A DNA stretch of 64,000 bases from Phenylobacterium sp. (lineage in GTDB: Bacteria; Pseudomonadota; Alphaproteobacteria; Caulobacterales; Caulobacteraceae). Numbering within the stretch: position 1 is the first letter of the stretch; each line of letters starts with the position of its first letter. Positions 1-64,000 of the stretch are shown here, piece by piece. The DNA lies in contig NZ_JAUYAW010000010.1 in the NCBI RefSeq assembly GCF_030693405.1, positions 1 through 64,000 on the forward strand, in the 5' to 3' direction. The notes under the pieces were generated by a model. It was given only the letters and a program-made list of their open reading frames with translations. It searched no databases and was not told where the DNA came from. Both the position numbers and the translations under genes were made by a program.

Positions 1-8
1 GTTTCGTT

Positions 9-126
9 GACCTGGTGGTTATGCCGAGAGGTCCCCACCCGATCCCATTCCGAACTCGGTCGTTAAGCCTCTCTGGGCCGATGGTACTTCGTCTTAAGGC
101 GCGGGAGAGTAGGTCGCCGCCAGGTC
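9..126 (+). rRNA. rrf: 5S ribosomal RNA
   Basis: The 5' end (GACCTGGTGG) pairs with the 3' end (CCGCCAGGTC) to form helix I. The interior carries the usual 5S core, including CCCGATCCCATTCCGAACTC. The length of about 118 nt is normal. It lies 75 nt before an initiator tRNA, the usual end of an alphaproteobacterial rRNA operon whose 16S and 23S genes would be outside the window to the left. Exact ends are set by helix pairing and may be off by one or two bases. Confidence 0.95.
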
Positions 127-201
127 TACCAAACGGATGAATTCATCAGATCACTCCCTTGCCAGCACATAAGGCGCACATCCACGCGCCAAACCATCTG
201 C

Positions 202-278
<77 letters not shown>

Positions 279-287
279 TATCATCTC

Positions 288-322
288 AAAGCCGCCGTAC
301 GCATCCCGTCCGGCGGCTTTTT
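288..322 (+). terminator. Intrinsic terminator of the rRNA operon
   Basis: A GCCGCCG/CGGCGGC stem followed by a short T-run lies just after the initiator tRNA and before the convergent ExoD-like gene. Confidence 0.8.
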
Positions 323-339
323 GCTGTCTGGCCAACGCC

Positions 340-930
340 TCAGCCCAGCACCGCCCAGCCGACCAGGCCGATCGCGGCGACGCCGACGCTGAGGGCGACC
401 AACACAACCGCCCCGTCCCGGGCCGTCAGGCCCAATCCAAAGACCGTGATCGTGGCGGCCGGTATGGCTGTCGAGAACGGGATGAGCTCCAGGGGCGGGG
501 TCATCAGCCCGACAAGGATGCAGATCACCGCCACACCCTTTCGACCAGCACCTTGCGTCATGCTCAGGAGCCGGGGTCGTATCAGGCGATCGAGCGCCTG
601 CGCCGGGCGCCGCACGCGCTGCGCGCCTTTCTCCAGGCTGGCGGCCTTGACCTTCAGTCTGAGTAACCAGCGCGGCAGCCAGACCTGATCGCTCCCCACC
701 AGCATCTGGCCGGCGATCAGAATGACGGTCAGGGCCAGGAGGGACGGGACGCCGGGCACGGCGCTGACCGGAGTCATGGTGATCACGCCGGCCATGAACA
801 GCAAAGGCCCATAGGCCCGGCCGCCGATGGCGTCGCGGATCTCTTCCAGGCTGACCTTGCCGTCGGCGGCCGCGGCGGTTTCGCAGACGCAGAGAACGAC
901 GTCATCTAGGGTGCGTGGACTGTCAGGCAT
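340..930 (-). CDS. ExoD family membrane protein
   Basis: A 196-residue protein that matches the exopolysaccharide synthesis ExoD family in length and layout. A soluble N-terminal stretch (about 1-35) with an acidic helix is followed by hydrophobic segments near 38-75 and a C-terminal pair near 130-195. The family motif-like stretch GPLLFMAGVITMTPVSAVPGVP is present. ExoD was named from a Sinorhizobium mutant with altered exopolysaccharide and alkali sensitivity, but the biochemical role is not established, so no symbol is given. It is convergent with the rRNA operon and stands alone. Confidence 0.85.
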   Translation of the reverse strand: MPDSPRTLDDVVLCVCETAAAADGKVSLEEIRDAIGGRAYGPLLFMAGVITMTPVSAVPGVPSLLALTVILIAGQMLVGSDQVWLPRWLLRLKVKAASLEKGAQRVRRPAQALDRLIRPRLLSMTQGAGRKGVAVICILVGLMTPPLELIPFSTAIPAATITVFGLGLTARDGAVVLVALSVGVAAIGLVGWAVLG

Positions 931-993
931 GAAGGCTCCCGGGGCGTGGCCTGAACAACGCCCCGGACCGCCATTGGCGCCGTCGTCAGGACC

Positions 994-2184
994 CTAGAAG
1001 GCGTTTTCGCCCGTGATGGCGCGGCCCAGGATAAGGGCGTGGACGTCGTGGGCGCCTTCATAGGTGTTGACCGTCTCCAGGTTCGCGGCATGGCGCATCA
1101 CATGGTACTCGCCGCTGATACCGTTGCCGCCGTGGATGTCGCGGGCCTCCCGGGCGATGGCCAAGGCCTTGCCGCAGTTGTTGCGCTTCATCAGGCTGAT
1201 GGCTTCCGGCACCCAGGCGCCTTCATCAATCAGCCGGCCCAGGGCGAGCGCCCCTTCGAAGCCGAGCGCGATCTCGGTCTGCATGTCGGCCAGCTTCTTC
1301 TGCACCAGCTGGCGGGCGGCCAGGGGCTTTCCGAACACCTGGCGGCTGGCCACATAGTCGCGGCTGGCGTGCAGGCAGAATTCCGCCGCGCCCATGGCGC
1401 CCCAGGCGATCCCGTAGCGGGCCTTGTTCAGGCAGGAGAAGGGCCCGCGCAGGCCGCTCACGCCAGGCAGCATCTGGTCCTCGGGCACAAAGACGTCAGA
1501 GAGCGCGATCTCGCCGGTCACCGAGGCCCGCAGGGACAGCTTGTTGTTGATCTTCGGCGTGGTCAGGCCCTCTGAGCCGCGGTCCACCAGGAAGCCGCGG
1601 ATCACCCCATCGAGCTTGGCCCAGACCAGGGCCACATCGCTGATCGGGCTGTTGGTGATCCACATCTTGGCGCCGTTCAGCACGAAGCCGCCGTCGATCT
1701 TCTTGGCCACCGTACGCATGGAGGCGGGGTCAGAGCCGCCATCGGCCTCGGTCAGACCAAAGCAGCCGATGATGTCGCCCTTGGCCATGCCGGGCAGGTA
1801 CTTCTGCTTCTGGGCTTCGGAACCGAAGGCATAGATCGGGTACATGACCAGAGAGGACTGCACGCTCATGGCCGAGCGGTAGCCGGAATCGATCGCTTCG
1901 ACTTCGCGGGCGATCAGACCATAGGCCACGTGATTGACGCCGGCGCCGCCGTATTCTTCGGGAATGGTGGGGCCGAGGAAGCCCAGGGCCCCCATCTCCG
2001 TCATGATCTCGCGGTCGAAGCGCTCCTCGGCATAGGCCGAGACCACCCGTGGCAGCAGCTTGTCGCGGCAATAGGCCCGCGCGGCCTCCCAGACCATCCG
2101 TTCGTCCTCGGAGAGCCGGGCGGCCAGATCCAGAGGATCTTCCCAGCGAAAGGTCTTCTGAGCCACTCCGGTGTCCAGGGCCAT
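994..2184 (-). CDS. gcdH: Glutaryl-CoA dehydrogenase
   Basis: A 396-residue acyl-CoA dehydrogenase. Family features are the FAD-binding [16 protein letters not shown] segment, the WITNSP motif, and the C-terminal [19 protein letters not shown] block typical of glutaryl-CoA dehydrogenases; its Glu376 would be the catalytic base. The enzyme oxidises and decarboxylates glutaryl-CoA to crotonyl-CoA in lysine and tryptophan breakdown. A longer frame runs to 2355, but the ATG at 2184 has a clear AGGAGG site upstream and begins where homologues begin. No other lysine-degradation gene is adjacent. Other short-chain acyl-CoA dehydrogenases are a less likely identity. Confidence 0.93.
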
Positions 2185-2391
2185 GGCGCGCCTCCTATGA
2201 TCTGCGGCATTGGTTTTGTCTGCTGCGGTTATGGACCCAAACCGCGCCGGCATACAGCCCAGCGGGCGAGCGATGTTCGGGGTGGGCGGAGGAAAAGAGC
2301 GGCTCCGCCCGGCGGGGGCCGGACGGAGCCAGGGCCTGGCGGGGAGGAACGCCATGCTGATCGCAGGTCAGCGGAGAGGGGACCCGGCCGA

Positions 2392-2446
2392 CTTGCGAGT
2401 CATTCTTATAATGGGTCGCGCCCTGCTGCAATGCGAACTGTTCGCA
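2392..2446 (+). promoter_or_regulatory. Promoter with inverted-repeat operator (Fur-like?)
   Basis: The 320-base gap between gcdH and the next gene holds TTGCGAG (2392-2398), a GANTC site (GAGTC, 2396-2400) and TATAAT (2407-2412), consistent with a plus-strand promoter. A perfect 7-1-7 inverted repeat TGCGAACTGTTCGCA lies at 2432-2446, just past the expected start of transcription. A related sequence, TTGCGAGTCATTCTTAT, overlaps the promoter itself. Repeats of this form resemble Fur-family sites, but this is inference from shape only. GcrA/CcrM control through the GANTC site is another option. Confidence 0.4.
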
Positions 2447-2504
2447 ATAAGCCGCGCGCAAGCCTCGGCCTGCAACCAACGACCCCCGCGTGGGTTCAAC
2501 TCTC

Positions 2505-2723
2505 ATGGAACCGCAGCCGAGCCACCTGGTCGATCCCGTCGCAGCCCTCACCTGGCTGGGCGTTTTCGCGTTCTTTGTCGGCTTCGCCGGCTATCTGGCC
2601 GTCTCTCTCGCCCAGCCGGCCGCGGGCCGCAGCCGGGCAGCCGTCGAGCCGACCATCGCGGCGTTTGCGCCCGCCCGCCTGGCGCCGCCGCAGGACCCCT
2701 GGGTCTTCGAAAAGGCTATCTAG
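2505..2723 (+). CDS. Small single-pass membrane protein, unknown function
   Basis: A 72-residue protein. One hydrophobic segment (about residues 14-38, rich in Ala, Val and Phe) is followed by a proline- and alanine-rich tail ending PWVFEKAI. I do not recognise a family. A GTG at 2490 would add five residues; I chose the ATG. It lies 42 bp before chpT on the same strand, so it may be co-transcribed with it, and behind the promoter and inverted repeat at 2392-2446. High third-position GC supports coding. Confidence 0.6.
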   Translation: MEPQPSHLVDPVAALTWLGVFAFFVGFAGYLAVSLAQPAAGRSRAAVEPTIAAFAPARLAPPQDPWVFEKAI

Positions 2724-2765
2724 AGCCCCTGTTCACGGCCGGCCAATCACGCCAATCTTGCGGCG

Positions 2766-3449
2766 ATGACCGACACCGCGCCCCTCTTTCCATCGCCCCA
2801 ACCTGAGGCCGATCCTGTCGGCGCAGCGCAGATCGCCGCCTTCCTGGCCGCGCGAATGTGCCATGACTTCATCAGCCCGGTCAGCGCCATCGTCTCAGGC
2901 CTTGATCTGCTGGAGGATCCCGACGCCCAGGACATGCGCGAGGACGCCATGGGCCTCATCGCCGCCTCCGGACGGAAGCTGGCGGAGATGCTGTCCTTCA
3001 CCCGGGTCGCCTTCGGCGCCTCGGCCTCGGCGGAGGTGTTCGACCCCCGGGAACTGGAGCGGCTCGCCCAGGGGGTGTTCAGCCATCAGCGGGCCGAGCT
3101 GGCCTGGGCGGTGGAGGCCGATCGCCTGGACAAGGCCGCCGCTCGCGCCGTTCTGAATGTCGCCCAGATGGCCGGCGCGGCCCTGCCCCTGGGCGGGGTG
3201 GCGAGGCTGCGGGCCGCCCGGGACGGGGACACCACGGTGATCGCCGTCGAGGCCACGGGCCCCAAGGCTCGGCTGCGCCCCGAAGTCGCCGCCGGTCTGC
3301 GTGGAGAAGACCTGCCCGCGGGCGCGCTGCACGGCCACTGGGTCCAGGCCTATTATGTCCACCTCTTCGTGAGCGACGCCGGCGGCAAGATTTTCGCTGA
3401 GGCGGGCGAGGAAAAGGTGACCTTGGCCGTGACGATCCCAGCCGGCTGA
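2766..3449 (+). CDS. chpT: Histidine phosphotransferase ChpT
   Basis: A 227-residue protein. The dimerisation helix carries ARMCHDFISPVSAI, with His33 as the phosphorylated residue, followed by a degenerate GHKL ATPase-like domain that lacks clear ATP-binding boxes. In Caulobacter, ChpT relays phosphate from the hybrid kinase CckA to CtrA and CpdR, controlling cell-cycle transcription and proteolysis. The start is the ATG following CGGCG. Here it heads a group with a CheY-like protein and CheR, as I recall for C. crescentus. The His motif, size and synteny make the call secure. Confidence 0.95.
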   Translation: MTDTAPLFPSPQPEADPVGAAQIAAFLAARMCHDFISPVSAIVSGLDLLEDPDAQDMREDAMGLIAASGRKLAEMLSFTRVAFGASASAEVFDPRELERLAQGVFSHQRAELAWAVEADRLDKAAARAVLNVAQMAGAALPLGGVARLRAARDGDTTVIAVEATGPKARLRPEVAAGLRGEDLPAGALHGHWVQAYYVHLFVSDAGGKIFAEAGEEKVTLAVTIPAG

Positions 3450-3547
3450 GCCCAAATCGGGGCTTACCCGCCGCCCATCTGGCAAAATCAAACGGCTCCT
3501 TAACCAGCAGGCCCGACAACAGAGGGCCTCAGGTTGGGAGTGTTCGG

Positions 3548-3913
3548 TTGAGGACTTGCCTCATCGTCGATGACAGCCGGGTGATCCGAAAGGTCGCCCG
3601 CAGGATCCTGGAGGACCTCGGCTTCGATGTGGCCGAGGCGGCCGACGGGGCTGAAGCCCTGGCCTGGTGTCGCACCACCATGCCGGAGGTGGTGCTGCTC
3701 GACTGGAACATGCCGGTGATGAACGGGCTGGAATTCCTGCGCGGCCTGCGGATGGAGCCCGGCGGCAAGGCGCCAAAGGTGATCTTCTGCACGGTCGAAA
3801 ACGAGGTCAGCGCCATCCGCGAGGCTCTCGAAAGCGGCGCGGACGAGTACATCATGAAACCCTTCGACAGTGAGATCGTGGCGGCAAAGTTTGCCCAGGC
3901 TGGGCTGGCATGA
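3548..3913 (+). CDS. CheY-like single-domain response regulator
   Basis: A 121-residue receiver domain without an output domain. The acidic pair is Asp8-Asp9 (IVDDS), the phosphoacceptor is Asp52 (LLDWNMPVMNG), and the conserved Lys lies in IMKPFD near the C-terminus. The start is a TTG preceded by GGGAG seven bases away; no ATG fits. Its stop overlaps the cheR start by four bases (ATGA), so the two are translationally coupled. It corresponds by position to the orphan CheY/CheR pair that follows chpT in Caulobacter. Whether it acts on the flagellar motor or on another target is not visible here. Confidence 0.9.
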   Translation: MRTCLIVDDSRVIRKVARRILEDLGFDVAEAADGAEALAWCRTTMPEVVLLDWNMPVMNGLEFLRGLRMEPGGKAPKVIFCTVENEVSAIREALESGADEYIMKPFDSEIVAAKFAQAGLA

Positions 3914-4737
3914 AGGCGGAAGACCGCGAGCTTGTCGCCCAACTCTGCGCGGCCCGGTCCGGCCAGAAGGTCGATCCGGCCAAGGACTATCTGCTGGAGA
4001 CCCGCCTGGGTCCGGTGGCCCGGCGCGAGGGTTTCGACAGCATCGCCGAGCTGATGGCGGGCCTGCGGGCAAGGCGGGAGGACCGCCTGATCTGGGCGAT
4101 CGTCGAGGCCATGGCGGCCGGGGACACAAGCTTCTTCCGCGACAAGGCCGCCTTCGACCACTTCCGCGATGTGCTGGCGCCGGAACTGGTCGCGCGGCGC
4201 AAGGATCAGCCGATCCGCATCTGGAGCGCGGCCTGCGGGACGGGGCAGGAAATCCACTCCCTGGCCATGCTGGTCGACGACATGGCGGGCCAATGGCCCG
4301 ACGCCCGGTTCGAACTGTTCGGTTCCGACCTGTCTGAACGGGCCCTGGAGAAGGCCCAGAGCGGACTCTACACCCAGTTTGAGGTCCAGAGGGGGCTGCC
4401 GATCCGCAGCCTGGTCCGGCACTTCGACAAGGTGGACGAGATGTGGCTGATCTCCCCCCAGATCCGCCAGTCGATCCGCTGGCGGCGATTGAACCTGATC
4501 GGCGACATGTCCAGGGTCAGGGGCTTCGACCTGATCTTCTGCCGCAATGTTATCTCCTCGATGATCGAGCCCGCCCAGCGCCAGGTGGTGGAGAACCTCG
4601 CCGCCGCCCTGAACCCGGGCGGCCGGGTGCTGTTCGCCGCCGACGAGGATCCGGTGGCCGGCGATGAGCCTTTGAGCGCCGTGGATGATACGCCGGGCCT
4701 TTACGTCCTGCGCGCCGCCGACCGGGCGGCTGCCTGA
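3910..4737 (+). CDS. cheR: CheR chemotaxis protein methyltransferase
   Basis: A 275-residue protein with an N-terminal CheR helical domain (about 1-75, ending GDTSFFRD) and a SAM-binding methyltransferase domain containing ACGTGQE (108-114) and FCRNVI. CheR methylates glutamates of chemoreceptors with S-adenosylmethionine. It overlaps the response regulator by four bases. No MCP, cheA or cheW is nearby, so this is an orphan pair within the chpT region. Three tandem 12-bp repeats follow its stop. Confidence 0.93.
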   Translation: MKAEDRELVAQLCAARSGQKVDPAKDYLLETRLGPVARREGFDSIAELMAGLRARREDRLIWAIVEAMAAGDTSFFRDKAAFDHFRDVLAPELVARRKDQPIRIWSAACGTGQEIHSLAMLVDDMAGQWPDARFELFGSDLSERALEKAQSGLYTQFEVQRGLPIRSLVRHFDKVDEMWLISPQIRQSIRWRRLNLIGDMSRVRGFDLIFCRNVISSMIEPAQRQVVENLAAALNPGGRVLFAADEDPVAGDEPLSAVDDTPGLYVLRAADRAAA

Positions 4738-4738
4738 C

Positions 4739-4774
4739 ACCCCTCAACTCCCCCCTCAACTCCCCCCTCAACTC
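4739..4774. repeat. Three tandem 12-bp repeats
   Basis: CCCCCTCAACTC occurs three times in a row (4739-4750 with one base changed, then 4751-4762 and 4763-4774), starting two bases after the cheR stop codon. Copy number may vary between strains. No function is evident. Confidence 0.85.
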
Positions 4775-4782
4775 CAGCCACG

Positions 4783-4803
4783 AAAAACCCCGCCGCGGCG
4801 GGG
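4783..4803 (-). terminator. Intrinsic terminator of the entericidin gene
   Basis: A perfect palindrome CCCCGCCGCGGCGGGG (4788-4803) is followed on the minus strand by TTTTT. It ends the minus-strand entericidin transcript and separates it from cheR. Confidence 0.8.
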
Positions 4804-4858
4804 CCGGAGCGGGGCTCGATCGTCAGAGACCAGCCCAGCGGCCGGTCGGCTGTCGGTC

Positions 4859-4996
4859 TTAGTTCTTGGCGTCTTCAGCGGTGCGCGTGACGGCGTCGCC
4901 GGCCGCGCCCACGTCCTGGCCAGCGCCGGAAATGGTGTTGCAGGCGGTCATGCCGAGGCTGGCGGTCAGGGCGGCCAGAAGGAAGAGCTTACGCAT
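4859..4996 (-). CDS. Entericidin-type small lipoprotein
   Basis: A 45-residue protein: a signal peptide with lipobox LGMTAC (Cys19), then NTISGAGQDVGAAGDAV, the conserved entericidin A/B tail. Entericidins are tiny lipoproteins known from E. coli as a toxin-antidote pair; in alphaproteobacteria they are often single and stress-induced, with unclear function. A GGAG site precedes the ATG. An exact EcfG promoter (5041-5065) ends about 45 bases upstream, inside the end of phyK, so this gene is probably switched on by the neighbouring stress system even though it lies downstream of phyK. Confidence 0.88.
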   Translation of the reverse strand: MRKLFLLAALTASLGMTACNTISGAGQDVGAAGDAVTRTAEDAKN

Positions 4997-5040
4997 TTTT
5001 GGGTCTCCGTTTTGGAAGGGAAGGCGGCGTCGCCAAGCTT

Positions 5041-5065
5041 AACGGTCAGGCGACCTGCTGGTTCC
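5041..5065 (-). promoter_or_regulatory. EcfG promoter of the entericidin gene
   Basis: Read on the minus strand, GGAAC (5065-5061), 16 bases, then CGTT (5044-5041). The -35 box lies inside the last codons of phyK and the -10 box just after its stop codon. The expected start, about 35 bases before the entericidin ATG, fits well. Confidence 0.8.
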
Positions 5066-6758
5066 CTTCCGAGGGCGCGGACATCGCGGGGTGGGGTGTC
5101 GGGAAGGCCAGACGAACGGTGACGCCCCCTGCGGCGTTGCGGACCAGCTCCGAGCGACCGCGCAGCTGGCGGGCGAAGGCGGTCATCAGGGTGCGGCCCA
5201 CACCGGTTCCCGCCAGGGCCTGATCGCTGGCGTCGCCGTCGTCGGCGATCTCCAGAACGGCCTCGTCGCCGCCGACCCGGAAGTCGACGCTCAGCGTGCC
5301 GCCGCGACCGGCGAAGGCGTGCTTCTGGGCGTTGGTGATCGCTTCCACCGCAAACAGGGCCAGAGGGGCCAGGCGGTCAGGATCGATCATCAAGGTATCG
5401 GCGTGCAGCTCCGTCCGCACCGCTGGCCCGTGCATGGATTCGCCGGCCACCAGCTGGGCGGTGAGTTCCTCGAGGAAGGGGCGCAGGTCCACGCGCTTGA
5501 GATCGGGGCCCTGGTACAGGGCGCGATAGACGAGGGCCAGGGCTGAAATCCGCTGGCGGGTGTCGGACATGGCGGCCCGGGCGCCCGGGTCGGTCAGGGC
5601 CCGCTGCTGCATGCTGAGCAGGCTGGAGATGACCTGCAGATTGTTCTTCACCCGGTGATGGATCTCCCGCATCAGGGCGTCCTTCTGGGCGAGGGAGTCG
5701 CGGAGCGAGGCGTCACGGCCGACGATGGCGTCGGCCATAGTCTCCATGGCCTCGGCCAGGTCGCGGATTTCCAGCGGCATGTCGCCAGCCTGGGCCGGTC
5801 TGACCGTCAGGCGGCCCCGGCCATAGAGGGCGGCGATCCGCTGCAGATAGATAAGCCAGCGCACAACCACCCGGTCCACGGCGATGAACACTGTCCCCAG
5901 CACGACGGCGAAGGTCAGAAGCGGCAGGATGAGCCCGGTCAGCGGGTTGAGGCGCGCCCAGGAAAAGAGCCCCGGCGAGTCCGCCGACAGGATGACGAAC
6001 AGGCTCTCGCCCACCAGAGGGGCGGCGATATAGACCCGGCGCTGTCCGTCAGTGCGACCATACCAGACATAGGACCCTTGCGCGTGGGTGCGCGCCTGCC
6101 AGCCGACCGGGGGCGGCGCGAAGGCGTCTGGGTCTGTCAGGCTGAGATATTCGCCGGCGGCGTCCAGCAGGGCCACTTCGGAGCCGGGGGGCAGGGCCGC
6201 CACGGTGGAGTTGGGTTGCAGGCTGGCCAGGGCGATCACCGCCGCCAGGGCGCCGTCGAACTCGCCGGCCGAATTGTAGGCAGGGACAACGGCCATGAGG
6301 GCCGGCTTATCGGAATAGACTGCGCCGGGATCGCGGGTGATGACCATTTCACCGCCAGTCTGCACCTGGTTGAACCAGGGGCGTTCGGCCCGCGCGGGGT
6401 CGGAAGGGACGGTTCCAGCCGCGCAGGCGACCCGGCCGTTGCGGTCAAAGCGGATCAGATTGTCATAGCCGGGGATACGTTCGGCGATCTCGGCCAGTCG
6501 CTGAGCACAGGCGAACCCCACCGAACCCGGCGCCAGGGTCTCAAGCAGAATGTCGGCGGACTCCATCCGCGCCCGGGCGTCGGCCGCGCTCCGCTGCGCC
6601 GCCGACCCCAGGGTTTCCCGGACCCGTTCAGCCTCGTGGTTGAAGGCCATGCCGCTCTGAATGGCCCCCAGGGCCAGAACCGGCAGCAGGGCTGCCGCCA
6701 TGGCGGCGATCAACCGGACGCGTATGGTGCCCAGAGAGGCCCAGGGATCCCCATTCAT
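5046..6758 (-). CDS. phyK: PhyK-type sensor histidine kinase (general stress response)
   Basis: A 570-residue inner-membrane kinase. Transmembrane segments lie near 17-38 and 273-296 and enclose a periplasmic sensor domain of about 230 residues. A cytoplasmic linker is followed by a HisKA_2 dimerisation domain with REIHHRVKNNLQ (His367/368) and a HATPase domain ending GTGVGRTLM. In Caulobacter, PhyK phosphorylates PhyR to start the EcfG-dependent stress response. It lies downstream of nepR-ecfG on the same strand, 20 bp after ecfG, so all three may form one transcript. Family and position agree. The signal sensed cannot be read from sequence. Confidence 0.93.
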   Translation of the reverse strand: MNGDPWASLGTIRVRLIAAMAAALLPVLALGAIQSGMAFNHEAERVRETLGSAAQRSAADARARMESADILLETLAPGSVGFACAQRLAEIAERIPGYDNLIRFDRNGRVACAAGTVPSDPARAERPWFNQVQTGGEMVITRDPGAVYSDKPALMAVVPAYNSAGEFDGALAAVIALASLQPNSTVAALPPGSEVALLDAAGEYLSLTDPDAFAPPPVGWQARTHAQGSYVWYGRTDGQRRVYIAAPLVGESLFVILSADSPGLFSWARLNPLTGLILPLLTFAVVLGTVFIAVDRVVVRWLIYLQRIAALYGRGRLTVRPAQAGDMPLEIRDLAEAMETMADAIVGRDASLRDSLAQKDALMREIHHRVKNNLQVISSLLSMQQRALTDPGARAAMSDTRQRISALALVYRALYQGPDLKRVDLRPFLEELTAQLVAGESMHGPAVRTELHADTLMIDPDRLAPLALFAVEAITNAQKHAFAGRGGTLSVDFRVGGDEAVLEIADDGDASDQALAGTGVGRTLMTAFARQLRGRSELVRNAAGGVTVRLAFPTPHPAMSAPSEGNQQVA

Positions 6759-6778
6759 GACCTGGCCCCCCCGGGCCG

Positions 6779-7372
6779 TCAGCGCGCGGTGCTGAGCCGT
6801 TCGGCGTCGGCCAGGATAGACCGCATCGCGTCGCCGGCCGCCCCGCCATCGCGGTCATAGGCGCCGGCCTCGAGAATGGCCTGCAAGGCGCGCCGCGCGC
6901 GGCTCACACGGCTTTTGACCGTGCCGACTGCGACGCCGCAGATCTCGGCGGCCTCTTCGTAGGCGAAGCCGCCGGCGCCCACCAGGATCAGCGCCTCGCG
7001 CTGCTCCGGCGGCAACATGCCAAGGCTCAGGCGGAGTTCGTCCAGCGCCACGGGCGCCTCGGGATCGTCCACCGCCACCAGAGTGCGTTCGGCGGCCTCC
7101 TGGTCGAGCTGGCTCTGGCGCCAGGACCGGCGCTTCTCGGAATAGAACTGGTTGCGCAGGATCATGAAGGTCCACGCCTTCATGTTGGTGCCCATCTGGA
7201 AGCTGGCGCGGGCGTCCCACGCCTTCATCATGGCGTCCTGCGCCAGGTCATCGGCGGCCGTGGCGTCGCCGCACAGGGTGCGGGCGAAGGCGCGCAGATG
7301 GGGGATCAGGGTGACGATTTCAGCCTTGAAGGCGTTGTCGAGGGCGGGGTCCCGGGGGCTGCGGTCGACCAT
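6779..7372 (-). CDS. ecfG: ECF sigma factor EcfG (SigT)
   Basis: A 197-residue ECF sigma factor. Region 2 contains FARTLCGDATAADDLAQDAMMKAWDA and region 4 contains LSLGMLPPEQREALILVGAGGFAYEEAAEICGVAVGTVKSRVSRAR. It lies between nepR and phyK, the defining context of the alphaproteobacterial general stress sigma factor (SigT in Caulobacter). It recognises GGAAC-N16/17-CGTT, a sequence found many times nearby. The start overlaps the nepR stop by one base, suggesting coupled synthesis with its anti-sigma factor. Confidence 0.96.
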   Translation of the reverse strand: MVDRSPRDPALDNAFKAEIVTLIPHLRAFARTLCGDATAADDLAQDAMMKAWDARASFQMGTNMKAWTFMILRNQFYSEKRRSWRQSQLDQEAAERTLVAVDDPEAPVALDELRLSLGMLPPEQREALILVGAGGFAYEEAAEICGVAVGTVKSRVSRARRALQAILEAGAYDRDGGAAGDAMRSILADAERLSTAR

Positions 7373-7566
7373 CAGCCGTTCTCCGCCGACTTGTCGGCGC
7401 GGCGCAGGATATCCAGAAATTCGTCCGGGACCGGCTCGTTGACCACCTCGTCGAACATCTGTCGCAGGCGCACGCCGATGGCCTGCTGGCGCAAGCGTGC
7501 TTCATCGAGGGCCGCGGCGTTCACGTCTGGCCCCGCCGAATGCTGTTCGGATTGGTGTTCGATCAT
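7372..7566 (-). CDS. nepR: Anti-sigma factor NepR
   Basis: As drawn, a 64-residue protein. The core LRQMFDEVVNEPVPDEFLDIL is the two-helix NepR signature that clamps EcfG and is itself captured by phosphorylated PhyR. The frame stays open to 7701, and a TTG at 7626 would give 84 residues. I prefer the ATG at 7566 because it matches the usual family length and lies downstream of both EcfG boxes, but its ribosome site (GGGG, two bases away) is poor. Overlaps ecfG by one base. Confidence 0.88.
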   Translation of the reverse strand: MIEHQSEQHSAGPDVNAAALDEARLRQQAIGVRLRQMFDEVVNEPVPDEFLDILRRADKSAENG

Positions 7567-7625
7567 ATCCCCGGCGTCTCGCTCAGGCGGCGAACGCCCC
7601 TTCTTGCTGTCATTCTGATCGCTCA

Positions 7626-7650
7626 AACGCCCGGCCCCCCGTCGAGTTCC
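7626..7650 (-). promoter_or_regulatory. Second EcfG-like promoter before nepR
   Basis: Minus strand: GGAAC (7650-7646), 16 bases, CGTT (7629-7626). It is an exact match to the EcfG consensus, closer to nepR than the divergent promoter. If used, transcripts would start near 7616, which excludes the TTG at 7626 as a start. About one such match is expected by chance in the window, so it needs evidence of use. Confidence 0.5.
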
Positions 7651-7689
7651 ATCAGCCCAGCCATAGCCGCCTGATCTCAGAATGTCGAA

Positions 7690-7715
7690 AACGTCAAACA
7701 TGGGGAACCGGTTCC
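7690..7715 (-). promoter_or_regulatory. EcfG promoter of nepR-ecfG (autoregulation)
   Basis: Minus strand: GGAAC (7715-7711), 17 bases, CGTT (7693-7690). Its -35 box shares the palindrome GGAACCGGTTCC (7704-7715) with the divergent phyR promoter. It would allow EcfG to drive its own operon, as known for this system in other alphaproteobacteria. Confidence 0.85.
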
Positions 7716-7728
7716 CTCCAGCGACGTT
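7704..7728 (+). promoter_or_regulatory. EcfG promoter of phyR
   Basis: Plus strand: GGAAC (7704-7708), 16 bases, CGTT (7725-7728), giving a transcript start near 7738 and a leader of about 65 bases before the phyR start at 7805. The -35 box is half of the palindrome shared with the nepR promoter. Confidence 0.87.
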
Positions 7729-7804
7729 TTGTGCGGTTGATGGATCAAGCGCGGCCGCAATCGATGCAGTCGCGTGTTCATCCTTGTCTCTACGGGAGGG
7801 GTCA

Positions 7805-8602
7805 TTGAGTCTTCTAGCCCGACTGGCGCCGCATCTGCCTTATGTCCGGCGCTATGCGCGTGCGCTCACCGGCGATCAAACAACTGGCGACCATTATGTC
7901 CGCGTGGCCCTTGAGGCCCTGGCTGCGGGCGAAAAGGTCCTGGAGGCGGGTCTGACCCCCAGGGTCGCGCTCTATCACGTGTTCCACACCATCTGGTGCT
8001 CCACCGGAGCTCAGCTGGAGTCGCCAGCGACCGACGGCGCCGACGACGACGCCAACTCACGGCTGATGCGCATTGCGCCTCGGTCTCGTCAGGCGTTCCT
8101 GCTGACCGCTCTGGAAGGCTTCACTCCCAGCGAGACCGCCCAGATTCTTGGGGCGAGTTTTGATGAGGTCGGCGCCTTGATCGCCGAGGCCCAGTCGGAG
8201 ATCGATGCTGAACTGGCCACCGACGTGCTCATCATCGAGGACGAACCGGTGATCGCGGCCGACATCGAGGCCCTGGTCAAGGAGCTGGGCCATACTGTGG
8301 TGGATATCGCCGCCACCCGGACCGAGGCTGTCGACGCCGTCAGCCGCAATCGCCCGGGTCTTGTCCTGGCCGACATCCAGCTGGCGGACGGGTCCTCTGG
8401 CATCGACGCGGTCAAGGACATCCTGGCCGAGCTCGATGTGCCGGTGATCTTCATCACCGCCTTCCCGGAGCGCCTGCTCACCGGCGAGCGCCCTGAGCCC
8501 ACCTTCCTGATCACCAAGCCCTTCCAGCCGGAGACGGTGAAGGCGGCGATCGGCCAGGCGCTTTTCTTCCATCCCCGCCGCAAGGCGAAGGCCGCAGCCT
8601 GA
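7805..8602 (+). CDS. phyR: PhyR anti-anti-sigma response regulator
   Basis: A 265-residue protein with an N-terminal ECF-sigma-like domain (about 1-135: SLLARLAPHLPYVRRYARAL and a region-4-like LEGFTPSETAQILG) and a C-terminal receiver domain (about 140-260) with phosphoacceptor Asp190 (LVLADIQLADG) and Lys in ITKPF. Phosphorylated PhyR mimics EcfG and pulls NepR away. The open frame begins at 7682, but that is upstream of the EcfG promoter; the TTG at 7805 has GGGAGGGG before it and matches where homologues start. Divergent from nepR-ecfG-phyK. Confidence 0.96.
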   Translation: MSLLARLAPHLPYVRRYARALTGDQTTGDHYVRVALEALAAGEKVLEAGLTPRVALYHVFHTIWCSTGAQLESPATDGADDDANSRLMRIAPRSRQAFLLTALEGFTPSETAQILGASFDEVGALIAEAQSEIDAELATDVLIIEDEPVIAADIEALVKELGHTVVDIAATRTEAVDAVSRNRPGLVLADIQLADGSSGIDAVKDILAELDVPVIFITAFPERLLTGERPEPTFLITKPFQPETVKAAIGQALFFHPRRKAKAAA

Positions 8603-8644
8603 CCCTAGCCCGCCGCCGGTCCCGTGAGGCGCCGAGCGGCGGGC

Positions 8645-8669
8645 GGAACAGCCCAGCTCATCAGACGTT
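8645..8669 (+). promoter_or_regulatory. EcfG promoter of the DUF1328 gene
   Basis: GGAAC (8645-8649), 16 bases, CGTT (8666-8669). The expected start lies about 48 bases before the ATG at 8727. It follows phyR by 42 bases, so the small gene has its own stress promoter as well as possible read-through. Confidence 0.82.
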
Positions 8670-8726
8670 CACAGACCCAGGCGGCGCCTCGCGCCGTTCT
8701 GGATCCACGGACCTGAGGAGCATGTC

Positions 8727-8900
8727 ATGCTGGGTTGGGCGATAGTGTTTGCGGTGCTAGCGGTTGCAGCCGGATATCTTGGTTTCATGAGCCTGGCAGG
8801 CTTGGCGGCCACAATCGCCAAGGTGCTCTTCGTGCTGTTCCTGGTCCTGCTGGTGGCGAGCTTCGTCGTGCGCGCCATTCGGGGTCAGTCCGTCGTTTGA
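8727..8900 (+). CDS. DUF1328 (YtjA-like) small membrane protein
   Basis: A 57-residue protein with two hydrophobic helices (about 4-22 and 30-50) and the family pattern LGWAIVFAVLAVAAGYLGF then AKVLFVLFLVL, ending in a basic tail. The DUF1328/YtjA family has no known function but is widespread and often stress-induced. A GAGGAG site precedes the ATG, and an exact EcfG promoter lies upstream. A shared hairpin terminator follows. Confidence in the family is good; no function is claimed. Confidence 0.9.
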   Translation: MLGWAIVFAVLAVAAGYLGFMSLAGLAATIAKVLFVLFLVLLVASFVVRAIRGQSVV

Positions 8901-8925
8901 GCCGCAGGCTCTTCGGGGCAAGACA

Positions 8926-8960
8926 AGAGGGCCGGAACAGATGTTCCGGCCCTCTCTTTG
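8926..8960. terminator. Bidirectional terminator hairpin
   Basis: A 13-bp stem AGAGGGCCGGAAC/GTTCCGGCCCTCT with a 4-base loop lies between the convergent DUF1328 gene and the 97-residue gene, followed by CTTTG on the plus strand. The GGAAC inside the stem has no matching -10 and is not a promoter. Confidence 0.75.
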
Positions 8961-8970
8961 TCTCAGAACA

Positions 8971-9264
8971 TCAGTTCGGTGCGTTCTGCGGCGGCTGAGT
9001 GGTCGGGCCGTCAGCGCCATCGGCTTCGGGGATCCGCGGGGCCGGCGCGTCCTGATTGAACTCAACCGCGTCGCTGGCTTGCCGCCCGGCATGGACATCG
9101 CCCTCTGCCAGGTCATCGGCGCGGAACAGCCAGGCGGCCATCAGGCCGACAAAGGCCAGGGTCACCGAGATCACCAGCACCAGCAACACGGGCCTGCCCA
9201 GGGCGCCCTGGCGCGCCGGCGTCGCCGGCATTTTCGGGGCGTTGTTGTCTTGAGGTTCGGCCAT
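8971..9264 (-). CDS. Small single-pass membrane protein, stress operon gene 2
   Basis: A 97-residue protein: a polar N-terminus (1-23), one transmembrane helix (about 24-47, PVLLVLVISVTLAFVGLMAAW), then a proline- and acid-rich tail likely outside the membrane. I recognise no family. It follows the 70-residue gene by 14 bases on the same strand and probably shares its EcfG promoter at 9540-9564. Confidence 0.7.
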   Translation of the reverse strand: MAEPQDNNAPKMPATPARQGALGRPVLLVLVISVTLAFVGLMAAWLFRADDLAEGDVHAGRQASDAVEFNQDAPAPRIPEADGADGPTTQPPQNAPN

Positions 9265-9278
9265 CAGGTGTTCCTTGG

Positions 9279-9491
9279 CTAGAATCGAATGAGATGCAGC
9301 GGGCTCGGCGCAGGCGGCGCGCCCGTGCCCGAATGGTCGGGCGCGGTAAGCGCGCCCAGAAGGGAAATGGCGCAGGCCATGCTCGCGACCGAGGTCAGAG
9401 CCACCATCCGGCGGCGTGTCCGCTGGGCGCGACGGGAGACGGTCTCCACGTAGGCGAGGCCGCCATGTGCGGCCATGTATCCCCTGATCAT
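9279..9491 (-). CDS. Small single-pass membrane protein, stress operon gene 1
   Basis: A 70-residue protein with a basic N-terminal half (RRAQRTRRRM) and one hydrophobic segment (about 31-49), then a short proline-rich tail. I recognise no family. The start could also be the ATG at 9476, five codons in. It is the first gene after an exact EcfG promoter, with a leader of about 39 bases, so stress induction is the best clue to its role. Confidence 0.65.
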   Translation of the reverse strand: MIRGYMAAHGGLAYVETVSRRAQRTRRRMVALTSVASMACAISLLGALTAPDHSGTGAPPAPSPLHLIRF

Positions 9492-9539
9492 CCTCGGCCC
9501 CGAGATTGGCGCAAAGCCAGGCTTTGCTGTTGGGGATAG

Positions 9540-9564
9540 AACGTCGGCGAAGCTTCTCCGTTCC
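9540..9564 (-). promoter_or_regulatory. EcfG promoter of the small-membrane-protein operon
   Basis: Minus strand: GGAAC (9564-9560), 16 bases, CGTT (9543-9540). It lies divergent to, and 60 bases from, the putative promoter of the GsrN-like RNA. Confidence 0.82.
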
Positions 9565-9623
9565 GCCTCAGACCCGGCTCGAGCGGCCGGTCTGAGGAAT
9601 CTGAAAAAACTTCGCAGCCAGTG

Positions 9624-9648
9624 GGAACGGGTCTCGATCAGGCGAGTT
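9624..9648 (+). promoter_or_regulatory. Near-consensus EcfG promoter of the GsrN-like RNA
   Basis: GGAAC (9624-9628), 16 bases, AGTT (9645-9648): one mismatch in the -10 box (CGTT in the consensus). It would start RNA near 9656, just before the strong hairpin of the small RNA. Confidence 0.6.
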
Positions 9649-9655
9649 ATTCAAC

Positions 9656-9780
9656 CTGCGGAGGCGGCGACGCCCCCCCCGACTTGAGGCTGGCGGTCAT
9701 TCGTCAGCCTGCCGCCTCCGCACCCCCCTTTTCTCGATGATACCCACTTCGGCGGACCCTCCCGGGTCCGCCTTTCTCTT
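9656..9780 (+). ncRNA. gsrN: Probable GsrN-type small RNA of the general stress response
   Basis: The 311-base gap 9492-9802 has no credible gene but holds all parts of a small-RNA gene. These are a near-consensus EcfG promoter (9624-9648), a long inverted repeat TGCGGAGGCGGC (9657-9668) with GCCGCCTCCGCA (9711-9722), an inner AGGCTGG/TCAGCCT pairing, a run of eight or nine C near 9671-9680, and an intrinsic terminator at 9751-9780. Length about 125 nt. Caulobacter GsrN is an EcfG-dependent RNA of similar size that binds katG mRNA through a C-rich 5' loop, as I recall. Identity is inferred from architecture and location, not alignment. Confidence 0.65.
9751..9780 (+). terminator. Intrinsic terminator of the small RNA
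   Basis: A 9-bp stem GGCGGACCC/GGGTCCGCC with loop TCCC, then TTTCTCTT. No plus-strand protein gene precedes it within 850 bases, so it most likely ends a non-coding transcript. It also lies at the 3' end of the convergent OmpA-like gene. Confidence 0.8.
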
Positions 9781-9802
9781 GTGGGCCAGTCTCTCTCGTG
9801 GG

Positions 9803-10255
9803 TCAGTCCGGCGTCGACAGGCGAAGCCGGATGTCCACCCGGCGGCGCATGGGCCGGTCAACGCCGTCCGGTCTCACCGCGTTCAGCTGTCCAGCAGCCT
9901 GCGTGTCAAAGGCCGCCTCAGGAAGGCCGGCCTCGGCCAGGGCCTGGGCCACCGTGGCGGCGCGGGCCTGCGACAGGGCCATGTTCGGCTCAGGCGCGCC
10001 GGTGGCGTCGGCCAGGCCCAGGACATCCACCCTGTCGACCGTGCAACCGGCCGCCTGCTGCGCTGTCGCCGCGATCAGGCCGCGCGCCTCGGGCCCCAAG
10101 TCCGCCGAGTCTGGTTCAAAATAGATCTCGGCAGAGACCAGATCGCAGCGGGAGTCCCGCGTCAGACTCTCCCGCCAGGTCTGGCAGCCACTCAGCACGA
10201 GTACCCCCGCCATGCAGACGCTCGTTGTAACCGCGGATTTCGTTGTCAGTTTCAT
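9803..10255 (-). CDS. OmpA-like domain lipoprotein
   Basis: A 150-residue protein. A signal peptide with lipobox VLSGC is followed by a compact OmpA-C-like domain (about 40-145: EIYFEPDSADLGPEARGLI, DVLGLADATG, LSQARAATVAQAL, RRRVDIRL) that normally binds peptidoglycan. The family residues Asp and Arg are present in the shortened form. I chose the ATG at 10255 over the GTG at 10264 because GAGGGG lies eight bases before the ATG. It probably tethers the outer membrane to the wall. No EcfG box was found upstream. Confidence 0.85.
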   Translation of the reverse strand: MKLTTKSAVTTSVCMAGVLVLSGCQTWRESLTRDSRCDLVSAEIYFEPDSADLGPEARGLIAATAQQAAGCTVDRVDVLGLADATGAPEPNMALSQARAATVAQALAEAGLPEAAFDTQAAGQLNAVRPDGVDRPMRRRVDIRLRLSTPD

Positions 10256-10296
10256 TCCCAGCACCCCTCAGTTCGCCCCTGGTTCTCCAGGGCGCG

Positions 10297-10329
10297 CAAA
10301 AAGGGGCGGCCAGCATGCTGACCGCCCCT
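10297..10329 (-). terminator. Intrinsic terminator of the glycine-zipper gene
   Basis: Stem AGGGGCGGTCAGC/GCTGGCCGCCCCT with one mismatch, followed on the minus strand by TTTTT, between the glycine-zipper lipoprotein and the OmpA-like gene. Confidence 0.75.
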
Positions 10330-10355
10330 GAAATCACTTTGCCTTGCCGCGCCTG

Positions 10356-10700
10356 TCAGTAGCGGGGCTGGCCGTCTTCCCAGTAATAGCGCTGGCTAGC
10401 GGAGTCATAGAAGTAGTAGCGACCCGCTCGCTCATCATAGTACTGGCGGCGATTGGGGACATCGGCGCCGCAGCCGCCGTCCTCACGGCACCCCTTGTAG
10501 GCGCCCGCCGCGCCGCCGGCGACCGCGCCGATGGCGGCGCCCGTGGCAGCGCTGCCCGAGCCGACATTGTTGCCAATGACCGCGCCGGCCAGAGCGCCGA
10601 GGGCCGCGCCGCCAGCGGCGTTACGTTCCACCGTGCCGGTAGAGGTGCAGGCCGCGGCCAGGAGGCCTGCGCCCGCGACAGCGATAAGAGACTTCATCAT
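10356..10700 (-). CDS. Glycine-zipper lipoprotein
   Basis: A 114-residue protein with a lipoprotein signal (LLAAACTST), a glycine-zipper segment (about 27-70: GGAALGALAGAVIGNN, GAAIGAVAGGAAGAYKGC) and a tyrosine-rich C-terminus (YYDERAGRYYFYDSASQRYYWEDG). Such zippers insert into or pack against membranes. The start is the first of two ATGs, eight bases after GGAG. An exact EcfG promoter (10735-10759) lies upstream, so it belongs to the stress regulon by sequence. Function beyond envelope association is unknown. Confidence 0.85.
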   Translation of the reverse strand: MMKSLIAVAGAGLLAAACTSTGTVERNAAGGAALGALAGAVIGNNVGSGSAATGAAIGAVAGGAAGAYKGCREDGGCGADVPNRRQYYDERAGRYYFYDSASQRYYWEDGQPRY

Positions 10701-10734
10701 TTCCAGGCTCTCCTTGAGCTTGTGCCGACAATCA

Positions 10735-10759
10735 AACGCCCCCCGCCGTGTCGGGTTCC
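10735..10759 (-). promoter_or_regulatory. EcfG promoter of the glycine-zipper lipoprotein
   Basis: Minus strand: GGAAC (10759-10755), 16 bases, CGTT (10738-10735). Expected start about 25 bases before the gene. It is divergent from another EcfG promoter at 10801. Confidence 0.82.
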
Positions 10760-10800
10760 CGTCCCGGGCGCCCCGCAGGCTCCGCCGCACCTCCGCCAAG

Positions 10801-10825
10801 GGAACCGCCATCGCGCAATACCGTT
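10801..10825 (+). promoter_or_regulatory. EcfG promoter of the membrane-protein / lipid-kinase / phosphoesterase operon
   Basis: GGAAC (10801-10805), 16 bases, CGTT (10822-10825), with an expected start near 10835, 26 bases before the ATG at 10861. Confidence 0.82.
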
Positions 10826-10860
10826 AGCTTGGCCGCAGAGATCATGATGGAGCGCCTCAA

Positions 10861-11277
10861 ATGTGGCCCCGATTTGGAAGACCCCGCCGCGATGGCGCGC
10901 CGCTGAACGTGGCGCCTCCCACAGCTCCCCTGGCTGTCGATCCGCGTGAGGTGGACAGGGCCTATGAACAGGGGCTCGCTGAGGGTCGCAGGGCAGAGCG
11001 CCGCCGTCGCAGTCATCCCATACGCAATCTGTTGATCGGCCTTGTGGCCCTGGCTGGCGGCGCCATGCTTGGCGTGGCGGCCTGGCACGGGTCGTTCGGC
11101 AAGGGGGGCGAAGTGGTGGATCAGAAACTGGCGGTGGCCGCAGATCGCGCCGAACCGACCTTCCGGGCCGCAGCTGGAGAAGCCGGGGCCGTCCTCAGCG
11201 GCGCCGGACGTGAGCTGCAGCCTGGCGAAGGCGCCGGCGAGCCCGCCGATCCCGACCTTAGCGAACCAGCGCGTTAG
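10861..11277 (+). CDS. Single-pass membrane protein of unknown function
   Basis: A 138-residue protein. A basic, proline-rich N-terminus leads to an EQGLAEGRRAERRRRSHP stretch and one transmembrane helix (about 55-75, NLLIGLVALAGGAMLGVAA), followed by an alanine/glutamate-rich outer tail. I recognise no family. It is the first gene of an EcfG-driven group with a lipid kinase 9 bases downstream and a metallophosphoesterase after that. The start ATG has GGAG eight bases upstream. Confidence 0.7.
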   Translation: MWPRFGRPRRDGAPLNVAPPTAPLAVDPREVDRAYEQGLAEGRRAERRRRSHPIRNLLIGLVALAGGAMLGVAAWHGSFGKGGEVVDQKLAVAADRAEPTFRAAAGEAGAVLSGAGRELQPGEGAGEPADPDLSEPAR

Positions 11278-11286
11278 GCCGCGACT

Positions 11287-12207
11287 GTGATCGAGGGCGT
11301 GCGCAAGATCGAAGTGGTTCTGAATCTGGCCTCCGGCAGCGTTTCGGCTGATGCGCCACAGCAGGCTGAGGAAATCCTCGCCCAGTACGGGGTGAGCGCG
11401 CGGGTCTGCGCCTCATCCTCCGGCGACCTGGAGCAGTGCCTCCGGTCCGCCCTAGATGCAGGTCCCGATCTGCTGGCGGTGGTGGCCGGCGACGGCACAG
11501 CCCGCAGCGCCGCAGAGATGTGCGGTCCTGACGGCCCCCTGTTTGCGCCCCTGGCGGGGGGCACCATGAACATGCTGCCGCACGCGATCTACGGCGCAAG
11601 GCCTTGGCAGGAGGCGCTGGTCGACATTCTTGACAGCGGGGTCGAGCGTCCCCTGGCTGGTGGAACGGTGGACGGGAAGTTGTTCCTTGTGGCCGCCATC
11701 CTCGGCGCTCCGGCCCTCTGGGCCCCGGCCCGGGAAGCCATGCGCGAGGGCAAGGCCCGTCTCGCCCTGGAGCGGGCGCGCACGGCCTGGTCGCGGGCCT
11801 TCTCCAGCCGCCTTCGCTATGTGATCGGGGCTGGTCCCAGAGAAAAGGGTGAGGCCGTGATCTTCATGTGCCCCACCGCCAGCCGGCGTCTGTCCGACGA
11901 TGAGCAGGCGCTGGAGGCCGCCGGCCTCGATCTCAATGGCGCCCTGGAGGCCTTCCGGCTCGGGCTGCACGCGGCGGTGGGCGACTGGCGCGACGACCCC
12001 GCGGTGGATCTCGGACTTTGCCGCGAGGCGCGGGTCTGGGCGCCGCGCGGCATACCGGCCTTGCTGGATGGCGAGAGCGTCCAGCTGGGCGCCTTCGCCC
12101 AGGTCGCCTTCGTGCCCCATGTGGCCCGGGTGCTGGCGCCTCGCGATGAACCGGCCGGCGCCGAGGGGGAGATTCTGGACGCCGCCGTCAACCCGGCGGC
12201 CGCATGA
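11287..12207 (+). CDS. Diacylglycerol kinase-like lipid kinase
   Basis: A 306-residue protein of the DAGK/YegS/sphingosine-kinase family. The nucleotide-binding GDGTARS motif lies near residue 69 and the GGTMNMLP loop near 90; a C-terminal beta domain follows. These enzymes phosphorylate lipid hydroxyls such as diacylglycerol, and the substrate cannot be told from sequence. The start is a GTG. The stop overlaps the next gene by four bases (ATGA), so kinase and phosphoesterase are made together, behind an EcfG promoter. Confidence 0.85.
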   Translation: MIEGVRKIEVVLNLASGSVSADAPQQAEEILAQYGVSARVCASSSGDLEQCLRSALDAGPDLLAVVAGDGTARSAAEMCGPDGPLFAPLAGGTMNMLPHAIYGARPWQEALVDILDSGVERPLAGGTVDGKLFLVAAILGAPALWAPAREAMREGKARLALERARTAWSRAFSSRLRYVIGAGPREKGEAVIFMCPTASRRLSDDEQALEAAGLDLNGALEAFRLGLHAAVGDWRDDPAVDLGLCREARVWAPRGIPALLDGESVQLGAFAQVAFVPHVARVLAPRDEPAGAEGEILDAAVNPAAA

Positions 12208-12986
12208 TCCGCATCGCCCAGCTTTCGGACATCCACTTTGGCGACGAGAACCTGCCGGCTGTAGAAGCGGCGACGACGCTCTTGCAGGAGACGCCGCCTG
12301 ATCTCGTCCTGATCACCGGCGACATCACCCGCTTTGCGGAGGTCGGAGAGCTTGAGGCCGCACGGGCCTGGCTCGAGCGGCTGCCGCGGCCGTGGCTGGT
12401 CACGCCTGGCAATCACGACGCGCCCTATCTGGCCTGGCACGAGCGGATTTTTACGCCTTTCGCCCGGTTTGAGCGGATCATCGGTCCGGCCTGGAGCCAG
12501 TCGCATCTGGATGAACAGGTGGCCGTGGCCGGCGTGAACACCGCCCGGGGCGCCCAGTGGCGTCTGAACTGGTCGAAGGGCCAGATTTCTCGCGACCAGG
12601 TGCGCACCGCCGTCAGCTTCCTGGACACCGCCCCTGCGAACCGTCTGCGGCTGGTGGCGCTGCATCATCCGCTCACCGAGATGATCGCTGGCCCCATGAC
12701 CGCCAAGGTCTGGGGCGGGGTCGACGCCGCCCGGGCCTTCAGCGAGGCGCGGGTCGACCTGGTCCTTTCGGGGCACGTTCACGCGCCGTTCGCCCTGCCT
12801 TACCCGTTCGCCGATGAACGCACCTATGCGGTGGGATGTGGCACCCTGTCGGTGCGAGAGCGCGGCGTTCCCGCCAGCTTCAACATGATTGAGGCCGACG
12901 ATGAGGCCATCCGGATCAAGGCCCTGACCTGGTCGGGCAGCCAGTTCGAAGCCCATCGGACCTGGTCGCTGGATCGCCGGCTCTAG
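12204..12986 (+). CDS. Calcineurin-like metallophosphoesterase
   Basis: A 260-residue protein with the full set of metal-binding motifs in order: SDIHFGD, ITGDITR, TPGNHDAP, LHHPL and SGHVHAPF. The two-metal centre hydrolyses phosphoesters; relatives include 3',5'-cyclic nucleotide and lipid phosphatases. Translational coupling to a lipid kinase hints at a phospholipid or lipid-phosphate substrate, but this is inference from context. Ends before a strong terminator shared with sodB. Confidence 0.85.
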   Translation: MIRIAQLSDIHFGDENLPAVEAATTLLQETPPDLVLITGDITRFAEVGELEAARAWLERLPRPWLVTPGNHDAPYLAWHERIFTPFARFERIIGPAWSQSHLDEQVAVAGVNTARGAQWRLNWSKGQISRDQVRTAVSFLDTAPANRLRLVALHHPLTEMIAGPMTAKVWGGVDAARAFSEARVDLVLSGHVHAPFALPYPFADERTYAVGCGTLSVRERGVPASFNMIEADDEAIRIKALTWSGSQFEAHRTWSLDRRL

Positions 12987-13021
12987 TGGAGCCCGGACCC
13001 CGCGCCGGCCCCTCCGATACG

Positions 13022-13053
13022 AAAAATCCCGCGCCTTTCGGGCGCGGGATTTA
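13022..13053. terminator. Bidirectional terminator
   Basis: A perfect 12-bp stem AAATCCCGCGCC/GGCGCGGGATTT with flanking A and T bases between the convergent phosphoesterase and sodB genes. Confidence 0.85.
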
Positions 13054-13092
13054 GACGTGGCTGACTATTTCGACCCAGACCGGCTCCGGGGA

Positions 13093-13734
13093 TCAGGCGG
13101 CCGGAACGGGATGGCGCCAGGCCTGCCCCTTGCCACGGGCGGCGTCGTACTGGGCGGCGGCGAAGGTCCAGTGGGGCAGGTTGTCGAACCAGGCTTCCAC
13201 GAAGGCCTTCCGATCATTCTGGTGGTCCAGATAGTAGGCGTGTTCCCAGACGTCGCAGGTCAGCAGCGGCGTCAGGCCCTGATGGGTCAGCAGGTCGTCA
13301 GCGTCGTGAGTCGACAGCACCTTCAACTTGTCGCCCTCGGCGGCCAGCCAGCCCCAGCCCGAGGCGAAGTGGTTCACAGACTCGGTGACAAAGGCTTCCT
13401 TCAGCTTGTCCAGGCCGCCGAAGTCCCGGTCAATGGCCGCGGCCAGGTCGCCCTGCGGCTGCTGCTTCTCGCCGATCATGCAGGTCCAGAAGAAGGTGTG
13501 GTTGTAGGTCTGGGCGGCGTTGTTGAAGAGCTTCTTCTTGGCCGGATCGCCGGCGGCGGCCTTGACCACCTCTTCCAGGGAGGCAGGGGTCTCGCCTGAG
13601 GCCTTCAGCAGGTCGTTGAGCGTGTCCACATACTTGGCGTGATGCTTGTCGTGGTGAAACCGCATCGTCTCGGCGGAGATCACCGGGGACAGGGCGTCAT
13701 AAGCGTAGGGAAGGTCCGGAAGCTTGAACATCAT
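13093..13734 (-). CDS. sodB: Fe/Mn superoxide dismutase
   Basis: A 213-residue protein. The metal ligands are in place: His in MRFHHDKHH, His in QTYNHTFFW, and Asp/His in CDVWEHAYYLDH. It removes superoxide in the cytoplasm. The pattern WGWLAAEGDKLKVLSTHDAD suggests the iron or cambialistic type, but metal choice is not certain. Two adjacent ATGs exist; the second, at 13731, has the better spacing from GAGGA. I find no EcfG box upstream, although the gene sits inside the stress cluster. Confidence 0.95.
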   Translation of the reverse strand: MMFKLPDLPYAYDALSPVISAETMRFHHDKHHAKYVDTLNDLLKASGETPASLEEVVKAAAGDPAKKKLFNNAAQTYNHTFFWTCMIGEKQQPQGDLAAAIDRDFGGLDKLKEAFVTESVNHFASGWGWLAAEGDKLKVLSTHDADDLLTHQGLTPLLTCDVWEHAYYLDHQNDRKAFVEAWFDNLPHWTFAAAQYDAARGKGQAWRHPVPAA

Positions 13735-13756
13735 AGGTCCTCAGGCAGGCTGATAC

Positions 13757-13788
13757 AAAAAAGGGACGCGCCCGATCAGGGGCGCGCC
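13757..13788 (-). terminator. Terminator of the DUF883 operon
   Basis: Minus strand stem CGCGCCC/GGGCGCG followed four bases later by TTTTTT, placed between the end of the 131-residue gene and sodB, so it insulates sodB from the upstream stress operon. Confidence 0.7.
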
Positions 13789-13868
13789 GTGAGGGATCGG
13801 AGCCGGTCCGTCTCCGGCGCGAGCCAACAGAGCTCTGGATGAGCCTGGCCGCGCCGGAGTAACCAGAT

Positions 13869-14264
13869 CTAGTGACGTCCTGAGGACCGGCCCGCGAGGT
13901 AGGCGCTGAGGGCGGTGGCGATCACCTTGGGATTCTTCACCGCCAGGACGCCAGCCGCCAGGGTGGCCAGAAGCGCAGCTCCCCCCGCGGCCATGGGATG
14001 CTGACGGGCCAGATCAAAGGCCCGGGCCGCCAGGCTGTCGTCCTGCTGCAGGGCAGGCAGGGACGGACCCTTACCGCGAACCGCCAGAACAGCGCCGCCC
14101 AGGATCAGGATACAAACCAGGGCGAGCACCCCCGCCGCGCCTGCCGCGCCGAGAAGCGGCGTAAGCACAGCGAACAGGGCGAAACCGGCCGCCGCGACGC
14201 CCATGAGCGTCAGGGCGGTCAGGGCCGCCAGGCCGATGACCGCAAGAAGCGCCTTCTCGATCAA
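13869..14264 (-). CDS. Membrane protein of the DUF883 operon
   Basis: A 131-residue protein with hydrophobic helices near 7-32, 38-62 and 92-108, a short polar loop, and the C-terminus SAYLAGRSSGRH. It resembles holin-like YqjE-type partners of YqjD/ElaB proteins in size and context, but I cannot confirm the family. Its start overlaps the DUF883 gene stop by four bases, so the two are coupled and share the EcfG promoter at 14633. Confidence 0.7.
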   Translation of the reverse strand: MIEKALLAVIGLAALTALTLMGVAAAGFALFAVLTPLLGAAGAAGVLALVCILILGGAVLAVRGKGPSLPALQQDDSLAARAFDLARQHPMAAGGAALLATLAAGVLAVKNPKVIATALSAYLAGRSSGRH

Positions 14265-14578
14265 CGGCGGCCGCCAGCGAGCAGCAGGCCGATCACCACG
14301 CCGACACCGACGGCGACGCCCGTCGCCGCCAGCGGACGTTCACGCACGTGTTCGACCACGTAGCGCTGAGCTTCTTCAATCTGCTCGCCGGCCGTGTCGG
14401 CATAGGCGCGCGACTGAGCGCGAATTTGTTCCACGCCTTCCTGAACCGCCCGTTCGAAATGCTTGGCGGCGTCACGGAAGGTTTGCTGTGCGTCCTCGGC
14501 CAGGACCTGAGCGGAAGTCGCCGCGGAGGTGGCGGCGGCCTTGGCTTCGTTCACGGCTCGGTCAGAAGCGTTCGACAT
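14261..14578 (-). CDS. DUF883 (YqjD/ElaB-like) stress protein
   Basis: A 105-residue protein with an alanine-rich amphipathic helical region (about 1-80) and a C-terminal transmembrane helix with glycines (TGVAVGVGVVIGLLLAGGRR), the pattern of YqjD/ElaB proteins. In E. coli these tail-anchored proteins bind ribosomes in stationary phase; the role here is unproven. A TGGAG site precedes the ATG, and an exact EcfG promoter with 17-base spacing lies 55 bases upstream. Confidence 0.85.
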   Translation of the reverse strand: MSNASDRAVNEAKAAATSAATSAQVLAEDAQQTFRDAAKHFERAVQEGVEQIRAQSRAYADTAGEQIEEAQRYVVEHVRERPLAATGVAVGVGVVIGLLLAGGRR

Positions 14579-14632
14579 GCAGTATCTCCAGAGGTTCGAG
14601 GTCCCCGCACGCCTCGCACAGGGCTCCGCCAG

Positions 14633-14658
14633 AACGTCACATAGGCCACAGCGGTTCC
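14633..14658 (-). promoter_or_regulatory. EcfG promoter of the DUF883 operon
   Basis: Minus strand: GGAAC (14658-14654), 17 bases, CGTT (14636-14633). A second GGAAC lies just upstream but has no matching -10 box. Confidence 0.82.
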
Positions 14659-14744
14659 AGGTTCCAGGTCAGGGTGCGTCAAATCTTCGCAGGTTCTGCA
14701 CGGTTCTTGTCGCATCGCTGCGCGGCCGGCGTTAGGCTTTGACC

Positions 14745-16163
14745 ATGGTCGATGACCCGAGGCGCGCGCGCCTGAACATGGAGCATCTCGAACTGGCGCT
14801 CCAGACCGCGGGTCTGGGGGAGTTCCAGTATGATGTGCCTGGCGATTTCTGCATCGTCAGCGACCGAATGGCGGCCATCACCGGCGGGGCGGCCGGCTAT
14901 CTTCCCGCCGACGGCGGTCGCGCCCTCCTGCCGCGAATCCACCCTGACGATCTGGAAGACACCCTGCGGCAGATGCTGGCGGGCTTCGAGGCTGACGACC
15001 GCTATGAGGTGGAGTGCCGCGCCGCCCCGCGACCGGACCATGGAGTGGTCTGGCTTCGGGTCGTCGGCCAGCGGATCCGTGACGCCCGGGGCGAGATCCA
15101 GGGGGTCATCGGGATCGTCGAGGACATCACCGCCCGCAAGCTCGAGGAACAGCAACGCCACGCCCTGATGGCCGAGATCGACCACAGGGTGAAGAACGTC
15201 CTGGCGACGGTCCAGGCCCTGGCGGTGCAGACCGCCAAGCGAACCTCCTCCATGGAGGGGTTCCTGCAGACCTTCCTCGGCCGCCTGAAATCCATGGGCT
15301 CGGCCAACGAACTGCTCACCGCCGCCCGCTGGCGTGGCGCGGCCATCGACCATCTGGTGGCCGCCGAACTCGGCGGGCTGGCGCCAGGTCAGACCCGGTG
15401 GGAGGGGCCGGAGCTGTTCCTCACCCCGCGCGCCGCCAATGCGGTCTCGCTGGCCCTGCACGAACTGGCTACCAACGCCCTGAAATACGGCGCCTTGTCG
15501 GTTGAGACCGGCCACGTGGACGTGGTCTGGCGCGCGGCGCCTTCGGGGGGCTTTTCCCTGGACTGGACGGAGTCGGGCGGGCCAGTGGTCGCCCCGCCTG
15601 GCCGGACCGGGTTTGGCTCCACCCTGCTCAGCCAGGTGACCGGCCGGGAGCTCAATGGCCATACCCGTCTGGACTTCCCCCCCACGGGGGCCCGGGCGCG
15701 TCTGGAGGCTGGGGCCGCGGCTGTGGTCGCCCGTCCGGAAACCGTGCCGGACGCGCCCCTCGGCCGCGCCCCCGAGGCCGCCGCCGGGCCTGCCGGTCCG
15801 GTCAGTCTGGCCGGCGCCCGGGTGCTCATCGTCGAGGACGCCGCGCTCCTGGCTATGGAACTGGAAACCGGGCTTTCGGAGGCCGGCGCAGTGGTGGTGG
15901 GCCCTGCCTATGAGCTTGAGGAGGCCCTCGCCCTCCTGGACCAGCCTCTCGACGCCGCCGTCCTGGACGCCAATCTCAACGGCCTTTCCGTTGGGCCGGT
16001 GGCCGATATCCTGGCCGAACGGGGCGTCCCCTTCGTTTTCGCCACCGGCTATGGCGATGCGGGCGGCGCCCCCAGCGGCTTCGATGCGCCGGTGATCCGC
16101 AAACCCTATGACGTCACCCAGGTGACCGCCGCGGTCGCCGATCTGCTGGCGCCGCGGACTTAG
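14745..16163 (+). CDS. PAS-HWE histidine kinase with C-terminal receiver domain
   Basis: A 472-residue cytoplasmic protein with no membrane segment. A PAS/PAC domain (about 12-130) lacks an obvious LOV cysteine motif. An HWE kinase core has DHRVKNVLATVQ (His147), the HELATNALKYGALS N-box and the WTESGGP motif, and a receiver domain (about 357-470) carries Asp408. HWE kinases frequently feed the PhyR stress pathway. Divergent from the EcfG-driven DUF883 operon and 6 kb from phyR. The start is the ATG at 14745; a TTG two codons upstream is possible. Signal and partner are not visible. Confidence 0.88.
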   Translation: MVDDPRRARLNMEHLELALQTAGLGEFQYDVPGDFCIVSDRMAAITGGAAGYLPADGGRALLPRIHPDDLEDTLRQMLAGFEADDRYEVECRAAPRPDHGVVWLRVVGQRIRDARGEIQGVIGIVEDITARKLEEQQRHALMAEIDHRVKNVLATVQALAVQTAKRTSSMEGFLQTFLGRLKSMGSANELLTAARWRGAAIDHLVAAELGGLAPGQTRWEGPELFLTPRAANAVSLALHELATNALKYGALSVETGHVDVVWRAAPSGGFSLDWTESGGPVVAPPGRTGFGSTLLSQVTGRELNGHTRLDFPPTGARARLEAGAAAVVARPETVPDAPLGRAPEAAAGPAGPVSLAGARVLIVEDAALLAMELETGLSEAGAVVVGPAYELEEALALLDQPLDAAVLDANLNGLSVGPVADILAERGVPFVFATGYGDAGGAPSGFDAPVIRKPYDVTQVTAAVADLLAPRT

Positions 16164-16273
16164 AGCATTTGCCGATAAGTGAGACGCGGTTATCGGATCA
16201 AAAATGCTCTAACTTTTTGATTTAGAGCACTTTTTATCCGATCTGATTGCTTCAATCCGATCGGAAAGGGCTC
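16162..16273. repeat. Two adjacent palindromic intergenic elements
   Basis: The first element (16162-16210) has ends AGAGCATTT and AAATGCTCT with an inner pairing CCGATAA/TTATCGG. The second (16224-16273) has ends AGAGC/GGGCTC with an inner ATCCGAT/TTCAATCCGATCGGA. Elements of this look, starting AGAGCATTT with a mirrored end, recur between genes in many alphaproteobacterial genomes, from memory. They sit at the convergent ends of the kinase and CoA-transferase genes and may act as terminators. Confidence 0.65.
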
Positions 16274-16279
16274 CAGGGC

Positions 16280-17488
16280 TCAGACGACGCCCCGCGACCG
16301 CAGGCCGGCGATGGCCTCGACCGACAGGCCGGCCACATCCTTCAGCACCTCGTCCGTATGGGCGCCGAGGTCGGGCCCCGGCCAGCGGACCTTGCCCGGC
16401 GTCGCCGACAATTTGGGGAAGGCGTTCTGCATCCGGACCTGACCAAAGACCGGGTGCGGCACGCTGACGATCGCCTCGCGGGCTGTGAAATGAGGATCCT
16501 CGATCATGTCCGGCGCCCGATAGATGCGACCTGCCGGCACTCCGTGCGCTTCCAGAAGGCTCAGCAGGTCGTCTAGGGCCAGGGTCGAGGTCCAGGCGCT
16601 GATGATCTCGTCGAGCTCCCCCTGGCGCTCGCCGCGGGCGGCATGGGTGGAGAAGCGGGGATCGGCGGCCAGGTCTCCGCGGTCCATCGCGGCGCAGAGC
16701 CTGGCGAACACGGTGTCCCCATTGCCGCCGATCACCGCCATGTCGCCGCTGGCGCAAGGGTAGGCGTTGGACGGCGCGATCCCGGGCAGGATGGAGCCTG
16801 ACCGCTCGCGGACATAGCCGGTCAGGTCATATTCGGTGACCAGGTTCTCCATCACGCCGAGCACGCTCTCATAGAGGGCCGCGTCGATCACCTGGCCCTT
16901 GCCGGTCCGATCCCGGGAATGAAGGGCCATCATGATCCCCATCACCGCATGCATGGCCGCCAGGCTGTCGCCGATGGAAATGCCGGCCCGCGCCGGCGGC
17001 CGGTCTGGCTCGCCGGTGATGTGGCGCAGGCCGCCCATGGCCTCGCCGATGAGACCATAGCCGGCGCGGGTCGAGAGCGGACCCGTCTGGCCGTAGCCGG
17101 AGATGCGGGCCATCACCAGGCCGGGATGGGTTGCCGAGAGGGCCTCATAGCCCAGGCCCCATTTCTCCATGGCGCCGGGACGGAAATTCTCGATCACCAC
17201 ATCAGCCTTGGCGATCAGGGTCCGGGCGATCTCCTGGCCCTCGGGCTGACGCAGGTCGAGCCCCACCGACTTCTTGTTGCGGCCGATCACCGGCCACCAG
17301 GGGGACAGACCCTGCGGCAGGCTGCGGCCCCACTGCCGCATGGGATCGCCCTTGCGGGGATCCTCGATCTTGATCACCTCGGCGCCGAAATCCCCCAGGA
17401 TCTGACCGCAGAATGGCCCGGCGATCAGGGTGCCCATCTCGATCACCCGGAGTCCGGCGAGGGGGCCAGGGGCGGCGGCTTCGGTCAT
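16280..17488 (-). CDS. Class III CoA-transferase (CaiB/BaiF family)
   Basis: A 402-residue protein with the family pattern LRVIEMGTLIAGPFCGQILGDFGAEVIKIE at the N-terminus, NKKSVGLDLR, and GISIGDSLAAMHAVMG, which contains the catalytic Asp. These enzymes move CoA between carboxylic acids; substrate is unpredictable in this family. A glutarate-CoA role could link it to the gcdH gene at 1-2 kb, but they are 14 kb apart and this is only a suggestion. Confidence 0.88.
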   Translation of the reverse strand: MTEAAAPGPLAGLRVIEMGTLIAGPFCGQILGDFGAEVIKIEDPRKGDPMRQWGRSLPQGLSPWWPVIGRNKKSVGLDLRQPEGQEIARTLIAKADVVIENFRPGAMEKWGLGYEALSATHPGLVMARISGYGQTGPLSTRAGYGLIGEAMGGLRHITGEPDRPPARAGISIGDSLAAMHAVMGIMMALHSRDRTGKGQVIDAALYESVLGVMENLVTEYDLTGYVRERSGSILPGIAPSNAYPCASGDMAVIGGNGDTVFARLCAAMDRGDLAADPRFSTHAARGERQGELDEIISAWTSTLALDDLLSLLEAHGVPAGRIYRAPDMIEDPHFTAREAIVSVPHPVFGQVRMQNAFPKLSATPGKVRWPGPDLGAHTDEVLKDVAGLSVEAIAGLRSRGVV

Positions 17489-17507
17489 CGGGCTCTCCGA
17501 CTTTCTG

Positions 17508-17532
17508 GGAACAGATCACGACGGCGTGAGTT
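17508..17532 (+). promoter_or_regulatory. Possible EcfG promoter before the DUF4142 gene
   Basis: GGAAC (17508-17512), 16 bases, AGTT (17529-17532): one mismatch from the consensus, the same variant seen before the GsrN-like RNA. It lies 61 bases before the DUF4142 start. Confidence 0.4.
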
Positions 17533-17593
17533 TTGACGGCAGCCGCATCGTTCGGATGCGTCGTCTGAAGTTGTCAACGTCCCAGGAGTTCAC

Positions 17594-18190
17594 ATGACTC
17601 GCCACCTGCTTATCGCGGGCGCCGCGATCGCCGCGCTTTCGCTCGCCGCTTGCGGTCAGCCGGCCGACCAGTCCGCCACCGCCCCGGCCGAGAGCGTCGT
17701 GCCCGACGCCAACCCGGCCGCCACCATTCCGACCATGGCCGACGAGACGTCGGCGGCCGACTTCACCCGCTTGGCGGCGCAGAGCGACATGCTGGAAATC
17801 CAGTCCTCGCAGCTGGCCGTTGAGCGAGCCCAGGATGCCGAGGTTAAGGCCTTCGCCCAGATGATGGTCGAGGCCCACACCCAGACCACGCGGGATCTGA
17901 AAACCGCTGTCGAGGCCGCCGGCCAGCCCATCACCCTGCCGACCGCCGCCGATGAGGACGTGACCGACGAACTCAACGACCTGCGGGAAGAAGACGCCGC
18001 CGACTTCGACAAGGAATATATCGACCTGCAGGTGGACACCCACCAGAAGGCCCTGAACCTGATGCAGCGCTACGCCGCCGATGGCGACATCCCGGGTCTG
18101 CAGGCCTTCGCCGCGGCTACCGCCCCGGCCATCCAGCAGCACCTGGACCAGGCCAAGGCCATCCAGGACCGTCTGGCCAACGCCCGCTAG
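17594..18190 (+). CDS. DUF4142 lipoprotein
   Basis: A 198-residue protein. The signal peptide ends at lipobox SLAAC (Cys20). A low-complexity linker follows, then a helical DUF4142 domain (about 50-195) with DFTRLAAQSDMLEIQSSQLAVERAQDAEVKAFAQMMVEAH and LMQRYAADGDIPGLQAFA. The four-helix fold resembles ferritin-like bundles, and members are commonly stress-related; the mechanism is unknown. A near-consensus EcfG promoter lies upstream, and a strong terminator follows. Confidence 0.9.
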   Translation: MTRHLLIAGAAIAALSLAACGQPADQSATAPAESVVPDANPAATIPTMADETSAADFTRLAAQSDMLEIQSSQLAVERAQDAEVKAFAQMMVEAHTQTTRDLKTAVEAAGQPITLPTAADEDVTDELNDLREEDAADFDKEYIDLQVDTHQKALNLMQRYAADGDIPGLQAFAAATAPAIQQHLDQAKAIQDRLANAR

Positions 18191-18222
18191 GCGTCCAGGA
18201 CGTTCAGCCTGAGCTGAAGATC

Positions 18223-18256
18223 AGGCTTCCGCCTCCCCGGCGGAAGCCTTTTCTTT
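18223..18256 (+). terminator. Intrinsic terminator after the DUF4142 gene
   Basis: A 10-bp stem GGCTTCCGCC/GGCGGAAGCC followed by TTTTCTTT. Confidence 0.85.
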
Positions 18257-18284
18257 GGCCAGCGTCGGGAGTAGGGCCTTGACC

Positions 18285-18965
18285 ATGACCCAATACGCCC
18301 TGGCCCCGCCCCCCGTCCCGGTCGTCCCCGTGCTTGGGGAAGATGTCGTCTTTCCGGTTCGCCGGATTCTCTGTGTCGGGCGCAACTACGCCGCCCATCG
18401 CGCCGAGATGGGTGGGGATGATCGCGATCCTCCCTTCTTCTTCGCCAAGCCGGCCGACGCCATCGTGACGCCGGGGGCTGATGTGGCCTTCCCCTCGGCG
18501 ACCGCAGACCTTCACCACGAGATCGAGCTGGTGGTGGCGCTGGGCGCTGGCGGATCAGATGTGCCCGTCGATGAGGCCCTCGACCTGATCTTCGGCTACG
18601 CCGTGGGATTTGACCTGACCCGTCGGGATCTGCAGGCGGTCGCCAAGGACAAAGGCCACCCCTGGGACGCCTCCAAGGGATTCGACCAGTCCGCCCCCAT
18701 CTCGGCCATCCGCCGCTGGCGCGGGCCGGCCCCTCAGGGACGGATCACCGCGACGGTGAACGGCCAGTCCCGTCAGGACGCCGTGGTCTCCGACATGATC
18801 TGGAACGTCGCCGAGATCATCGCCCAGGCCTCGCGCCTCTGGCGCCTGGCGCCCGGGGACCTGATCTTCACCGGCACGCCAGAAGGCGTCGGCCCCATCG
18901 CCCGGGGCGATGTGGTCCAGGGTGCGGTCGAGGGCGTCGGCGAACTCAGCTTCAAGGTCGCCTGA
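18285..18965 (+). CDS. Fumarylacetoacetate hydrolase family protein (fumarylpyruvate hydrolase)
   Basis: A 226-residue single-domain FAH-family protein. It has ILCVGRNYAAHRAEMG, PFFFAKPADAI, the metal-binding HHEIELVVALG and the FTGTPEGVGPI loop. Length and these motifs fit fumarylpyruvate hydrolase, which cleaves fumarylpyruvate to fumarate and pyruvate in gentisate degradation. It is two bases before an isomerase of matching pathway logic. The ATG at 18285 is preferred over the frame start at 18255. Acylpyruvase activity (FAHD1-like) is the main alternative. Confidence 0.87.
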   Translation: MTQYALAPPPVPVVPVLGEDVVFPVRRILCVGRNYAAHRAEMGGDDRDPPFFFAKPADAIVTPGADVAFPSATADLHHEIELVVALGAGGSDVPVDEALDLIFGYAVGFDLTRRDLQAVAKDKGHPWDASKGFDQSAPISAIRRWRGPAPQGRITATVNGQSRQDAVVSDMIWNVAEIIAQASRLWRLAPGDLIFTGTPEGVGPIARGDVVQGAVEGVGELSFKVA

Positions 18966-18967
18966 CC

Positions 18968-19612
18968 ATGGGACTGACCCTCTACAGCTATTGGCGGGCC
19001 ACCGCCCCCTACCGGGTCCGCATCGCGCTGGGGCTCAAGGGCCTGGACTATGACTACATCCCCGTCAGCCTGCCCAAGGGCGAGCAGCGGGCCGCCGATT
19101 ATCTTGAGCGCAATCCCCAGGGCTTGACCCCCATGTTGGTCGTTGGGGAGCAGGCCATGACTCAGAGCCTGGCCCTGATGGAGTGGCTGGAGGAGACCCA
19201 TCCGCAACCGCCGCTCCTGCCCGCTGATCCCGCCGGCCGCCAGGTGGTGCGCGCCATGGCCGGGATCATCGCCTGCGACATCCACCCGTTGAATAATCTG
19301 CGGATCCAGCAGCAACTGGCCGCCTTTGGCGTCAGCGAGGCCGACCGGCAGGTCTGGGTCGCTCGCTGGATGCACGAGGGGTTCGATGCTCTGGAGCCGC
19401 TGATCGCCCGGCACGGCGCGGGCTTCGCCTTTGGATCGAGCCCGGGCCTGGCCGACTGCTGCCTGGTCCCCCAGGTCTATTCGGCCGAGCGCTACGGGGT
19501 GGACCTTTCGCCCTATCCGGCCATAAGGGCGGCGGCTGCGGCCGCCCAGGCGCTTCCCGCCTTCGCCGCGGCCCACCCCGACCGACAGCCCGACGCCCCG
19601 GCGGCGGCCTGA
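18968..19612 (+). CDS. maiA: Maleylacetoacetate / maleylpyruvate isomerase (zeta GST)
   Basis: A 214-residue glutathione S-transferase fold. The N-terminal motif YSYWRATAPYRVRIALGLKGL is that of zeta-class enzymes, then NPQGLTPMLVV and a helical domain with HPLNNLRIQQQL. It uses glutathione to isomerise the cis double bond of maleylacetoacetate or maleylpyruvate. Two bases separate it from the fumarylpyruvate hydrolase, so the pair handles the last steps of aromatic ring cleavage (gentisate or homogentisate route). The ring-cleaving dioxygenase is not in the window. Confidence 0.9.
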   Translation: MGLTLYSYWRATAPYRVRIALGLKGLDYDYIPVSLPKGEQRAADYLERNPQGLTPMLVVGEQAMTQSLALMEWLEETHPQPPLLPADPAGRQVVRAMAGIIACDIHPLNNLRIQQQLAAFGVSEADRQVWVARWMHEGFDALEPLIARHGAGFAFGSSPGLADCCLVPQVYSAERYGVDLSPYPAIRAAAAAAQALPAFAAAHPDRQPDAPAAA

Positions 19613-19649
19613 ACCCGGACTTGTGTAGCGTAGGGCGAGGGACCTCAAG

Positions 19650-20261
19650 ATGCTCGACCACCTGAAGGACAACAACCGCGCCTGGGCGGAAGGCAAGCTC
19701 GCGGTTGATCCCGGCTTTTTCCAGCGCCTGGTGGGCCAGCAGAGCCCGGAGTACCTCTGGATCGGTTGCGCTGACAGCCGAGTGCCGGCCAATGAGATCG
19801 TCGGCCTCGATCCCGGCGAGCTGTTCGTCCATCGCAATGTGGCCAATCTCGCCCCGCCCCAGGACGCCAACTACCTGTCGGTGCTGCAGTTCGCCGTCGA
19901 TGTGCTGAAGGTGAAGCACATCATGGTTGTGGGCCACTATGGCTGCGGGGGCGTGGTCGCCGCCATCGATGGCCAGCGGCGCGGCCTGGTGGACCACTGG
20001 CTGCATCCGATCCGTGAGGTCTACGCCGCCAACCGGGCCGAACTGGAAGCCATGGACGAGCACGCCCGCCATGACCGCCTGTGCGAGCTGAACGTCATCC
20101 GCCAGGTGCGCAATGTGGCCTCGGACGTCTTCATCCGGGAGGCCTGGCTGCGGGGCCAGCCGATCAGCGTGCACGGCTGGGTCTATGCTCTGTCTGACGG
20201 CCTGGTGAACGACATGAACGTCACCTGCAGCGGGCCTGAGGACCTGGCCCGCCTCTACTAG
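19650..20261 (+). CDS. can: Beta-class carbonic anhydrase
   Basis: A 203-residue cytoplasmic enzyme. The zinc ligands and catalytic pair are clear: CADSRVPANEI (Cys40, Asp42) and GHYGCGGV (His and Cys). It interconverts CO2 and bicarbonate, supplying carboxylation reactions and pH balance. Length and motif spacing match the E. coli Can type. It follows maiA by 37 bases and may be read from the same transcript. Confidence 0.95.
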   Translation: MLDHLKDNNRAWAEGKLAVDPGFFQRLVGQQSPEYLWIGCADSRVPANEIVGLDPGELFVHRNVANLAPPQDANYLSVLQFAVDVLKVKHIMVVGHYGCGGVVAAIDGQRRGLVDHWLHPIREVYAANRAELEAMDEHARHDRLCELNVIRQVRNVASDVFIREAWLRGQPISVHGWVYALSDGLVNDMNVTCSGPEDLARLY

Positions 20262-20267
20262 GCGCGT

Positions 20268-22361
20268 CTAGCCGCCGCGGATGCGCACCTGGGCGCGGGC
20301 GGCGCGGCCCTGGCCGTCGACCACATTGAGATCATAAAAGCCTGGACCCTCCGGCCGCCAGAGCACCTGCCCGCTCAGCGGATCGGGGCTGAGCGGTTGG
20401 CCGGCCACGTACCAGGCCAAATTGTCCCCGCTGGCGGCCAGGACCAGGCCCCGGGAGGCCGGGCCATAGGCGTCCACCTGCACCACCGCCCCGTCCGGCG
20501 GGAAAATCAGTCGCGGACCCTCGGTGGCGCGGACCTGGTCGTCTAGGGCCACCGGGGCGTTGCGCGGCGCGAGCGGCGCCGGCGCGGCGGGAGGCGCCTG
20601 CAGCAGGTCGGCCACCTCGAACAGCAGGGGCAGGGCGGAGTCCCGCCCCGTCAGACCGGCCCGCGCGCCGCCATCGGCCCGACCGCTCCAGACTACGATC
20701 ACATGTCCGCCGACGATGCCGGCGGCGACGGCGTCCCGGAAGCCGTAAGAGGTGCCGGTCTTGTAGGCCATCAGCGGGCGGCCGCGGCTCAGGGCGGCTG
20801 GCGTCACCCCGGCCGGCGGCGGGGTTTCGCGCAGAATGGCCAGAACCTCATTGGCCGCCGCCTCGCTTACCAGCCGCACTCCGCGCTCTTGCCGCCGGGC
20901 CTCCGCCTGGGTTTCCGTCCAGGCCAGGGGGCGGGCGAGGCCCCCATCTCCGAGGGCGCCATAGAGCACAGCCAGGTCCCGCAGGGAAATGCCCACGCCG
21001 CCCAGGGCGATGGCGAGGCCGGCGTCCCGGGTCTCCGACCTCGGCCGCCACAGCCGCACCCCGGCGGCCGCCAGCCGCCCCTCGAAGGCCGCCGGGCCGA
21101 GCCGCGCCAGGGTATCGACGGCCGGCACGTTCAGGGAATGGACCAGGGCTTCCCGGGCGGTGACCTGGTCGTGAAAGACGCGGTCGAAGTTCTCGGGCTG
21201 GTAGTCGGCGTACCTGCGGGGCGCATCAGCCATGCGGGTGTCGGGCGCCGCCAGGCCCCCTTCGAAGGCCATGGCGTAGATGAAGGGCTTCAGGGCAGAG
21301 CCGGGCGACCGCAAGGCGCGGGTCATGTCGATCCAGCCGCCGGCCCGCTCAAGGCCCGCCGAGCCCACCGAGGCCCGCACGGCTCGGCCGTCCAGCTCCA
21401 CCACCAGCACCGCGGCCGTGGCTTCGGCCCCTTGCGCCCGGGCGGCCCGGGCCACCAGGGGCTCAAGCCTCGACTGCAGGCCGGCGTCCAGGGTTGAGAT
21501 CACAGACGCCTCATCGGCCCTGGCGCCCCGGGCCAGCTCGCCCGCGGCGTGCCAGGCCAGGGCCGGAAACGGCGCGCGACCCGGCATGGGCTCCTGGCCG
21601 GCCTCATCCGCTTCCAGAGGACTGAGCGCGCCGGCCCGGACCATCTTGTCCAGCACCTGGTTCCTGGCGCGGCGGGAGGCTTCGGGCCGCCGATCGGGCC
21701 GCCGCGCCTCCGGCGACTGGGGCAGGGCGATCAGGAGGGCCTGTTCGCCCGGCGTCAGGGTCGAGGGCTCATGGCCGAAATAGGAGAGGCTGGCCGCCCG
21801 CACCCCCTCCAGATTGCCGCCATAGGGCGCGAGCGTCAGATAGAGAGCGAGAATCTCCCGCTTCGACAGCCGCGCCTCGATCTGCACCGCGCGGATCATC
21901 TCCACCAGCTTGGCCGGCAGGGTCCGCGGTCGCGGCGTCAGCAGTCGGGCGGTCTGCATGGTGAGCGTCGAGGCGCCGGAGCTCACCTCGCCGGTGATCG
22001 CCGCCGATCCCACGGCCCGGACCACCGCGAAGGGATCGACGCCTGGATGGCGCCAGAAGCGGGCGTCCTCCACCGCGATCAGCCGGGCGACGAAGCTCGG
22101 GTCGGTGCGGTCGAGATCGGCCCGGATGCGCCAGCGGCCATCCTCCACCGGCAGGGCGCGCAGCCAGGCCCCGCGCCGATCCAGGGCCACGGGGGAGGCC
22201 TCCGCCCCCCGGGACAGGTCCGGCGGCAGGGCCGCGTCCAGGGCGACCACGGCCACCTGCAAGACCAGAGCGCCGATCAGGCCCTGGGTCAGCCGCCGAA
22301 CGACCTGGGCTGAGTCCGCCGCCTGACGCAGCCTCGCCTGTAAGGACGTCAGTCCCTTCAC
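20268..22361 (-). CDS. pbpC: Penicillin-binding protein 1C
   Basis: A 697-residue inner-membrane protein with one N-terminal helix (about 27-45). The glycosyltransferase domain has the catalytic Glu in AVEDARFWRHPGVDP and GASTLTMQTARLL. The transpeptidase domain has SPGSALKPFIY (Ser nucleophile in SxxK) and KTGTSYGFRDA. The C-terminal BiPBP_C domain (about 600-697) is typical of PBP1C. It polymerises and may crosslink peptidoglycan. The start overlaps the alpha-2-macroglobulin stop by four bases, the classic pairing also seen in E. coli (yfhM-pbpC). Confidence 0.95.
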   Translation of the reverse strand: MKGLTSLQARLRQAADSAQVVRRLTQGLIGALVLQVAVVALDAALPPDLSRGAEASPVALDRRGAWLRALPVEDGRWRIRADLDRTDPSFVARLIAVEDARFWRHPGVDPFAVVRAVGSAAITGEVSSGASTLTMQTARLLTPRPRTLPAKLVEMIRAVQIEARLSKREILALYLTLAPYGGNLEGVRAASLSYFGHEPSTLTPGEQALLIALPQSPEARRPDRRPEASRRARNQVLDKMVRAGALSPLEADEAGQEPMPGRAPFPALAWHAAGELARGARADEASVISTLDAGLQSRLEPLVARAARAQGAEATAAVLVVELDGRAVRASVGSAGLERAGGWIDMTRALRSPGSALKPFIYAMAFEGGLAAPDTRMADAPRRYADYQPENFDRVFHDQVTAREALVHSLNVPAVDTLARLGPAAFEGRLAAAGVRLWRPRSETRDAGLAIALGGVGISLRDLAVLYGALGDGGLARPLAWTETQAEARRQERGVRLVSEAAANEVLAILRETPPPAGVTPAALSRGRPLMAYKTGTSYGFRDAVAAGIVGGHVIVVWSGRADGGARAGLTGRDSALPLLFEVADLLQAPPAAPAPLAPRNAPVALDDQVRATEGPRLIFPPDGAVVQVDAYGPASRGLVLAASGDNLAWYVAGQPLSPDPLSGQVLWRPEGPGFYDLNVVDGQGRAARAQVRIRGG

Positions 22362-25300
22362 TGGCCGGGCGCGATCACCGTGCGGCCGACGCTGGTGCGG
22401 GCGTTGACCGCCGGACGGTACATGTCGCGGGCCTGGGCGCCGGGCAGCAGGAAGTCCCCAGGAGTCACCGCCCGCGCCACATAGGCGAAGGCGAAGTCTT
22501 CCCGGCCCGGCAGGTCCATGGCCGCCACATAGCGGTCGTCCCGGGCCTCCTGCACATCGGCCGACGACAGCTCGCCCAGGAAGCGGAAGGGCCCGCTCTG
22601 AGCGTCGTCGGGGCCGAGCACCGTCTCGATCTCGAAACCGGCGGGCAGGGGGTCGTCGATCACCAGGGCCATGGAACGGGCCTGCTGGGCGCGGCCGGAG
22701 ACGACGATGATCACCCGATCGCCCTGGGTCAGGCTGGCGGCGTCCACCGGCCCGCCGGTGAAGCTCAGCAGGCGCTTCTGCAGGGTCAGGCCATTGCTGG
22801 TCGCCGCAGGAGCTGCGACCGGCGCACCGGTGACCGTCACGGTGCGCCAGACCGCGCCCTGTCCGGCGTTGACGAAGCGGGACTCCGCGAGCTTGCCCAC
22901 CGCCCAGCGGGGGCCGCCGGCCACGGCGGCCAGGGGGATGGCGCCGGAGCCTTCGATCTTCAGGGGGCCGGCGGCGGTCATCATGGCGTTGGCGGCCTGC
23001 AGCAGCCGGGCCTGTTCCTGGGTGTTCAGCGCCTCGGGATCCTCAACCGAATTCTCCAGCCGGCCTTGCAGCTCGCGGGCGATCTCGGTTTCGCCGGCCT
23101 CATAGGCGAGCGCGATGACGGCGGCCAGGTCTCGCAGGGGGCTCTGATACCAGTCGCTCTCCTCGCGGTAGCCCAGGGCGCGGCCCGCCTGGCGGAAGGC
23201 CGACCGGGCCCTCGCCTTGTCGCCCATCAGGGCGAGACCTGCCCCCACATGGGCCTTGGCCAGCGGCGAGGTCTCGGATTTCATCTGCACATCGTGCCAC
23301 CAGCGCAACCGGCCAAGGTCGCCCCGCCCGCCCTTGGCCAGGACATAGAGGGCGTAGGCCGAGGCCCGGCGGCGCATGGCGGCGGTGGCCGCCTCCGAGG
23401 CCTGGGGCGAACCCGCCCACCAGCTGGGATATTCCAGCCGATAGGAGATGTTGGCCCAGCCCTCCGGACGGGAGATGTGCCGCATGGCGCCGAGCGCCCG
23501 ATCCAGGGCCGCGGCTGGCACCGGGGCGCCGGCCTTCTGGGCCTCGATCAGGAAGTCGGTGGCGTAGGCGCCGAGCCAGGCGTCGGCCTCGCCGTCGCCC
23601 ACCCGCCACAGGCCGAACGCGCCGTCCAGAGTCTGACGATCCAGCAGGCGGATGACCGCCTGGGTCAGGCCCGCGCTGGCCCGTCGCGCCTTGGGATCCT
23701 GGGAGACATTGCCGGCATAGAGCAGGGGATAGGCCGCCGAGACCAGCTGTTCGGTGCAGCCATAGGGATAGCGCAGCAGAGACACCGCAATCGGCCCCGG
23801 ATCGAAGCCGCGGAAGGGCGAATAGCTGACCTGCAGGGTCGCATCCCCCGCCGCCAGTCCGGCCAGCAGGTCAGGTTGCGGCGTGAAGGCCGCGCCGGGC
23901 TGCTGCAGGGCGGTGGTGGTGCGGGTGATGCGGCCCCAGCCCAGCCGCGTCTCCATCGGATAGTCGCGGGTGGACGAGAAGCCCGGGCCGGTGACCGCGA
24001 GGCTCACCTTGCCGATGCCCGCGACCCGGGGTGCCTCCAGGGGCACCCGCTCGGCCAGCCGGCGGCCCACCGCCAGCTCATAGGCCTTGCGGAAGGGGGC
24101 GAGGATGCCGCCGTCGCCGGTCAGTTGGGCGATGTACTCGCCCGCCCGGCCCTCGATATTGTGCAGCTCCAGGGTGGCGAACGCGGTGTCGCCCGGCGCC
24201 AGGAAGCGGGGCAGGGCTAGTTCGGCCACCACCGGCTCGCGGACCACCAGGGGTTTGGAGGCCGAGCCAACGGCGTCGTCGGTCCAGGCCACCGCCATCA
24301 GCCGCAGCTCGCCGTTGAAGTCCGGCGCCGGCAGCTGGATGGTCGCCTTGCCGTCCCGGCCGGTCTCCACCACCCCGGACCACAGGGCCACGGTCTTGAT
24401 CGGCGTTACCGTCAGGCCCTCGCCGCCGATCTCGTCGCCGCCGAAGTTCACATTGGCCGGGGCCCCGAGATTGGGGTCGAGCAGCCGGCCATAGTCGTCG
24501 CGATAGTCGACGCCGAGCGCCCGTTTGCCGAAATACCACTTGGCCGGATCAGGGCTCTCGAACCGGGTCAGGCGCAATATGCCTTCGTCCACAGCGGCCA
24601 AGGTGACCCGCACCCGCTGACCAAGGCCCGCGCCCTTGACGGTGACCGGCACCGACAGGGCCTCGCGGGCGCCGGCCTTTTCCGGCGTGCCGAGATCGAC
24701 CTCCAGCTTGCGGCCCTTGGGGTCGAGGGGGACATAGACGAGGCCCAGCGCCCGCCGGGGCTTGGGCGTCTGCACCGGATCCCGCGGCTGGACGACGGTG
24801 ACCATCACATAGGCCCCGCCGCCCCAGCTGGCGTCGCTCTGGAAGCGGACAGTGGCGCCGTTGGCCCCCACAGTCAGGGTGCGGAAGTCGAGCACCCGGT
24901 CGGTGGCCACCGCCACCTGGACCTCGCCCGCATAGGGGGGCTTCAGGGTGATCTCGACGGTGTCGCCCTGGGCGTAGGTCTTGTCGCCGGCGCTGACGCG
25001 GACGATATCGGGCGCCTCGGCGTCCTGTGCGGGCGCGCCCCAGCCGGAGGTGAAGCGGATGACGCTGGCCGCGCCGTCGGGACCGGTCAGTTCAAGCCGG
25101 TAGTCGCCCCAGCCCAAACGCTTTGTCAGGCGGGCGGCCTCTGCGGCCGACAGATTGACGCTCCCCTGGTCAACCAGGGCGTCGCGGCTGGTCCGCCGCC
25201 ACTGCCAGCGACCATCCTGCTGGAACCAGTCATAGTCCCAGTTCTCCGACACCAGCCTCCAGCTGACGCCGGGCGCGGCGATGCGCCGGCCCGTGGGGTC

Positions 25301-27445
25301 GACGGAAATGAGCTCGAGGCTGACCGTGGGGTCGCCGCCCCGGGCGGCTTCAGCCTGGCTGACCTTGACCCCCAGATAGGTCGATCGGGGGCGGATCTTC
25401 AGGTCCAGGGACTCGCGCACGGGCCGGCCGCCCGGCTCGAAGACGCTGACGGTGGTTGCCGCCACCAGGGGCTGGGCGCTATCGGCCGCCTGGGGCGGCA
25501 GGGTGATGACGGCCCGGCCCTCCCCATCGGTGACCGTACGGCCCAACTCGACGAAGGCCTCCTGGAAGGGCTCGCGCTGGTCGCCCCACTGGTAGGCCTC
25601 GAACGCTGGGAAGGGGTTGGGATCGACGCGCAGGCGGGCCTCGCCCTCGGCCTGCAAGCCAGAGCCTGGCGCGCCATAGAGGAAGCGGGCGCTGACATCG
25701 AGATTGCGGCTCTGACCGGCGGCCACGGGGGTCGCCTCCTGGCCGGTGAGGCTGACCGCCAGCCGCTGCGGGGCGAAGTCCTCGACGGCGAAGACCACCT
25801 CGCCGGCCGGGTCCTTCAGGCCTTCGATCTCTACCGTGGCGCGCCAGCGGCCCCGAGGCGCGCTGCGGGGGAGGGCGATGTTGGCGGCGGCGGACCCCAG
25901 GGGGGCGCCGTCAAAGGCGAACCGGCGGTATTCGACGCCGGATGGCCGGCGCACGACGATGGCGCCCTTGCGGTCCTTCACCGCCCGGGCTTCGCGATCG
26001 CGCAGCAGGGCGTTCAGATGGACCGTCTCGCCGGGGCGATAGACCCCGCGGTCAGTATAGAGGTAGGCGTCCACCACTGTGGCTGCGGCGCGGCCGGCGG
26101 TGCTGGCGGCGGGGGTTTCGATGCGACCGCCGACGCCCAGGCGCGACAGGTCGGCCGGCGGCCGGTCCAGGTCCAGGATCGCCAGATCGCCCTGCGGCCC
26201 GTAGGCCATGATCATCTTGGCGCGCAGGGCGCCTTCGCCCTTGGTCAGGGCGGCGGCGAAGCGGGCCCGGCCCTGGCCATCGGTGCGGGCCTCGGCCAGG
26301 TCCTCGCCGTTGGCGGCCACCAGGGCCACGCGGATCCCGGACTGCGGACGGGCGCTCTTGAGCGAGCGGACCACAACATCGGTGGCCTCGGCGCCGGCAT
26401 AGGCGCTCAACGCCATGTCGGTGAAGATGATCCAGCGCCGCGCCTGCGCCGGGGGATTGGAATCCTCGCCCGCTGTCAGGCTGCGGCCGCCCGAGGCGTC
26501 GCGGGCCTTGATGACATAGCCGCCGGGCTTCATTTCGCGCAGCACCGCGCCCAGGGGGAAGACGGTGGTGGCCCGCCGACCGGCCTCGCCGGCCACGGCG
26601 ACCTCGCCGCTCCAGACCTTCTGGCCCTCCTGGTCGGGACTGTCAGAGCCCCAGTCATAGGGCCATTCCCCCTCGGCGGTAGGCTCCGGGGCGCTGACCG
26701 AGGTGCGCACGAGATTGCGGTCGGCGACGCGCCAGACCTCGATGGCCAGACGGGTGACATTGACCGTCTCGATGCCGACCCCGTCGGAGTCCTCGCGGGG
26801 CAGGATCACGCCGTCCCCGGCGAAGCCTACGAAGGGCGGCTTCTCGCCGAAGGTGAAGTCGATGTCCGCATTGGCCGCCAGCGTCTCGCCGCCCATGGCC
26901 GGCAGGCCTTTCAGCAGGGTCACCCGGCGCTCGGTGAACCCCAGGCCCGCCAGACATAGTTCTGAGCCTTCCACGGCGATGGCCGGGGTTTCGCCCAGAT
27001 CCGGGGAAATGAGGACGTAGTCGCCATAGGCGGCCTCCGGATCCAGCGGCCGGCTCAGCTCGATACAGGCCCGCGGCTGGGCGGTGGAGGTGTCGACGCG
27101 GGTCCGCCAGACGGCGAAGCCCTCGGGCATGGGGGCGCCGCGGCGGGGGGCGTCGGCCGATCTCGGGGAGCCGAACAGCGACCAGCTGCCGGGGACCACG
27201 CCGTCACCGGAGACCACCGCCCGCGGGATGCTCAGGATGTCGACACCCTTGGCGGTGAGAAAGCCGCCGCCGAAGGCCGCGACGATCAGAACGCTGGCCA
27301 GAACCACCGGGGCCCGACCATGGCTCATGCGATCCTTGAGGCTCCGCCACCAGGGCGTCTTGGCGACGTCTGGACCCTGGGGGGCGGGCTCAGGGGCGGC
27401 CGGTTCCGGGGTGAGTCCGTTCGGCGTCTCGTCGCTCGGCGTCAT
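22358..27445 (-). CDS. Bacterial alpha-2-macroglobulin
   Basis: A 1695-residue periplasmic protein held by an N-terminal helix (about 46-66); no lipobox, unlike E. coli YfhM. Macroglobulin-like beta domains (including DRGVYRPGETV near 480) lead to the thioester domain with YPYGCTEQ; Cys1230 and the Gln of CTEQ form the internal thioester that traps proteases. It is thought to protect the periplasm when the wall is breached, with PBP1C, its translationally coupled partner, repairing the wall. Complete, no frameshift. Confidence 0.95.
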   Translation of the reverse strand: MTPSDETPNGLTPEPAAPEPAPQGPDVAKTPWWRSLKDRMSHGRAPVVLASVLIVAAFGGGFLTAKGVDILSIPRAVVSGDGVVPGSWSLFGSPRSADAPRRGAPMPEGFAVWRTRVDTSTAQPRACIELSRPLDPEAAYGDYVLISPDLGETPAIAVEGSELCLAGLGFTERRVTLLKGLPAMGGETLAANADIDFTFGEKPPFVGFAGDGVILPREDSDGVGIETVNVTRLAIEVWRVADRNLVRTSVSAPEPTAEGEWPYDWGSDSPDQEGQKVWSGEVAVAGEAGRRATTVFPLGAVLREMKPGGYVIKARDASGGRSLTAGEDSNPPAQARRWIIFTDMALSAYAGAEATDVVVRSLKSARPQSGIRVALVAANGEDLAEARTDGQGRARFAAALTKGEGALRAKMIMAYGPQGDLAILDLDRPPADLSRLGVGGRIETPAASTAGRAAATVVDAYLYTDRGVYRPGETVHLNALLRDREARAVKDRKGAIVVRRPSGVEYRRFAFDGAPLGSAAANIALPRSAPRGRWRATVEIEGLKDPAGEVVFAVEDFAPQRLAVSLTGQEATPVAAGQSRNLDVSARFLYGAPGSGLQAEGEARLRVDPNPFPAFEAYQWGDQREPFQEAFVELGRTVTDGEGRAVITLPPQAADSAQPLVAATTVSVFEPGGRPVRESLDLKIRPRSTYLGVKVSQAEAARGGDPTVSLELISVDPTGRRIAAPGVSWRLVSENWDYDWFQQDGRWQWRRTSRDALVDQGSVNLSAAEAARLTKRLGWGDYRLELTGPDGAASVIRFTSGWGAPAQDAEAPDIVRVSAGDKTYAQGDTVEITLKPPYAGEVQVAVATDRVLDFRTLTVGANGATVRFQSDASWGGGAYVMVTVVQPRDPVQTPKPRRALGLVYVPLDPKGRKLEVDLGTPEKAGAREALSVPVTVKGAGLGQRVRVTLAAVDEGILRLTRFESPDPAKWYFGKRALGVDYRDDYGRLLDPNLGAPANVNFGGDEIGGEGLTVTPIKTVALWSGVVETGRDGKATIQLPAPDFNGELRLMAVAWTDDAVGSASKPLVVREPVVAELALPRFLAPGDTAFATLELHNIEGRAGEYIAQLTGDGGILAPFRKAYELAVGRRLAERVPLEAPRVAGIGKVSLAVTGPGFSSTRDYPMETRLGWGRITRTTTALQQPGAAFTPQPDLLAGLAAGDATLQVSYSPFRGFDPGPIAVSLLRYPYGCTEQLVSAAYPLLYAGNVSQDPKARRASAGLTQAVIRLLDRQTLDGAFGLWRVGDGEADAWLGAYATDFLIEAQKAGAPVPAAALDRALGAMRHISRPEGWANISYRLEYPSWWAGSPQASEAATAAMRRRASAYALYVLAKGGRGDLGRLRWWHDVQMKSETSPLAKAHVGAGLALMGDKARARSAFRQAGRALGYREESDWYQSPLRDLAAVIALAYEAGETEIARELQGRLENSVEDPEALNTQEQARLLQAANAMMTAAGPLKIEGSGAIPLAAVAGGPRWAVGKLAESRFVNAGQGAVWRTVTVTGAPVAAPAATSNGLTLQKRLLSFTGGPVDAASLTQGDRVIIVVSGRAQQARSMALVIDDPLPAGFEIETVLGPDDAQSGPFRFLGELSSADVQEARDDRYVAAMDLPGREDFAFAYVARAVTPGDFLLPGAQARDMYRPAVNARTSVGRTVIAPGQ

Positions 27446-27522
27446 CAGAAGTCCCCCACCCCGTCTCTATCGCCGGTTTAGAGGAGCCCCAGCTATCCGT
27501 CCCCGTCAATCATCCCGCCGCC

Positions 27523-28995
27523 TCAGCCCAGCGCCAGGGTCAGGGATTTGATCTGCAGGTAGTCGTCCACCCCATAGACCGAGCCCTCCCGCCCATAGCC
27601 GGACCGCTTGACCCCGCCAAACGGGTTGGCGGCCGTGGAGACGAGGCCGGTATTGACCCCGATGATGCCGGCTTCCAGGCCCCGGCCGACCCGCATGGCG
27701 CGGGCCTGGTCGCGGGTGAACAGATAGGCCGCCAGGCCGAAGTCCGAGGCGTTGGCCCGGCTCAGGGCCTCTTCCTCGGTGTCGAAGCCGAAGACCGGGG
27801 CCACCGGGCCAAAGGTCTCCTCGGCGGCGAACAGGCGGTCATCGCCGCCTTCCAGCACGGTGGGCTGGAAGTAACGCCCGCCCAGGGCGTGCCGATCGCC
27901 GCCGGTCAGCACGCGCCCGCCGCTGGCCTTGGTGCGGGCGATATGGTCCTCGACCTTGTCCAGGGCCTTTTCGCTGATCAACGGTCCGATCTCCACGCCC
28001 GCCTCCAGGGGAGGGCCAACTTTCAGGGCGGCGACCCGCTCGCTCAGGCGCGCGATGAAGGCGTCCAGGATCGAGGCCTGCACATAGAGCCTGTTGGGAC
28101 AGACGCAGGTCTGGCCTGCCGCCCGGAACTTGCCCGCCACGGCCCCCTCGACGGCGGCGTCGAGATCGGCGTCCTCGAAGACGATCAGGGGCGCTGCGCC
28201 GCCGAGCTCCATGGACAGGCGCTTCAGAGTCGGGGCGCAGTCGGCCGCCAACTTGCGCCCGACCTCGGTGGAGCCGGTGAAGGAGAGTTTGCGGATCAGC
28301 GGCGAGCCCGTCAGCCGGGCGCCGATCTCGCTGTTGGCGCCGGTCACCACGGAGAAGACGCCGTCGGGGACGCCAGCCTCCAGGGCCAGCTTGGCCAAGG
28401 CGAGCGCCGTAAAGGGGGTGGCCGAGGCCGGCTTGAGCACCACGGTGCAGCCGGCGCAGAAGGCCGCGGCCGCCTTGCGGGTGATCATGGCGGCCGGAAA
28501 ATTCCAGGGGGTGATCGCCGCCACCGGGCCGACAGGTTCGCGGAAGGAGAGGATCAGGTCCTCATCCTTGGGACTCTCGATGGTCCGTCCATCCAGGCGT
28601 CCAGCGAGTCCGGCGAACCAGCTGATGAAGGAATTGGCGTAGCGCACCTCCCCCAGGGCCTCCTTCCAGGGCTTGCCGTTCTCAAGTGAGATCAGGGCCG
28701 CCAAGCCCTCCTCATTGGCCTTCACCAGAGCGGCCCAGCGGAACAGGATCTCGCCCCGGGCCTGCCCCTTGCGCGCCGCCCAGTCTGGAAAGCTCCGCGC
28801 CGCCGCGGCGATGGCGCGCTCCACCTCCTCGCCTGACAGGCTCGGCGCATGGCCAAGGAGGCTTCCGTCGGCCGGGTTGTCCACGGCGATGGGCTTTGCC
28901 GACCCGCTGATCCAGCGGCCGTCCACCAGCGCCTGCTTAAGGATGAGGTCGGCGCCCAGTTTCGCCAGAGTGTCGGGGGATGGCTGTTCGGCCAT
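27523..28995 (-). CDS. gabD: Succinate-semialdehyde dehydrogenase (NADP+)
   Basis: A 490-residue aldehyde dehydrogenase. PVGPVAAITPWNFP, the SFTGSTEVGRKL cofactor loop, the general base Glu in SMELGGAAP, and the nucleophile in AAGQTCVCPN are present. The second cysteine two residues on (CxC) is typical of GabD enzymes. It oxidises succinate semialdehyde to succinate in 4-aminobutyrate breakdown. No gabT is adjacent. Related semialdehydes such as glutarate semialdehyde are also possible substrates. Confidence 0.92.
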   Translation of the reverse strand: MAEQPSPDTLAKLGADLILKQALVDGRWISGSAKPIAVDNPADGSLLGHAPSLSGEEVERAIAAAARSFPDWAARKGQARGEILFRWAALVKANEEGLAALISLENGKPWKEALGEVRYANSFISWFAGLAGRLDGRTIESPKDEDLILSFREPVGPVAAITPWNFPAAMITRKAAAAFCAGCTVVLKPASATPFTALALAKLALEAGVPDGVFSVVTGANSEIGARLTGSPLIRKLSFTGSTEVGRKLAADCAPTLKRLSMELGGAAPLIVFEDADLDAAVEGAVAGKFRAAGQTCVCPNRLYVQASILDAFIARLSERVAALKVGPPLEAGVEIGPLISEKALDKVEDHIARTKASGGRVLTGGDRHALGGRYFQPTVLEGGDDRLFAAEETFGPVAPVFGFDTEEEALSRANASDFGLAAYLFTRDQARAMRVGRGLEAGIIGVNTGLVSTAANPFGGVKRSGYGREGSVYGVDDYLQIKSLTLALG

Positions 28996-29168
28996 GGCGG
29001 TCTCCTTGAATCTGCGCTGCCCACCAAACGCTTAAGTCGCCCAGCGGCGCCGGAACCCCGGCTGCGGCGGCGAAAAGCCCCGCCTGTTTACCCTGTTCTG
29101 CGGAGGGTTCGTTTACCCTGAGGCCGCATCATCAGCCCCTGAACGTTTAGAAAGAGCGGGGCGCAGAC

Positions 29169-30743
29169 GTGCGAACCTCTATCCTTAAGGGCCTGACCGC
29201 CCGGCTGAAGACCGGCGCCCGGGACGAGAGCGGGGCGGCGGCGATCATCTTCGCCGTGGCGCTTGTGCTGCTCGCTCCCCTGACGCTCGGCGTGTTCGAC
29301 CTCTATATCGGCGCCAACCAGAAGCAGAAGCTGCAGGACGCCTTGGACGCGGCCGCCCTGTTCGCCGCCCGTTCCTCCGCCCAGACCCAACAGGAGATCA
29401 ATGAGGTCGGCCAGCGGGCTCTCATGGCCAATCTCAGCGCCTTCCCCGGTTCGGCCCTGGTGACGTCCAGCTTCGTCCTCGACGGCCCCAAGGTGGTGGC
29501 CTCGGCGGAGATGACCCCCATGGCCGTGGCCACCGGCTTCTTCCAGCACGGCAACGTCAAGGCCGGCGCCGAGGTGTTGCGGGCCATGGACAGGCTCGAA
29601 GTCGCCCTGGTGCTGGACAACACGGGCTCGATGGCCGGCACGAAGATGACGACCCTGAAGAGCGCGGCCAAGGATCTGGTGGACAAGCTGGACGCTGCGG
29701 GCAAGCGAAGCACCGCCAAGGACCCAATACAGATCTCCCTGGTGCCCTTCTCCAGCACGGTGCGGGTGGCCGAGAACGTCAGCGTCAAGACCTACAACAC
29801 AACCACGCGCACCGGCCCGGGCATTCCCAACTGGCTCGACAGCCGGGCGCTCGGGCACAACGCGGCTGGTACGCCTGGCGCAGGCGGCGACATCTTCAAC
29901 ACCGCCAACACCGACCGCTTCGCCGTCCTGAAGTCTATGAAGGACAATCAGGTCTGGGGCGGCTGCGTGGAAAGCCGTCGCCAGCCCTTCGACGTCCAGG
30001 ACACCGCGCCCTATTCGGCGAATGTGGACAGCTATTTCGTCCCCTATTTCGCCCCCGACGAGCCAGATCAGCTCAACTGGTGGACGGCGAAAAACCCGAA
30101 CACCTACATCGACGACGGCTCCAATGGGGACAATTGGGCGCGGCAGGGGAACGTCGCCAAGTACAACAACGCCAAGCCCAGCGGCGGCGGTCCCAACCAG
30201 GGTTGTGACCTTGAACCGATCATGCCGCTGACCACCGACATGAGCGCCCTGAAGAGCGCCATCGATTCGATGAAGGCGGTGGGAAACACCAATATCCCCA
30301 TGGGGCTGGTCTGGGGTTGGCACACCCTGTCGCCCAATGCGCCCCTGGCCGACGGTGTCGCCTATGGGACCAAGAACCACCGCAAGATCATCATCCTGAT
30401 GACCGATGGCGACAACGTCTTCGGCAGCGCCAGCAACCACAACGGCTCGCCCTATAGCGGCTTGGGCTATATCTGGCAGGGGTTGCTGGGAATCACGTCG
30501 GGCTCGAACAGTCTGCGCGCGCAGAAGATGGACGAGCGGCTCGCGCTCTTGTGCAACAACATCAAGGCCAAGGAGATCGTCCTCTACACGGTGCGAGTGG
30601 AGGTGACGACCGGATCCAGCGATCTGCTGCGTAACTGCGCCACCGATCCGGACAAGTTCTTCGACGTCCAGAACGTGTCGCAGCTGGGCGCGGCGTTCGA
30701 CGCCATCGCCGGCTCGATCGACAACCTCCGCCTGACCAAGTGA
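29169..30743 (+). CDS. TadG-like pilus-assembly protein with von Willebrand A domain
   Basis: A 524-residue protein. An N-terminal TadE/TadG-like helix (about 22-46, ESGAAAIIFAVALVLLAPLTLGVFDLYIGA) is followed by a large outer region carrying a vWA domain with the MIDAS motif DNTGSM (Asp150) and IILMTDGDN. Proteins of this kind accompany Flp/Tad pili, but no tad genes are nearby, so it is an orphan. The start is a GTG. The direct repeat GTTTACCCTG occurs twice upstream (about 29087 and 29111). Confidence 0.85.
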   Translation: MRTSILKGLTARLKTGARDESGAAAIIFAVALVLLAPLTLGVFDLYIGANQKQKLQDALDAAALFAARSSAQTQQEINEVGQRALMANLSAFPGSALVTSSFVLDGPKVVASAEMTPMAVATGFFQHGNVKAGAEVLRAMDRLEVALVLDNTGSMAGTKMTTLKSAAKDLVDKLDAAGKRSTAKDPIQISLVPFSSTVRVAENVSVKTYNTTTRTGPGIPNWLDSRALGHNAAGTPGAGGDIFNTANTDRFAVLKSMKDNQVWGGCVESRRQPFDVQDTAPYSANVDSYFVPYFAPDEPDQLNWWTAKNPNTYIDDGSNGDNWARQGNVAKYNNAKPSGGGPNQGCDLEPIMPLTTDMSALKSAIDSMKAVGNTNIPMGLVWGWHTLSPNAPLADGVAYGTKNHRKIIILMTDGDNVFGSASNHNGSPYSGLGYIWQGLLGITSGSNSLRAQKMDERLALLCNNIKAKEIVLYTVRVEVTTGSSDLLRNCATDPDKFFDVQNVSQLGAAFDAIAGSIDNLRLTK

Positions 30744-30801
30744 TCCCCTGATTGAACGGACGAGGCGGCGCTGAGTGTCGTCTTCGTCGCGGGGCTCAGG
30801 T

Positions 30802-33312
30802 TCAGGCGAGCTTTGCGGGGCAGGCGACCTCGTCAACTGACGCCCGCGCCGACCAGACATCGTCCACCGCCATCAGCAGGCGCTCGGCCGTGACCGGCTT
30901 GGTCACGTGGCCATCGGCGCCGGCCTCGGCGGACGCCAGGCCGTGTTCGGGCATGGCGTTGGCGGTCAGGGTGTAGATCGGCGTCCGCTCACGCCCTTGG
31001 GCCTGTTCGCGCCGGCGGATTTCACCGATGGCGCTCAGACCGTCCATGACCGGCATCTGCATGTCCATCAGGACGAGATCATAGGCTCCGTCCTCCCAGG
31101 CGGCCACCGCCTGGGCGCCGTCCTCGACAGAGGTCAGGAGGACACCCGCGGCGCCAAGGATCAGTTCCACGACCCGACGGTTGGTCGGATGGTCTTCGGC
31201 CAGGAGGACCCGCATTCCGTCCAGGGGCGCCGGCCCCCTGGCGGCGTCGGCGTCGCGCCTCCAGGCCTCAGCAGCGCCTGCAGCCCGGGGCAGGTCTAGG
31301 GTGAGGGAGAAGACCGAGCCCGCGTCACGTTGGGAGTCTGCTGAAAGGGTTCCCCCCATGGCCTCGGCGAGGGAGCGGGAAATGGCCAGGCCAAGGCCGG
31401 TGCCGCTGAAGCGGCGGGTGATCGAACCGTCGGCCTGCTCAAAGCGCCCGAACAGACGCTGGCGCGCGTCCTCATCGAAGCCGATGCCGGTGTCTGCGAC
31501 ACGGAAGACCAGGTGAGGTCCGGCCGCCCCCTGCGCGCTGGTCACCTCAAGGCGCACGGAGCCCTGGGTGGTGAACTTCACCGCATTGCCCAGCAGATTG
31601 GAGAGAATCTGCCGCAGTCGCGCGGCGTCGCCCTGGTACTCGCCCTCGGCGTCCGGGTGGATGACGACCTGGAAGTCCAGGCCCTTGGCCTCGGCGCTGG
31701 GCTGGAACAGAGCCGCGCAGGCGGCCACCGAGGCGCCCAGGTCGAAGGGTTCAGGCCGCAGCTCCAGCCGTCCGGCCTCGATGCGGGCCAGATCAAGGAT
31801 GTCTGACAGCAGGGCCTCGAGGGTCTGGGCCGAGGTTTCGATCAGCCCGACCATTTCCGCCTGTCGGGGGGCGAGCTGTGTGCGCGCCAGGGCGCCGGCG
31901 ACCCCCATGACCCCGTTCAGGGGCGTGCGGATCTCGTGGCTCATATTGGCCAGGAATTCGCTCTTGGCGCGGTTGGCGGCCTCGGCGGCCTCCTTGGCCT
32001 TCACGAGTTCGAGTTCGTCCTGCTTCTGGCGGTCGATGTCGCGGATGACCCCGACCACACGCTCGATCCGTCCGCCGGCGTCCTTGAACGCCCGCGCCGC
32101 CGAACTCGTCCACCTCGCCGGGCCGCCGCCGGGGGGCACCAGGCGGTAGGTTTCGTGGAACGGCTCATCATGACGCACATGTCGGTCCCAAGCCGCCATC
32201 AGCCGGGGGCGATCGGCGCGGTGGACCGCCTCCCAGATGCCTTGTTCGACGTCCTGGAACGTCGCCCCTTTGTGAAGACCCCGGGCGCCCGCCGCCGTCA
32301 GCACGCTTCGCCGGTAGTCCATCTCCCACATCTGCAGGTCGCCGATCTCCAGGGCGAACTTGAGACGCTCTTCGGACCTTTGGGCCTCCTCCAGGGCGGC
32401 TACGGAGTCGGTGATGTCCACCGACATGATCAGGAGGCCCGCCACCGCCCCGTCCCCGTCGCGCCAGGGGGTGATCTCCACCCGCAGCCAGCGCTGCTGG
32501 CCATCATCATTCTCCACCGCCAGCCGCTCGTACTGGGCGGTGTGGCCCTCAAGGCAGCGTTCATAGACCGCCCGCCAGCGCTTGGTGCGCGGGTTCACGT
32601 CGTAAATGATCCGACCGATCGGGTCATCGATGCCCCGCTCGGTGCGCCACCGCGGACTGGCCTGGATGACCCGCATGTCGGCGTCGGTCAGGCACAGGGC
32701 GACCGGCGCGGTCTCCACAAAGGCCGCCATCAGGGTCTGGGCGGCCTGAGCCTTGAGATGGGCCTGGGCGAGGTCGTTCACCGCCTGATGGCGACTGCAC
32801 TCTCCGGCGGCCATGGCGGCCAGATCCCGCAGGCACGCCGCCAGGCTCTCATCATAGGCGCAGGCCTCGGCCCCGGCCACGACGACCGCGCCGACCGCGC
32901 CCCCGTCGCCCAGGCGGATGGGCGCGCCGGCGAAGAAGCGGACAAAGGGCTCGGTGGTCACATAGGGGTGGTCGGAAAACCGCGGATCGGCCCGGGCGTC
33001 GGGGATCCACATGACGTCTTCTGCCTGGGCGGCCAGACCCGCAAAGGAGCGGTGGGCGGCGATCTGACGGGAAAACCCGTCATCAGCGCTGGCGTGCCAG
33101 GTGTGATCCCCATCGATCAGGATCACGTCGCCCAGGCCCCCGCCCACCAGGGCCCGCGCCAGTCGGCCAATCCGTTCGAAGGGCGTCTTCAGGGCGGACA
33201 GGTCCAGCGCGCTCATCATCGCGATGCGACGGGCTCTGGCCTCTATGGCGGCTGGAAAGTCGACCATGGCGCTGACGCGTCTGCCCTCCGATGACTGGGC
33301 AGACTGCCGCAT
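30802..33312 (-). CDS. Hybrid sensor histidine kinase (GAF-PAS-PAS-HK-REC)
   Basis: An 836-residue soluble protein. A GAF domain (about 45-170), a first PAS domain (about 190-305) and a second PAS/PAC (about 315-430) precede the HisKA domain with [15 protein letters not shown] (His459), a HATPase with DTGIGFD and [12 protein letters not shown], and a receiver domain with [14 protein letters not shown]. It passes phosphate internally to its receiver and then to an Hpt protein. Start codon uncertain; Met16 at 33267 is an alternative. Target not visible. Confidence 0.92.
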
Positions 33313-33356
33313 GGCGGGTTAAATTTTGGTGGTCAGTGTAAAAAACCCGCGGTTGA

Positions 33357-34346
33357 TCAGAGCAGTTTGATTTCCCGCAGACGTTGCTGGAGGTAGCCGT
33401 CGGCGGTGATCGGCTCGGGATAGCGGTCGGGGTGGGTCTCATCGACACAGCCCGCCAGGGTTCTGATTTCGTAGTCCGGATTGAAGTGCAGGAAAAACGG
33501 CGTGGAGTAGCGCGCCACGCCGCGGCGCTCCGGGGCGGGATTGACCACCCGGTGGGTGGTGGACGGCAGGCGGTGGTTGCTCAGCCGCTGCAGCATGTCG
33601 CCGATGTTGCAGACCAGGGAGCCGGCCGGCGGGTTGATGGCCAGCCAGCTGCCGTCCCGGCGCAGAACCTCCAGCCCGGCCTCCTCGGCGCCGAGCAGCA
33701 GGGTGATGACATTGATGTCCTCATGGGCCGCGGCGCGGATGTGCGGGCCCTCGCCTGAGGTCGGTGGATAGTGCAGCAGCCGAAGGACCGAATTGCCGTG
33801 GTCGACGGTGGGCGCGAAGAACTGGCGATCAAGACCCAGATAGACCGCCAGGGCCTCCAGCACCTTCAGGCCCATGGCGTCCAGCGCCCCATAGAGCCAG
33901 CTGACCTCATCCTGGAACCCGGGAACCTCGCCTGGCCAGACATTGGGGGGCATCACCTGGGCATAGGGATGGCCGGTCGGCAGGTCCCGGCCCATGTGCC
34001 AGAACTCCTTCAGATCGTGGTGGGTCTCGCCCTTGGCGGTTTCAACGCCGAACGGGGTGTAGCCCCGCTGCCCGCCCTGGCCCACCACATAGGCGCGCTT
34101 GGCGGCCTCCGGCAGGGCGAAGAAGGCTTTGGTGGCGGCCAGCGCGCCCTCGATCCTCGCCTGTTCCAGGGGATGATCGCCGATCACGGCGAAGCCGTAG
34201 CGCGTGAAGGAGTCCCCCAGGGCCTGGGCGAAGCCTGCAAAATCGGTGTCATAGGCGTCGAACGAGACGGGAATGATCGTGTCGGTGGTCAATTTGAAGC
34301 CTTCAGGTCGCGGAGCGGCGTCACGTGGCGGACTTAAATCCGCCAT
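33357..34346 (-). CDS. 2-oxoglutarate/Fe(II) oxygenase, isopenicillin N synthase family
   Basis: A 329-residue protein with an N-terminal DIOX_N domain (about 25-140) and the double-stranded helix core. Iron ligands are His208, Asp210 (AAHEDINVITLL) and His265 (STTHRVVNP); Arg279 in RYSTPFF is the 2-oxoglutarate anchor. Bacterial members oxidise varied small molecules; the substrate is unknown and the name does not imply antibiotic synthesis. It lies 44 bases upstream of the hybrid kinase on the same strand and is divergent from an EcfG-driven OmpA lipoprotein. Confidence 0.9.
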   Translation of the reverse strand: MADLSPPRDAAPRPEGFKLTTDTIIPVSFDAYDTDFAGFAQALGDSFTRYGFAVIGDHPLEQARIEGALAATKAFFALPEAAKRAYVVGQGGQRGYTPFGVETAKGETHHDLKEFWHMGRDLPTGHPYAQVMPPNVWPGEVPGFQDEVSWLYGALDAMGLKVLEALAVYLGLDRQFFAPTVDHGNSVLRLLHYPPTSGEGPHIRAAAHEDINVITLLLGAEEAGLEVLRRDGSWLAINPPAGSLVCNIGDMLQRLSNHRLPSTTHRVVNPAPERRGVARYSTPFFLHFNPDYEIRTLAGCVDETHPDRYPEPITADGYLQQRLREIKLL

Positions 34347-34349
34347 ATC

Positions 34350-34375
34350 GGAACTTCGTAAGGGGGCCTAGCGTT
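34350..34375 (+). promoter_or_regulatory. EcfG promoter of the OmpA/glycine-zipper lipoprotein
   Basis: GGAAC (34350-34354), 17 bases, CGTT (34372-34375), expected start about 23 bases before the ATG at 34408. It lies 20 kb from the main stress cluster. Confidence 0.78.
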
Positions 34376-34407
34376 GCTGTAGCCATAACAACTCCCGGAG
34401 AGATCAA

Positions 34408-35082
34408 ATGCGTCACCTGACCGCAGCCTCAGTAGGGCTTATCGGCGCCTTTGCGCTGGCCGCCTGCACCACCACCGATGGCTATACCGGCCAGCAGGTG
34501 CGGAACAACACCGGCACCGGCGCCCTGGCCGGCGCGCTCGGCGGCGCTGCGCTGGGCTACCTGACCAACACCAATAAGAGCTCGGAAGGTCGCAAGAACG
34601 CCCTGATCGGCGCCGGCGTCGGCGCCCTCGCGGGCGCGGCCGCTGGCAACTACATGGACCGTCAGCAGGCCGAGCTGCGCCAGCAGCTGGCCGGCACCGG
34701 CGTGGATGTCATCCGTCAGGGCGACAACATCATCCTGAACATGCCGAGCGACGTCACCTTCGCCGTCGACCAGTCCGACATCCAGTCGCGCTTCTACCCC
34801 GTGCTCGACGATGTCGCGCGCACCCTCAACGCCTATCCCCAGACGCTGGTCGACGTGGTCGGTCATGCCGATTCCACCGGCGCCGACGCCTATAATCAGG
34901 CCCTGTCCGAGCGCCGGGCCGGTTCGGTGGCCGGCTACCTCGTCAACCGCGGCCGGGTGAACCCCGACCGTCTCTATGTGGAAGGCCGCGGCGAGAGCCA
35001 GCCCCGCGCCACCAATGCGACGCCTGAGGGCCGCGCCCAGAACCGCCGGGTGGAGATCATCCTGCGGCCCCTGACCAACTGA
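34408..35082 (+). CDS. OmpA-family lipoprotein with glycine zipper (YiaD-like)
   Basis: A 224-residue outer-membrane lipoprotein. Lipobox ALAAC (Cys20), then a glycine-zipper segment (about 35-85: GALAGALGGAALGYL, GAGVGALAGAAAGNYMD) and a C-terminal OmpA domain (about 110-222) with VVGHADSTGADAYNQALSERRA and NRRVEIILRP, which binds peptidoglycan. GGAGAG precedes the ATG, and an exact EcfG promoter lies upstream, suggesting envelope reinforcement under stress. Followed by a strong terminator. Confidence 0.93.
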   Translation: MRHLTAASVGLIGAFALAACTTTDGYTGQQVRNNTGTGALAGALGGAALGYLTNTNKSSEGRKNALIGAGVGALAGAAAGNYMDRQQAELRQQLAGTGVDVIRQGDNIILNMPSDVTFAVDQSDIQSRFYPVLDDVARTLNAYPQTLVDVVGHADSTGADAYNQALSERRAGSVAGYLVNRGRVNPDRLYVEGRGESQPRATNATPEGRAQNRRVEIILRPLTN

Positions 35083-35099
35083 TCTGACTTAAGACCTTG

Positions 35100-35134
35100 A
35101 GACCGGCGGCTTCAGCGGAGGCCGCCGGTTTTCC
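35100..35134 (+). terminator. Intrinsic terminator
   Basis: A 9-bp stem ACCGGCGGC/GCCGCCGGT followed by TTTTCC, after the OmpA lipoprotein gene. Confidence 0.82.
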
Positions 35135-35173
35135 GGACTTTCCCAATTGCTGCGCTGCGGCGTAGTATGGGGC

Positions 35174-35908
35174 ATGGCAAACAAGGTTCGCAAAGACGCC
35201 GCCGAGGCCCTGGATGGGCTGCTGTTCGACGGCATGACCATCATGGCCGGGGGCTTTGGCCTCTGCGGCATTCCTGAGAATCTGATCGCAGCGATCCGCG
35301 CCCAGGGGGTGAAGGACCTGACGGTGATCTCCAACAACTGCGGGATCGACGGCTTCGGCCTCGGCGTCCTGCTGGAGAACCGCCAGATCAAAAAGATGAT
35401 CAGCTCCTATGTGGGGGAGAACAAGCTGTTCGAGCAGCTCTATCTCTCCGGCGAACTGGAGCTGGAGTTCAATCCGCAGGGCACCCTGGCCGAGCGCATC
35501 CGGGCCGGCGGCGCCGGCATCCCCGCCTTCTTCACCAAGACCGGCGTCGGCACCCTGGTGGCCGAGGGCAAGGAAGTCCGCGAATTTGACGGCGAGCTCT
35601 ATGTGATGGAGCGGGGCCTGACCGCCGACCTTTCCATCATCAAGGCCGATGTGGGCGACAGCGCCGGCAATCTGGTCTTCCGCAAGACCGCCCGGAACTT
35701 CAACCCCATGATGGCTACGGCCGGCGCCAAGACGGTGGTCGAGGTGGAGCGGCTGGTGGCGACGGGCGACCTGGACAAGGATCATATCCACACGCCGGGC
35801 ATCTATGTGGACGCCATATTCGAGGGCGCGGCCTTCGAGAAACGCATTGAGCGCGTGACCACACGGCCCAGGGCCGTCGAGGGCGCTGGCGCCGGAGGGG
35901 AAGTCTGA
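35174..35908 (+). CDS. scoA: 3-oxoacid CoA-transferase subunit A
   Basis: A 244-residue alpha subunit of class I CoA-transferase. KDAAEALDGLLFDGMTIMAGGFGLCGIPENLI is the family signature, with GAGIPAFFTKTGVGT later. With subunit B it moves CoA from succinyl-CoA to acetoacetate, allowing ketone bodies to be used. The ATG at 35174 is preferred over the frame start at 35147, which adds nine residues not typical of the family. The stop overlaps the scoB start by one base. Confidence 0.93.
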   Translation: MANKVRKDAAEALDGLLFDGMTIMAGGFGLCGIPENLIAAIRAQGVKDLTVISNNCGIDGFGLGVLLENRQIKKMISSYVGENKLFEQLYLSGELELEFNPQGTLAERIRAGGAGIPAFFTKTGVGTLVAEGKEVREFDGELYVMERGLTADLSIIKADVGDSAGNLVFRKTARNFNPMMATAGAKTVVEVERLVATGDLDKDHIHTPGIYVDAIFEGAAFEKRIERVTTRPRAVEGAGAGGEV

Positions 35909-36552
35909 TGGCCTGGACACGGGACCAGATGGCCGCCCGCGCGGCCCGCGAGCTGCAGGACGGCTTCTATGTGAACCTGGGCATCGGCATCCCGACGCTG
36001 GTGGCCAACTACATCCCTGACGGGGTCGAGGTGACCCTGCAGAGCGAGAACGGCATGCTGGGCATGGGCCCCTTTCCTTTTGAGGGGGAGGAGGACGCCG
36101 ACCTGATCAACGCCGGCAAGCAGACCATCACCGAGCTCGACTCCTCGTCCTATTTCTCGTCGGCCGACTCCTTCGCCATGATCCGTGGCGGCCATATCGA
36201 CCTGTCCATCCTGGGCGCCATGCAGGTGGCGGCCAATGGCGACCTGGCCAACTGGATGGTGCCGGGAAAGATGGTCAAGGGCATGGGCGGCGCCATGGAT
36301 CTGGTGGCCGGCGTCAAGCGCGTGGTCATCGTCATGGAGCACAGCGAGAAGTCGGGCGCGCCCAAGCTGGTCAAGGCCTGCAACCTGCCCCTGACAGGCC
36401 AGGGCGTCGTCGATCTGGTGATCACTGACCTCGGCGTGTTCGAGGTCAACCGCGGCCGCTCGCCCCTGCGTCTGGTGGAGCTGGCCGAGGGCGTCACCCT
36501 CGATGAGGTTCGCGCCCGCACCGAGGCGTCCTTCGAGGTCGCGTTTGCGTAA
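35908..36552 (+). CDS. scoB: 3-oxoacid CoA-transferase subunit B
   Basis: A 214-residue beta subunit. The catalytic glutamate that forms the CoA thioester is Glu47 in the motif QSENGMLGMGP. GIGIPTLVANYIP and the C-terminal TDLGVFEVNR are also characteristic. It forms the active enzyme with ScoA and is translated in direct continuation. Confidence 0.94.
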   Translation: MAWTRDQMAARAARELQDGFYVNLGIGIPTLVANYIPDGVEVTLQSENGMLGMGPFPFEGEEDADLINAGKQTITELDSSSYFSSADSFAMIRGGHIDLSILGAMQVAANGDLANWMVPGKMVKGMGGAMDLVAGVKRVVIVMEHSEKSGAPKLVKACNLPLTGQGVVDLVITDLGVFEVNRGRSPLRLVELAEGVTLDEVRARTEASFEVAFA

Positions 36553-36616
36553 CCCTTCCAGAGGGGGCGACGAAGGGATGGCTAAAGGCCCTCTCGCCCC
36601 CGCTGAAAGGACGCCC

Positions 36617-37219
36617 ATGAAGACCTCGACCCTCGCGGCCATGGTGCTCGGCCCGCTGGCCCTCCTCACCGCCGCCGCCGCGCCAGCGAAGACCCCGCCC
36701 CCCGTGGCGCCTGGCCAGGCGGTCGCCGTGCTGGCCGGCGGCTGCTTCTGGTCGGTGGAGCATGAGCTGGAGCAGATCCCCGGCGTCGTCGATGTGGTGG
36801 TCGGCTATGCCGGCGGGGCGAAGGCCAATCCCACCTATCAGAATCATGAGGGGCATCTGGAGGCCGTGCGGGTCGTCTATGATCCGGCCAGGCTCAGCTA
36901 TGAGCAGCTGACCCGGGGCTTCTTCCGCCGCATCGACCCCACCGACCCCAACGGCCAGATCTGCGACCAGGGCCCCTCCTACCGGACCGCGGTCTTCTAT
37001 GCCTCCGGCGCCGAGCGCGACGCGGCCCTGAGGGTGAAGGCCGAGGTGGCCAGGACGCTGGGCAAGCCGGTGGCCACCGAAATCCGCCCCGCCGCCCGGT
37101 TCTGGATGGGCGAGGCCTATCACCAGGATTTCGCCGAGAAAAACCCCGGCCGCTACCAGGCCTACAAGGTCGGCTGTGGCCGCGAGCGGGCGATCAAGGC
37201 CGTATGGGCAGGCCGGTGA
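36617..37219 (+). CDS. msrA: Peptide methionine sulfoxide reductase A, exported
   Basis: A 200-residue enzyme. A signal peptide (about 1-24) is followed by the MsrA domain with the catalytic GGCFWSVEHE (Cys43), GYAGG, QICDQGPSYRTAVFY and a C-terminal resolving Cys (VGCGRER). It reduces methionine-S-sulfoxide, here probably in the periplasm because of the signal peptide. The ATG at 36617 follows GAAAGGA; an in-frame upstream start at 36503 would bury the signal peptide. The end overlaps the convergent glycosyltransferase by 26 bases. Confidence 0.92.
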   Translation: MKTSTLAAMVLGPLALLTAAAAPAKTPPPVAPGQAVAVLAGGCFWSVEHELEQIPGVVDVVVGYAGGAKANPTYQNHEGHLEAVRVVYDPARLSYEQLTRGFFRRIDPTDPNGQICDQGPSYRTAVFYASGAERDAALRVKAEVARTLGKPVATEIRPAARFWMGEAYHQDFAEKNPGRYQAYKVGCGRERAIKAVWAGR

Positions 37220-38825
37220 CCGGGTCTCGCGGTTGAGGCGCGAAGCCCTCGCCGACAAAGATCTCCGCCCGCCGGCTCCGTTCGCCATCCAGCCAGACAT
37301 TGACGAACTCGTTCTCGCCGGCTGAGGCGAAATCGGCCTTCATCTCCGCGGTGAAGTCCGGCTCCAGGCTGAGCGCCAGGATGCGGTCGCCGTCCGCCGC
37401 CGTCAGGGGCGTCTCGGCCTCGGCCTGGTTCTGCGGGCTTGCGGTGCGCACCCACATGCGAAGTGGCGCAGCGTCCGGCCGGGCGAAATAGTCCCGCCCG
37501 TAATAGGCCGCGGCGTTGAACATGAACCGGTCGTCCACTGCGATGGCGCTCACCCGCAGATCATGCATGGCCCGGTCGGTCAGCGCCTCGGTCATCTGCG
37601 ACCAGCCCTTGGCCCGCTTGAAGCCGTTGGCCATCCCCGCCCGCTCGGCCAGGTCCGGTGAGATGACGAAGGCGAGGAAGGCCGCCGCCAGCAGGCCCTG
37701 GGTCGCCAGGGCGGCGATGAACCACCCCTTGGCCCGCCAGCGCAGCAGCCAGGCGGCCACCAGGATCACGCCCGCCACATAACCCGCAGCCGTCCAGTTG
37801 GCGTTGGCCCGGCTGAGCAGGGCCTGAAAGGTGACGATCAGGAAGGGCGGAAGGGCGAAGCAGAGCAGGGTGAGGTCGGCCGCCGTCAGCCGGCGCCGCC
37901 AGGCCAGCAGGGCGGCGCCGCCCACCAGGACGGCGAAGGGGATGGGGCCGAAGACGCCGAACTGGGAGCCGATGAATTCGACCATGGCCCCGGGATGGAA
38001 CAGGTCGCCCGCGCTCCAGTTGGCGTTGGCCGCCGTGTGCGTGACCGTGGAAAAGCCATGCCGGGCGTTCCAGATCAGATTGGGCGCCATGACCGCCGCT
38101 GTCGCGCCGGCCGCGGCGACGATGGCGCCTGGGGTCCAGACCCGGCGGGCCTCCCGGCTGATCAGCAGGTGCAAGCCCACCCCGACCAAAGCGTAGATGG
38201 CGGCGTACTTCGACAGGAAGGCCAGACCGAGCAGGGTCCCGGCGCCGGCGGCTGCGACCCATCGCCGCCGTCCCTCCGTCTGCGGAAGATAAACATAGAG
38301 CGCCAGGGCCCAGACCAGGGCCGCGAGCAGGGGCGCGTCGGTGGCCACCACCGCTGCGGACAGCTGGACGCCGGGCATCAGGTGGTAGAGAGCGCAGGCC
38401 GCCAGGGCCACCTCAGGTCCATAGAGCCGCCGGGCGAGCACGAACACCCCGAGCGCCGTGGCCGCCTGGAAAAGCGGCGCCGACAGCCGCACGAACGGCT
38501 CGGCGTCGCTGCCGAGCGTCGTCGCCCAGATGGCCCAGGCCACCATGGGGGGCTTTGAAAAATAACCGAAATCCAGGGTCCGCGACCACAGCCAGTACTG
38601 GGCTTCATCGGGATAGAGCTCCAGCGGCGTGATGAAGATCGCCGCCAGCCGCACCGCGGTCAGGGCGACCGTGATCCACAGGGCCATCCGCCAGGCGGCC
38701 ATGGCGGGATCAGCAGGCGAGGGCGTGGCGGCGTTGGACAAGGGCGGCTCCCGAAACGGTGCGGACGTTTGCTCGCCCAGGAGGCGCTGTAAAGGTCCAG
38801 GCGCCTTGCGGTGTGGCGCCGTCAC
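37194..38825 (-). CDS. GT39-family membrane glycosyltransferase
   Basis: A 543-residue polytopic protein with about ten transmembrane helices starting near residue 47. The first outer loop has LELYPDEAQYWLWSRTLDFGYFSKPPMVAW, the acidic DEA motif of PMT/ArnT-type enzymes that use polyprenyl-phosphate sugars. A soluble C-terminal domain (about 420-543) follows. It probably transfers a sugar to lipid A or protein on the periplasmic side; the acceptor is unknown. The true start may be a later Met, since the first 40 residues are polar. Confidence 0.85.
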   Translation of the reverse strand: MTAPHRKAPGPLQRLLGEQTSAPFREPPLSNAATPSPADPAMAAWRMALWITVALTAVRLAAIFITPLELYPDEAQYWLWSRTLDFGYFSKPPMVAWAIWATTLGSDAEPFVRLSAPLFQAATALGVFVLARRLYGPEVALAACALYHLMPGVQLSAAVVATDAPLLAALVWALALYVYLPQTEGRRRWVAAAGAGTLLGLAFLSKYAAIYALVGVGLHLLISREARRVWTPGAIVAAAGATAAVMAPNLIWNARHGFSTVTHTAANANWSAGDLFHPGAMVEFIGSQFGVFGPIPFAVLVGGAALLAWRRRLTAADLTLLCFALPPFLIVTFQALLSRANANWTAAGYVAGVILVAAWLLRWRAKGWFIAALATQGLLAAAFLAFVISPDLAERAGMANGFKRAKGWSQMTEALTDRAMHDLRVSAIAVDDRFMFNAAAYYGRDYFARPDAAPLRMWVRTASPQNQAEAETPLTAADGDRILALSLEPDFTAEMKADFASAGENEFVNVWLDGERSRRAEIFVGEGFAPQPRDPVTGLPIRP

Positions 38826-38858
38826 AACAGGTCACCGCCGTCATAAATCCATCACCTA

Positions 38859-38885
38859 CAAGTGGCCCACTTGGCTGTATAGAGC
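38859..38885 (+). promoter_or_regulatory. Promoter region with 15-bp palindrome before the TonB receptor
   Basis: CAAGTGGCCCACTTG (38859-38873) is a perfect 7-1-7 palindrome followed at once by GCTGTATAG, which resembles a Caulobacter -10 box (GCTANAWC). A repressor bound there would cover the promoter. The 123-base gap before the receptor ATG contains no other clear signal. Confidence 0.45.
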
Positions 38886-38948
38886 GCCGGACTCGGGGCG
38901 ATTGTGCGTACGCCCGCTCCGGGGCTCGATGGAGAGGGGAATCTCACA

Positions 38949-41900
38949 ATGACTTCTATGAAGCGGCTCGCCGGCGGCGCAGCTCTCACGGCGCTCGTCT
39001 GCGCCATGGGCAGCGCGGTCTACGCGCAGGAAACCACCGCGGCGATCCGCGGCGACGTAATCACCGAGGCGGGGGCCCCGGTCGGAAACGCCACGATCAC
39101 CGTGGTCCACACGCCGTCCAACACCCGGTCGGTCACCACGAGCAACGCCCAGGGCGTGTTCGACGCCCGCGGCCTGCGCGTCGGCGGTCCCTACACCATT
39201 ACGGTGGTGGCGCCCGGCTACGGCCAGCGCACCCAGGAAAACGTGTTCCTGACGCTCGGCGAAACCACCCGCCTGAGCTTCGACCTCTTCTCGGAAGTCT
39301 CCGAACTCGTCGTCACTGCGACCCCGGGTGAGGCCAGCACTGGCGTCCGCCGGGTGCTTGACGAGACCGCGATCGAAAGCGTCGTCTCGGTCACCCGCGA
39401 CATCCGCGATCTCGCCCGCCGCAGCCCGCTGGTCACCCAGAACACCCGCGGCGACGGCGGCATTTCCATCGCCGGCTCCAATCCGCGCAACAACCGCATC
39501 ACCATCGACGGCGCTCAAGCCCAGGACGACTTCGGCCTGAACACCGGCGGCACGCCCACCCGCCGCGGCCCGATCTCGCTGGACGCGGTCGAGCAGTTCA
39601 CCGTCGACGCAGTTCCCGTCGATGTCGAGAACGGCGACTTCTCCGGCGGCGCCCTCGACGTCGTTCTGAAGTCCGGCGGCAACGACTTCAGCGGCAGCCT
39701 GTTCGTCAACTACCTCAATGACGGCATGGTCGGCCGCTCGATCCGCGGCAATGACATCCCCTCGCAGGTCAGCCAGAACAACTGGGGCGCCTTCCTGTCC
39801 GGCCCGATCTGGCAGGACCGGGTCTTCTTCGCCGCCTCCTACGAAATCTATGAGTCGACCGACACGACTTCCACCGGTCCGGAAGGCGCGGGCTTCGCCA
39901 ACTCCGTCCGCGGCGTCAATCAGGCCCTGATCGACCAGGTCACCGGCATCTTTGACGCGAACTACGCCACTGAATTTGACGTCGGCACGATCGCCCGCAC
40001 CAAGCCGATCCTGGATGAGAAGTACTCGTTCAAGATCGACGCGAACCTGACCGATCGGCATCGTCTGGCCCTGACGGCGCGCTACGCCCTGTCGGAAGTC
40101 TATCAGCGCACCAACATCACCACCTCGACCGCGGGTCTCGACTCCCAGTGGTACCTGACCGGTGAAGAGGACTATTCCTACACCGGTGAGCTGAACTCGG
40201 ACTGGACCGACAACTTCTCGACCCAGCTGCGCGTCACCTTGCGCGACTATGAGCGCCGCCAGCTGCCCCCGTCGGGCCAGGAGTTCTCCGACGTCCAGGT
40301 CTGCCTGGCGCCCACCAGCGGCGGGTCGGCCACCACCTGCGATCTGGCCGGCGCCGCCAACCCCTCGATCCTGCGCTTTGGTCCCGACGAGTTCCGTCAC
40401 GCCAACGAACTGGCCACCGACAACCTGACGGTCCAGCTCAAGGCTGAATGGGCGCTCGGCGAGCACCTGCTGAAGTTCGGCTTCTCCACCCAGGAGCAGG
40501 AGATCTTCAACATCTTCATCCCGACCCAGGATGGCCAGTACTACTTCGACTCCATCGCCGACTTCGCTGCCGGCCGGGCCAGCCGCCTGCGCTACACCGA
40601 CGCCATCGGCAGCCTGAGCACCCGCGACGCCGCCGCGGCCCTGAAGTACCGCCTGAACTCGGTCTTCTTCCAGGACACCTACGACATCACCCCGGACCTG
40701 ACGGTCTCGGCTGGTCTGCGCTACGACTGGTACACCAATGACGAAAAGCCGCCGCTGAACGTCAACTTCCTGGCCCGCAACGGCTATTCCAACCAGACCA
40801 CCTATGACGGCCGCAGCGTGATGATGCCGCGGGTCTCCATCGACTGGCGGGCCACCGACCGGCTGAAGGTTCGGATCGGCGGCGGTCTGTTCTCCGGCGG
40901 CGTGCCTGACGTGCTGGCCTCCAACTCCTACGGCGGCGGCGCGGGCTTCCTGACCTCGGGCGTGGACATTCAGCGCACCGCCACCGGCTTCATCGAGACG
41001 ACCGGCACGCCGGGCTTCAACCAGACCATCGGCTCTGCTGCCCTCGACCTGGCGCGCGCCAACCCCCAGACCTTCTATGACATCCCGGCCGCGGTCCGGG
41101 CCTTCCAGGGCGGCGGCTCGGCCTCCCCCACGACGGAAGTGGCCGCCTTCGCTCCGGGCTTCCAGTTCCCCTCGGACTGGAAGGTGTTCCTGAACGCTCA
41201 GTATGAGCTGTGGGACGGCTGGAACCTGGGCCTCGACGTGGTCGGCACCCAGGTGCGCAACGGCCTCTATGTCCGCGACACCCGCGCCAATCAGCTTGTC
41301 GTGAATGGCGTCGGCCAGTTCACCCCGGACGGCCGGATCCGTTATGACGGCGTCGGCGGCACGGCGGCGCAACGGGCTGCGGCGGGCATCTCTTCGCAGA
41401 ACCTCGGCTCCGCCCGCGACCTCGTCATCTTCAACACCGACGAGGGCAAGGGTCTGGTCGCTGCTGTCTCGCTGCAGAAGTCCTTCGACTTCGGTCTCGA
41501 TGTGGTGGGCAGCTATACCTACCAGAACATCGACGACTTCTCCTCGTCCCTGCGGTTCAGCTCCACCCAGAGCTCGAGCTACCAGTCGCCGGCGGGGCAG
41601 GACCCGAACGAGCCGGCCTACGGCTCCTCGTACGAAGAGATCGAGCACAGCTTCAAGTTCCAGGCGAGCTACGCCCGGTCCTTCCTGTGGGATCTAGAAA
41701 CCCGCGCCACCCTGTTTGCTGAAAAGCGCTCGGGCCGCGGCACCACCTTCACCATGGGCGATCTGTCCTCGGGCCGCGGCCCGGTGTTCGGCGTCAACCG
41801 CGGCTCCAACCACCTGCTCTATGTGCCGGACATGTCGGGCAATGGTGGCGCCAGCGGGCTCGACTATGGGCTGGTGCGCTTCGCCGATGTCTCCACCCGC

Positions 41901-42299
41901 GACAACTTCCTGCGGGCGGTCAACCAGTTCGGCCTGCCGCAGAACCAGATCGTTCCGAAGGGCTACTATCAGAACGACGACATTCACCTCGTCGACCTGC
42001 AGCTCAGCCAGGAACTGCCGTCCTACTTCCCGGGCCACAAGTTCCGCCTCGTCCTCGACCTCCAGAACGTTCTCAACATGCTGAACGACGAGTGGGGCAT
42101 CGTGGAGGAGTACACCGACGTCAACAATCTGGTCAGCGTCAGCTGCGCCAACGCCGCCGGAACCGCGGTGGCCAGCGGCGACCCGACCTGCGCGCGCTAC
42201 CGGTACTCGAACTTCAACGCCAATGGCCTGCGCGAGAACATCGACAACAACGGCAAGTCGCTCTGGGCCGTCCAGGTCGGCCTGCGCTACGAATTCTGA
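38949..42299 (+). CDS. TonB-dependent outer-membrane receptor with carboxypeptidase-like domain
   Basis: An 1116-residue outer-membrane protein. A signal peptide (ends about residue 27, SAVYAQ) is followed by a carboxypeptidase-regulatory-like beta domain (about 30-115, AAIRGDVITEAGAPVGNATITV), a plug domain (about 125-260, with a NNRITIDGAQAQDDFG loop) and a large barrel ending in the aromatic LRYEF. Such Oar-like receptors import large substrates with TonB energy. The ATG at 38949 follows GAGAGGGG. The ligand is unknown; no transporter genes adjoin. Confidence 0.92.
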   Translation: MTSMKRLAGGAALTALVCAMGSAVYAQETTAAIRGDVITEAGAPVGNATITVVHTPSNTRSVTTSNAQGVFDARGLRVGGPYTITVVAPGYGQRTQENVFLTLGETTRLSFDLFSEVSELVVTATPGEASTGVRRVLDETAIESVVSVTRDIRDLARRSPLVTQNTRGDGGISIAGSNPRNNRITIDGAQAQDDFGLNTGGTPTRRGPISLDAVEQFTVDAVPVDVENGDFSGGALDVVLKSGGNDFSGSLFVNYLNDGMVGRSIRGNDIPSQVSQNNWGAFLSGPIWQDRVFFAASYEIYESTDTTSTGPEGAGFANSVRGVNQALIDQVTGIFDANYATEFDVGTIARTKPILDEKYSFKIDANLTDRHRLALTARYALSEVYQRTNITTSTAGLDSQWYLTGEEDYSYTGELNSDWTDNFSTQLRVTLRDYERRQLPPSGQEFSDVQVCLAPTSGGSATTCDLAGAANPSILRFGPDEFRHANELATDNLTVQLKAEWALGEHLLKFGFSTQEQEIFNIFIPTQDGQYYFDSIADFAAGRASRLRYTDAIGSLSTRDAAAALKYRLNSVFFQDTYDITPDLTVSAGLRYDWYTNDEKPPLNVNFLARNGYSNQTTYDGRSVMMPRVSIDWRATDRLKVRIGGGLFSGGVPDVLASNSYGGGAGFLTSGVDIQRTATGFIETTGTPGFNQTIGSAALDLARANPQTFYDIPAAVRAFQGGGSASPTTEVAAFAPGFQFPSDWKVFLNAQYELWDGWNLGLDVVGTQVRNGLYVRDTRANQLVVNGVGQFTPDGRIRYDGVGGTAAQRAAAGISSQNLGSARDLVIFNTDEGKGLVAAVSLQKSFDFGLDVVGSYTYQNIDDFSSSLRFSSTQSSSYQSPAGQDPNEPAYGSSYEEIEHSFKFQASYARSFLWDLETRATLFAEKRSGRGTTFTMGDLSSGRGPVFGVNRGSNHLLYVPDMSGNGGASGLDYGLVRFADVSTRDNFLRAVNQFGLPQNQIVPKGYYQNDDIHLVDLQLSQELPSYFPGHKFRLVLDLQNVLNMLNDEWGIVEEYTDVNNLVSVSCANAAGTAVASGDPTCARYRYSNFNANGLRENIDNNGKSLWAVQVGLRYEF

Positions 42300-42323
42300 T
42301 CGATCCCGATCGGAACGAGACCT

Positions 42324-42353
42324 GGGGGGCGGCTTTCGAGCCGCCCCCTTTTT
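42324..42353 (+). terminator. Intrinsic terminator of the TonB receptor gene
   Basis: A 10-bp stem GGGGGCGGCT/AGCCGCCCCC with loop TTCG, followed by TTTTT. Confidence 0.88.
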
Positions 42354-42354
42354 C

Positions 42355-42459
42355 GTGGGCGCGGGCTTCAAGGCGACGCTTGACCTTGCCGCCCGCGACC
42401 CCCATCTGCGCGCGTTCTGTCTGACCCACGGGCTCGCGCCCGTGAGAGGGAAATACTGA
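42355..42459 (+). CDS. Possible 34-residue upstream ORF coupled to aguA
   Basis: A GTG-initiated frame right after the receptor terminator that ends TGA one base into the aguA ATG. Third positions are GC-rich like real genes here, but no ribosome site precedes it and I recognise no family. It may be a leader peptide or chance. Confidence 0.25.
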   Translation: MGAGFKATLDLAARDPHLRAFCLTHGLAPVRGKY

Positions 42460-43463
42460 TGAGCCTTGTCGTTCCTGCCGAATGGGCGCCGCACCGGGCC
42501 ATGTGGCTGGGCTTTCCCAGCCATGAGGATCTTTGGGGAGAGGACTATGCCCAGGCCCAGGCCGAGGTGGCCGCCCTGGCCCGCGCCCTGGCTGGCCCCG
42601 GCCAGGAGCGGGTGCGCCTGATGACCGGCTCTCCCGAAGGCGAAGCTGACGCCCGGCGTCTGCTGGACGGCGAGGCCGGGATCGAAGTCATCCCCGGCGC
42701 CTTCGGCGACATCTGGCTGCGGGACACCGGGCCCATCTTCGCCCGCCAGGGGGACGGCTGGAGCGCCCGGGGCTTCCGCTTCAACGGCTGGGGCGGCAAG
42801 TATGTCTATCCCCACGACGAGACCGTCGCGGGCCAGATCGCCGGTCATGCCGGCGTGCCGCTCGCGTCCAACGCCTTCATCCTGGAGGGCGGAGCGCTGG
42901 ATCATGACGGGTTTGGCACAGTGCTCACCACGGGCCAGTGCCTGCTGAACGCCAACCGCAATCCGGGCTGGAGCGCAGACGTCGCCGAGGCCGCGCTCGC
43001 CGCAGCCCTGGGGGTGCGCAAGACCCTGTGGCTGGGGGATGGTCTGCAGAACGATCACACCGACGGCCATGTGGACAATCTGGCCCGCTTCGTCGCGCCG
43101 GGCGTGGTGGTCTGTCCGGTCGCCTATGGCCGGGGCGACCCGAACATGGACGCCTATGACGACGCCGCCCGGCGCCTGGCCGGCATGACCGATGCCCGCG
43201 GAGAGCGGCTGAAGGTGGTGCGCATCCCCTCGCCCGGCTGGATCGAGAACGCTGATGGCGACTATACGCCCGCCTCGCACATGAACTTCATCATCGCCAA
43301 CGGGGCGGTGATCGTGCCCACCTATGCGCAGCGCCCCGGCGAAATGGGCGTTGAAGCCCTCAAGACCGTGTTTCCCGACCGCGAGGTCATCGGCCTGCCG
43401 TCTGCCGCCATCCTCACGGGCGGCGGCTCCTTCCACTGCATAACCCAGCAGGAGCCCGCCTGA
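42459..43463 (+). CDS. aguA: Agmatine deiminase
   Basis: A 334-residue enzyme of the peptidylarginine-deiminase fold. GDIWLRDTGPIF, NGWGGKY, the QNDHTDGHVDNLARF substrate loop, and the catalytic Cys327 in GGGSFHCITQQ are all present. It converts agmatine to N-carbamoylputrescine and ammonia. Its stop overlaps the aguB start by one base, forming the two-step agmatine-to-putrescine pathway. Confidence 0.95.
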   Translation: MSLVVPAEWAPHRAMWLGFPSHEDLWGEDYAQAQAEVAALARALAGPGQERVRLMTGSPEGEADARRLLDGEAGIEVIPGAFGDIWLRDTGPIFARQGDGWSARGFRFNGWGGKYVYPHDETVAGQIAGHAGVPLASNAFILEGGALDHDGFGTVLTTGQCLLNANRNPGWSADVAEAALAAALGVRKTLWLGDGLQNDHTDGHVDNLARFVAPGVVVCPVAYGRGDPNMDAYDDAARRLAGMTDARGERLKVVRIPSPGWIENADGDYTPASHMNFIIANGAVIVPTYAQRPGEMGVEALKTVFPDREVIGLPSAAILTGGGSFHCITQQEPA

Positions 43464-44341
43464 TGGCCCGTATCATCAAGGTCGCCGCGATCCAGACCAG
43501 CTACTCCCTGGATCTCGCCGCCAACATCAAGAAGACCGCAGGCTTCATCCGGGAGGCCGCCGGCCAGGGCGCCCAGGTGGTCCTGCCGTCCGAGCTGTTC
43601 CAGGGTCCCTATTTCTGCGTCACCCAAGAGGAGCGCTGGTTTTCCACCGCCCATCCCTGGCGCGAGCACCCCTGCGTCACCGCGCTCGCTCCCCTGGCGG
43701 CCGAACTGGGGATCGTGCTGCCGATCTCGATCTATGAGCGCGAAGGGCCGCACTATTTCAACAGCGTGGTGATGATCGACGCCGACGGCTCGCCCATGGG
43801 GGTCTATCGCAAGAGCCATATCCCCGATGGGCCGGGCTATCAGGAAAAGTACTATTTCCGCCCCGGCGACACGGGCTTCCGCGTCTGGGACACAAGGTTC
43901 GGCAAGGTGGGCGTCGGCATCTGCTGGGACCAGTGGTACCCCGAAGCGGCCCGGGCCATGGCGCTCATGGGCGCCGAGGTGCTGTTCTATCCTACCGCCA
44001 TCGGGTCTGAGCCCCATGACGAAACCCTGGACACCGCCACCCCCTGGCGCCGGGCCATGCAGGGCCATGCGGTGTCCAACGTAATCCCGGTGGTCGGCGC
44101 CAACCGCACCGGCTTCGAGTCTTGGGCGGACTATCCCGGCGGCGGCCAGCGGTTCTATGGCTCGTCCTTCATCGCCGATCACCGCGGGGACCTGGTGGCC
44201 GAGTTCGGCGCGGACGAGGAGGGCGTGCTGGCGGCCGAGTTCGACCTGGACTTTCTGACCACTCACCGGGCCGCCTGGGGGTTCTTCCGGGATCGCCGCA
44301 CCGACCTCTACGGCGACCTGACCGGCCCGCGACCGGCCTGA
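43463..44341 (+). CDS. aguB: N-carbamoylputrescine amidase
   Basis: A 292-residue carbon-nitrogen hydrolase with the Glu-Lys-Cys triad: Glu44 (LPSELFQGPYFC), Lys117 (YRKSHIPDG) and Cys154 (GVGICWDQWYPE). It cleaves N-carbamoylputrescine to putrescine, CO2 and ammonia. One-base overlap with aguA. Confidence 0.95.
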   Translation: MARIIKVAAIQTSYSLDLAANIKKTAGFIREAAGQGAQVVLPSELFQGPYFCVTQEERWFSTAHPWREHPCVTALAPLAAELGIVLPISIYEREGPHYFNSVVMIDADGSPMGVYRKSHIPDGPGYQEKYYFRPGDTGFRVWDTRFGKVGVGICWDQWYPEAARAMALMGAEVLFYPTAIGSEPHDETLDTATPWRRAMQGHAVSNVIPVVGANRTGFESWADYPGGGQRFYGSSFIADHRGDLVAEFGADEEGVLAAEFDLDFLTTHRAAWGFFRDRRTDLYGDLTGPRPA

Positions 44342-44381
44342 GCCCTGGCGCGAGCCGGGCCTGCGGCCTAGGTTTGCGCCC

Positions 44382-44909
44382 ATGATCGAGACCGAGCGGC
44401 TCATCCTGCGGCGCTGGCGCGACGACGACCGGCCGGCCTTCCACGCCATCTTCGCCGATCCGCAGGTGATGGACTGGCTGGGCGGGGTGCTGAGCCCTGA
44501 GGTGGCCGACGCCCGGCTGGCGCGGGTCGAGGAGACGTTCGATCGCCTGGGCTATGGCCGGTTCTGCGTCGAGCGGCGCTCGGACGGCGCGGTGCTCGGC
44601 TGGTGCGGGGTCATGCCCGCCCATGAGAGCCAGCCGATCGCCGGCACGCCGGAGATCGGCTGGCGTCTGATCCCGCAGACCTGGGGCCAGGGCTACGCCA
44701 CAGAGGCCGCCGCCGCGGCCCTCGCCGACGCCTTCGGCCGCCTGCGCCTGCCGGAGGTCTGGGCCTATACCAGCCCGCACAACCTGCGCTCACAGGCGGT
44801 CATGGAGCGGCTTGGCCTGGTCCGCCGTCCCGATCTCGACTTCGAAAATCCTAATGCGCCGGCGGACGATCCCTTCCGGCCTTCCTGGGTCTGGGTCGCG
44901 ACCCCTTAG
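44382..44909 (+). CDS. GNAT-family N-acetyltransferase (RimJ/RimL type)
   Basis: A 175-residue protein starting IETERLILRRWRDDDRPAF, with the acetyl-CoA loop in IPQTWGQGYATEAAAA and the C-terminal HNLRSQAVMERLGL, the standard pattern of RimJ/RimL-like acetyltransferases. Substrate unknown. It starts 40 bases after aguB and might share its transcript, in which case a polyamine substrate is conceivable, though unsupported. The end overlaps the convergent phosphatase by four bases. Confidence 0.88.
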   Translation: MIETERLILRRWRDDDRPAFHAIFADPQVMDWLGGVLSPEVADARLARVEETFDRLGYGRFCVERRSDGAVLGWCGVMPAHESQPIAGTPEIGWRLIPQTWGQGYATEAAAAALADAFGRLRLPEVWAYTSPHNLRSQAVMERLGLVRRPDLDFENPNAPADDPFRPSWVWVATP

Positions 44910-45697
44910 AGCGCGCAGCCGCTCGGCGGCGCCTTGAGGCGGGCCACCTCGCGGCGGGCCTTTTCCATGTCGGCGCGGAAGGCGGGATTGGCGCGCATGC
45001 GGGCCACCATGGCCGCGGCCAGGTCACGCCCGGCCTCCACGTCGCTGGGATAGTGCATGCCGCAGATGACCCGGGATTCCCCCATCTCCTTACCGGCCTC
45101 CAGCAGCGGCCCGGCCTTGTCGGGCGCCAGTTCCACCAGGATCAGCGCCCAGGCCCAGCCTGTCATGGAGTGGCCTGAGGGGTAGGAGGCGTTGATTTCC
45201 ATCCAGGGCGCCCGGGGAACGCAGATGGGCTTGTCATTGCCGATCAGCGGCCGAAGGCGGGCATAGTGGTCCTTGGCCGGGGTGCTCACCGTGCGGACGT
45301 CCTGCTCGGCCCGCTCCAGGATATGGGCGGTGACCGGGGTCGTCTGCGGGCTGATGTCCAGGCCTGAGGCGCAGGCATAGCCCTTAAGCGCCTTGCCGCC
45401 CCAGAGGTCGGCGTCGGCCGCGGCCTTGGCCCAGCGGGCTGTGCCTTCCAGGGATCTTGTCTCTTCAAAGCGCTGGGCGTCGGCCCGGCCGCGGGGGCTG
45501 TCAGGCGCCGGCGGCGGCCCGATCAGGCTCACGCCGTCCAGGTCGTTCGCGGTCAGATAGCCGTCGATCTCCGGCGGGACGAACGTCGGGCTGTTGGCGT
45601 CGGCCAAGGGCGCTGGCGCAGTCGTCGGGGCGGCGGCGCAGGCCGAAATCCCGGCGGCGAAGGCGAGGGCGGCGAGAGCGGGATGCATACGGATCAT
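44906..45697 (-). CDS. Class A non-specific acid phosphatase (PAP2 superfamily)
   Basis: A 263-residue exported protein with a signal peptide that may be a lipoprotein type (GISACAAA). It carries the three-part phosphatase signature: KDHYARLRP, YPSGHS and SRVICGMHYPSD, giving the His nucleophile and His general acid. It releases phosphate from organic esters in the periplasm. Its ORF is intact and no pho box was recognised upstream. Confidence 0.92.
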   Translation of the reverse strand: MIRMHPALAALAFAAGISACAAAPTTAPAPLADANSPTFVPPEIDGYLTANDLDGVSLIGPPPAPDSPRGRADAQRFEETRSLEGTARWAKAAADADLWGGKALKGYACASGLDISPQTTPVTAHILERAEQDVRTVSTPAKDHYARLRPLIGNDKPICVPRAPWMEINASYPSGHSMTGWAWALILVELAPDKAGPLLEAGKEMGESRVICGMHYPSDVEAGRDLAAAMVARMRANPAFRADMEKARREVARLKAPPSGCAL

Positions 45698-45753
45698 CTC
45701 CCCTCTCTAGAACGGCTCCCCCTGAGGGGGAACCGTTCCGAGATGGCTTTGGC

Positions 45754-46641
45754 CTAGCGCAGGACAGCCAGCCCGTTTTTGATCACCGTGGCGTTGCGAT
45801 CCTTCACCCGCGCCTCAAAGCTGATCTCCTTGCCGTCCTTCCAGATGTCCACCGTGATGGTGTCGCCGGGGAAGACGGGCGCGGAGAAGCGGGCCTGATG
45901 GCTCTTGATCTGGTCGGGATCGAAGTCGGTCACCGCCTGCAGAATGGCGCGGCAGGTGATGCCGTAGGTGCACAGACCATGCAGGATCGGCCGCGGGAAG
46001 CCCGAGCGCTTGGCCGAGTCCGGGTCCGAATGCAGCGGGTTGCGGTCGCCGTTCAGGCGGTAGAGCAGGGCCTGGTCTTCACGGGTGGTGAAGTCCACCG
46101 ACATGTCCGGCGCCCGCTCGGGCACCTTGTGCGGCTCCGGCGCGCCCTCGGTGGGACCGCCGAATCCGCCGTCGCCGCGGGCGAAGGTCGACGAGGTCAG
46201 GGTGGCGACCTTCTCGCCATTCTCATCGGTCCAGACCGATTCATTGATGACGACCGCGCCCTTGTCCTTGCCCTTGTCATAGGCGCCGACCGTGCGGCCC
46301 TCGACGGTGAAGGTCCCCTTGGTCGGCAGGGGCTTGTGCAGCTCCACCTTCTGCTCGCCATGGACGACCATCAGGAAATTGATCTGGCTGGGGCGGTGGC
46401 CCTCGGGCATCTGCGGGGCGGGGCCGGCGTTTGCCGAGGCCCGGGCGCCGGCCGCCAGAACGGTGGCCGCGGTCGGAATGACCTTCAGGTTCTTCTCATA
46501 GACGAAGGGAAGCTCCGTCTCGTTCATGGGGTCCTGACCCATGCCGACGCCGAGGGCGTAGAGCATCACGTCCTTGTCGCCATAGGTGAAGGTGCGCGGC
46601 GCCGTACGCTGGTCGAGAATGTCGGGATAAAAGATAGGCAT
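45754..46641 (-). CDS. MaoC-family enoyl-CoA hydratase (2-enoyl-CoA hydratase 2 type)
   Basis: A 295-residue protein with two hotdog halves. The N-terminal half (about 1-140) is the non-catalytic MaoC_dehydrat_N type; the C-terminal half has YRLNGDRNPLHSDPD and FPRPILHGLCTYG, the hydratase-2 motif with catalytic Asp and His. It hydrates trans-2-enoyl-CoA to the R-3-hydroxyacyl-CoA. Stands alone, divergent from sapC; the 196-base gap between them holds no clear element. Confidence 0.92.
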   Translation of the reverse strand: MPIFYPDILDQRTAPRTFTYGDKDVMLYALGVGMGQDPMNETELPFVYEKNLKVIPTAATVLAAGARASANAGPAPQMPEGHRPSQINFLMVVHGEQKVELHKPLPTKGTFTVEGRTVGAYDKGKDKGAVVINESVWTDENGEKVATLTSSTFARGDGGFGGPTEGAPEPHKVPERAPDMSVDFTTREDQALLYRLNGDRNPLHSDPDSAKRSGFPRPILHGLCTYGITCRAILQAVTDFDPDQIKSHQARFSAPVFPGDTITVDIWKDGKEISFEARVKDRNATVIKNGLAVLR

Positions 46642-46837
46642 GTTAAAATGTTCCTCCGGAGCCCGTTCAAGGATGGGGCTGCTCTTCTATGGCGCTGATT
46701 GAACCGGCACAGAGGCCGCGACGCAAGCATCTGTCCTGGCATTTGCCGCCCTTGCCCTGATCGGCTAGAAGCGCCCGACCGCTCCGCGCGCGGGCCTTCC
46801 GGGCCCCGTCGGGCCCCCGAATCCTCGAAGGTTTCTA

Positions 46838-47650
46838 ATGACCGAGACGACCCCATCGGCCACGGGCCAACTCACCGGCAATGTTCTCTATTACAACCAG
46901 CCCGAGCCGCTGAACCCGACCACCCACAAGGGTATGGGCGTCAAGCGCATCGACGGGCCCTTCAGCTTCGCGGCCAAGCACAATCTGGTGCCGCTGACCG
47001 TTTCGGAATTCCAGCTGGCGGTGCTCAATGGCCCGATCATCTTCGTGGGCGAGGAAAAGACCCCTCTGCAGGTGATGGGTCTGAACCATGACGAGAACAT
47101 CTTCGTCCTGCCCACCGGCGTGTTCGACGCGGGCGTCTATGTGCCGGCCTATGTGCGCCGCTACCCCTTCGTCTTCGCCAACGACGCCCAGGCTGGCCAG
47201 TCGATCCTGTGCGTCGACCGTTCGGCGGCCTTCTTCGCCGAGACCGACCCGGAGCTGCCCTTCTTCGACGAAAAGGGTGAGCCGACTGAGTACACCCAGA
47301 ACTGCCTGACCTTCTGCAACAACTACGAGATGGAGCGGCAGAAGACCCAGAACTTCGTCCAGCTGCTCAAAGCCCTGGACCTGTTTGAGTCCAAAGAATC
47401 CTACTACACGCCCGTCAATGAGGACGGCACGCCGGGCGAGGCCCAGAAGCTGGCCGACTATTTCGGCGTCTCCGAAGAGCGCCTGCGCGCCCTGCCGGCC
47501 GAAAAGTTCATGGACCTGCGTCAGTCGGGCGCCCTGAACCAGATCTTCGCCCACCTGATCTCCCTGGCCCAGTGGGACCGGCTGGTCGCCCTGTCGATGA
47601 ACCGCCAGTTGCAGCTTCAGAATCAGGCGCCCCAGGCCGCCAACAGCTAG
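46838..47650 (+). CDS. sapC: SapC family protein
   Basis: A 270-residue protein matching the SapC family: FAAKHNLVPLTVSEFQLAVLNGPIIF at the N-terminus, YVPAYVRRYPFVFA, and a C-terminal FMDLRQSGALNQIFAHLISLAQWDRL. In Campylobacter the name comes from surface-layer secretion loci, but SapC-family proteins are common in Caulobacterales and relatives near outer-membrane receptors, and the biochemical role is unclear. No S-layer gene is in the window. Confidence 0.88.
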   Translation: MTETTPSATGQLTGNVLYYNQPEPLNPTTHKGMGVKRIDGPFSFAAKHNLVPLTVSEFQLAVLNGPIIFVGEEKTPLQVMGLNHDENIFVLPTGVFDAGVYVPAYVRRYPFVFANDAQAGQSILCVDRSAAFFAETDPELPFFDEKGEPTEYTQNCLTFCNNYEMERQKTQNFVQLLKALDLFESKESYYTPVNEDGTPGEAQKLADYFGVSEERLRALPAEKFMDLRQSGALNQIFAHLISLAQWDRLVALSMNRQLQLQNQAPQAANS

Positions 47651-47692
47651 GCCAGACGGCTTGTCTCTCTCCCGTTGGACGTCGCCCGGCGT

Positions 47693-48085
47693 CTATCGGG
47701 AGAAGATGCTTCGGGTCAGGCAGGAAAAGACCAGCCGCCCGGCTTCGTCCAGCAGGTCGTGCTGGGCGATGATGATGCCCTTGCCCTCGCCCACCGGGTC
47801 CTTGCCCATGATTGTCATCCGTGCGCGCAGCAGCTCGCCGGGCGGCGGATTGCGCACCCAGCGCAGGGCGTCGACCCCCAGACGCTTGGTCTGGGGCCAG
47901 CCCACGGCGGCCTGACCGTCCAGCCTGGCCCAGATAGCGAACACCATGGCGTCGGGCGCGCCCCGATCGGCCGTCCAGCCGGGGGTGAAGGCTGTGATGA
48001 AGGCGTCCAGCGCCCGGGCGTCCACCGCCGCGGCGCCCAGGGCCACCACCTGTCCGATCTCGATATCGTCGAATGACCCCGGCAT
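47693..48085 (-). CDS. MaoC-like hotdog-fold protein
   Basis: A 130-residue protein, FDDIEIGQVVALGAAAVDARALDAFITAF at the N-terminus and RWVRNPPPGELLRARMTIMGKDP later, the pattern of MaoC-like hotdog proteins. The catalytic motif of enoyl hydratases is weak, so a thioesterase or non-catalytic role is possible. The ATG at 48085 follows GAGGGG; the frame start at 48187 is an over-extension. Convergent with sapC. Confidence 0.75.
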   Translation of the reverse strand: MPGSFDDIEIGQVVALGAAAVDARALDAFITAFTPGWTADRGAPDAMVFAIWARLDGQAAVGWPQTKRLGVDALRWVRNPPPGELLRARMTIMGKDPVGEGKGIIIAQHDLLDEAGRLVFSCLTRSIFSR

Positions 48086-48231
48086 GGCCGCCCCTCTGCT
48101 GACCCGCGATGAAACCATCCGGCCCCAAACCCCGTAAAGGCGAAAGGGACGGGGCTCGCGAATCGCATGTTTGCGGGCCGCGCCCATCTGGCCTCATATT
48201 GCGCCGACCCCAAACAGGCACGGACCCTCTG

Positions 48232-50349
48232 ATGACGCCACGCTTCGCCGGTCTGATCCTCGCCCTGCTGGCCCTGGCGGCTCCGGCCGCCCAGGCGGCC
48301 CCGGTGGACACGGGCCACCTGAAGGCCGAACTGATCGCCCAGACGCAGGCCATCGCGCCGGGCCAGACCATCCAGGTCGCCCTGCGCCAGGAGATCGACA
48401 AGGGCTGGCACACCTATTGGCGCAATCCAGGCGACTCCGGGGAGGCCACCAAGATCGCCTGGACCCTGCCGCCGGGCTGGAGCGCCGGGGACTTCGTCTG
48501 GCAGCCGCCAGAGCCCCAGCCCGCCGGTCCACTGGTGAACTATGGCTATTCAGGCGAGGTCCTCCTGCCCATGACCCTGACGGCGCCGGCGAACGCCCCG
48601 GTGGGACAGACCATCACCTTGAAGGCCGCCGCCGCCTTCCTGGTCTGTGAAGAGATATGCATTCCCGAAGACGCCCTGCTGGAGCTGACGCTGCCGGTGC
48701 AGGCGCAGCCTGCCCAGCCCTCGGGCCGCTGGGCCGCCCCCATCGCCCGCGCCCTGGACGCCGCGCCCCGCCGCGCTGATCTGGTCGCGACCTTCCAAAA
48801 CAACGATCAGGGCCTGCGGCTGGCGGTGACCGGCGCGCCGCTGGCGGGCGCCGATCTGGCCGACAGCTACTTCTTCCCCTTCGACGGCGCCGTCATCGAC
48901 CATGCCGCAGCCCAGACCATCGAGCGCGGATCGCAGGGGATGACGCTCGGCCTGACCGCCAGCTACGCCTTCCAGGGGCCCGAGCCCCCGCAGGTCATGG
49001 CCGGGGTGCTGAAGGCGGGTGACGCCTATTACGAGATCGAGGCCCAGGCGGGTCCGCTCGCGCCGGAGGCTTCGGGCCTCGGTCCGCCCGCCGCCCGCCC
49101 CAGCGGTCTGTCGGCGGCGGGGCTTGGCCTGCCGCTGGCCCTGGCCTTCGCCGTCCTGGGCGGGCTGATCCTCAACCTGATGCCCTGCGTCTTCCCGATC
49201 CTGGCCATGAAGGCCGCCAGTCTGGCCGGCCACGCCCATGAGGCGAGCGGCGCCAGACGCCAGGGCCTGGCCTTCCTGGCCGGCGTCCTGGTCACCTTCC
49301 TGGCCCTGGCCGGCGTGCTGATCGCCGCCCAGGCGGCGGGCGCGGCGGTGGGCTGGGGCTTCCAGCTGCAGTCGCCGCCGGTTGTGGCCGCCCTTTGCCT
49401 GCTGATGCTAGCCGTGGCGCTGAACCTGTCGGGCGTGTTCGAGATCGGGACCTCCCTGCAAGGGGTCGGCTCGGGGCTCGCCACCCGCGGCGGCCTGGCC
49501 GGCGCCTTCTTCACCGGGGTGCTCGCGGTGGTGGTCGCCGCCCCCTGTACAGCCCCCTTCATGGCCCCGGCCCTGGGCTGGGCCCTGACCCAGCCGGCCG
49601 CCGCCGCCCTGCTGGTCTTCGCCGCCCTGGGCCTGGGTTTCGCCGCGCCCTTCGTGGCCGTGGCCTTCGCGCCAGCCCTGCTCGCCAGGCTGCCCAGGCC
49701 CGGGCCCTGGATGGATCATCTGCGCAAGGTGCTGGCCTTCCCCATGTACGGCGCGGCGGCCTGGCTTCTGTGGGTGCTGACCCTGCAGGCCGGTCCCATG
49801 GGCCTGGCCAGGCTGCTGGCCGCCGCCATCGTCCTGGCCCTGGCCGCCTGGCTCTATGGCCTGTCCCAGGGGCGGTCGCGGGCGCTCGCCCTGCGCGGCG
49901 GGGCCGCCGTCCTGGGGGCGCTCGCCCTGCTGGCGGCCCTGATCCCTGCCTATCAGAGCGCCGCGATCGCGAGCCCCGAGGCCAGCGGCGCGGTGGCCGA
50001 GCTGCCCTATGAGCCCTATAGCGCCCAGCGCCTGGCCGAGCTGCGGGCGCAAGGGACGCCGGTCTTCGTCAACTTCACCGCCGCCTGGTGCGTCACCTGC
50101 CAGGTGAACGAACAGGTCGCCCTCGCCCGTGAAGGCGTCGCCCAGGCCCTGACCGAGACCGGGACGGTCTATCTGAAAGGCGACTGGACCCGGAAGGACG
50201 ATGTGATCGCCGCCGAGCTCGCCCGCCACGGCCGCGCCGGCGTGCCCCTCTACCTGGTCTATGACCGCGCCGGCGCCGAGCCGGTGATCCTGCCTCAGAT
50301 CCTCACCGAAGGCCTGGTGGTCCGCGCCCTGGAGGCCGCCGCCGGCTGA
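48232..50349 (+). CDS. dsbD: DsbD-family protein-disulfide reductase
   Basis: A 705-residue inner-membrane protein. A signal peptide precedes a periplasmic N-terminal DsbC/ScsB-like domain (about 25-270) with Cys in LVCEEICIPED. Eight transmembrane helices follow, with the paired cysteines in LNLMPCVFPILAMKAASL and AAPCTAPFMAPALG. A C-terminal thioredoxin domain has AAWCVTCQVNE. It carries electrons from cytoplasmic thioredoxin to periplasmic partners. The ATG at 48232 is preferred over the longer frame. A redoxin follows 43 bases downstream and is a plausible partner. Confidence 0.93.
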   Translation: MTPRFAGLILALLALAAPAAQAAPVDTGHLKAELIAQTQAIAPGQTIQVALRQEIDKGWHTYWRNPGDSGEATKIAWTLPPGWSAGDFVWQPPEPQPAGPLVNYGYSGEVLLPMTLTAPANAPVGQTITLKAAAAFLVCEEICIPEDALLELTLPVQAQPAQPSGRWAAPIARALDAAPRRADLVATFQNNDQGLRLAVTGAPLAGADLADSYFFPFDGAVIDHAAAQTIERGSQGMTLGLTASYAFQGPEPPQVMAGVLKAGDAYYEIEAQAGPLAPEASGLGPPAARPSGLSAAGLGLPLALAFAVLGGLILNLMPCVFPILAMKAASLAGHAHEASGARRQGLAFLAGVLVTFLALAGVLIAAQAAGAAVGWGFQLQSPPVVAALCLLMLAVALNLSGVFEIGTSLQGVGSGLATRGGLAGAFFTGVLAVVVAAPCTAPFMAPALGWALTQPAAAALLVFAALGLGFAAPFVAVAFAPALLARLPRPGPWMDHLRKVLAFPMYGAAAWLLWVLTLQAGPMGLARLLAAAIVLALAAWLYGLSQGRSRALALRGGAAVLGALALLAALIPAYQSAAIASPEASGAVAELPYEPYSAQRLAELRAQGTPVFVNFTAAWCVTCQVNEQVALAREGVAQALTETGTVYLKGDWTRKDDVIAAELARHGRAGVPLYLVYDRAGAEPVILPQILTEGLVVRALEAAAG

Positions 50350-50392
50350 GGTCCCGTTCCCTACCGCCGCTATCAACCCGCAGGAGACGCCT

Positions 50393-51016
50393 ATGACGAC
50401 GCCATCCTTCCCCCGCCGCCCCATGCTCGCCGGGATCGCCGCGATCGCGGCCCTGATCGCGGCGCCGGCCCTGGCCGCCCCGGCCATCGGCAAGCCGGCC
50501 CCGGCCTTCAGCGCGGTCGATTCCGCGGGCAAGACCCGCACCCTGTCGGAGTTCCGGGGCAAGACCGTGGTCCTCGAATGGACCAATGACGGCTGCCCCT
50601 ATGTCCAGAAGCACTACAACGCCGGGGCCATGCAGGACCTGCAGAAGCGCGCGGCCGGCGACGGCGTCGTCTGGCTGAGCGTCATTTCCTCTGCGCCGGG
50701 CAAGCAGGGCTATAAGACTGCAGCCCAGGCCAACGCTTGGAAGACCGAATCCGGGGCGGCGCCAAGCGCCATCCTGCTCGATCCCAAGGGCGAGGTCGGC
50801 CGGGCCTACGCCGCCAAGACCACCCCGCACATGTATGTGGTCAATCCCGCCGGGACGATGGTCTATATGGGCGGCATCGATGACAAGAACAGCGCCGACC
50901 CCGCCAGCCTCAAGGGGGCGACCAACTTCGTCGTCGCTGCGCTGGATGATCTGAAGGCCAGCCGCGCCGTGGCTCGCCCGGTCTCCGCGCCCTACGGCTG
51001 CAGCGTGAAGTACTGA
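50393..51016 (+). CDS. Exported redoxin (thioredoxin-like) protein
   Basis: A 207-residue protein with a signal peptide (about 1-28) and an AhpC/TSA-like redoxin domain. TNDGCPYVQKHYNAGAMQDL holds the single conserved Cys; LLDPKGEVGRAYAAKTTPHMYVVNPAGTMVYMGGIDD is the usual middle section. Members of this kind are periplasmic thiol peroxidase-like or unknown-function redoxins. Closeness to dsbD suggests it receives electrons from it. Confidence 0.87.
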   Translation: MTTPSFPRRPMLAGIAAIAALIAAPALAAPAIGKPAPAFSAVDSAGKTRTLSEFRGKTVVLEWTNDGCPYVQKHYNAGAMQDLQKRAAGDGVVWLSVISSAPGKQGYKTAAQANAWKTESGAAPSAILLDPKGEVGRAYAAKTTPHMYVVNPAGTMVYMGGIDDKNSADPASLKGATNFVVAALDDLKASRAVARPVSAPYGCSVKY

Positions 51017-51020
51017 GGGC

Positions 51021-51485
51021 TCAGGTCGCGTCGCCGGCCGGGATTCCAGACGCCGGGCCGGGCGGCGCGACCAGCACCTCGACATTGTCGTTGAGCAGAT
51101 AGATCAGCTCCCGCAGGGCGCTGTCGCGGGCGCCGGCGTCGCTGGCCAGCTGCAGGGCCGCGAGCTTCACCGGCAGGTCCTCGGCGATGCCGCGCAGGAT
51201 GCAGGCCAGGTCCCCGTCATTGCCCCGGTCACGCACGATCTGCTGCCCCTTCATGTCGAGGGCGGCCAGATCGGCGACGCCGGTTTTGAAGGCCTCGGTC
51301 GCCGGCGCCCCCGTCTGACGCATCGCCTCGGCCTCGGCCTTCAAGGCGCCGGCGCGACTGACGATCTCGGCGAACAGGGGCTCCAGGGCCACGGCGGGCG
51401 GCGGCGTCGGCGGCTCCGCCTGGGCCGGCGCGGGGCCTGCGGCCATCCAGAGCAGGGTCGAGGCGGCGAGGGCGGCGCAGGGCAT
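51021..51485 (-). CDS. Secreted helical protein of unknown function
   Basis: A 154-residue protein with a signal peptide (about 1-22, MPCAALAASTLLWMAAGPAPAQA) and an alanine-rich helical body that includes one Cys (DLACILRGIAEDLPVK) and ELIYLLNDNVEVL. I recognise no family. A frame extends on to 52325 through pgi, but the ATG at 51485 and signal peptide mark the real start. Convergent with the redoxin gene, four bases away. Confidence 0.75.
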   Translation of the reverse strand: MPCAALAASTLLWMAAGPAPAQAEPPTPPPAVALEPLFAEIVSRAGALKAEAEAMRQTGAPATEAFKTGVADLAALDMKGQQIVRDRGNDGDLACILRGIAEDLPVKLAALQLASDAGARDSALRELIYLLNDNVEVLVAPPGPASGIPAGDAT

Positions 51486-51629
51486 GAATTGGCCTCCAGA
51501 CACAAACTGGGCGGTTGGCGCGCCCTGCCTGTCGGCGGAACGAAGACGGGACGCTCGGCTTTTGCTAACCGGCTTTGCCCCGGCGCGTACAGTCGGCTTG
51601 TATGGCGCCGCTTGAATGGGGGATGAACC

Positions 51630-53252
51630 ATGTCTGATCACGAGGCCGCCTGGCGCCGACTGCGCGCCGCGGGCGCGGCGGCCGCCGCCCGCCCCATCAC
51701 AGGTCTGTTCGACGCCGAGCCCGACCGGCTGGCCCGACTGAGCCTGGAGGCCTGCGGCCTCTATCTCGATCTGTCCAAGCAGCCCTGGTCGGCCAAGGAT
51801 CTGGCCCTGGCCCTCGACCTCGCCCGGGCGGCGGACATCGAGACCGCCCGCGACCGCCTTTTCGCAGGCGAGATGGTCAACCGCTCGGAGGGCCGGGCGG
51901 CCCTGCACATGGCCCTGCGCGCGCCCGCCGGAGCGGCCTTCGCCGCTCTGGGAGAGCCGGTGTCCGCCGAGGTCGAGGCGACACGGACCGCCATGGCCGA
52001 CTTCGCCCGGGCCATCCGCGCTGGCGAGCGGAAAGGCGCCAACGGCCAACCCTTCACCGCGGTGGTGCATATCGGCATCGGCGGCTCGGACTTCGGCCCG
52101 CGGCTGGTCTGGGAGGCGCTGCGCGCGGCCTCCCCACAGATCGACCTGCGCTTCGCCGCCAATGTGGATCCCGCCGAGATCACCCTGGCCCTCGCCGGGC
52201 TCGATCCAGCCAAGACCCTGGTGGTGGTGGTCTCCAAGACCTTCACCACCCAGGAGACGATGGCCAACGCCGCCATCGCCCGAGCCTGGCTGCGGGACGC
52301 GCTTGGCGAGGCCGCCGATGCCCACTTGGTGGCGGTCTCGGCCGCCCCAGAGGTGGCCCAGGGCTTCGGCGTCCGTCCCGACCAGATCTTCGGCTTCCGC
52401 GACTGGGTCGGCGGGCGCTATTCGATCTGGTCAGCGGTGGGTCTGTCATGCGCCATCGCCCTTGGCCCCGAGGCGTTCGAGGAACTGCTGGCCGGGGCTG
52501 CGGCCATGGACGACCATTTCCGTCAGGCGCCCCTGGAGGCCAATGCGCCGGTGCTGCTGGCGCTCGCCCACATCTTCAACCGCAACGCCATGGACCGGCC
52601 GGTGCGCGCCGTAGTGCCCTACGCCCAGCGCCTGCGGCTGCTGCCCAACTTCCTGCAGCAGCTGGAGATGGAGTCCAACGGCAAGCGCGTGCGCGCCGAT
52701 GGCCTGCCGGTGGCCCAGGCCACAGCCGCCACCGTGTTCGGCGACGCCGGCGCCAATGTGCAGCACGCCTTCTTCCAGCTGATGCACCAGGGCAGCGACA
52801 TCATCCCCGCCGACATTCTGGCGGTCGCAGAGAGCGCGGACGGCCATCCGGACTCCCAGACCAAGCTGCTGGCCAATGCGCTCGCCCAGGCCGAGGCCCT
52901 GATGGTCGGCCGCAGCGAGGCCGAGGTCCGCAAGTCCCTGGCGAGCGAGGGACTCTCGCCCGAAGAGATCGACGTCCTGGCGCCGCAGAAGACCTTTCCT
53001 GGCGGCCGCCCCACCAGCTTCATCCTGATGCAGGCCTTGACGCCAGGCGCCCTGGGCGCGCTGATCGCACTCTATGAGCACAAGACCTTTGTCGAAGGGG
53101 GGCTCTGGGGGATCAACAGCTTCGACCAGTGGGGCGTGGAGCTCGGCAAGACCCTGGCCGGCCGTATCCTTGAGGACCTGCAGGGCGACGCCCCCCGCCC
53201 CCATGATCCCTCGACCACCGCCCTCATCGCCAGGTTGCGGGGGGAGGGCTGA
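51630..53252 (+). CDS. pgi: Glucose-6-phosphate isomerase
   Basis: A 540-residue enzyme. HIGIGGSDFGPRLV, VVSKTFTTQETMANA, RDWVGGRYSIWSAVGL, the catalytic Glu in QLEMESNGKRV, and GLWGINSFDQWGVELGK are the family blocks. It interconverts glucose-6-phosphate and fructose-6-phosphate. The 144-base gap before it shows no clear element. It ends 40 bases before the his leader peptide; I see no terminator between them. Confidence 0.97.
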   Translation: MSDHEAAWRRLRAAGAAAAARPITGLFDAEPDRLARLSLEACGLYLDLSKQPWSAKDLALALDLARAADIETARDRLFAGEMVNRSEGRAALHMALRAPAGAAFAALGEPVSAEVEATRTAMADFARAIRAGERKGANGQPFTAVVHIGIGGSDFGPRLVWEALRAASPQIDLRFAANVDPAEITLALAGLDPAKTLVVVVSKTFTTQETMANAAIARAWLRDALGEAADAHLVAVSAAPEVAQGFGVRPDQIFGFRDWVGGRYSIWSAVGLSCAIALGPEAFEELLAGAAAMDDHFRQAPLEANAPVLLALAHIFNRNAMDRPVRAVVPYAQRLRLLPNFLQQLEMESNGKRVRADGLPVAQATAATVFGDAGANVQHAFFQLMHQGSDIIPADILAVAESADGHPDSQTKLLANALAQAEALMVGRSEAEVRKSLASEGLSPEEIDVLAPQKTFPGGRPTSFILMQALTPGALGALIALYEHKTFVEGGLWGINSFDQWGVELGKTLAGRILEDLQGDAPRPHDPSTTALIARLRGEG

Positions 53253-53261
53253 AGGCTGGCC

Positions 53262-53285
53262 TTGCGGCCGCGCCTCGGCTATAGG
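53262..53285 (+). promoter_or_regulatory. Putative promoter of the his operon
   Basis: TTGCGGC (53262-53268), nine bases, GCTATAGG (53278-53285). This resembles the Caulobacter housekeeping promoter (TTGACGS, 10-14 bases, GCTANAWC) with a slightly short spacer. Transcription would start at about 53292, at or next to the leader ATG. Confidence 0.45.
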
Positions 53286-53292
53286 GCCGCCC

Positions 53293-53370
53293 ATGACCTT
53301 CGCCCTGCGCCATCACGGCCACCACCACCATCCGATCTCCTGCGGGATCGGGCGGGGTTGCGCGGCCTGA
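53293..53370 (+). CDS. hisL: His operon leader peptide
   Basis: A 25-residue ORF containing RHHGHHHHP: six of seven consecutive codons (7-13) are His. It precedes a predicted attenuator and hisS-hisZ-hisG. This is the logic of HisL in enterobacteria, where shortage of charged tRNA-His stalls the ribosome on His codons and allows read-through. The ATG lies about one base after the predicted start of transcription, so the leader peptide may be leaderless; no ribosome site is seen. His-tract plus position makes the call convincing. Confidence 0.8.
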   Translation: MTFALRHHGHHHHPISCGIGRGCAA

Positions 53371-53392
53371 GTTCAGGACGACGACCACGGCT

Positions 53393-53535
53393 CGAGCCCC
53401 CGCAGCGGACGGGGCTCGCCGCTGGATATCCCCGTCCGTCGCGCCCATGACCTTAGGAGCGACGTATGACCTTGAACGCCTTTCTCACCTTCGCCAGAGC
53501 CCGCCGCGTCCTTGTGGCGCCCGGCTCCTTCATTT
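53393..53535 (+). promoter_or_regulatory. Putative his attenuator (alternative hairpins)
   Basis: The 294-base gap 53253-53546 contains overlapping stems. A: CGAGCCCC (53393-53400) with GGGGCTCG (53411-53418). B: CGGACGGGG (53406-53414) with CCCCGTCCG (53430-53438), which excludes A. A late hairpin GAGCC-CGCC/GGCG-GGCTC (53497-53527) precedes CTTCATTT and is terminator-like. The arrangement fits attenuation, though the T-run is weak, so a purely translational mechanism is possible. Confidence 0.5.
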
Positions 53536-53537
53536 AA
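53466..53537 (+). CDS. Second mini-ORF in the his leader region
   Basis: A 23-residue frame with a strong AGGAG site six bases before its ATG; it ends nine bases before hisS and its last codons span the terminator-like hairpin. No His codons. It may set ribosome traffic over that hairpin or be chance. The stem CGTCGC/GCGACG (53437-53464) could hide its ribosome site. Confidence 0.4.
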   Translation: MTLNAFLTFARARRVLVAPGSFI

Positions 53538-53546
53538 GCGCGCCCC

Positions 53547-55028
53547 ATGACCGACGAGACCGCCCCCATCCGCCCGGAGGCGCGCAGCCCGCGCGGCTTC
53601 ATGGACCGCCGCGCCCGCGACCTGGTGGCCGAGCGCCAGATCCTCACCGCCGTCTCGGCGGTCTATGAGCGCTATGGCTTCGAGGCCCTGGACACCGGCG
53701 CCTTCGAATATGCCGATGCGCTCGGCAAGTTCCTGCCCGACGCCGATCGTCCCAATGAGGGCGTCTTCGCCCTGCAGGACGACGACGAGCAGTGGATGGC
53801 CCTGCGCTACGACCTGACCGCGCCGCTGGCCCGTTTCGCCGCCCAGAACTGGGAGACCCTGCCCAAGCCGTTCCGCCGCTACGCCTTCGGTCCGGTCTGG
53901 CGCAATGAGAAGCCGGGCCCCGGCCGCTTCCGCGAATTCACTCAGTGCGACGCCGACACGGTGGGCTCGGCCCGGCCCGAGGCCGACGCCGAGATCATCG
54001 CCATGGCTTCAGAGGGCCTCGCTGCAGCTGGCCTGCCGGCCGGTTCGGCGGTGATCCGCATCAACAACCGCAAGCTGCTCAATGGCCTGCTGGCCACAGC
54101 CGGGGTCACCGACGAGCGCCAGAAGCTCGGCGTCCTGCGGGCGGTGGACAAGCTCGACCGCCTTGGCCCCGACGGGGTCCGCCTGCTGCTGGGCGAAGGT
54201 CGCAAGGACGAGTCCGGCGCCTTCACCAAGGGCGCAGGGCTGAATGCGGCGGCGGCTGAGGCCGTGCTCGCCTTCACGGCCGCAGGCGCCGGGGGCGGAG
54301 ATAGGTCCAGCGTGCTCGCCCGTCTCGCAGACATCATCGGTGGTTCGGCCGAGGGGGACGCAGGCCTGGCCGAACTGGCCGCCATCGACGGGGCGCTGAA
54401 GAGCCTGGGGGTGTCCGAAGCCCAGGCCGTCTTCGAGCCGGCGATCGTCCGGGGGCTGGAATATTACACCGGCGCAGTCTTCGAGGCCGAGCTGCTGCTG
54501 GAGACCACCGACGAGAAGGGTCATCCGGTCCGCTTCGGCTCGATCGGCGGGGGCGGGCGCTATGACGACCTGGTCGCCCGGTTCACCGGCCAGACTGTGC
54601 CGGCCACAGGCTTCTCCTTCGGCGTCTCGCGCCTGGCCTCGGCCCTGCGTGCGGCGGGCCGGGACATGGCCGCGGACGTCCGAGGGCCCGTGGTGGTGAT
54701 CGCCTTCAGCCAGGACGACATGGCGCACTATTTCGCCGCCGCCGGCGAGCTTCGCGCCGCCGGGATCGCCGCCGAGGTCTATCTGGGATCCTCGGGCATG
54801 AAGGCGCAGATGAAGTATGCCGACCGCCGCCTGGCCCCGGCCGCCGTCATCCTGGGCGGGGACGAGATCGCCGCGGGGACCGTGACGATCAAGGATCTGG
54901 ACCTGGGCCGTGAACTTGCCGCCGGGATCACCGATAACAGCCAGTGGCGCGAACAGCGCCCGGGCCAGATCAACTGTCCCCGGACAGAGCTTGTGGCGAC
55001 CGTGGCCAAGATCGTGAGGGGCGGCTGA
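53547..55028 (+). CDS. hisS: Histidyl-tRNA synthetase
   Basis: A 493-residue class II synthetase. Motif 2 is WRNEKPGPGRFREFTQCDAD, the histidine-binding loops are VRGLEYYTGAVFEAELL and GGGGRYDDLVARF, motif 3 is PATGFSFGVSRL, and a C-terminal anticodon-binding domain (about 370-493) follows. It charges tRNA-His. Its place between the His-rich leader and hisZ-hisG means the leader would control both charging and synthesis of histidine. Stop overlaps the hisZ start by one base. Confidence 0.96.
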   Translation: MTDETAPIRPEARSPRGFMDRRARDLVAERQILTAVSAVYERYGFEALDTGAFEYADALGKFLPDADRPNEGVFALQDDDEQWMALRYDLTAPLARFAAQNWETLPKPFRRYAFGPVWRNEKPGPGRFREFTQCDADTVGSARPEADAEIIAMASEGLAAAGLPAGSAVIRINNRKLLNGLLATAGVTDERQKLGVLRAVDKLDRLGPDGVRLLLGEGRKDESGAFTKGAGLNAAAAEAVLAFTAAGAGGGDRSSVLARLADIIGGSAEGDAGLAELAAIDGALKSLGVSEAQAVFEPAIVRGLEYYTGAVFEAELLLETTDEKGHPVRFGSIGGGGRYDDLVARFTGQTVPATGFSFGVSRLASALRAAGRDMAADVRGPVVVIAFSQDDMAHYFAAAGELRAAGIAAEVYLGSSGMKAQMKYADRRLAPAAVILGGDEIAAGTVTIKDLDLGRELAAGITDNSQWREQRPGQINCPRTELVATVAKIVRGG

Positions 55029-56170
55029 TGCGGGTTGAGCCGTCCCTGCCGCCGGCCGCCCTGGCCGCTATCCGCGCACCGTTCGACGGATTGGGCGCGA
55101 CCCTGGCCGACGTGCCCCTGGTCCAGCCCCTGAACCTGATCCTCGATCTGGCGGGGGAGGGCCTGCGCTCGCGGCTGTTCGTCGTCCAGGCTGAGGGTGG
55201 AGCCGAGGCCTGCCTGCGCCCGGACTTTACCGCGCCCGTGGCCCGCAGCCACATCGAGTCCGCCGCCGCCGAGGGGCTCTATTTCTACCAGGGCAAGGCC
55301 TTCCGGGCCGCGCCCGAGCACACCGGCCGCTCCGAGGAATTCCTGCAGCTGGGGCTTGAGCGGTTCGATCCGCCCGGTACGGCCTCGGCCCTGGCCGATG
55401 TAGAGGTCGCCGCCCTGGCCTGGCGGGCGGCCTGCGCTGGCGGGCGGGATGATCTCACCCTGTGGCTGGGGGACGCGGCCCTGTTCGCCGCCTTTGTCGG
55501 AAGCCTCGACCTGGCGCCGATCCTGGCGGCGCGCCTGATCCGTATCGCCAAGCGTCCGCGGCTCATCCAGGCGGAACTGACCCGGGCCGGCGAAGGGGCG
55601 ACTGAGGCCCCCGGCGACGGCCAGTTGGCCGACCTGCTCGCCGACCTGCCCGGCGAGGGCGCCGCCACCCTTCTGCGCGAGGTCTGGAGCCTGGCCGGCG
55701 TCGCCCCCGTCGGCGGTCGCGGCCCGGCCGAGATCGCCGAGCGCCTGGTGGCCAAGGCCCATGCCCGTCGCACCCCGGCCCTGACCGAGGCCCAGGCCGC
55801 CGCCGTGGCGGGCTTCCGCGCGGTGGAAGGTCCGCCCGGTGCGGCGCTCTCGCAGATCCGCGCCCTGGCGGGACGTTCGAGCAGCACCCTCGAGGCGGCC
55901 ATCGCCGCCTGGGACGAACGTCTCTCGCGGCTGGCCAAGCTCGGTGTTCCTGAGGCCGCTCTGCGGTTCTCCCCCGCCGTTGGCCAGGCGTTCGACTATT
56001 ATGACGGCCTGACCTTCGAAGTTCGCAGCCAGGCGCTCGGCGCAGACCGGCCGGTGGCCGCGGGCGGCCGTTATGACGGCCTGCTGGCCCGTCTGGGCGG
56101 GTCGTCGCAGGCCCGCGCCGTGGGCTGCATGGTTCGTCCCTGGCGCGCCTACGGGCAGGGAGAAGTCTGA
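55028..56170 (+). CDS. hisZ: ATP phosphoribosyltransferase regulatory subunit HisZ
   Basis: A 380-residue HisS-like paralogue without the anticodon-binding domain. It keeps RPDFTAPVARSHI, YFYQGKAFRAAP, LGLERFD, FDYYDGLTFEVRS and GGRYDGLLARLGG. HisZ binds short-form HisG and makes it active and histidine-sensitive. The ATG at 55028 fits the overlap with hisS; the frame start at 54944 is internal to hisS. One-base overlap with hisG. Confidence 0.93.
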   Translation: MRVEPSLPPAALAAIRAPFDGLGATLADVPLVQPLNLILDLAGEGLRSRLFVVQAEGGAEACLRPDFTAPVARSHIESAAAEGLYFYQGKAFRAAPEHTGRSEEFLQLGLERFDPPGTASALADVEVAALAWRAACAGGRDDLTLWLGDAALFAAFVGSLDLAPILAARLIRIAKRPRLIQAELTRAGEGATEAPGDGQLADLLADLPGEGAATLLREVWSLAGVAPVGGRGPAEIAERLVAKAHARRTPALTEAQAAAVAGFRAVEGPPGAALSQIRALAGRSSSTLEAAIAAWDERLSRLAKLGVPEAALRFSPAVGQAFDYYDGLTFEVRSQALGADRPVAAGGRYDGLLARLGGSSQARAVGCMVRPWRAYGQGEV

Positions 56171-57126
56171 TGACCTCACCACTGATCATCGCCCTGCCCT
56201 CCAAGGGGCGGCTGAAGGAGCTGGTTGAGGCCTGGCTCGCCGACTGCGCCTTGAAGCTGGAGGCTGACGGCGGCGCGCGGGGCTATAGCGGCCGGCTCAA
56301 GGGGCTCGACGGCGCCCAGGTGCGGCTACTGTCGGCCGGCGACATCGCCGAGGCCCTGGACACAGGCGAGGTGCATCTGGGGGTCACCGGCGAGGACCTG
56401 ATGCGCGAGCGGCCTGGCGATCTGTCGGCCCGGGCGCTGCTGTTGCGGCCGCTTGGCTTTGGCCGCGCCGATCTGGTGGTGGCGACGCCCAAGAGCTGGC
56501 TCGACGTGGCGACCATGGGCGACCTGGAGGAGGTGGCCCATGACATCCTCGCCCGTACCGGCCGGCGGATCCGGGTGGCCACCAAGTATATCCTGCAGAC
56601 CCGGGCCTTCTTCGCCCGGCACGGCCTGGTCGACTACCGGATCGTGGAGTCCGGCGGCGCCACAGAGGGCGCGCCGGCCGCCGGCGCCGCTGAGCTGGTG
56701 GTGGACATCACCACCACCGGGGCGACCCTGGAGGCCAACGGCCTGAAGGTGCTGGACGATGGGGTGATCCTGAAGAGCCAGGCCCAGCTGGCCGCCAGTC
56801 TGCGGGCCACGTGGACGGCGGATCAGATGGCGGTGGCTGAGGCCCTGTTGCGACAGGTGGAGGCCCGCGCCGCGGCCCGCCGCAGCGCCACGCTGACCTG
56901 GCCAGAAATCCCGGCGGCCGCGGATACGGTTGTCGAGGCCCTCGTGGCCCGCGGCGCGACGCGTCGGCCCAACGGCCTGCTGCTGGCGGCCGACGATGTG
57001 GCCGAGGCCGGGCGAGCCCTTTCCCGCGCAGGCCTGGGGCCGGTGACAGCGGCGCAGCCGGATTTCGTCTTTGAAACAGAGTCCGCTGGTTGGACCCAGT
57101 TGCAGGCGGCCCTGAACAAAAACTGA
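56170..57126 (+). CDS. hisG: ATP phosphoribosyltransferase HisG
   Basis: A 318-residue enzyme for the first step of histidine synthesis (ATP plus PRPP). PSKGRLKE, LGVTGEDLM, RIRVATKYILQTRAFF, IVESGGATEG and the PRPP-binding ELVVDITTTGATLEANGLKVL are present. With HisZ next door, the short form (about 210-230 residues) would be expected; this protein has about 90 further residues after the catalytic core. The last gene of the group; no other his gene follows. Confidence 0.95.
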   Translation: MTSPLIIALPSKGRLKELVEAWLADCALKLEADGGARGYSGRLKGLDGAQVRLLSAGDIAEALDTGEVHLGVTGEDLMRERPGDLSARALLLRPLGFGRADLVVATPKSWLDVATMGDLEEVAHDILARTGRRIRVATKYILQTRAFFARHGLVDYRIVESGGATEGAPAAGAAELVVDITTTGATLEANGLKVLDDGVILKSQAQLAASLRATWTADQMAVAEALLRQVEARAAARRSATLTWPEIPAAADTVVEALVARGATRRPNGLLLAADDVAEAGRALSRAGLGPVTAAQPDFVFETESAGWTQLQAALNKN

Positions 57127-57224
57127 CGAAGGCGTCAATTATGCCGAGGTCGTGAGGGCCTTTCTGCGGAAATCCCGGAAAACTGAGGGGAATTTGGCCG
57201 CTTCGCCGATTTGGCGCATTGACT

Positions 57225-57388
57225 CGGGCATGAAATTGCCGTTTTCTCCCTCTTGCGAGAGACAAGACGGCGGCAAGTCCTGAAGTCTCCCGGCGTTTCG
57301 GGGAGGAAACGCCCTCTAAAACTGAGCGGCAGCTCACAATAAGAACAGGCCCGTTGCGATTATCCCCCGCAACGGGCCATTTCTTTTT
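57225..57388 (+). ncRNA. Possible small RNA or structured hisG 3' UTR
   Basis: The 331-base gap 57127-57457 ends in a strong terminator 220 bases after hisG. Before it lie TTGACTC (near 57218), a perfect hairpin GGCGTTT/AAACGCC (57292-57313) whose loop is CGGGGAGG, and TGAGC/GCTCA (near 57322-57335). An exposed G-rich loop and a terminal hairpin are common in regulatory RNAs. It may instead be only a long 3' UTR of the his operon. Confidence 0.35.
57348..57388 (+). terminator. Intrinsic terminator
   Basis: An 11-bp stem GGCCCGTTGCG/CGCAACGGGCC with loop ATTATCCCC, followed by ATTTCTTTTTC on the plus strand. No T-run on the other strand. Confidence 0.88.
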
Positions 57389-57457
57389 CGGCCTCAGCAA
57401 AAAATTGACAGTAGAGTCAAAAAGGGGCGGGTCCATCGGGCCCACCCCTCATTGGCG

Positions 57458-59554
57458 TCACCAGATGCGGACCCGCGCGTCGGGCGCCACGTACATCGGA
57501 TCCTCCGGGCTGACCCCGAAGGCGTCGTACCAGACGTCGATATTGGTGATCGGGACGTTCACTCGGTAGTGGGGCGGGGAGTGGGGACCGGCCACCAGCT
57601 GCCGACGCAGGGCGTCCTCGCGGTACTTGCCGCGCCAGACCTGCGCCCAGCCCAGGAAGACCCGCTGCTCGCCCGTGAAGCCGTCGATCACCGGCGCCGG
57701 CTTGCCGTCTAGCGAAAGGTTGTAGGCGTCGAGGGCGAGCAGCACGCCCCCCAGGTCGGCGATGTTCTCGCCCATGCTCAACTGGCCATTGATCGGCAGG
57801 CCCGGGATCGGCTCGATGGCCGAATACTGGGCGCCAAGCTTCTGCGCCTGGACATTGAACTTCTCCGCGTCCTCGGCGGTCCACCAGTCGGTCAGCTTGC
57901 CGTCGCCGTCCGATTTGCGCCCCTGGTCGTCGAATCCATGGGTGATCTCGTGGCCGATCACCCCGCCGATGCCCCCGTAGTTGATCGCCGGATCGGCGTC
58001 GGGGTCGAAGAATGGCGGCTGCAGGATGGCGGCGGGGAAGACGATCTGGTTCTTGGTCGGGCTGTAATAGGCGTTCACCGTCGGGGGCGTCATGCCCCAC
58101 TCCTTGTCGTCCACCGGCTCGTCCAGCCGTCCGACCCGGAAGGCCCAGTCGAAGGCCGAGGCCCGCTGGACATTGCCGTAGAGGTCGCCCGGACGGATCT
58201 CCAGGCCGCTATAGTCGCGCCACTCTTCCGGATAGCCGATCTTGACGGTGAACTTGGACAGCTTCTCCAAGGCCTTGGCCTTGGTTTCATCCCCCATCCA
58301 GGTCAGCCCCTTGAGGCGAGCTTCCATGGCCGATTTGATGTCCCCCACCAGGGCCTCCATCATGGCCTTGCTCTCGGGCGGGAAGTAGTCGGCCACATAG
58401 AGCCGGCCCAGCGCCTCGCCGGCCTGGGAGTCCACCAGGCCCACCGCCCGCTTCCAGCGGGGCCGCTGTTCGGGCTGGCCCGACAGGGTCTTCTCGCGGA
58501 ACTCGTGGTGCGCCTGGACGAAGGCGCCCGACAGATAGGGCGCGGCCTGATCGGTCAGCGTGTAGGCCGCCCAAGCCTTGCGCACCGCAAGCGGCGTGGC
58601 GGCATAGATCTCAGCGATCTTGGGGAAGGCGGTGTTTTCGGCCGCCACCAGCTTTGTGGCGCCCTGAAGGTCCGCGCCCTCCAGAAAGGCGGTCCAGGGG
58701 AAGGCCGGCGCAAAGGCCGACAGCTCGGCCACCGTAAAGGGATTATAGGTCTTGTCGTCGTCCCGGCGATCGGCCCTTGCCCAGGAGACCTCGGCGATCT
58801 TGGTCTCCATCTCGACGATGGCCTGGGCGTTGGCTTCGGGGTCGGCCCAGCCGGCGAGGGTCAGGAGCTGGGCCACATAGGCCTGGTACTTGGCCTTCTG
58901 TTCGGCGAACCGCTCATCGAGATAATAGTCCCGGTCCGGCATGCCGATCCCAGCCTGACCGAGATAGACGGTGTAGCGCTCCGGATCCTTGGCGTCGTCA
59001 TAGACATAGGCGCTGAAGATCGAGCCGCCGAAGCCCTTCATGGTCTCGCCCATCAGGCGGGCCAGGGCGCCATCGCTGTCCGCGGCCCGCACCTTGGCGA
59101 GGTCGGCCGCCAGGGGCTTTGCGCCCTGGGCCTCGATGGCCGCCTCTTCCATGAAGCTGCGATAGAAGGCGCCGATCAGGGCCTCATCGCCGGAAGCCTG
59201 CGCGTCAGCGGCCGAGCGCTCCAGCACCACCCGCATCCGCTCCACCGACAGCTCGTGCAGGGCGTCGAAGGTGCCGAACCGCGAGCGGTCGGCGGGGATC
59301 TCCAGGGCGTCCACATAGGCGCCGTTGGCGTGCAGGAAGAAATCAACGCCCGGACGGATGGAGGGATTCATCCCGGTGCGGTCAAAGCCCCAGGTCCCCA
59401 TCCGCTGGGCCTGGGCGGCGGCGCCGCCGCCAACCGGGGTCGGCGCGGCGCTCGGAAAATGGACGGGACGCCAATCGCGGGCCGCAGCCGGCGCCGCGGC
59501 GGTGATCAGGGCGGCCGCCGCAGCGGCGCCGAACCAGAGGGTCTTCATGTGCAA
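57458..59554 (-). CDS. M13-family metallopeptidase (neprilysin/PepO-like)
   Basis: A 698-residue exported zinc peptidase. A signal peptide (about 1-26) precedes the M13 N-terminal domain, then NAYYSPTKNQIVFPAAILQPPFFD, the zinc motif HEITH (first His at about 535) with HGFDDQGRK, and GENIADLGG, which supplies the third ligand. The C-terminal VDVWYDAFGV-like end is complete. It cuts peptides in the periplasm. Met3 is an equally good start. Confidence 0.95.
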   Translation of the reverse strand: MHMKTLWFGAAAAAALITAAAPAAARDWRPVHFPSAAPTPVGGGAAAQAQRMGTWGFDRTGMNPSIRPGVDFFLHANGAYVDALEIPADRSRFGTFDALHELSVERMRVVLERSAADAQASGDEALIGAFYRSFMEEAAIEAQGAKPLAADLAKVRAADSDGALARLMGETMKGFGGSIFSAYVYDDAKDPERYTVYLGQAGIGMPDRDYYLDERFAEQKAKYQAYVAQLLTLAGWADPEANAQAIVEMETKIAEVSWARADRRDDDKTYNPFTVAELSAFAPAFPWTAFLEGADLQGATKLVAAENTAFPKIAEIYAATPLAVRKAWAAYTLTDQAAPYLSGAFVQAHHEFREKTLSGQPEQRPRWKRAVGLVDSQAGEALGRLYVADYFPPESKAMMEALVGDIKSAMEARLKGLTWMGDETKAKALEKLSKFTVKIGYPEEWRDYSGLEIRPGDLYGNVQRASAFDWAFRVGRLDEPVDDKEWGMTPPTVNAYYSPTKNQIVFPAAILQPPFFDPDADPAINYGGIGGVIGHEITHGFDDQGRKSDGDGKLTDWWTAEDAEKFNVQAQKLGAQYSAIEPIPGLPINGQLSMGENIADLGGVLLALDAYNLSLDGKPAPVIDGFTGEQRVFLGWAQVWRGKYREDALRRQLVAGPHSPPHYRVNVPITNIDVWYDAFGVSPEDPMYVAPDARVRIW

Positions 59555-59645
59555 TGATCAGCCTTCAAGGGTCTGGGATGGGGGCGAACATGCCCCGCCC
59601 AGACCCTCGGGCGCTCATTACAATTTTGTTAAGTCCCGACCGCGG

Positions 59646-61280
59646 TCAGGTCTTGGCGCCCAGAGCGTCCAGGGCCTGGGCCCGCACCAGCTTATAGTCG
59701 AGCTTGCCGTTGGGCGCCCGGACGACGGGCGCGAAAACCAGGTCCCGGGGAACCTTGTAGTCCGCCAGATTGGCCTTCACGTGGGCTTGCAGGTCGGCGA
59801 GGGACGGCTCGGCGCCGCCGGCCACATCCACCACCGCGCAGATCCGCTCGCCGAACCGCGGGTCGGGGAGGCCGACCACGGCGGCGTCGCGCACGCCCGG
59901 GAAACGCTTCAGGGACTCTTCCACCTCTTCGGGGAAGACCTTCTCGCCGCCGGTGTTGATCACCTGGCTGCCGCGGCCGAGCAGGGTGATGGCCCCGTCG
60001 GCCTCCACCGTGGCCCAGTCGCCAGGCACCGACCAGCGCTGGCCCTCGAAGATGCGGAAGGTCTTGGCCGACTTTTCCTCATCCTTGTAGTAGCCGAGCG
60101 GGGTGTGACCGCCGACCGCCACCAGGCCGCGCTCGCCCGAACCCGGCGCCACCCGGCGGCCGTCCTCGGTGAAGACCGCGGCATTGGGGCCGGTGGCGAA
60201 CTTGGCCGTCGCCGCCGAAACGCCGCCGCCCGAGGCCGAGGAGGCGAGGCCGAGGGCTTCGGACGAGCCGAGGCTGTCCATCAGCATGATATTGGGCAGG
60301 TGCTTCAGCAGGCCCTGCTTGTTCTCCGCCGACCACATGGTGCCCGAGGAGACGATCCGCTTGAGGCTGGGCATGGTCCAGCGGCCGGGATGGGCCTCCA
60401 GGCATTCCAGCATCGGCGCAGCGAAGGCCAGGCCCACGATGATCAGCCCGCTGACGCCCAGACGCTCGACCTCGTCGAACAGGACGGCCGGCTCGAACTT
60501 GCGCGAGGGCAGGGTGGCGATGGCGCCGCCGCTGATCAGCTGGCCAAACGAGATGAACTGGCCGGTGGCGTGCATCAGGGGGGCCACCGGGATGGTGATC
60601 GCCTGAGGCTCGGGGGACTCGGCGTTGGCCTTGGCGCGGACGCCGGCCTCTTCGACGGTCTCCAGGGGCGGCAGGCCGAGCAGCAGGTTGGCGCCGCCGC
60701 CGAGGCCCTTGAACAGGTCCTCCTGGCGCCACATCACGCCCTTGGGCATGCCGGTGGTGCCACCGGTAAACATAAAGAGCAGGTCGTCGGCCGACCGACC
60801 CCAGGACGCTTCAAAGCGCGATCCGTCGCCGGCGACGATGGCGTCGTAGTCCTCGGCCCAGTCGGGGACAGCGAAGCCGTCTTCGGCGACCGCGATCCAG
60901 ACCTTCACCTTGGGCAGGCGGGCGCGAACCGAGGCGGCCGTCTCGGCGAAGGAGGCGTGGAAGACCACGGCCTCGGCGTCGGCGTTGTCGAACAGATAGA
61001 CCAGCTCGTCGCCGCTGTAGCGGTAGTTGGTGTTGAAGGGGACCAGGCCCGCCTTGAAAGCCGCGTAATAGCTCTCGATGTACTCCGGCCCATTATAGAG
61101 ATAGGCGGCCACCTTGGACTGGTGGGTCAGGCCCTTCTCCACGAGCCGGCGGGCCAGGGCGTTGGCGCGGCCGTCGAACTGGTCCCAGGTGAGCACCCGC
61201 TCCCCATGAATCAGAGCAGGCCGGGCCGGTGTCGCGCGCGCGACCGATTCCCACAGGTTGGCGTAATTCCAAACCTCCAC
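59646..61280 (-). CDS. Acyl-CoA synthetase (AMP-forming)
   Basis: A 544-residue ANL-family enzyme. The P-loop is FTGGTTGMPKGV, with the A5-like motif DSLGSSEALG, the hinge region GRGSQVINTGGEKVFPEEVEE and the catalytic Lys in APNGKLDYKLV. It activates a carboxylic acid to its CoA thioester. FadD3/FadD19-like sequences act on steroid side-chain or branched acids, but the substrate cannot be assigned from these motifs. Confidence 0.9.
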   Translation of the reverse strand: MEVWNYANLWESVARATPARPALIHGERVLTWDQFDGRANALARRLVEKGLTHQSKVAAYLYNGPEYIESYYAAFKAGLVPFNTNYRYSGDELVYLFDNADAEAVVFHASFAETAASVRARLPKVKVWIAVAEDGFAVPDWAEDYDAIVAGDGSRFEASWGRSADDLLFMFTGGTTGMPKGVMWRQEDLFKGLGGGANLLLGLPPLETVEEAGVRAKANAESPEPQAITIPVAPLMHATGQFISFGQLISGGAIATLPSRKFEPAVLFDEVERLGVSGLIIVGLAFAAPMLECLEAHPGRWTMPSLKRIVSSGTMWSAENKQGLLKHLPNIMLMDSLGSSEALGLASSASGGGVSAATAKFATGPNAAVFTEDGRRVAPGSGERGLVAVGGHTPLGYYKDEEKSAKTFRIFEGQRWSVPGDWATVEADGAITLLGRGSQVINTGGEKVFPEEVEESLKRFPGVRDAAVVGLPDPRFGERICAVVDVAGGAEPSLADLQAHVKANLADYKVPRDLVFAPVVRAPNGKLDYKLVRAQALDALGAKT

Positions 61281-61445
61281 AGGACGTCCTCCATTCTTAA
61301 AATATGGGCCGCATAAAGAGGACGGGCCTGGGTTAAGTCAACTTCGCCGCGGGCAGGTTGCATCCGAACCGCCACAGGGCGCGCGGGAAGGTTCACCCCT
61401 GGCCCGACGCCTGCCATAACCAGTCGACAGACGCGCGGGGGCGGC

Positions 61446-63221
61446 ATGGACGGACACGGCTCGACCGAAGGCTATAAGGACATCGTTCTGTTCCTGGCCA
61501 CGGCCGGCGTCGTGGTGCCCCTGTTCCGGCGCTGGAAGATCAGCCCGATCATCGGTTTCATCCTGGCCGGGGTGGCGCTGGGCCCCTTCGGCCTCGCCCG
61601 CCTGGGGGAGTTCGCCCCCTGGGTCGCCTATTTCACGGTCGGCAATCCCGACGACATCGCCCAGCTGGCGGAGCTGGGCGTCGTCTTCCTGCTCTTCATG
61701 ATCGGCCTGGAGCTGTCCTGGGAGCGCCTGCGCCTGATGCGGCGGCTGGTGTTCGGTCTTGGGGCGGGCCAGGTGGGGCTAAGCTTGGTCATTCTGGCCG
61801 GGATCGCCATGCTGTTGGGCATGGAGATCGCCCCGGCGGCGGCCATCGGCGCAGCGCTGGCCCTGTCCTCCACCGCCATTGTCATGCCGGTGCTGATCGA
61901 ACAGCGTCGACACCACTCCACCACCGGGCGCGCCACCTTCGCCATTCTCCTCTTCCAGGACTTGGCGGTGGCGCCGATCCTGGTGACCCTGGCGGTCCTG
62001 GGGGCCCAGGGAGGCGAGGAGCTGTCGCCGGGCCTGCTGCTCGCCTTCGCCCCCGCGGTCCTGGGCATGGTGGGGCTGGTGGCCTTCGGCCGGCTCCTGC
62101 TTCGGCCCCTGCTGAGATCGGTGGCCCGGGCCAAGAGCGAAGAGCTCTTCATGGCCGCCTGCCTGCTGGTGGTGATCGGCGCAGGCCTCGTTAGCGCGCT
62201 TGCCGGCCTGTCCATGGCGTTGGGCGCCTTCATCGCCGGCCTGCTGCTGGCCGAGACCGAGTTCCGCCACGAGGTCGAGGTGACCATCGAGCCCTTCAAG
62301 GGCCTGCTGCTGGGTCTCTTCTTCCTGTCGGTGGGAATCGGCCTGAACCTGTCCCTGGTCGCCGCCCGGCCCCTGGAGGTCCTGGCCTTTGCGGGCGGTC
62401 TGCTGCTGGTGAAGGGGGCGGTGATCTTCGTCCTGGCGCGCCTGTCGGGGATGACAGGCCTGGGCGCGATCGAGATCGCCCTGCCACTGGCGGCCGGCGG
62501 CGAGTTCGCCTTCGTGATTCTCGACCAGGCCATGGGGCTGGGGGTCATGCCCCGGGAGGTCGGCGAGTTTGTGATCGTCTCGGCCACCCTCACCATGGCC
62601 CTGGTTCCGGTTCTGGCCTGGCTCGGTCAGAAGGTCGCCCGCCGCGCGCCGCCGCCCTCCGTGGCGGAGTCCCCGGAGGAGGGGGGCGAACCCGCTGGCG
62701 TCCTGATCGTGGGCTTTGGCCGGGTCGGGCAGCTGGTGGGCGACATGCTGACCCGTCACGGGGCTAGCTGGGTCGCTGCCGAGCGTGACCCGCGCCTGGT
62801 GGAGCAGGCCCGCCGCAATCGCCTGCCCTGCTTCTTCGGCGACGCCGCCCGCAGCGAGTTTCTCATGCGCTGCGGCCTGGGGGAGGCCCGCGCCCTGGTG
62901 GTGACCATGGACAATCCTGAGGCGGCCGAAACCGTGGTGGCGGTCGCTCGGCGCATCCGGCCCGATCTGGTCATCGTGGCCCGGGCGAGGGACGCCCGCC
63001 ACGCCAAGCGGCTCTATGAGATGGGCGCCACCGACGCCGTACCGGAGACGGTGGAGGCGAGTCTTCAGCTCTCGGAGACGGTGCTGGTCGAGATCGGCGT
63101 GCCCATGGGGCTGGTGATCGCTTCGATCCACGAGCGGCGGGATGAGTATCGTCAGGACCTCAATCGACCCGACTCCCTGGGGGGGCGCGGTCGTCGCGCC
63201 CGGGCGACGGACAAGACCTGA
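61446..63221 (+). CDS. CPA2-family cation:proton antiporter with RCK domain
   Basis: A 591-residue membrane protein: about twelve transmembrane helices (1-400) of the KefB/YbaL type, including GFILAGVALGPFGL, ALALSSTAIVMPVLIEQ and ALGAFIAGLLLAETEFRHEVE, then a cytoplasmic TrkA-N/RCK domain (about 415-560) with VLIVGFGRVGQLVG nucleotide-binding motif. It exchanges potassium or sodium for protons, gated by a bound nucleotide. No KefF-like partner is adjacent. Confidence 0.92.
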   Translation: MDGHGSTEGYKDIVLFLATAGVVVPLFRRWKISPIIGFILAGVALGPFGLARLGEFAPWVAYFTVGNPDDIAQLAELGVVFLLFMIGLELSWERLRLMRRLVFGLGAGQVGLSLVILAGIAMLLGMEIAPAAAIGAALALSSTAIVMPVLIEQRRHHSTTGRATFAILLFQDLAVAPILVTLAVLGAQGGEELSPGLLLAFAPAVLGMVGLVAFGRLLLRPLLRSVARAKSEELFMAACLLVVIGAGLVSALAGLSMALGAFIAGLLLAETEFRHEVEVTIEPFKGLLLGLFFLSVGIGLNLSLVAARPLEVLAFAGGLLLVKGAVIFVLARLSGMTGLGAIEIALPLAAGGEFAFVILDQAMGLGVMPREVGEFVIVSATLTMALVPVLAWLGQKVARRAPPPSVAESPEEGGEPAGVLIVGFGRVGQLVGDMLTRHGASWVAAERDPRLVEQARRNRLPCFFGDAARSEFLMRCGLGEARALVVTMDNPEAAETVVAVARRIRPDLVIVARARDARHAKRLYEMGATDAVPETVEASLQLSETVLVEIGVPMGLVIASIHERRDEYRQDLNRPDSLGGRGRRARATDKT

Positions 63222-63364
63222 ATCCAGCCCTGCTGTTCAGGGGCGTGCTGCGACGGGCTCCACTCCTGAGAGAACGTCGTTGCGAATTTCTCCTTCGGGC
63301 TGCAACATCATCGCAGTAGAAGGCGCTCAGGCTGAAGCGTTCTCCAGGCGGACGATTTTTTTTG

Positions 63365-63389
63365 GGAACCCCCGTCCAGGATCAGCGTT
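63365..63389 (+). promoter_or_regulatory. EcfG promoter with no clear downstream gene
   Basis: GGAAC (63365-63369), 16 bases, CGTT (63386-63389), an exact match. Transcription would start near 63399 in the 517-base gap 63222-63738. The next plus-strand gene begins 340 bases on and has its own promoter, so this may drive a non-coding RNA or a second, longer transcript. One such match is expected by chance in the window. Confidence 0.5.
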
Positions 63390-63682
63390 AGAGCCCCCGA
63401 CGTCTCGCCTTGCGACGTGTCCGGCGCCTTGGCCGGCGGGTCGCGGAACTGGCGTCGTCTCGGCGGAAGGGGGGAAGAGCCCTCGTCGGGATCTAGGTGT
63501 GTTTGTCGGCCCGGCGGCCGAGAGGGCGGCGAGAGCCCTTGAGCCATCCCCCTGTGCGGAGGATGCGCGCGCTGGGGTCAAGGGAGGGGGACGACCAGGA
63601 CTTTCTCGCGAAATTCGACCAATCGGCTGAAGGATTGCGCAAGGGTGTTGCTCTGGCGACACTTTCGCATCCTGTCGGCCTT

Positions 63683-63690
63683 GCTATAAC
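63683..63690 (+). promoter_or_regulatory. -10 box of the outer-membrane protein promoter
   Basis: GCTATAAC is an exact match to the Caulobacter housekeeping -10 consensus GCTANAWC, with a weak -35 (TTTCGCA) 13 bases upstream. Start near 63697, 42 bases before the ATG at 63739. Confidence 0.6.
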
Positions 63691-63738
63691 GCTGCTGGGT
63701 CATATGGCCGCAGCAGAGGGCATGAAGAGGGCTCAAAT

Positions 63739-64000
63739 ATGAAATTCAAACTCCTGGCAGGGGCCGCAATGGCCGCGGTTTTCGCCGCGTCTGGCGCGTC
63801 TGCCCAAGACGCCGGCTGGTACGGCGCGATGGACCTGGGCTATCACTGGCCCGAAGGCCTTGAGACCGGCTCGTCCAACAATGGCCCCGGCGGCGCCCCC
63901 TATAACTGGGAATTCAATCAGGACGACGACTGGGCTGGCTTCGCCCGTCTCGGCTATCGCCTGAATCCCAACTGGCGCGTTGAGCTCGAGGGCGGCTATC
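63739..64000 (+). CDS. Outer-membrane protein, OmpA-like beta-barrel (partial)
   Basis: The first 87 residues of a protein cut by the window end. A signal peptide (MKFKLLAGAAMAAVFAASGASA, cleaved before QDAGWYG) is followed by alternating aromatic beta strands (WYGAMDLGYHW, WAGFARLGYRLNPNWRVELEGGY) of an N-terminal OmpA-type barrel. Whether a C-terminal OmpA domain follows cannot be seen. Confidence 0.88.
   Translation, partial: MKFKLLAGAAMAAVFAASGASAQDAGWYGAMDLGYHWPEGLETGSSNNGPGGAPYNWEFNQDDDWAGFARLGYRLNPNWRVELEGGY

Follow-up and report, generated by a model that had tools for sequence, protein, structure and literature searches.

A probable general stress response locus of Phenylobacterium with EcfG-type promoter sites clustered around its regulators

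Gene content of the locus

The window, which is the 64-kb stretch of DNA that was analysed, covers positions 1-64,000 of contig NZ_JAUYAW010000010.1 of Phenylobacterium sp. (GCF_030693405.1), and the cluster described here lies at 5041-14658 (Table 1). The cluster contains genes for a sensor kinase, an ECF sigma factor, an anti-sigma factor and an anti-anti-sigma response regulator. Under stress, phosphorylated PhyR titrates NepR, and the freed EcfG (SigT) sends RNA polymerase to promoters featuring GGAAC-N16/17-CGTT; PhyK is the proposed kinase for PhyR in Caulobacter. The kinase at the locus is an HWE/HisKA_2 kinase of the PhyK type, with an NCBIfam equivalog score over the cut-off, and PhyR features a sigma-like domain and a receiver domain. 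The nepR gene is divergent from phyR and adjoins ecfG, which overlaps it at TGATG, and GGAAC-N16/17-CGTT sites precede both phyR and nepR-ecfG. With high confidence, this is the chromosomal PhyR-NepR-EcfG-PhyK general stress response (GSR) locus that is standard for Caulobacteraceae, in its Phenylobacterium-type form, which serves as the overall explanation of the cluster. The phyR start is most likely TTG 7805, with an alternative TTG 21 bases upstream. The longest-ORF ATG, at 7682, was rejected as the phyR start, as it lies upstream of phyR's own promoter.

Table 1. Coordinates of genes, promoter sites and other features in the window. Fractions given for sites are loci with an exact site upstream of the gene.
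Feature	Position	Strand	Basis
Entericidin-family small lipoprotein	4859..4996	-	Pfam PF08085, 24.9 bits, cut-off 23.3
EcfG-type site, entericidin	5041..5065	-	exact; 41/44 loci
PhyK sensor kinase (HisKA_2; weak dCache match)	5046..6758	-	NCBIfam PhyK equivalog, 808.9 bits, cut-off 750
EcfG, ECF sigma factor (SigT by position)	6779..7372	-	family profile matches
NepR anti-sigma factor, short form from ATG	7372..7566	-	Pfam PF18557, 58.8 bits
NepR 20-codon in-frame N-terminal extension from TTG 7626	7567..7626	-	TTG overlaps P2 -10 box
nepR-ecfG proximal EcfG-type promoter P2	7626..7650	-	exact; upstream of nepR 45/45 loci
nepR-ecfG distal EcfG-type promoter P1	7690..7715	-	exact; conserved elements GGAAC-N17-NGTTTT
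phyR EcfG-type promoter	7704..7728	+	exact; 45/45 loci
GGAACCGGTTCC, inverted repeat in which the phyR and P1 -35 elements interleave	7704..7715	.	GGAAC-NN-GTTCC
PhyR anti-anti-sigma response regulator, probable TTG start	7805..8602	+	Pfam PF22029, PF22233, PF00072
EcfG-type site, DUF1328	8645..8669	+	exact; conserved
DUF1328 membrane protein	8727..8900	+	Pfam PF07043
97-aa protein, one hydrophobic stretch (by eye), presumed second operon gene	8971..9264	-	match in 37/45 loci
70-aa protein, one hydrophobic stretch (by eye), first operon gene	9279..9491	-	ORF
EcfG-type site, 70-aa/97-aa operon	9540..9564	-	exact; 9/9 loci with 70-aa gene matched
A-tract upstream of gsrN -35, UP-element-like	9604..9609	+	sequence
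gsrN promoter, tenth EcfG-type site of cluster	9624..9648	+	one mismatch, GGAAC-N16-AGTT
gsrN sRNA	9660..9772	+	Rfam RF01529, 79.4 bits, gathering 50
OmpA-family protein, no site	9803..10255	-	family match; site in 2/42 loci
Glycine-zipper lipoprotein-like protein	10356..10697	-	Pfam PF13441
EcfG-type site, glycine-zipper gene	10735..10759	-	37/38 loci
EcfG-type site, lipid-kinase operon (138-aa gene)	10801..10825	+	29/32 loci
138-aa unknown protein, one hydrophobic stretch (by eye)	10861..11277	+	no Pfam/NCBIfam family
Diacylglycerol/lipid-kinase-like protein	11287..12207	+	Pfam PF00781
Calcineurin-like phosphoesterase	12204..12986	+	Pfam PF00149
Small protein after DUF883, hydrophobic stretches (by eye)	13869..14264	-	no Pfam/NCBIfam family
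DUF883 protein, C-terminal glycine-zipper region	14261..14578	-	Pfam PF19029
EcfG-type site, DUF883 operon	14633..14658	-	exact; 30/41 loci
Further exact site outside cluster	34350..34375	+	32 bases before 224-aa lipoprotein-like ORF

Ten putative promoters would lie in 9.6 kb, one for phyR, two for nepR-ecfG, one with a single mismatch for gsrN, and six preceding small envelope-type and lipid-metabolism genes. The 97-aa protein has no Pfam or NCBIfam family, and the 70-aa protein has no Pfam family and an NCBIfam match of 17.2 bits, below the cut-off of 100; an ORF resembling the 70-aa gene, with a GPFSYFP-like end, is found in many of the loci listed. A preliminary description proposed that the cluster is aimed at the envelope. 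This fits most of the small products, which look like membrane proteins or lipoproteins, but the sRNA, the lipid-kinase-like protein and the phosphoesterase are also candidate targets.

The gsrN gene and the one-mismatch site upstream of it were missed in that description. The predicted gsrN fold (z -6.6) features an unpaired C-rich segment and a 3' hairpin plus U run, and a search of 14 control genomes matched RF01529 in Caulobacter vibrioides only. We infer that RF01529 (CC3552) is GsrN because the C-rich segment complements sequences listed for GsrN-co-purifying RNAs in PMC5869019. The gene here resembles GsrN in passing the gathering score, in its C-rich unpaired segment and terminator-like hairpin, in its putative EcfG-type promoter and in its nearness to the GSR locus. 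PMC5869019 reports that C. crescentus gsrN requires sigT and that gsrN homologs are found near the GSR locus in the Caulobacter family; C. crescentus gsrN itself is located elsewhere, whereas the Phenylobacterium gene is inside the locus. The gsrN promoter retains the consensus GGAAC and N16, with AGTT in place of CGTT as the -10 box. This box is NGTT and not CGTT in 41/44 Phenylobacterium-type loci, and it is CGTT in 12/13 Caulobacter-type and 9/11 Brevundimonas-type loci where gsrN was found. Additionally, a run of at least five A residues within 30 bp is present at 40/44 gsrN promoters compared with 2/275 other promoters of the loci.

The nepR leader and the phyR/P1 promoter pair

The 60-nt extension of NepR is open and in frame in all 44 scored Phenylobacterium-type loci, with its TTG in the P2 -10 box. 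It has no in-frame stops, while the other two frames have stops in 41/44 and 23/44 loci; most of the 41 probably come from the TGA contained in TTGA. An SD-like sequence precedes the TTG in 35/45 loci, compared with 39/274 for the same place at other promoters and 1/14 for Caulobacter-type loci, and the in-frame TTG is mostly absent from Brevundimonas-type loci. The coding signal of the extension is modest, with a column-permutation P of about 0.03 and a synonymous fraction of 0.27 in frame versus 0.32 and 0.38 out of frame. P2 may start transcripts inside the frame of a longer NepR whose TTG is in the P2 -10 box, with P1 and P2 giving the long and short forms, respectively, a reading that is possible at somewhat below even probability.

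An even chance was assigned to the alternative in which the TTG-to-ATG stretch acts solely as a leader that is structured or pairs with GsrN, and NepR has a single start, the ATG. The sequence GGGGGCG, which is complementary to the gsrN C-rich segment, is found in 33/45 Phenylobacterium-type nepR leaders (1.6 expected) and 13/15 Caulobacter-type leaders (0.5 expected), though in 0/24 Brevundimonas-type leaders, and nepR RNA is reported to co-purify with Caulobacter GsrN (PMC5869019). None of 200 column shuffles was as stable as the consensus fold of the leader, and the AGG-GGG codons of the extension are strongly fixed, which suggests an RNA-level constraint instead of coding. The fixed, in-frame TTG, the lack of in-frame stops and the enriched SD-like sequence speak against this alternative, and nepR did not stand out when duplex energies were compared, as phyR leaders scored nearly as well. 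If two forms of NepR are made, their effect may be blunted because the TGATG overlap makes nepR-ecfG translational coupling possible.

The -35 elements of phyR and P1 are interleaved in a GGAAC-NN-GTTCC repeat that is present in 45/45 Phenylobacterium-type loci and in none of the 15 Caulobacter-type loci, where phyR lacks the inverted GTTCC arm, or the 22 scored Brevundimonas-type loci (0/37 together). P1 is probably a real promoter. The AAC of its reverse -10 box is at a spacer of exactly 17 in 43/45 loci, although the spacer itself is unconserved. There are some discrepancies regarding this box, which is a full CGTT in 11/45 loci and not CGTT in the other 34, 2 of which have lost GTT too. 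The repeat is also a perfect 12-bp palindrome in 38/45 loci, as would be expected of an operator bound by some dimeric regulator. In addition, Caulobacter-type loci, which have no GTTCC arm, carry a recognisable equivalent of the presumed P1 -10 block in the corresponding position, so the conservation of this block may partly have another cause. That the repeat is such an operator, or arises merely from the phyR promoter, rather than holding a second -35, and that P1 is no promoter, was nevertheless considered unlikely. The 7 loci with a different centre keep both GGAAC arms, the spacing of the AAC is kept across an unconserved spacer, and non-CGTT boxes occur at gsrN in the same genomes. The EcfG regulon promoters of Sphingopyxis granuli described in PMC7083833 include TGTT and GGTT boxes; there GGAAC is nearly fixed, 14 different -10 boxes occur with CGTT the most frequent, and TGTT gave less in vitro transcription than CGTT. 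Unlike that case, the -10 variation in Phenylobacterium goes with particular genes and persists across the genus. If P1 is a promoter, the geometry suggests that one polymerase should exclude the other, because the inverted -35 core is common to both.

Density, conservation and origin of the cluster

All nine exact GGAAC-N16/17-CGTT sites of the preliminary description were found where it had placed them, and the window contains two more, at 34350 and 63365 on the + strand; 100 shuffles of the 64 kb gave a mean of 0.51 exact sites and at most 3. Site 34350 is likely another EcfG target outside the cluster, and 63365 has no convincing gene start near it. The genome (3,395,245 bases) has 51 exact sites versus 22 for the reversed pattern, and a sizeable share of the 51 is probably background because of these 22 matches. 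Motif density is not equal genome-wide, as 9 of the 51 sites fall within 0.28% of the genome, where 0.14 are expected in 9,618 bases (binomial P(>=9) = 3e-14). The sites were said to lie 10-80 bases from a gene start; this is accurate for eight of them (34-76 bases from the -10 box to the favoured start codon) but not for site 7690, which is 123 bases from the short-NepR ATG.

For conservation, 45 distinct Phenylobacterium-type loci were scored for an exact site in the 200 bp before each gene (Table 1). The best DUF1328 match has a site in 39/39 loci, although in some loci this match is another copy at a different place in the cluster. Exact sites are rare at neighbouring genes: PhyK 0/44, EcfG 0/45, phosphoesterase 0/42, SodB 0/19, the gene after DUF883 0/18, HWE kinase 0/40, CheR 1/42 and OmpA 2/42; the 97-aa gene and the lipid kinase have their own site in 2/37 and 10/42 loci. 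As a counterpoint, DUF883 is without an exact site in 11/41 loci and entericidin in 3/44. Among 31 relatives, 260 of 1,558 exact sites fall in the corresponding ~10-kb stretch. The proposed grouping of EcfG-type sites around EcfG's own regulators is supported. Sites precede matching genes again across Phenylobacterium-type loci and, for the most part, in Caulobacter-type loci as well. The reversed-pattern matches and site 63365 suggest that chance matches occur, but it is very unlikely that some of the nine sites are such matches, because eight are kept before the same gene in most scored loci and P1, exact in 11/45, has conserved elements. Gene identities, sites, their conservation and their joint absence are read from sequence, and we infer the transcription of each gene by EcfG.

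The co-inherited stress island of the preliminary description, read as an acquired one, is not supported. The GC content of the cluster is ordinary (0.678 versus 0.687 for the window), a phyR+ecfG tree has the Phenylobacterium-type rows on one side of a branch with support 80, and the cluster is separable, as in one genome 700 kb separate the right half, which has five sites, from the rest. PhyR and NepR are both absent from 14 of 60 genus genomes; gsrN was detected in 1/14 of them versus 45/46 others, DUF1328 in 3/14 versus 45/46, and a phosphoesterase ortholog (at least 58%) in 1/14 versus 43/46. These absences fit loss. The cluster is read as a vertically kept regulon cluster that tends to vanish together with its regulators, because its GC is ordinary and the genomes without PhyR and NepR are mostly without the three tested targets. 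A horizontally acquired island uniting regulators and targets would agree with the dense clustering and the joint absence but is extremely improbable, given that neither atypical composition nor patchy phylogeny was found (the groups are intact in the tree), that gene order is much the same across the listed Phenylobacterium-type and Caulobacter-type loci, that no mobile-element family was found among the 18 proteins tested between 3910 and 16163 and that the window's only tRNA (202-278) is 4.6 kb from the cluster edge.

Comparison with known systems and proposed regulation

The PhyR-NepR-EcfG system, its promoter motif and a nearby gsrN are already published. The C. crescentus GSR locus, CC_3474 to CC_3477, features the four regulators in the order found here, and its entericidin homolog CC_3473, beside the kinase, is SigT-dependent with a SigT motif (PMC3073932, Table 1 for CC_3473). 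Caulobacter loci such as L081, L082, L085 and L088 have a gene order similar to the Phenylobacterium locus. The clustering of likely targets beside their own regulators is largely ordinary, and the overlapping switch region of the regulators is unusual. The features that look unusual are the -35 shared by phyR and nepR P1, the TTG in the P2 -10 box, and the A-tract and relaxed -10 of the gsrN promoter.

E. coli bidirectional promoters have a symmetric element to which polymerase binds in two, mutually exclusive orientations, with little competition at basal activity and more when transcription rises (Warman et al. 2026, PMC12825309). The E. coli promoters share a -10, whereas in Phenylobacterium two ECF-sigma -35 boxes are interleaved, the -10 boxes are separate, and the promoters point to anti-anti-sigma and anti-sigma/sigma genes. 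The phyR/P1 pair may work like a bidirectional promoter, though it is not classed as one with a single symmetric -10.

In the proposed mechanism, EcfG-polymerase would take either the phyR promoter or nepR P1 on one inverted -35 core. P2, located on the start codon of the longer NepR, would yield transcripts for short NepR and EcfG only, so that the promoter chosen would determine how much anti-sigma factor is made and in which form. The gsrN gene of the same cluster would add a post-transcriptional layer on nepR. That the region as a whole is such a sigma-factor-driven toggle is a speculative proposal with a rather low probability.

The DUF883 protein of the window scored 28.2 bits against the model of ElaB, which we take to be of the DUF883 type, below the cut-off of 139. 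E. coli ElaB is RpoS-regulated (PMC6389858), and Salmonella RpoS controls small ORFs including ecnB, osmB and ytjA (DUF1328) (PMC5437024). The sigma factor and signalling of enterobacterial RpoS (sigma S) are unrelated to EcfG, and an overlap in target families would represent convergence, which is possible for the Phenylobacterium GSR targets and the RpoS target list.

It is not obvious how the alphaproteobacterial GSR sets the ratio of sigma, anti-sigma and anti-anti-sigma factors when transcription of all three appears to depend on the sigma factor itself. Two overlapping promoters kept throughout the genus, together with a promoter on a start codon, would offer a direct answer that can be tested. 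The cluster, being conserved, also narrows the likely core GSR targets to a short list, several of them without known function, and the relatives in which the regulators as well as the tested targets are missing represent a natural deletion for comparison.

Composition, density, and descent of the site cluster

The window carries the full core of the general stress response (GSR), PhyK, EcfG, NepR, and PhyR, and PhyK scores 808.9 bits against an NCBIfam equivalog cut-off of 750. By every defining feature that can be judged from sequence, the locus belongs to the known GSR. By PhyR identity the best named match is a MAG of the Caulobacteraceae (99%); many Phenylobacterium records come next, at 85–89%, and the group is therefore named Phenylobacterium-type. 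The window was compared with 111 other phyR loci. After seven duplicates were dropped, 45 distinct Phenylobacterium-type loci, including the window, were obtained, and the remaining loci are 15 Caulobacter-type, 24 Brevundimonas-type, and 21 ungrouped. Coordinates are collected in the first table.

Positions of features in the window and its genome
Feature	Position (strand)	Remark
CheY-like ORF and CheR gene	3548-4737 (+)	by eye and by Pfam, respectively; flank the locus; no exact site
Stretch with nine exact sites	5041-14658
Short NepR	7372-7566 (-)	ATG start
TTG of possible long NepR	7626 (-)	20-codon extension
P2, proximal nepR-ecfG promoter	7626-7650 (-)	EcfG-type
P1, predicted distal nepR-ecfG promoter	7690-7715 (-)	EcfG-type
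phyR promoter	7704-7728 (+)	EcfG-type
gsrN promoter	9624-9648	GGAAC-N16-AGTT
gsrN, Rfam RF01529 (CC3552)	9660-9772 (+)	79.4 bits, gathering score 50
Place of second DUF1328 gene	12986-13093	gene absent
Further exact site	34350-34375 (+)	32 bases 5' of a 224-aa lipoprotein-like ORF
Further exact site	63365 (+)	no convincing start near
Second ECF sigma factor (L193)	contig C33 of the window's genome, 55550-56169	46% identical to EcfG

The preliminary description claimed a dense cluster of nine exact GGAAC-N16/17-CGTT sites, and all nine were found at their positions and strands. Two further exact sites are present in the window (shuffle mean 0.51). The 3.395 Mb genome, in 85 contigs, contains 51 exact sites and 22 reversed-pattern matches. 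Nine of the 51 sites fall in 9,618 bases, where 0.14 are expected (binomial P 3e-14), and of the 1,558 exact sites in 31 relatives with a retrieved region, 260 are in the same ~10-kb stretch. On these counts the density claim stands, and an equal density across the genome is ruled out. The reversed pattern is uneven as a genome control, exceeding the motif in several GSR-less and some GSR-bearing genomes, so motif counts were set aside as a measure between these two kinds of genome.

A horizontally acquired island was rejected on composition, gene order, and the tree. The GC content of the stretch (0.678) is ordinary beside that of the window (0.687), and in the tree of phyR and ecfG from 55 loci the 44 Phenylobacterium-type rows all fall to the same side of one branch (support 80). 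The observation made in the preliminary description was confirmed, and its interpretation was supported in part. Genome G010 has the right half of the cluster at a distance of 700 kb, where five sites remain within 3.4 kb, so proximity is unnecessary for site retention.

Predicted targets and their distribution

Conservation was scored as an exact site within 200 bases upstream of the ortholog in the 45 Phenylobacterium-type loci, and neighboring genes were used as controls.

Exact sites upstream of orthologs in the Phenylobacterium-type loci
Gene	Role	Loci with site	Remark
Entericidin	predicted target	41/44
NepR	regulator	45/45
PhyR	regulator	45/45
DUF1328, best match	predicted target	39/39	some are a second copy elsewhere in the cluster
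70-aa gene	predicted target, no family	9/9	diverges fast; pair with 97-aa gene
97-aa second gene	predicted target, no family; control	2/37
Glycine zipper	predicted target	37/38
138-aa gene	predicted target	29/32	with lipid kinase and phosphoesterase
Lipid kinase	predicted target; control	10/42	downstream gene of its operon
Phosphoesterase	predicted target; control	0/42
DUF883	predicted target	30/41
Small hydrophobic protein, the gene after DUF883	predicted target; control	0/18	with DUF883
PhyK	control	0/44
EcfG	control	0/45
SodB	control	0/19
HWE kinase	control	0/40
CheR	control	1/42
OmpA	control	2/42

In the window, no exact site belongs to the OmpA, SodB, HWE kinase, or CheR gene, all located within the stretch or next to it. 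An ORF similar to the 70-aa gene follows its site in many other loci. In Caulobacter-type loci the site precedes the lipid kinase in 12 of 13, and the 138-aa gene is matched in only one. The conservation of the entericidin site agrees with C. crescentus data (PMC3073932, Table 1): the homolog CC_3473, next to sigT, has the motif and depends on SigT. Near relatives (loci L123 and L171) have a further DUF1328 gene 3' of the phosphoesterase with a separate site, which in L123 lies at +5472 from phyR; the window's genome has one DUF1328 match.

ElaB is a DUF883-type protein. The Salmonella sigma-S regulon includes ecnB, osmB, and ytjA, a DUF1328 gene (PMC5437024), and ElaB is RpoS-regulated in E. 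coli (PMC6389858). The target families of the GSR cluster thus recur in the enterobacterial sigma-S regulon, which would be a case of two unrelated master regulators converging on one set of small envelope proteins.

Both PhyR and NepR are missing from 14 of 60 genomes placed in the genus; completeness is 93% or more in nine of the 14. gsrN was found in one of the 14 versus 45 of the 46 others, DUF1328 in 3 versus 45, and a phosphoesterase ortholog (at least 58%) in 1 versus 43. The only one of the 14 with all three is G008, which is 73% complete, and its absence of PhyR and NepR is probably an assembly gap; DUF1328 is also retained in G015 and G019. With G008 counted as a GSR genome, Fisher P values are 3e-9 for DUF1328 and 1e-10 for the phosphoesterase, for related genomes that are not independent trials. 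A SodB relative, the control, is found in 59 of the 60 genomes and is weak in several. The regulators and the three targets tested genome-wide, gsrN, DUF1328, and the phosphoesterase, are mostly absent together.

PhyR, NepR, and gsrN are all missing from thirteen genus genomes (G003, G006, G007, G014, G015, G019, G030, G035, G039, G043, G047, G048, and G053), which mostly also lack DUF1328 and the phosphoesterase and 12 of which are at most 3.3 Mb. This is an apparent loss of the entire general stress response. A contig of G019 (L213) carries a distant EcfG-like factor (45%) with DUF1328, entericidin-like and 138-aa-like matches and two exact sites, and is possibly another GSR-type cluster. 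In two genomes of the same order and another family (G132 and G269; regions L204 and L214) DUF1328, entericidin, and the lipid-kinase/phosphoesterase pair occur together with six exact sites per ~4-kb stretch, and no phyR match was found within those stretches. The second ECF sigma factor of the window's genome is itself preceded by an exact EcfG-type site, 50 bases from the ATG, and another exact site faces the opposite way. This resembles the SigT to SigU step of C. crescentus (PMC3073932).

The gsrN RNA and its promoter

The RF01529 match was missed in the preliminary description. Among 14 control genomes RF01529 was matched in Caulobacter vibrioides only. The RNA folds far more stably than shuffles (z -6.6); it has a long stem, a C-rich segment left unpaired, and a hairpin at the 3' end with a U run after it. 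We infer that it is gsrN, because the C-rich segment complements sequences reported for RNAs recovered together with GsrN and because gsrN has been placed near the GSR regulators in Caulobacteraceae, including Phenylobacterium (PMC5869019).

The gsrN promoter is invisible to an exact-motif search. In the 44 Phenylobacterium-type loci with gsrN in place, the -10 is TGTT in 19, GGTT in 13, AGTT in 9, and CGTT in 3, while CGTT is found in 12 of 13 Caulobacter-type and 9 of 11 Brevundimonas-type loci. A tract of five or more A residues lies within 30 bases upstream of the gsrN -35 in 40 of the 44; among the other promoters of these loci, 2 of 275 have such a tract. In 35 of 44 the gsrN promoter has G directly following GGAAC. 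The tract also precedes all 13 Caulobacter-type gsrN and 6 of the 11 Brevundimonas-type ones and is therefore older than the relaxed -10. These features suggest a relaxed -10 assisted by an UP-like A-tract. On the 55-row tree the rows with a scored -10 base require 12 changes of that base, and 4 between C and non-C. Selection against C was rejected, since one early loss of C and three returns fit relaxed constraint and not avoidance; the tree is compatible with a single early loss followed by drift.

The control region between phyR and nepR

The -35 of phyR is the left arm of GGAAC-NN-GTTCC in all 45 Phenylobacterium-type loci, with the center GGAACCGGTTCC in 38 and another center in 7. This pattern is absent from all 15 Caulobacter-type and all 22 scored Brevundimonas-type loci. 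On the opposite strand, the right arm would serve as a -35 and is followed by NGTTTT at exactly 17 bases. The AAC of this -10 box is present in 43 of 45 loci and is nearly absent at the other offsets scanned (10 to 25). The first position of the box varies freely, with C in 11 of 45 loci, the spacer is unconserved, and a conserved block reaches to the expected transcription start. TGTT and GGTT boxes occur in Sphingopyxis EcfG-regulon promoters, where a change from CGTT to TGTT lowered in vitro transcription (PMC7083833). The geometry points to a predicted distal nepR promoter, P1, with its -35 interleaved with that of phyR, so that the two promoters would not be occupied simultaneously. An argument against P1 is that in Caulobacter-type loci, which lack the GTTCC arm, a related block is conserved at this position.

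In the order set 16 of 249 genomes carry the shared -35 pattern, and in the class set 10 of 385; these counts include the window's own genome in both sets and four more genus members in the order set. Outside the genus there are 21 places, of which all but the one in G287 were inspected. These are mostly chance, because many are inside long ORFs. One in G140 lies between ecfG and phyR with CGTT on the ecfG side, and a pair of places, in G132 and G269, precedes a lipid-kinase operon. No description of a shared -35 between phyR and nepR was found in the literature searched. The nearest known kind is a bidirectional promoter with a common -10 box (PMC12825309), a feature that differs from this locus.

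All 44 scored Phenylobacterium-type loci (L065 was dropped) have a TTG in frame with the short-NepR ATG and exactly 60 bases 5' of it; this TTG overlaps the CGTT of P2 as CG-TTG or CGT-TTG. In 14 scored Caulobacter-type loci the distance is 66 bases in 11 and 57–72 bases in three, and the TTG is missing from most scorable Brevundimonas-type loci. Transcripts from P2 would begin downstream of the TTG. In 35 of 45 loci the TTG follows an SD-like sequence, versus 39 of 274 at the equivalent place of other promoters. The TTG has one in 36 of 44 and the ATG in 16 of 44; in Caulobacter-type loci the TTG has one in only 1 of 14. By BLOSUM score frame 0 is the best of three frames of the extension, and column permutations score as high in 16 of 600 for Phenylobacterium-type and 20 of 600 for Caulobacter-type rows. 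The synonymous-difference fraction is not raised in frame (0.27 versus 0.32 and 0.38), and AGG-GGG is conserved at the nucleotide level. The coding signal is modest.

Two readings remain. The extension may encode a predicted long NepR made only from upstream transcripts, or it may hold an RNA-level signal such as a GsrN site. GGGGGCG is present in 33 of 45 nepR leaders (1.6 expected), which the possible coding extension would also account for. Mean gsrN duplex energies are -24.2 for nepR leaders and -23.1 for phyR leaders and do not separate nepR; the link between gsrN and nepR is therefore drawn solely from the conserved GGGGGCG and the published co-purification. None of 200 column shuffles (mean -0.35) reaches the stability of the consensus leader fold (-4.02), but with only five pairs and almost no covariation a conserved fold is not claimed. 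For the most part the locus is a known system in well-conserved form; its control region is unusual and can be tested.
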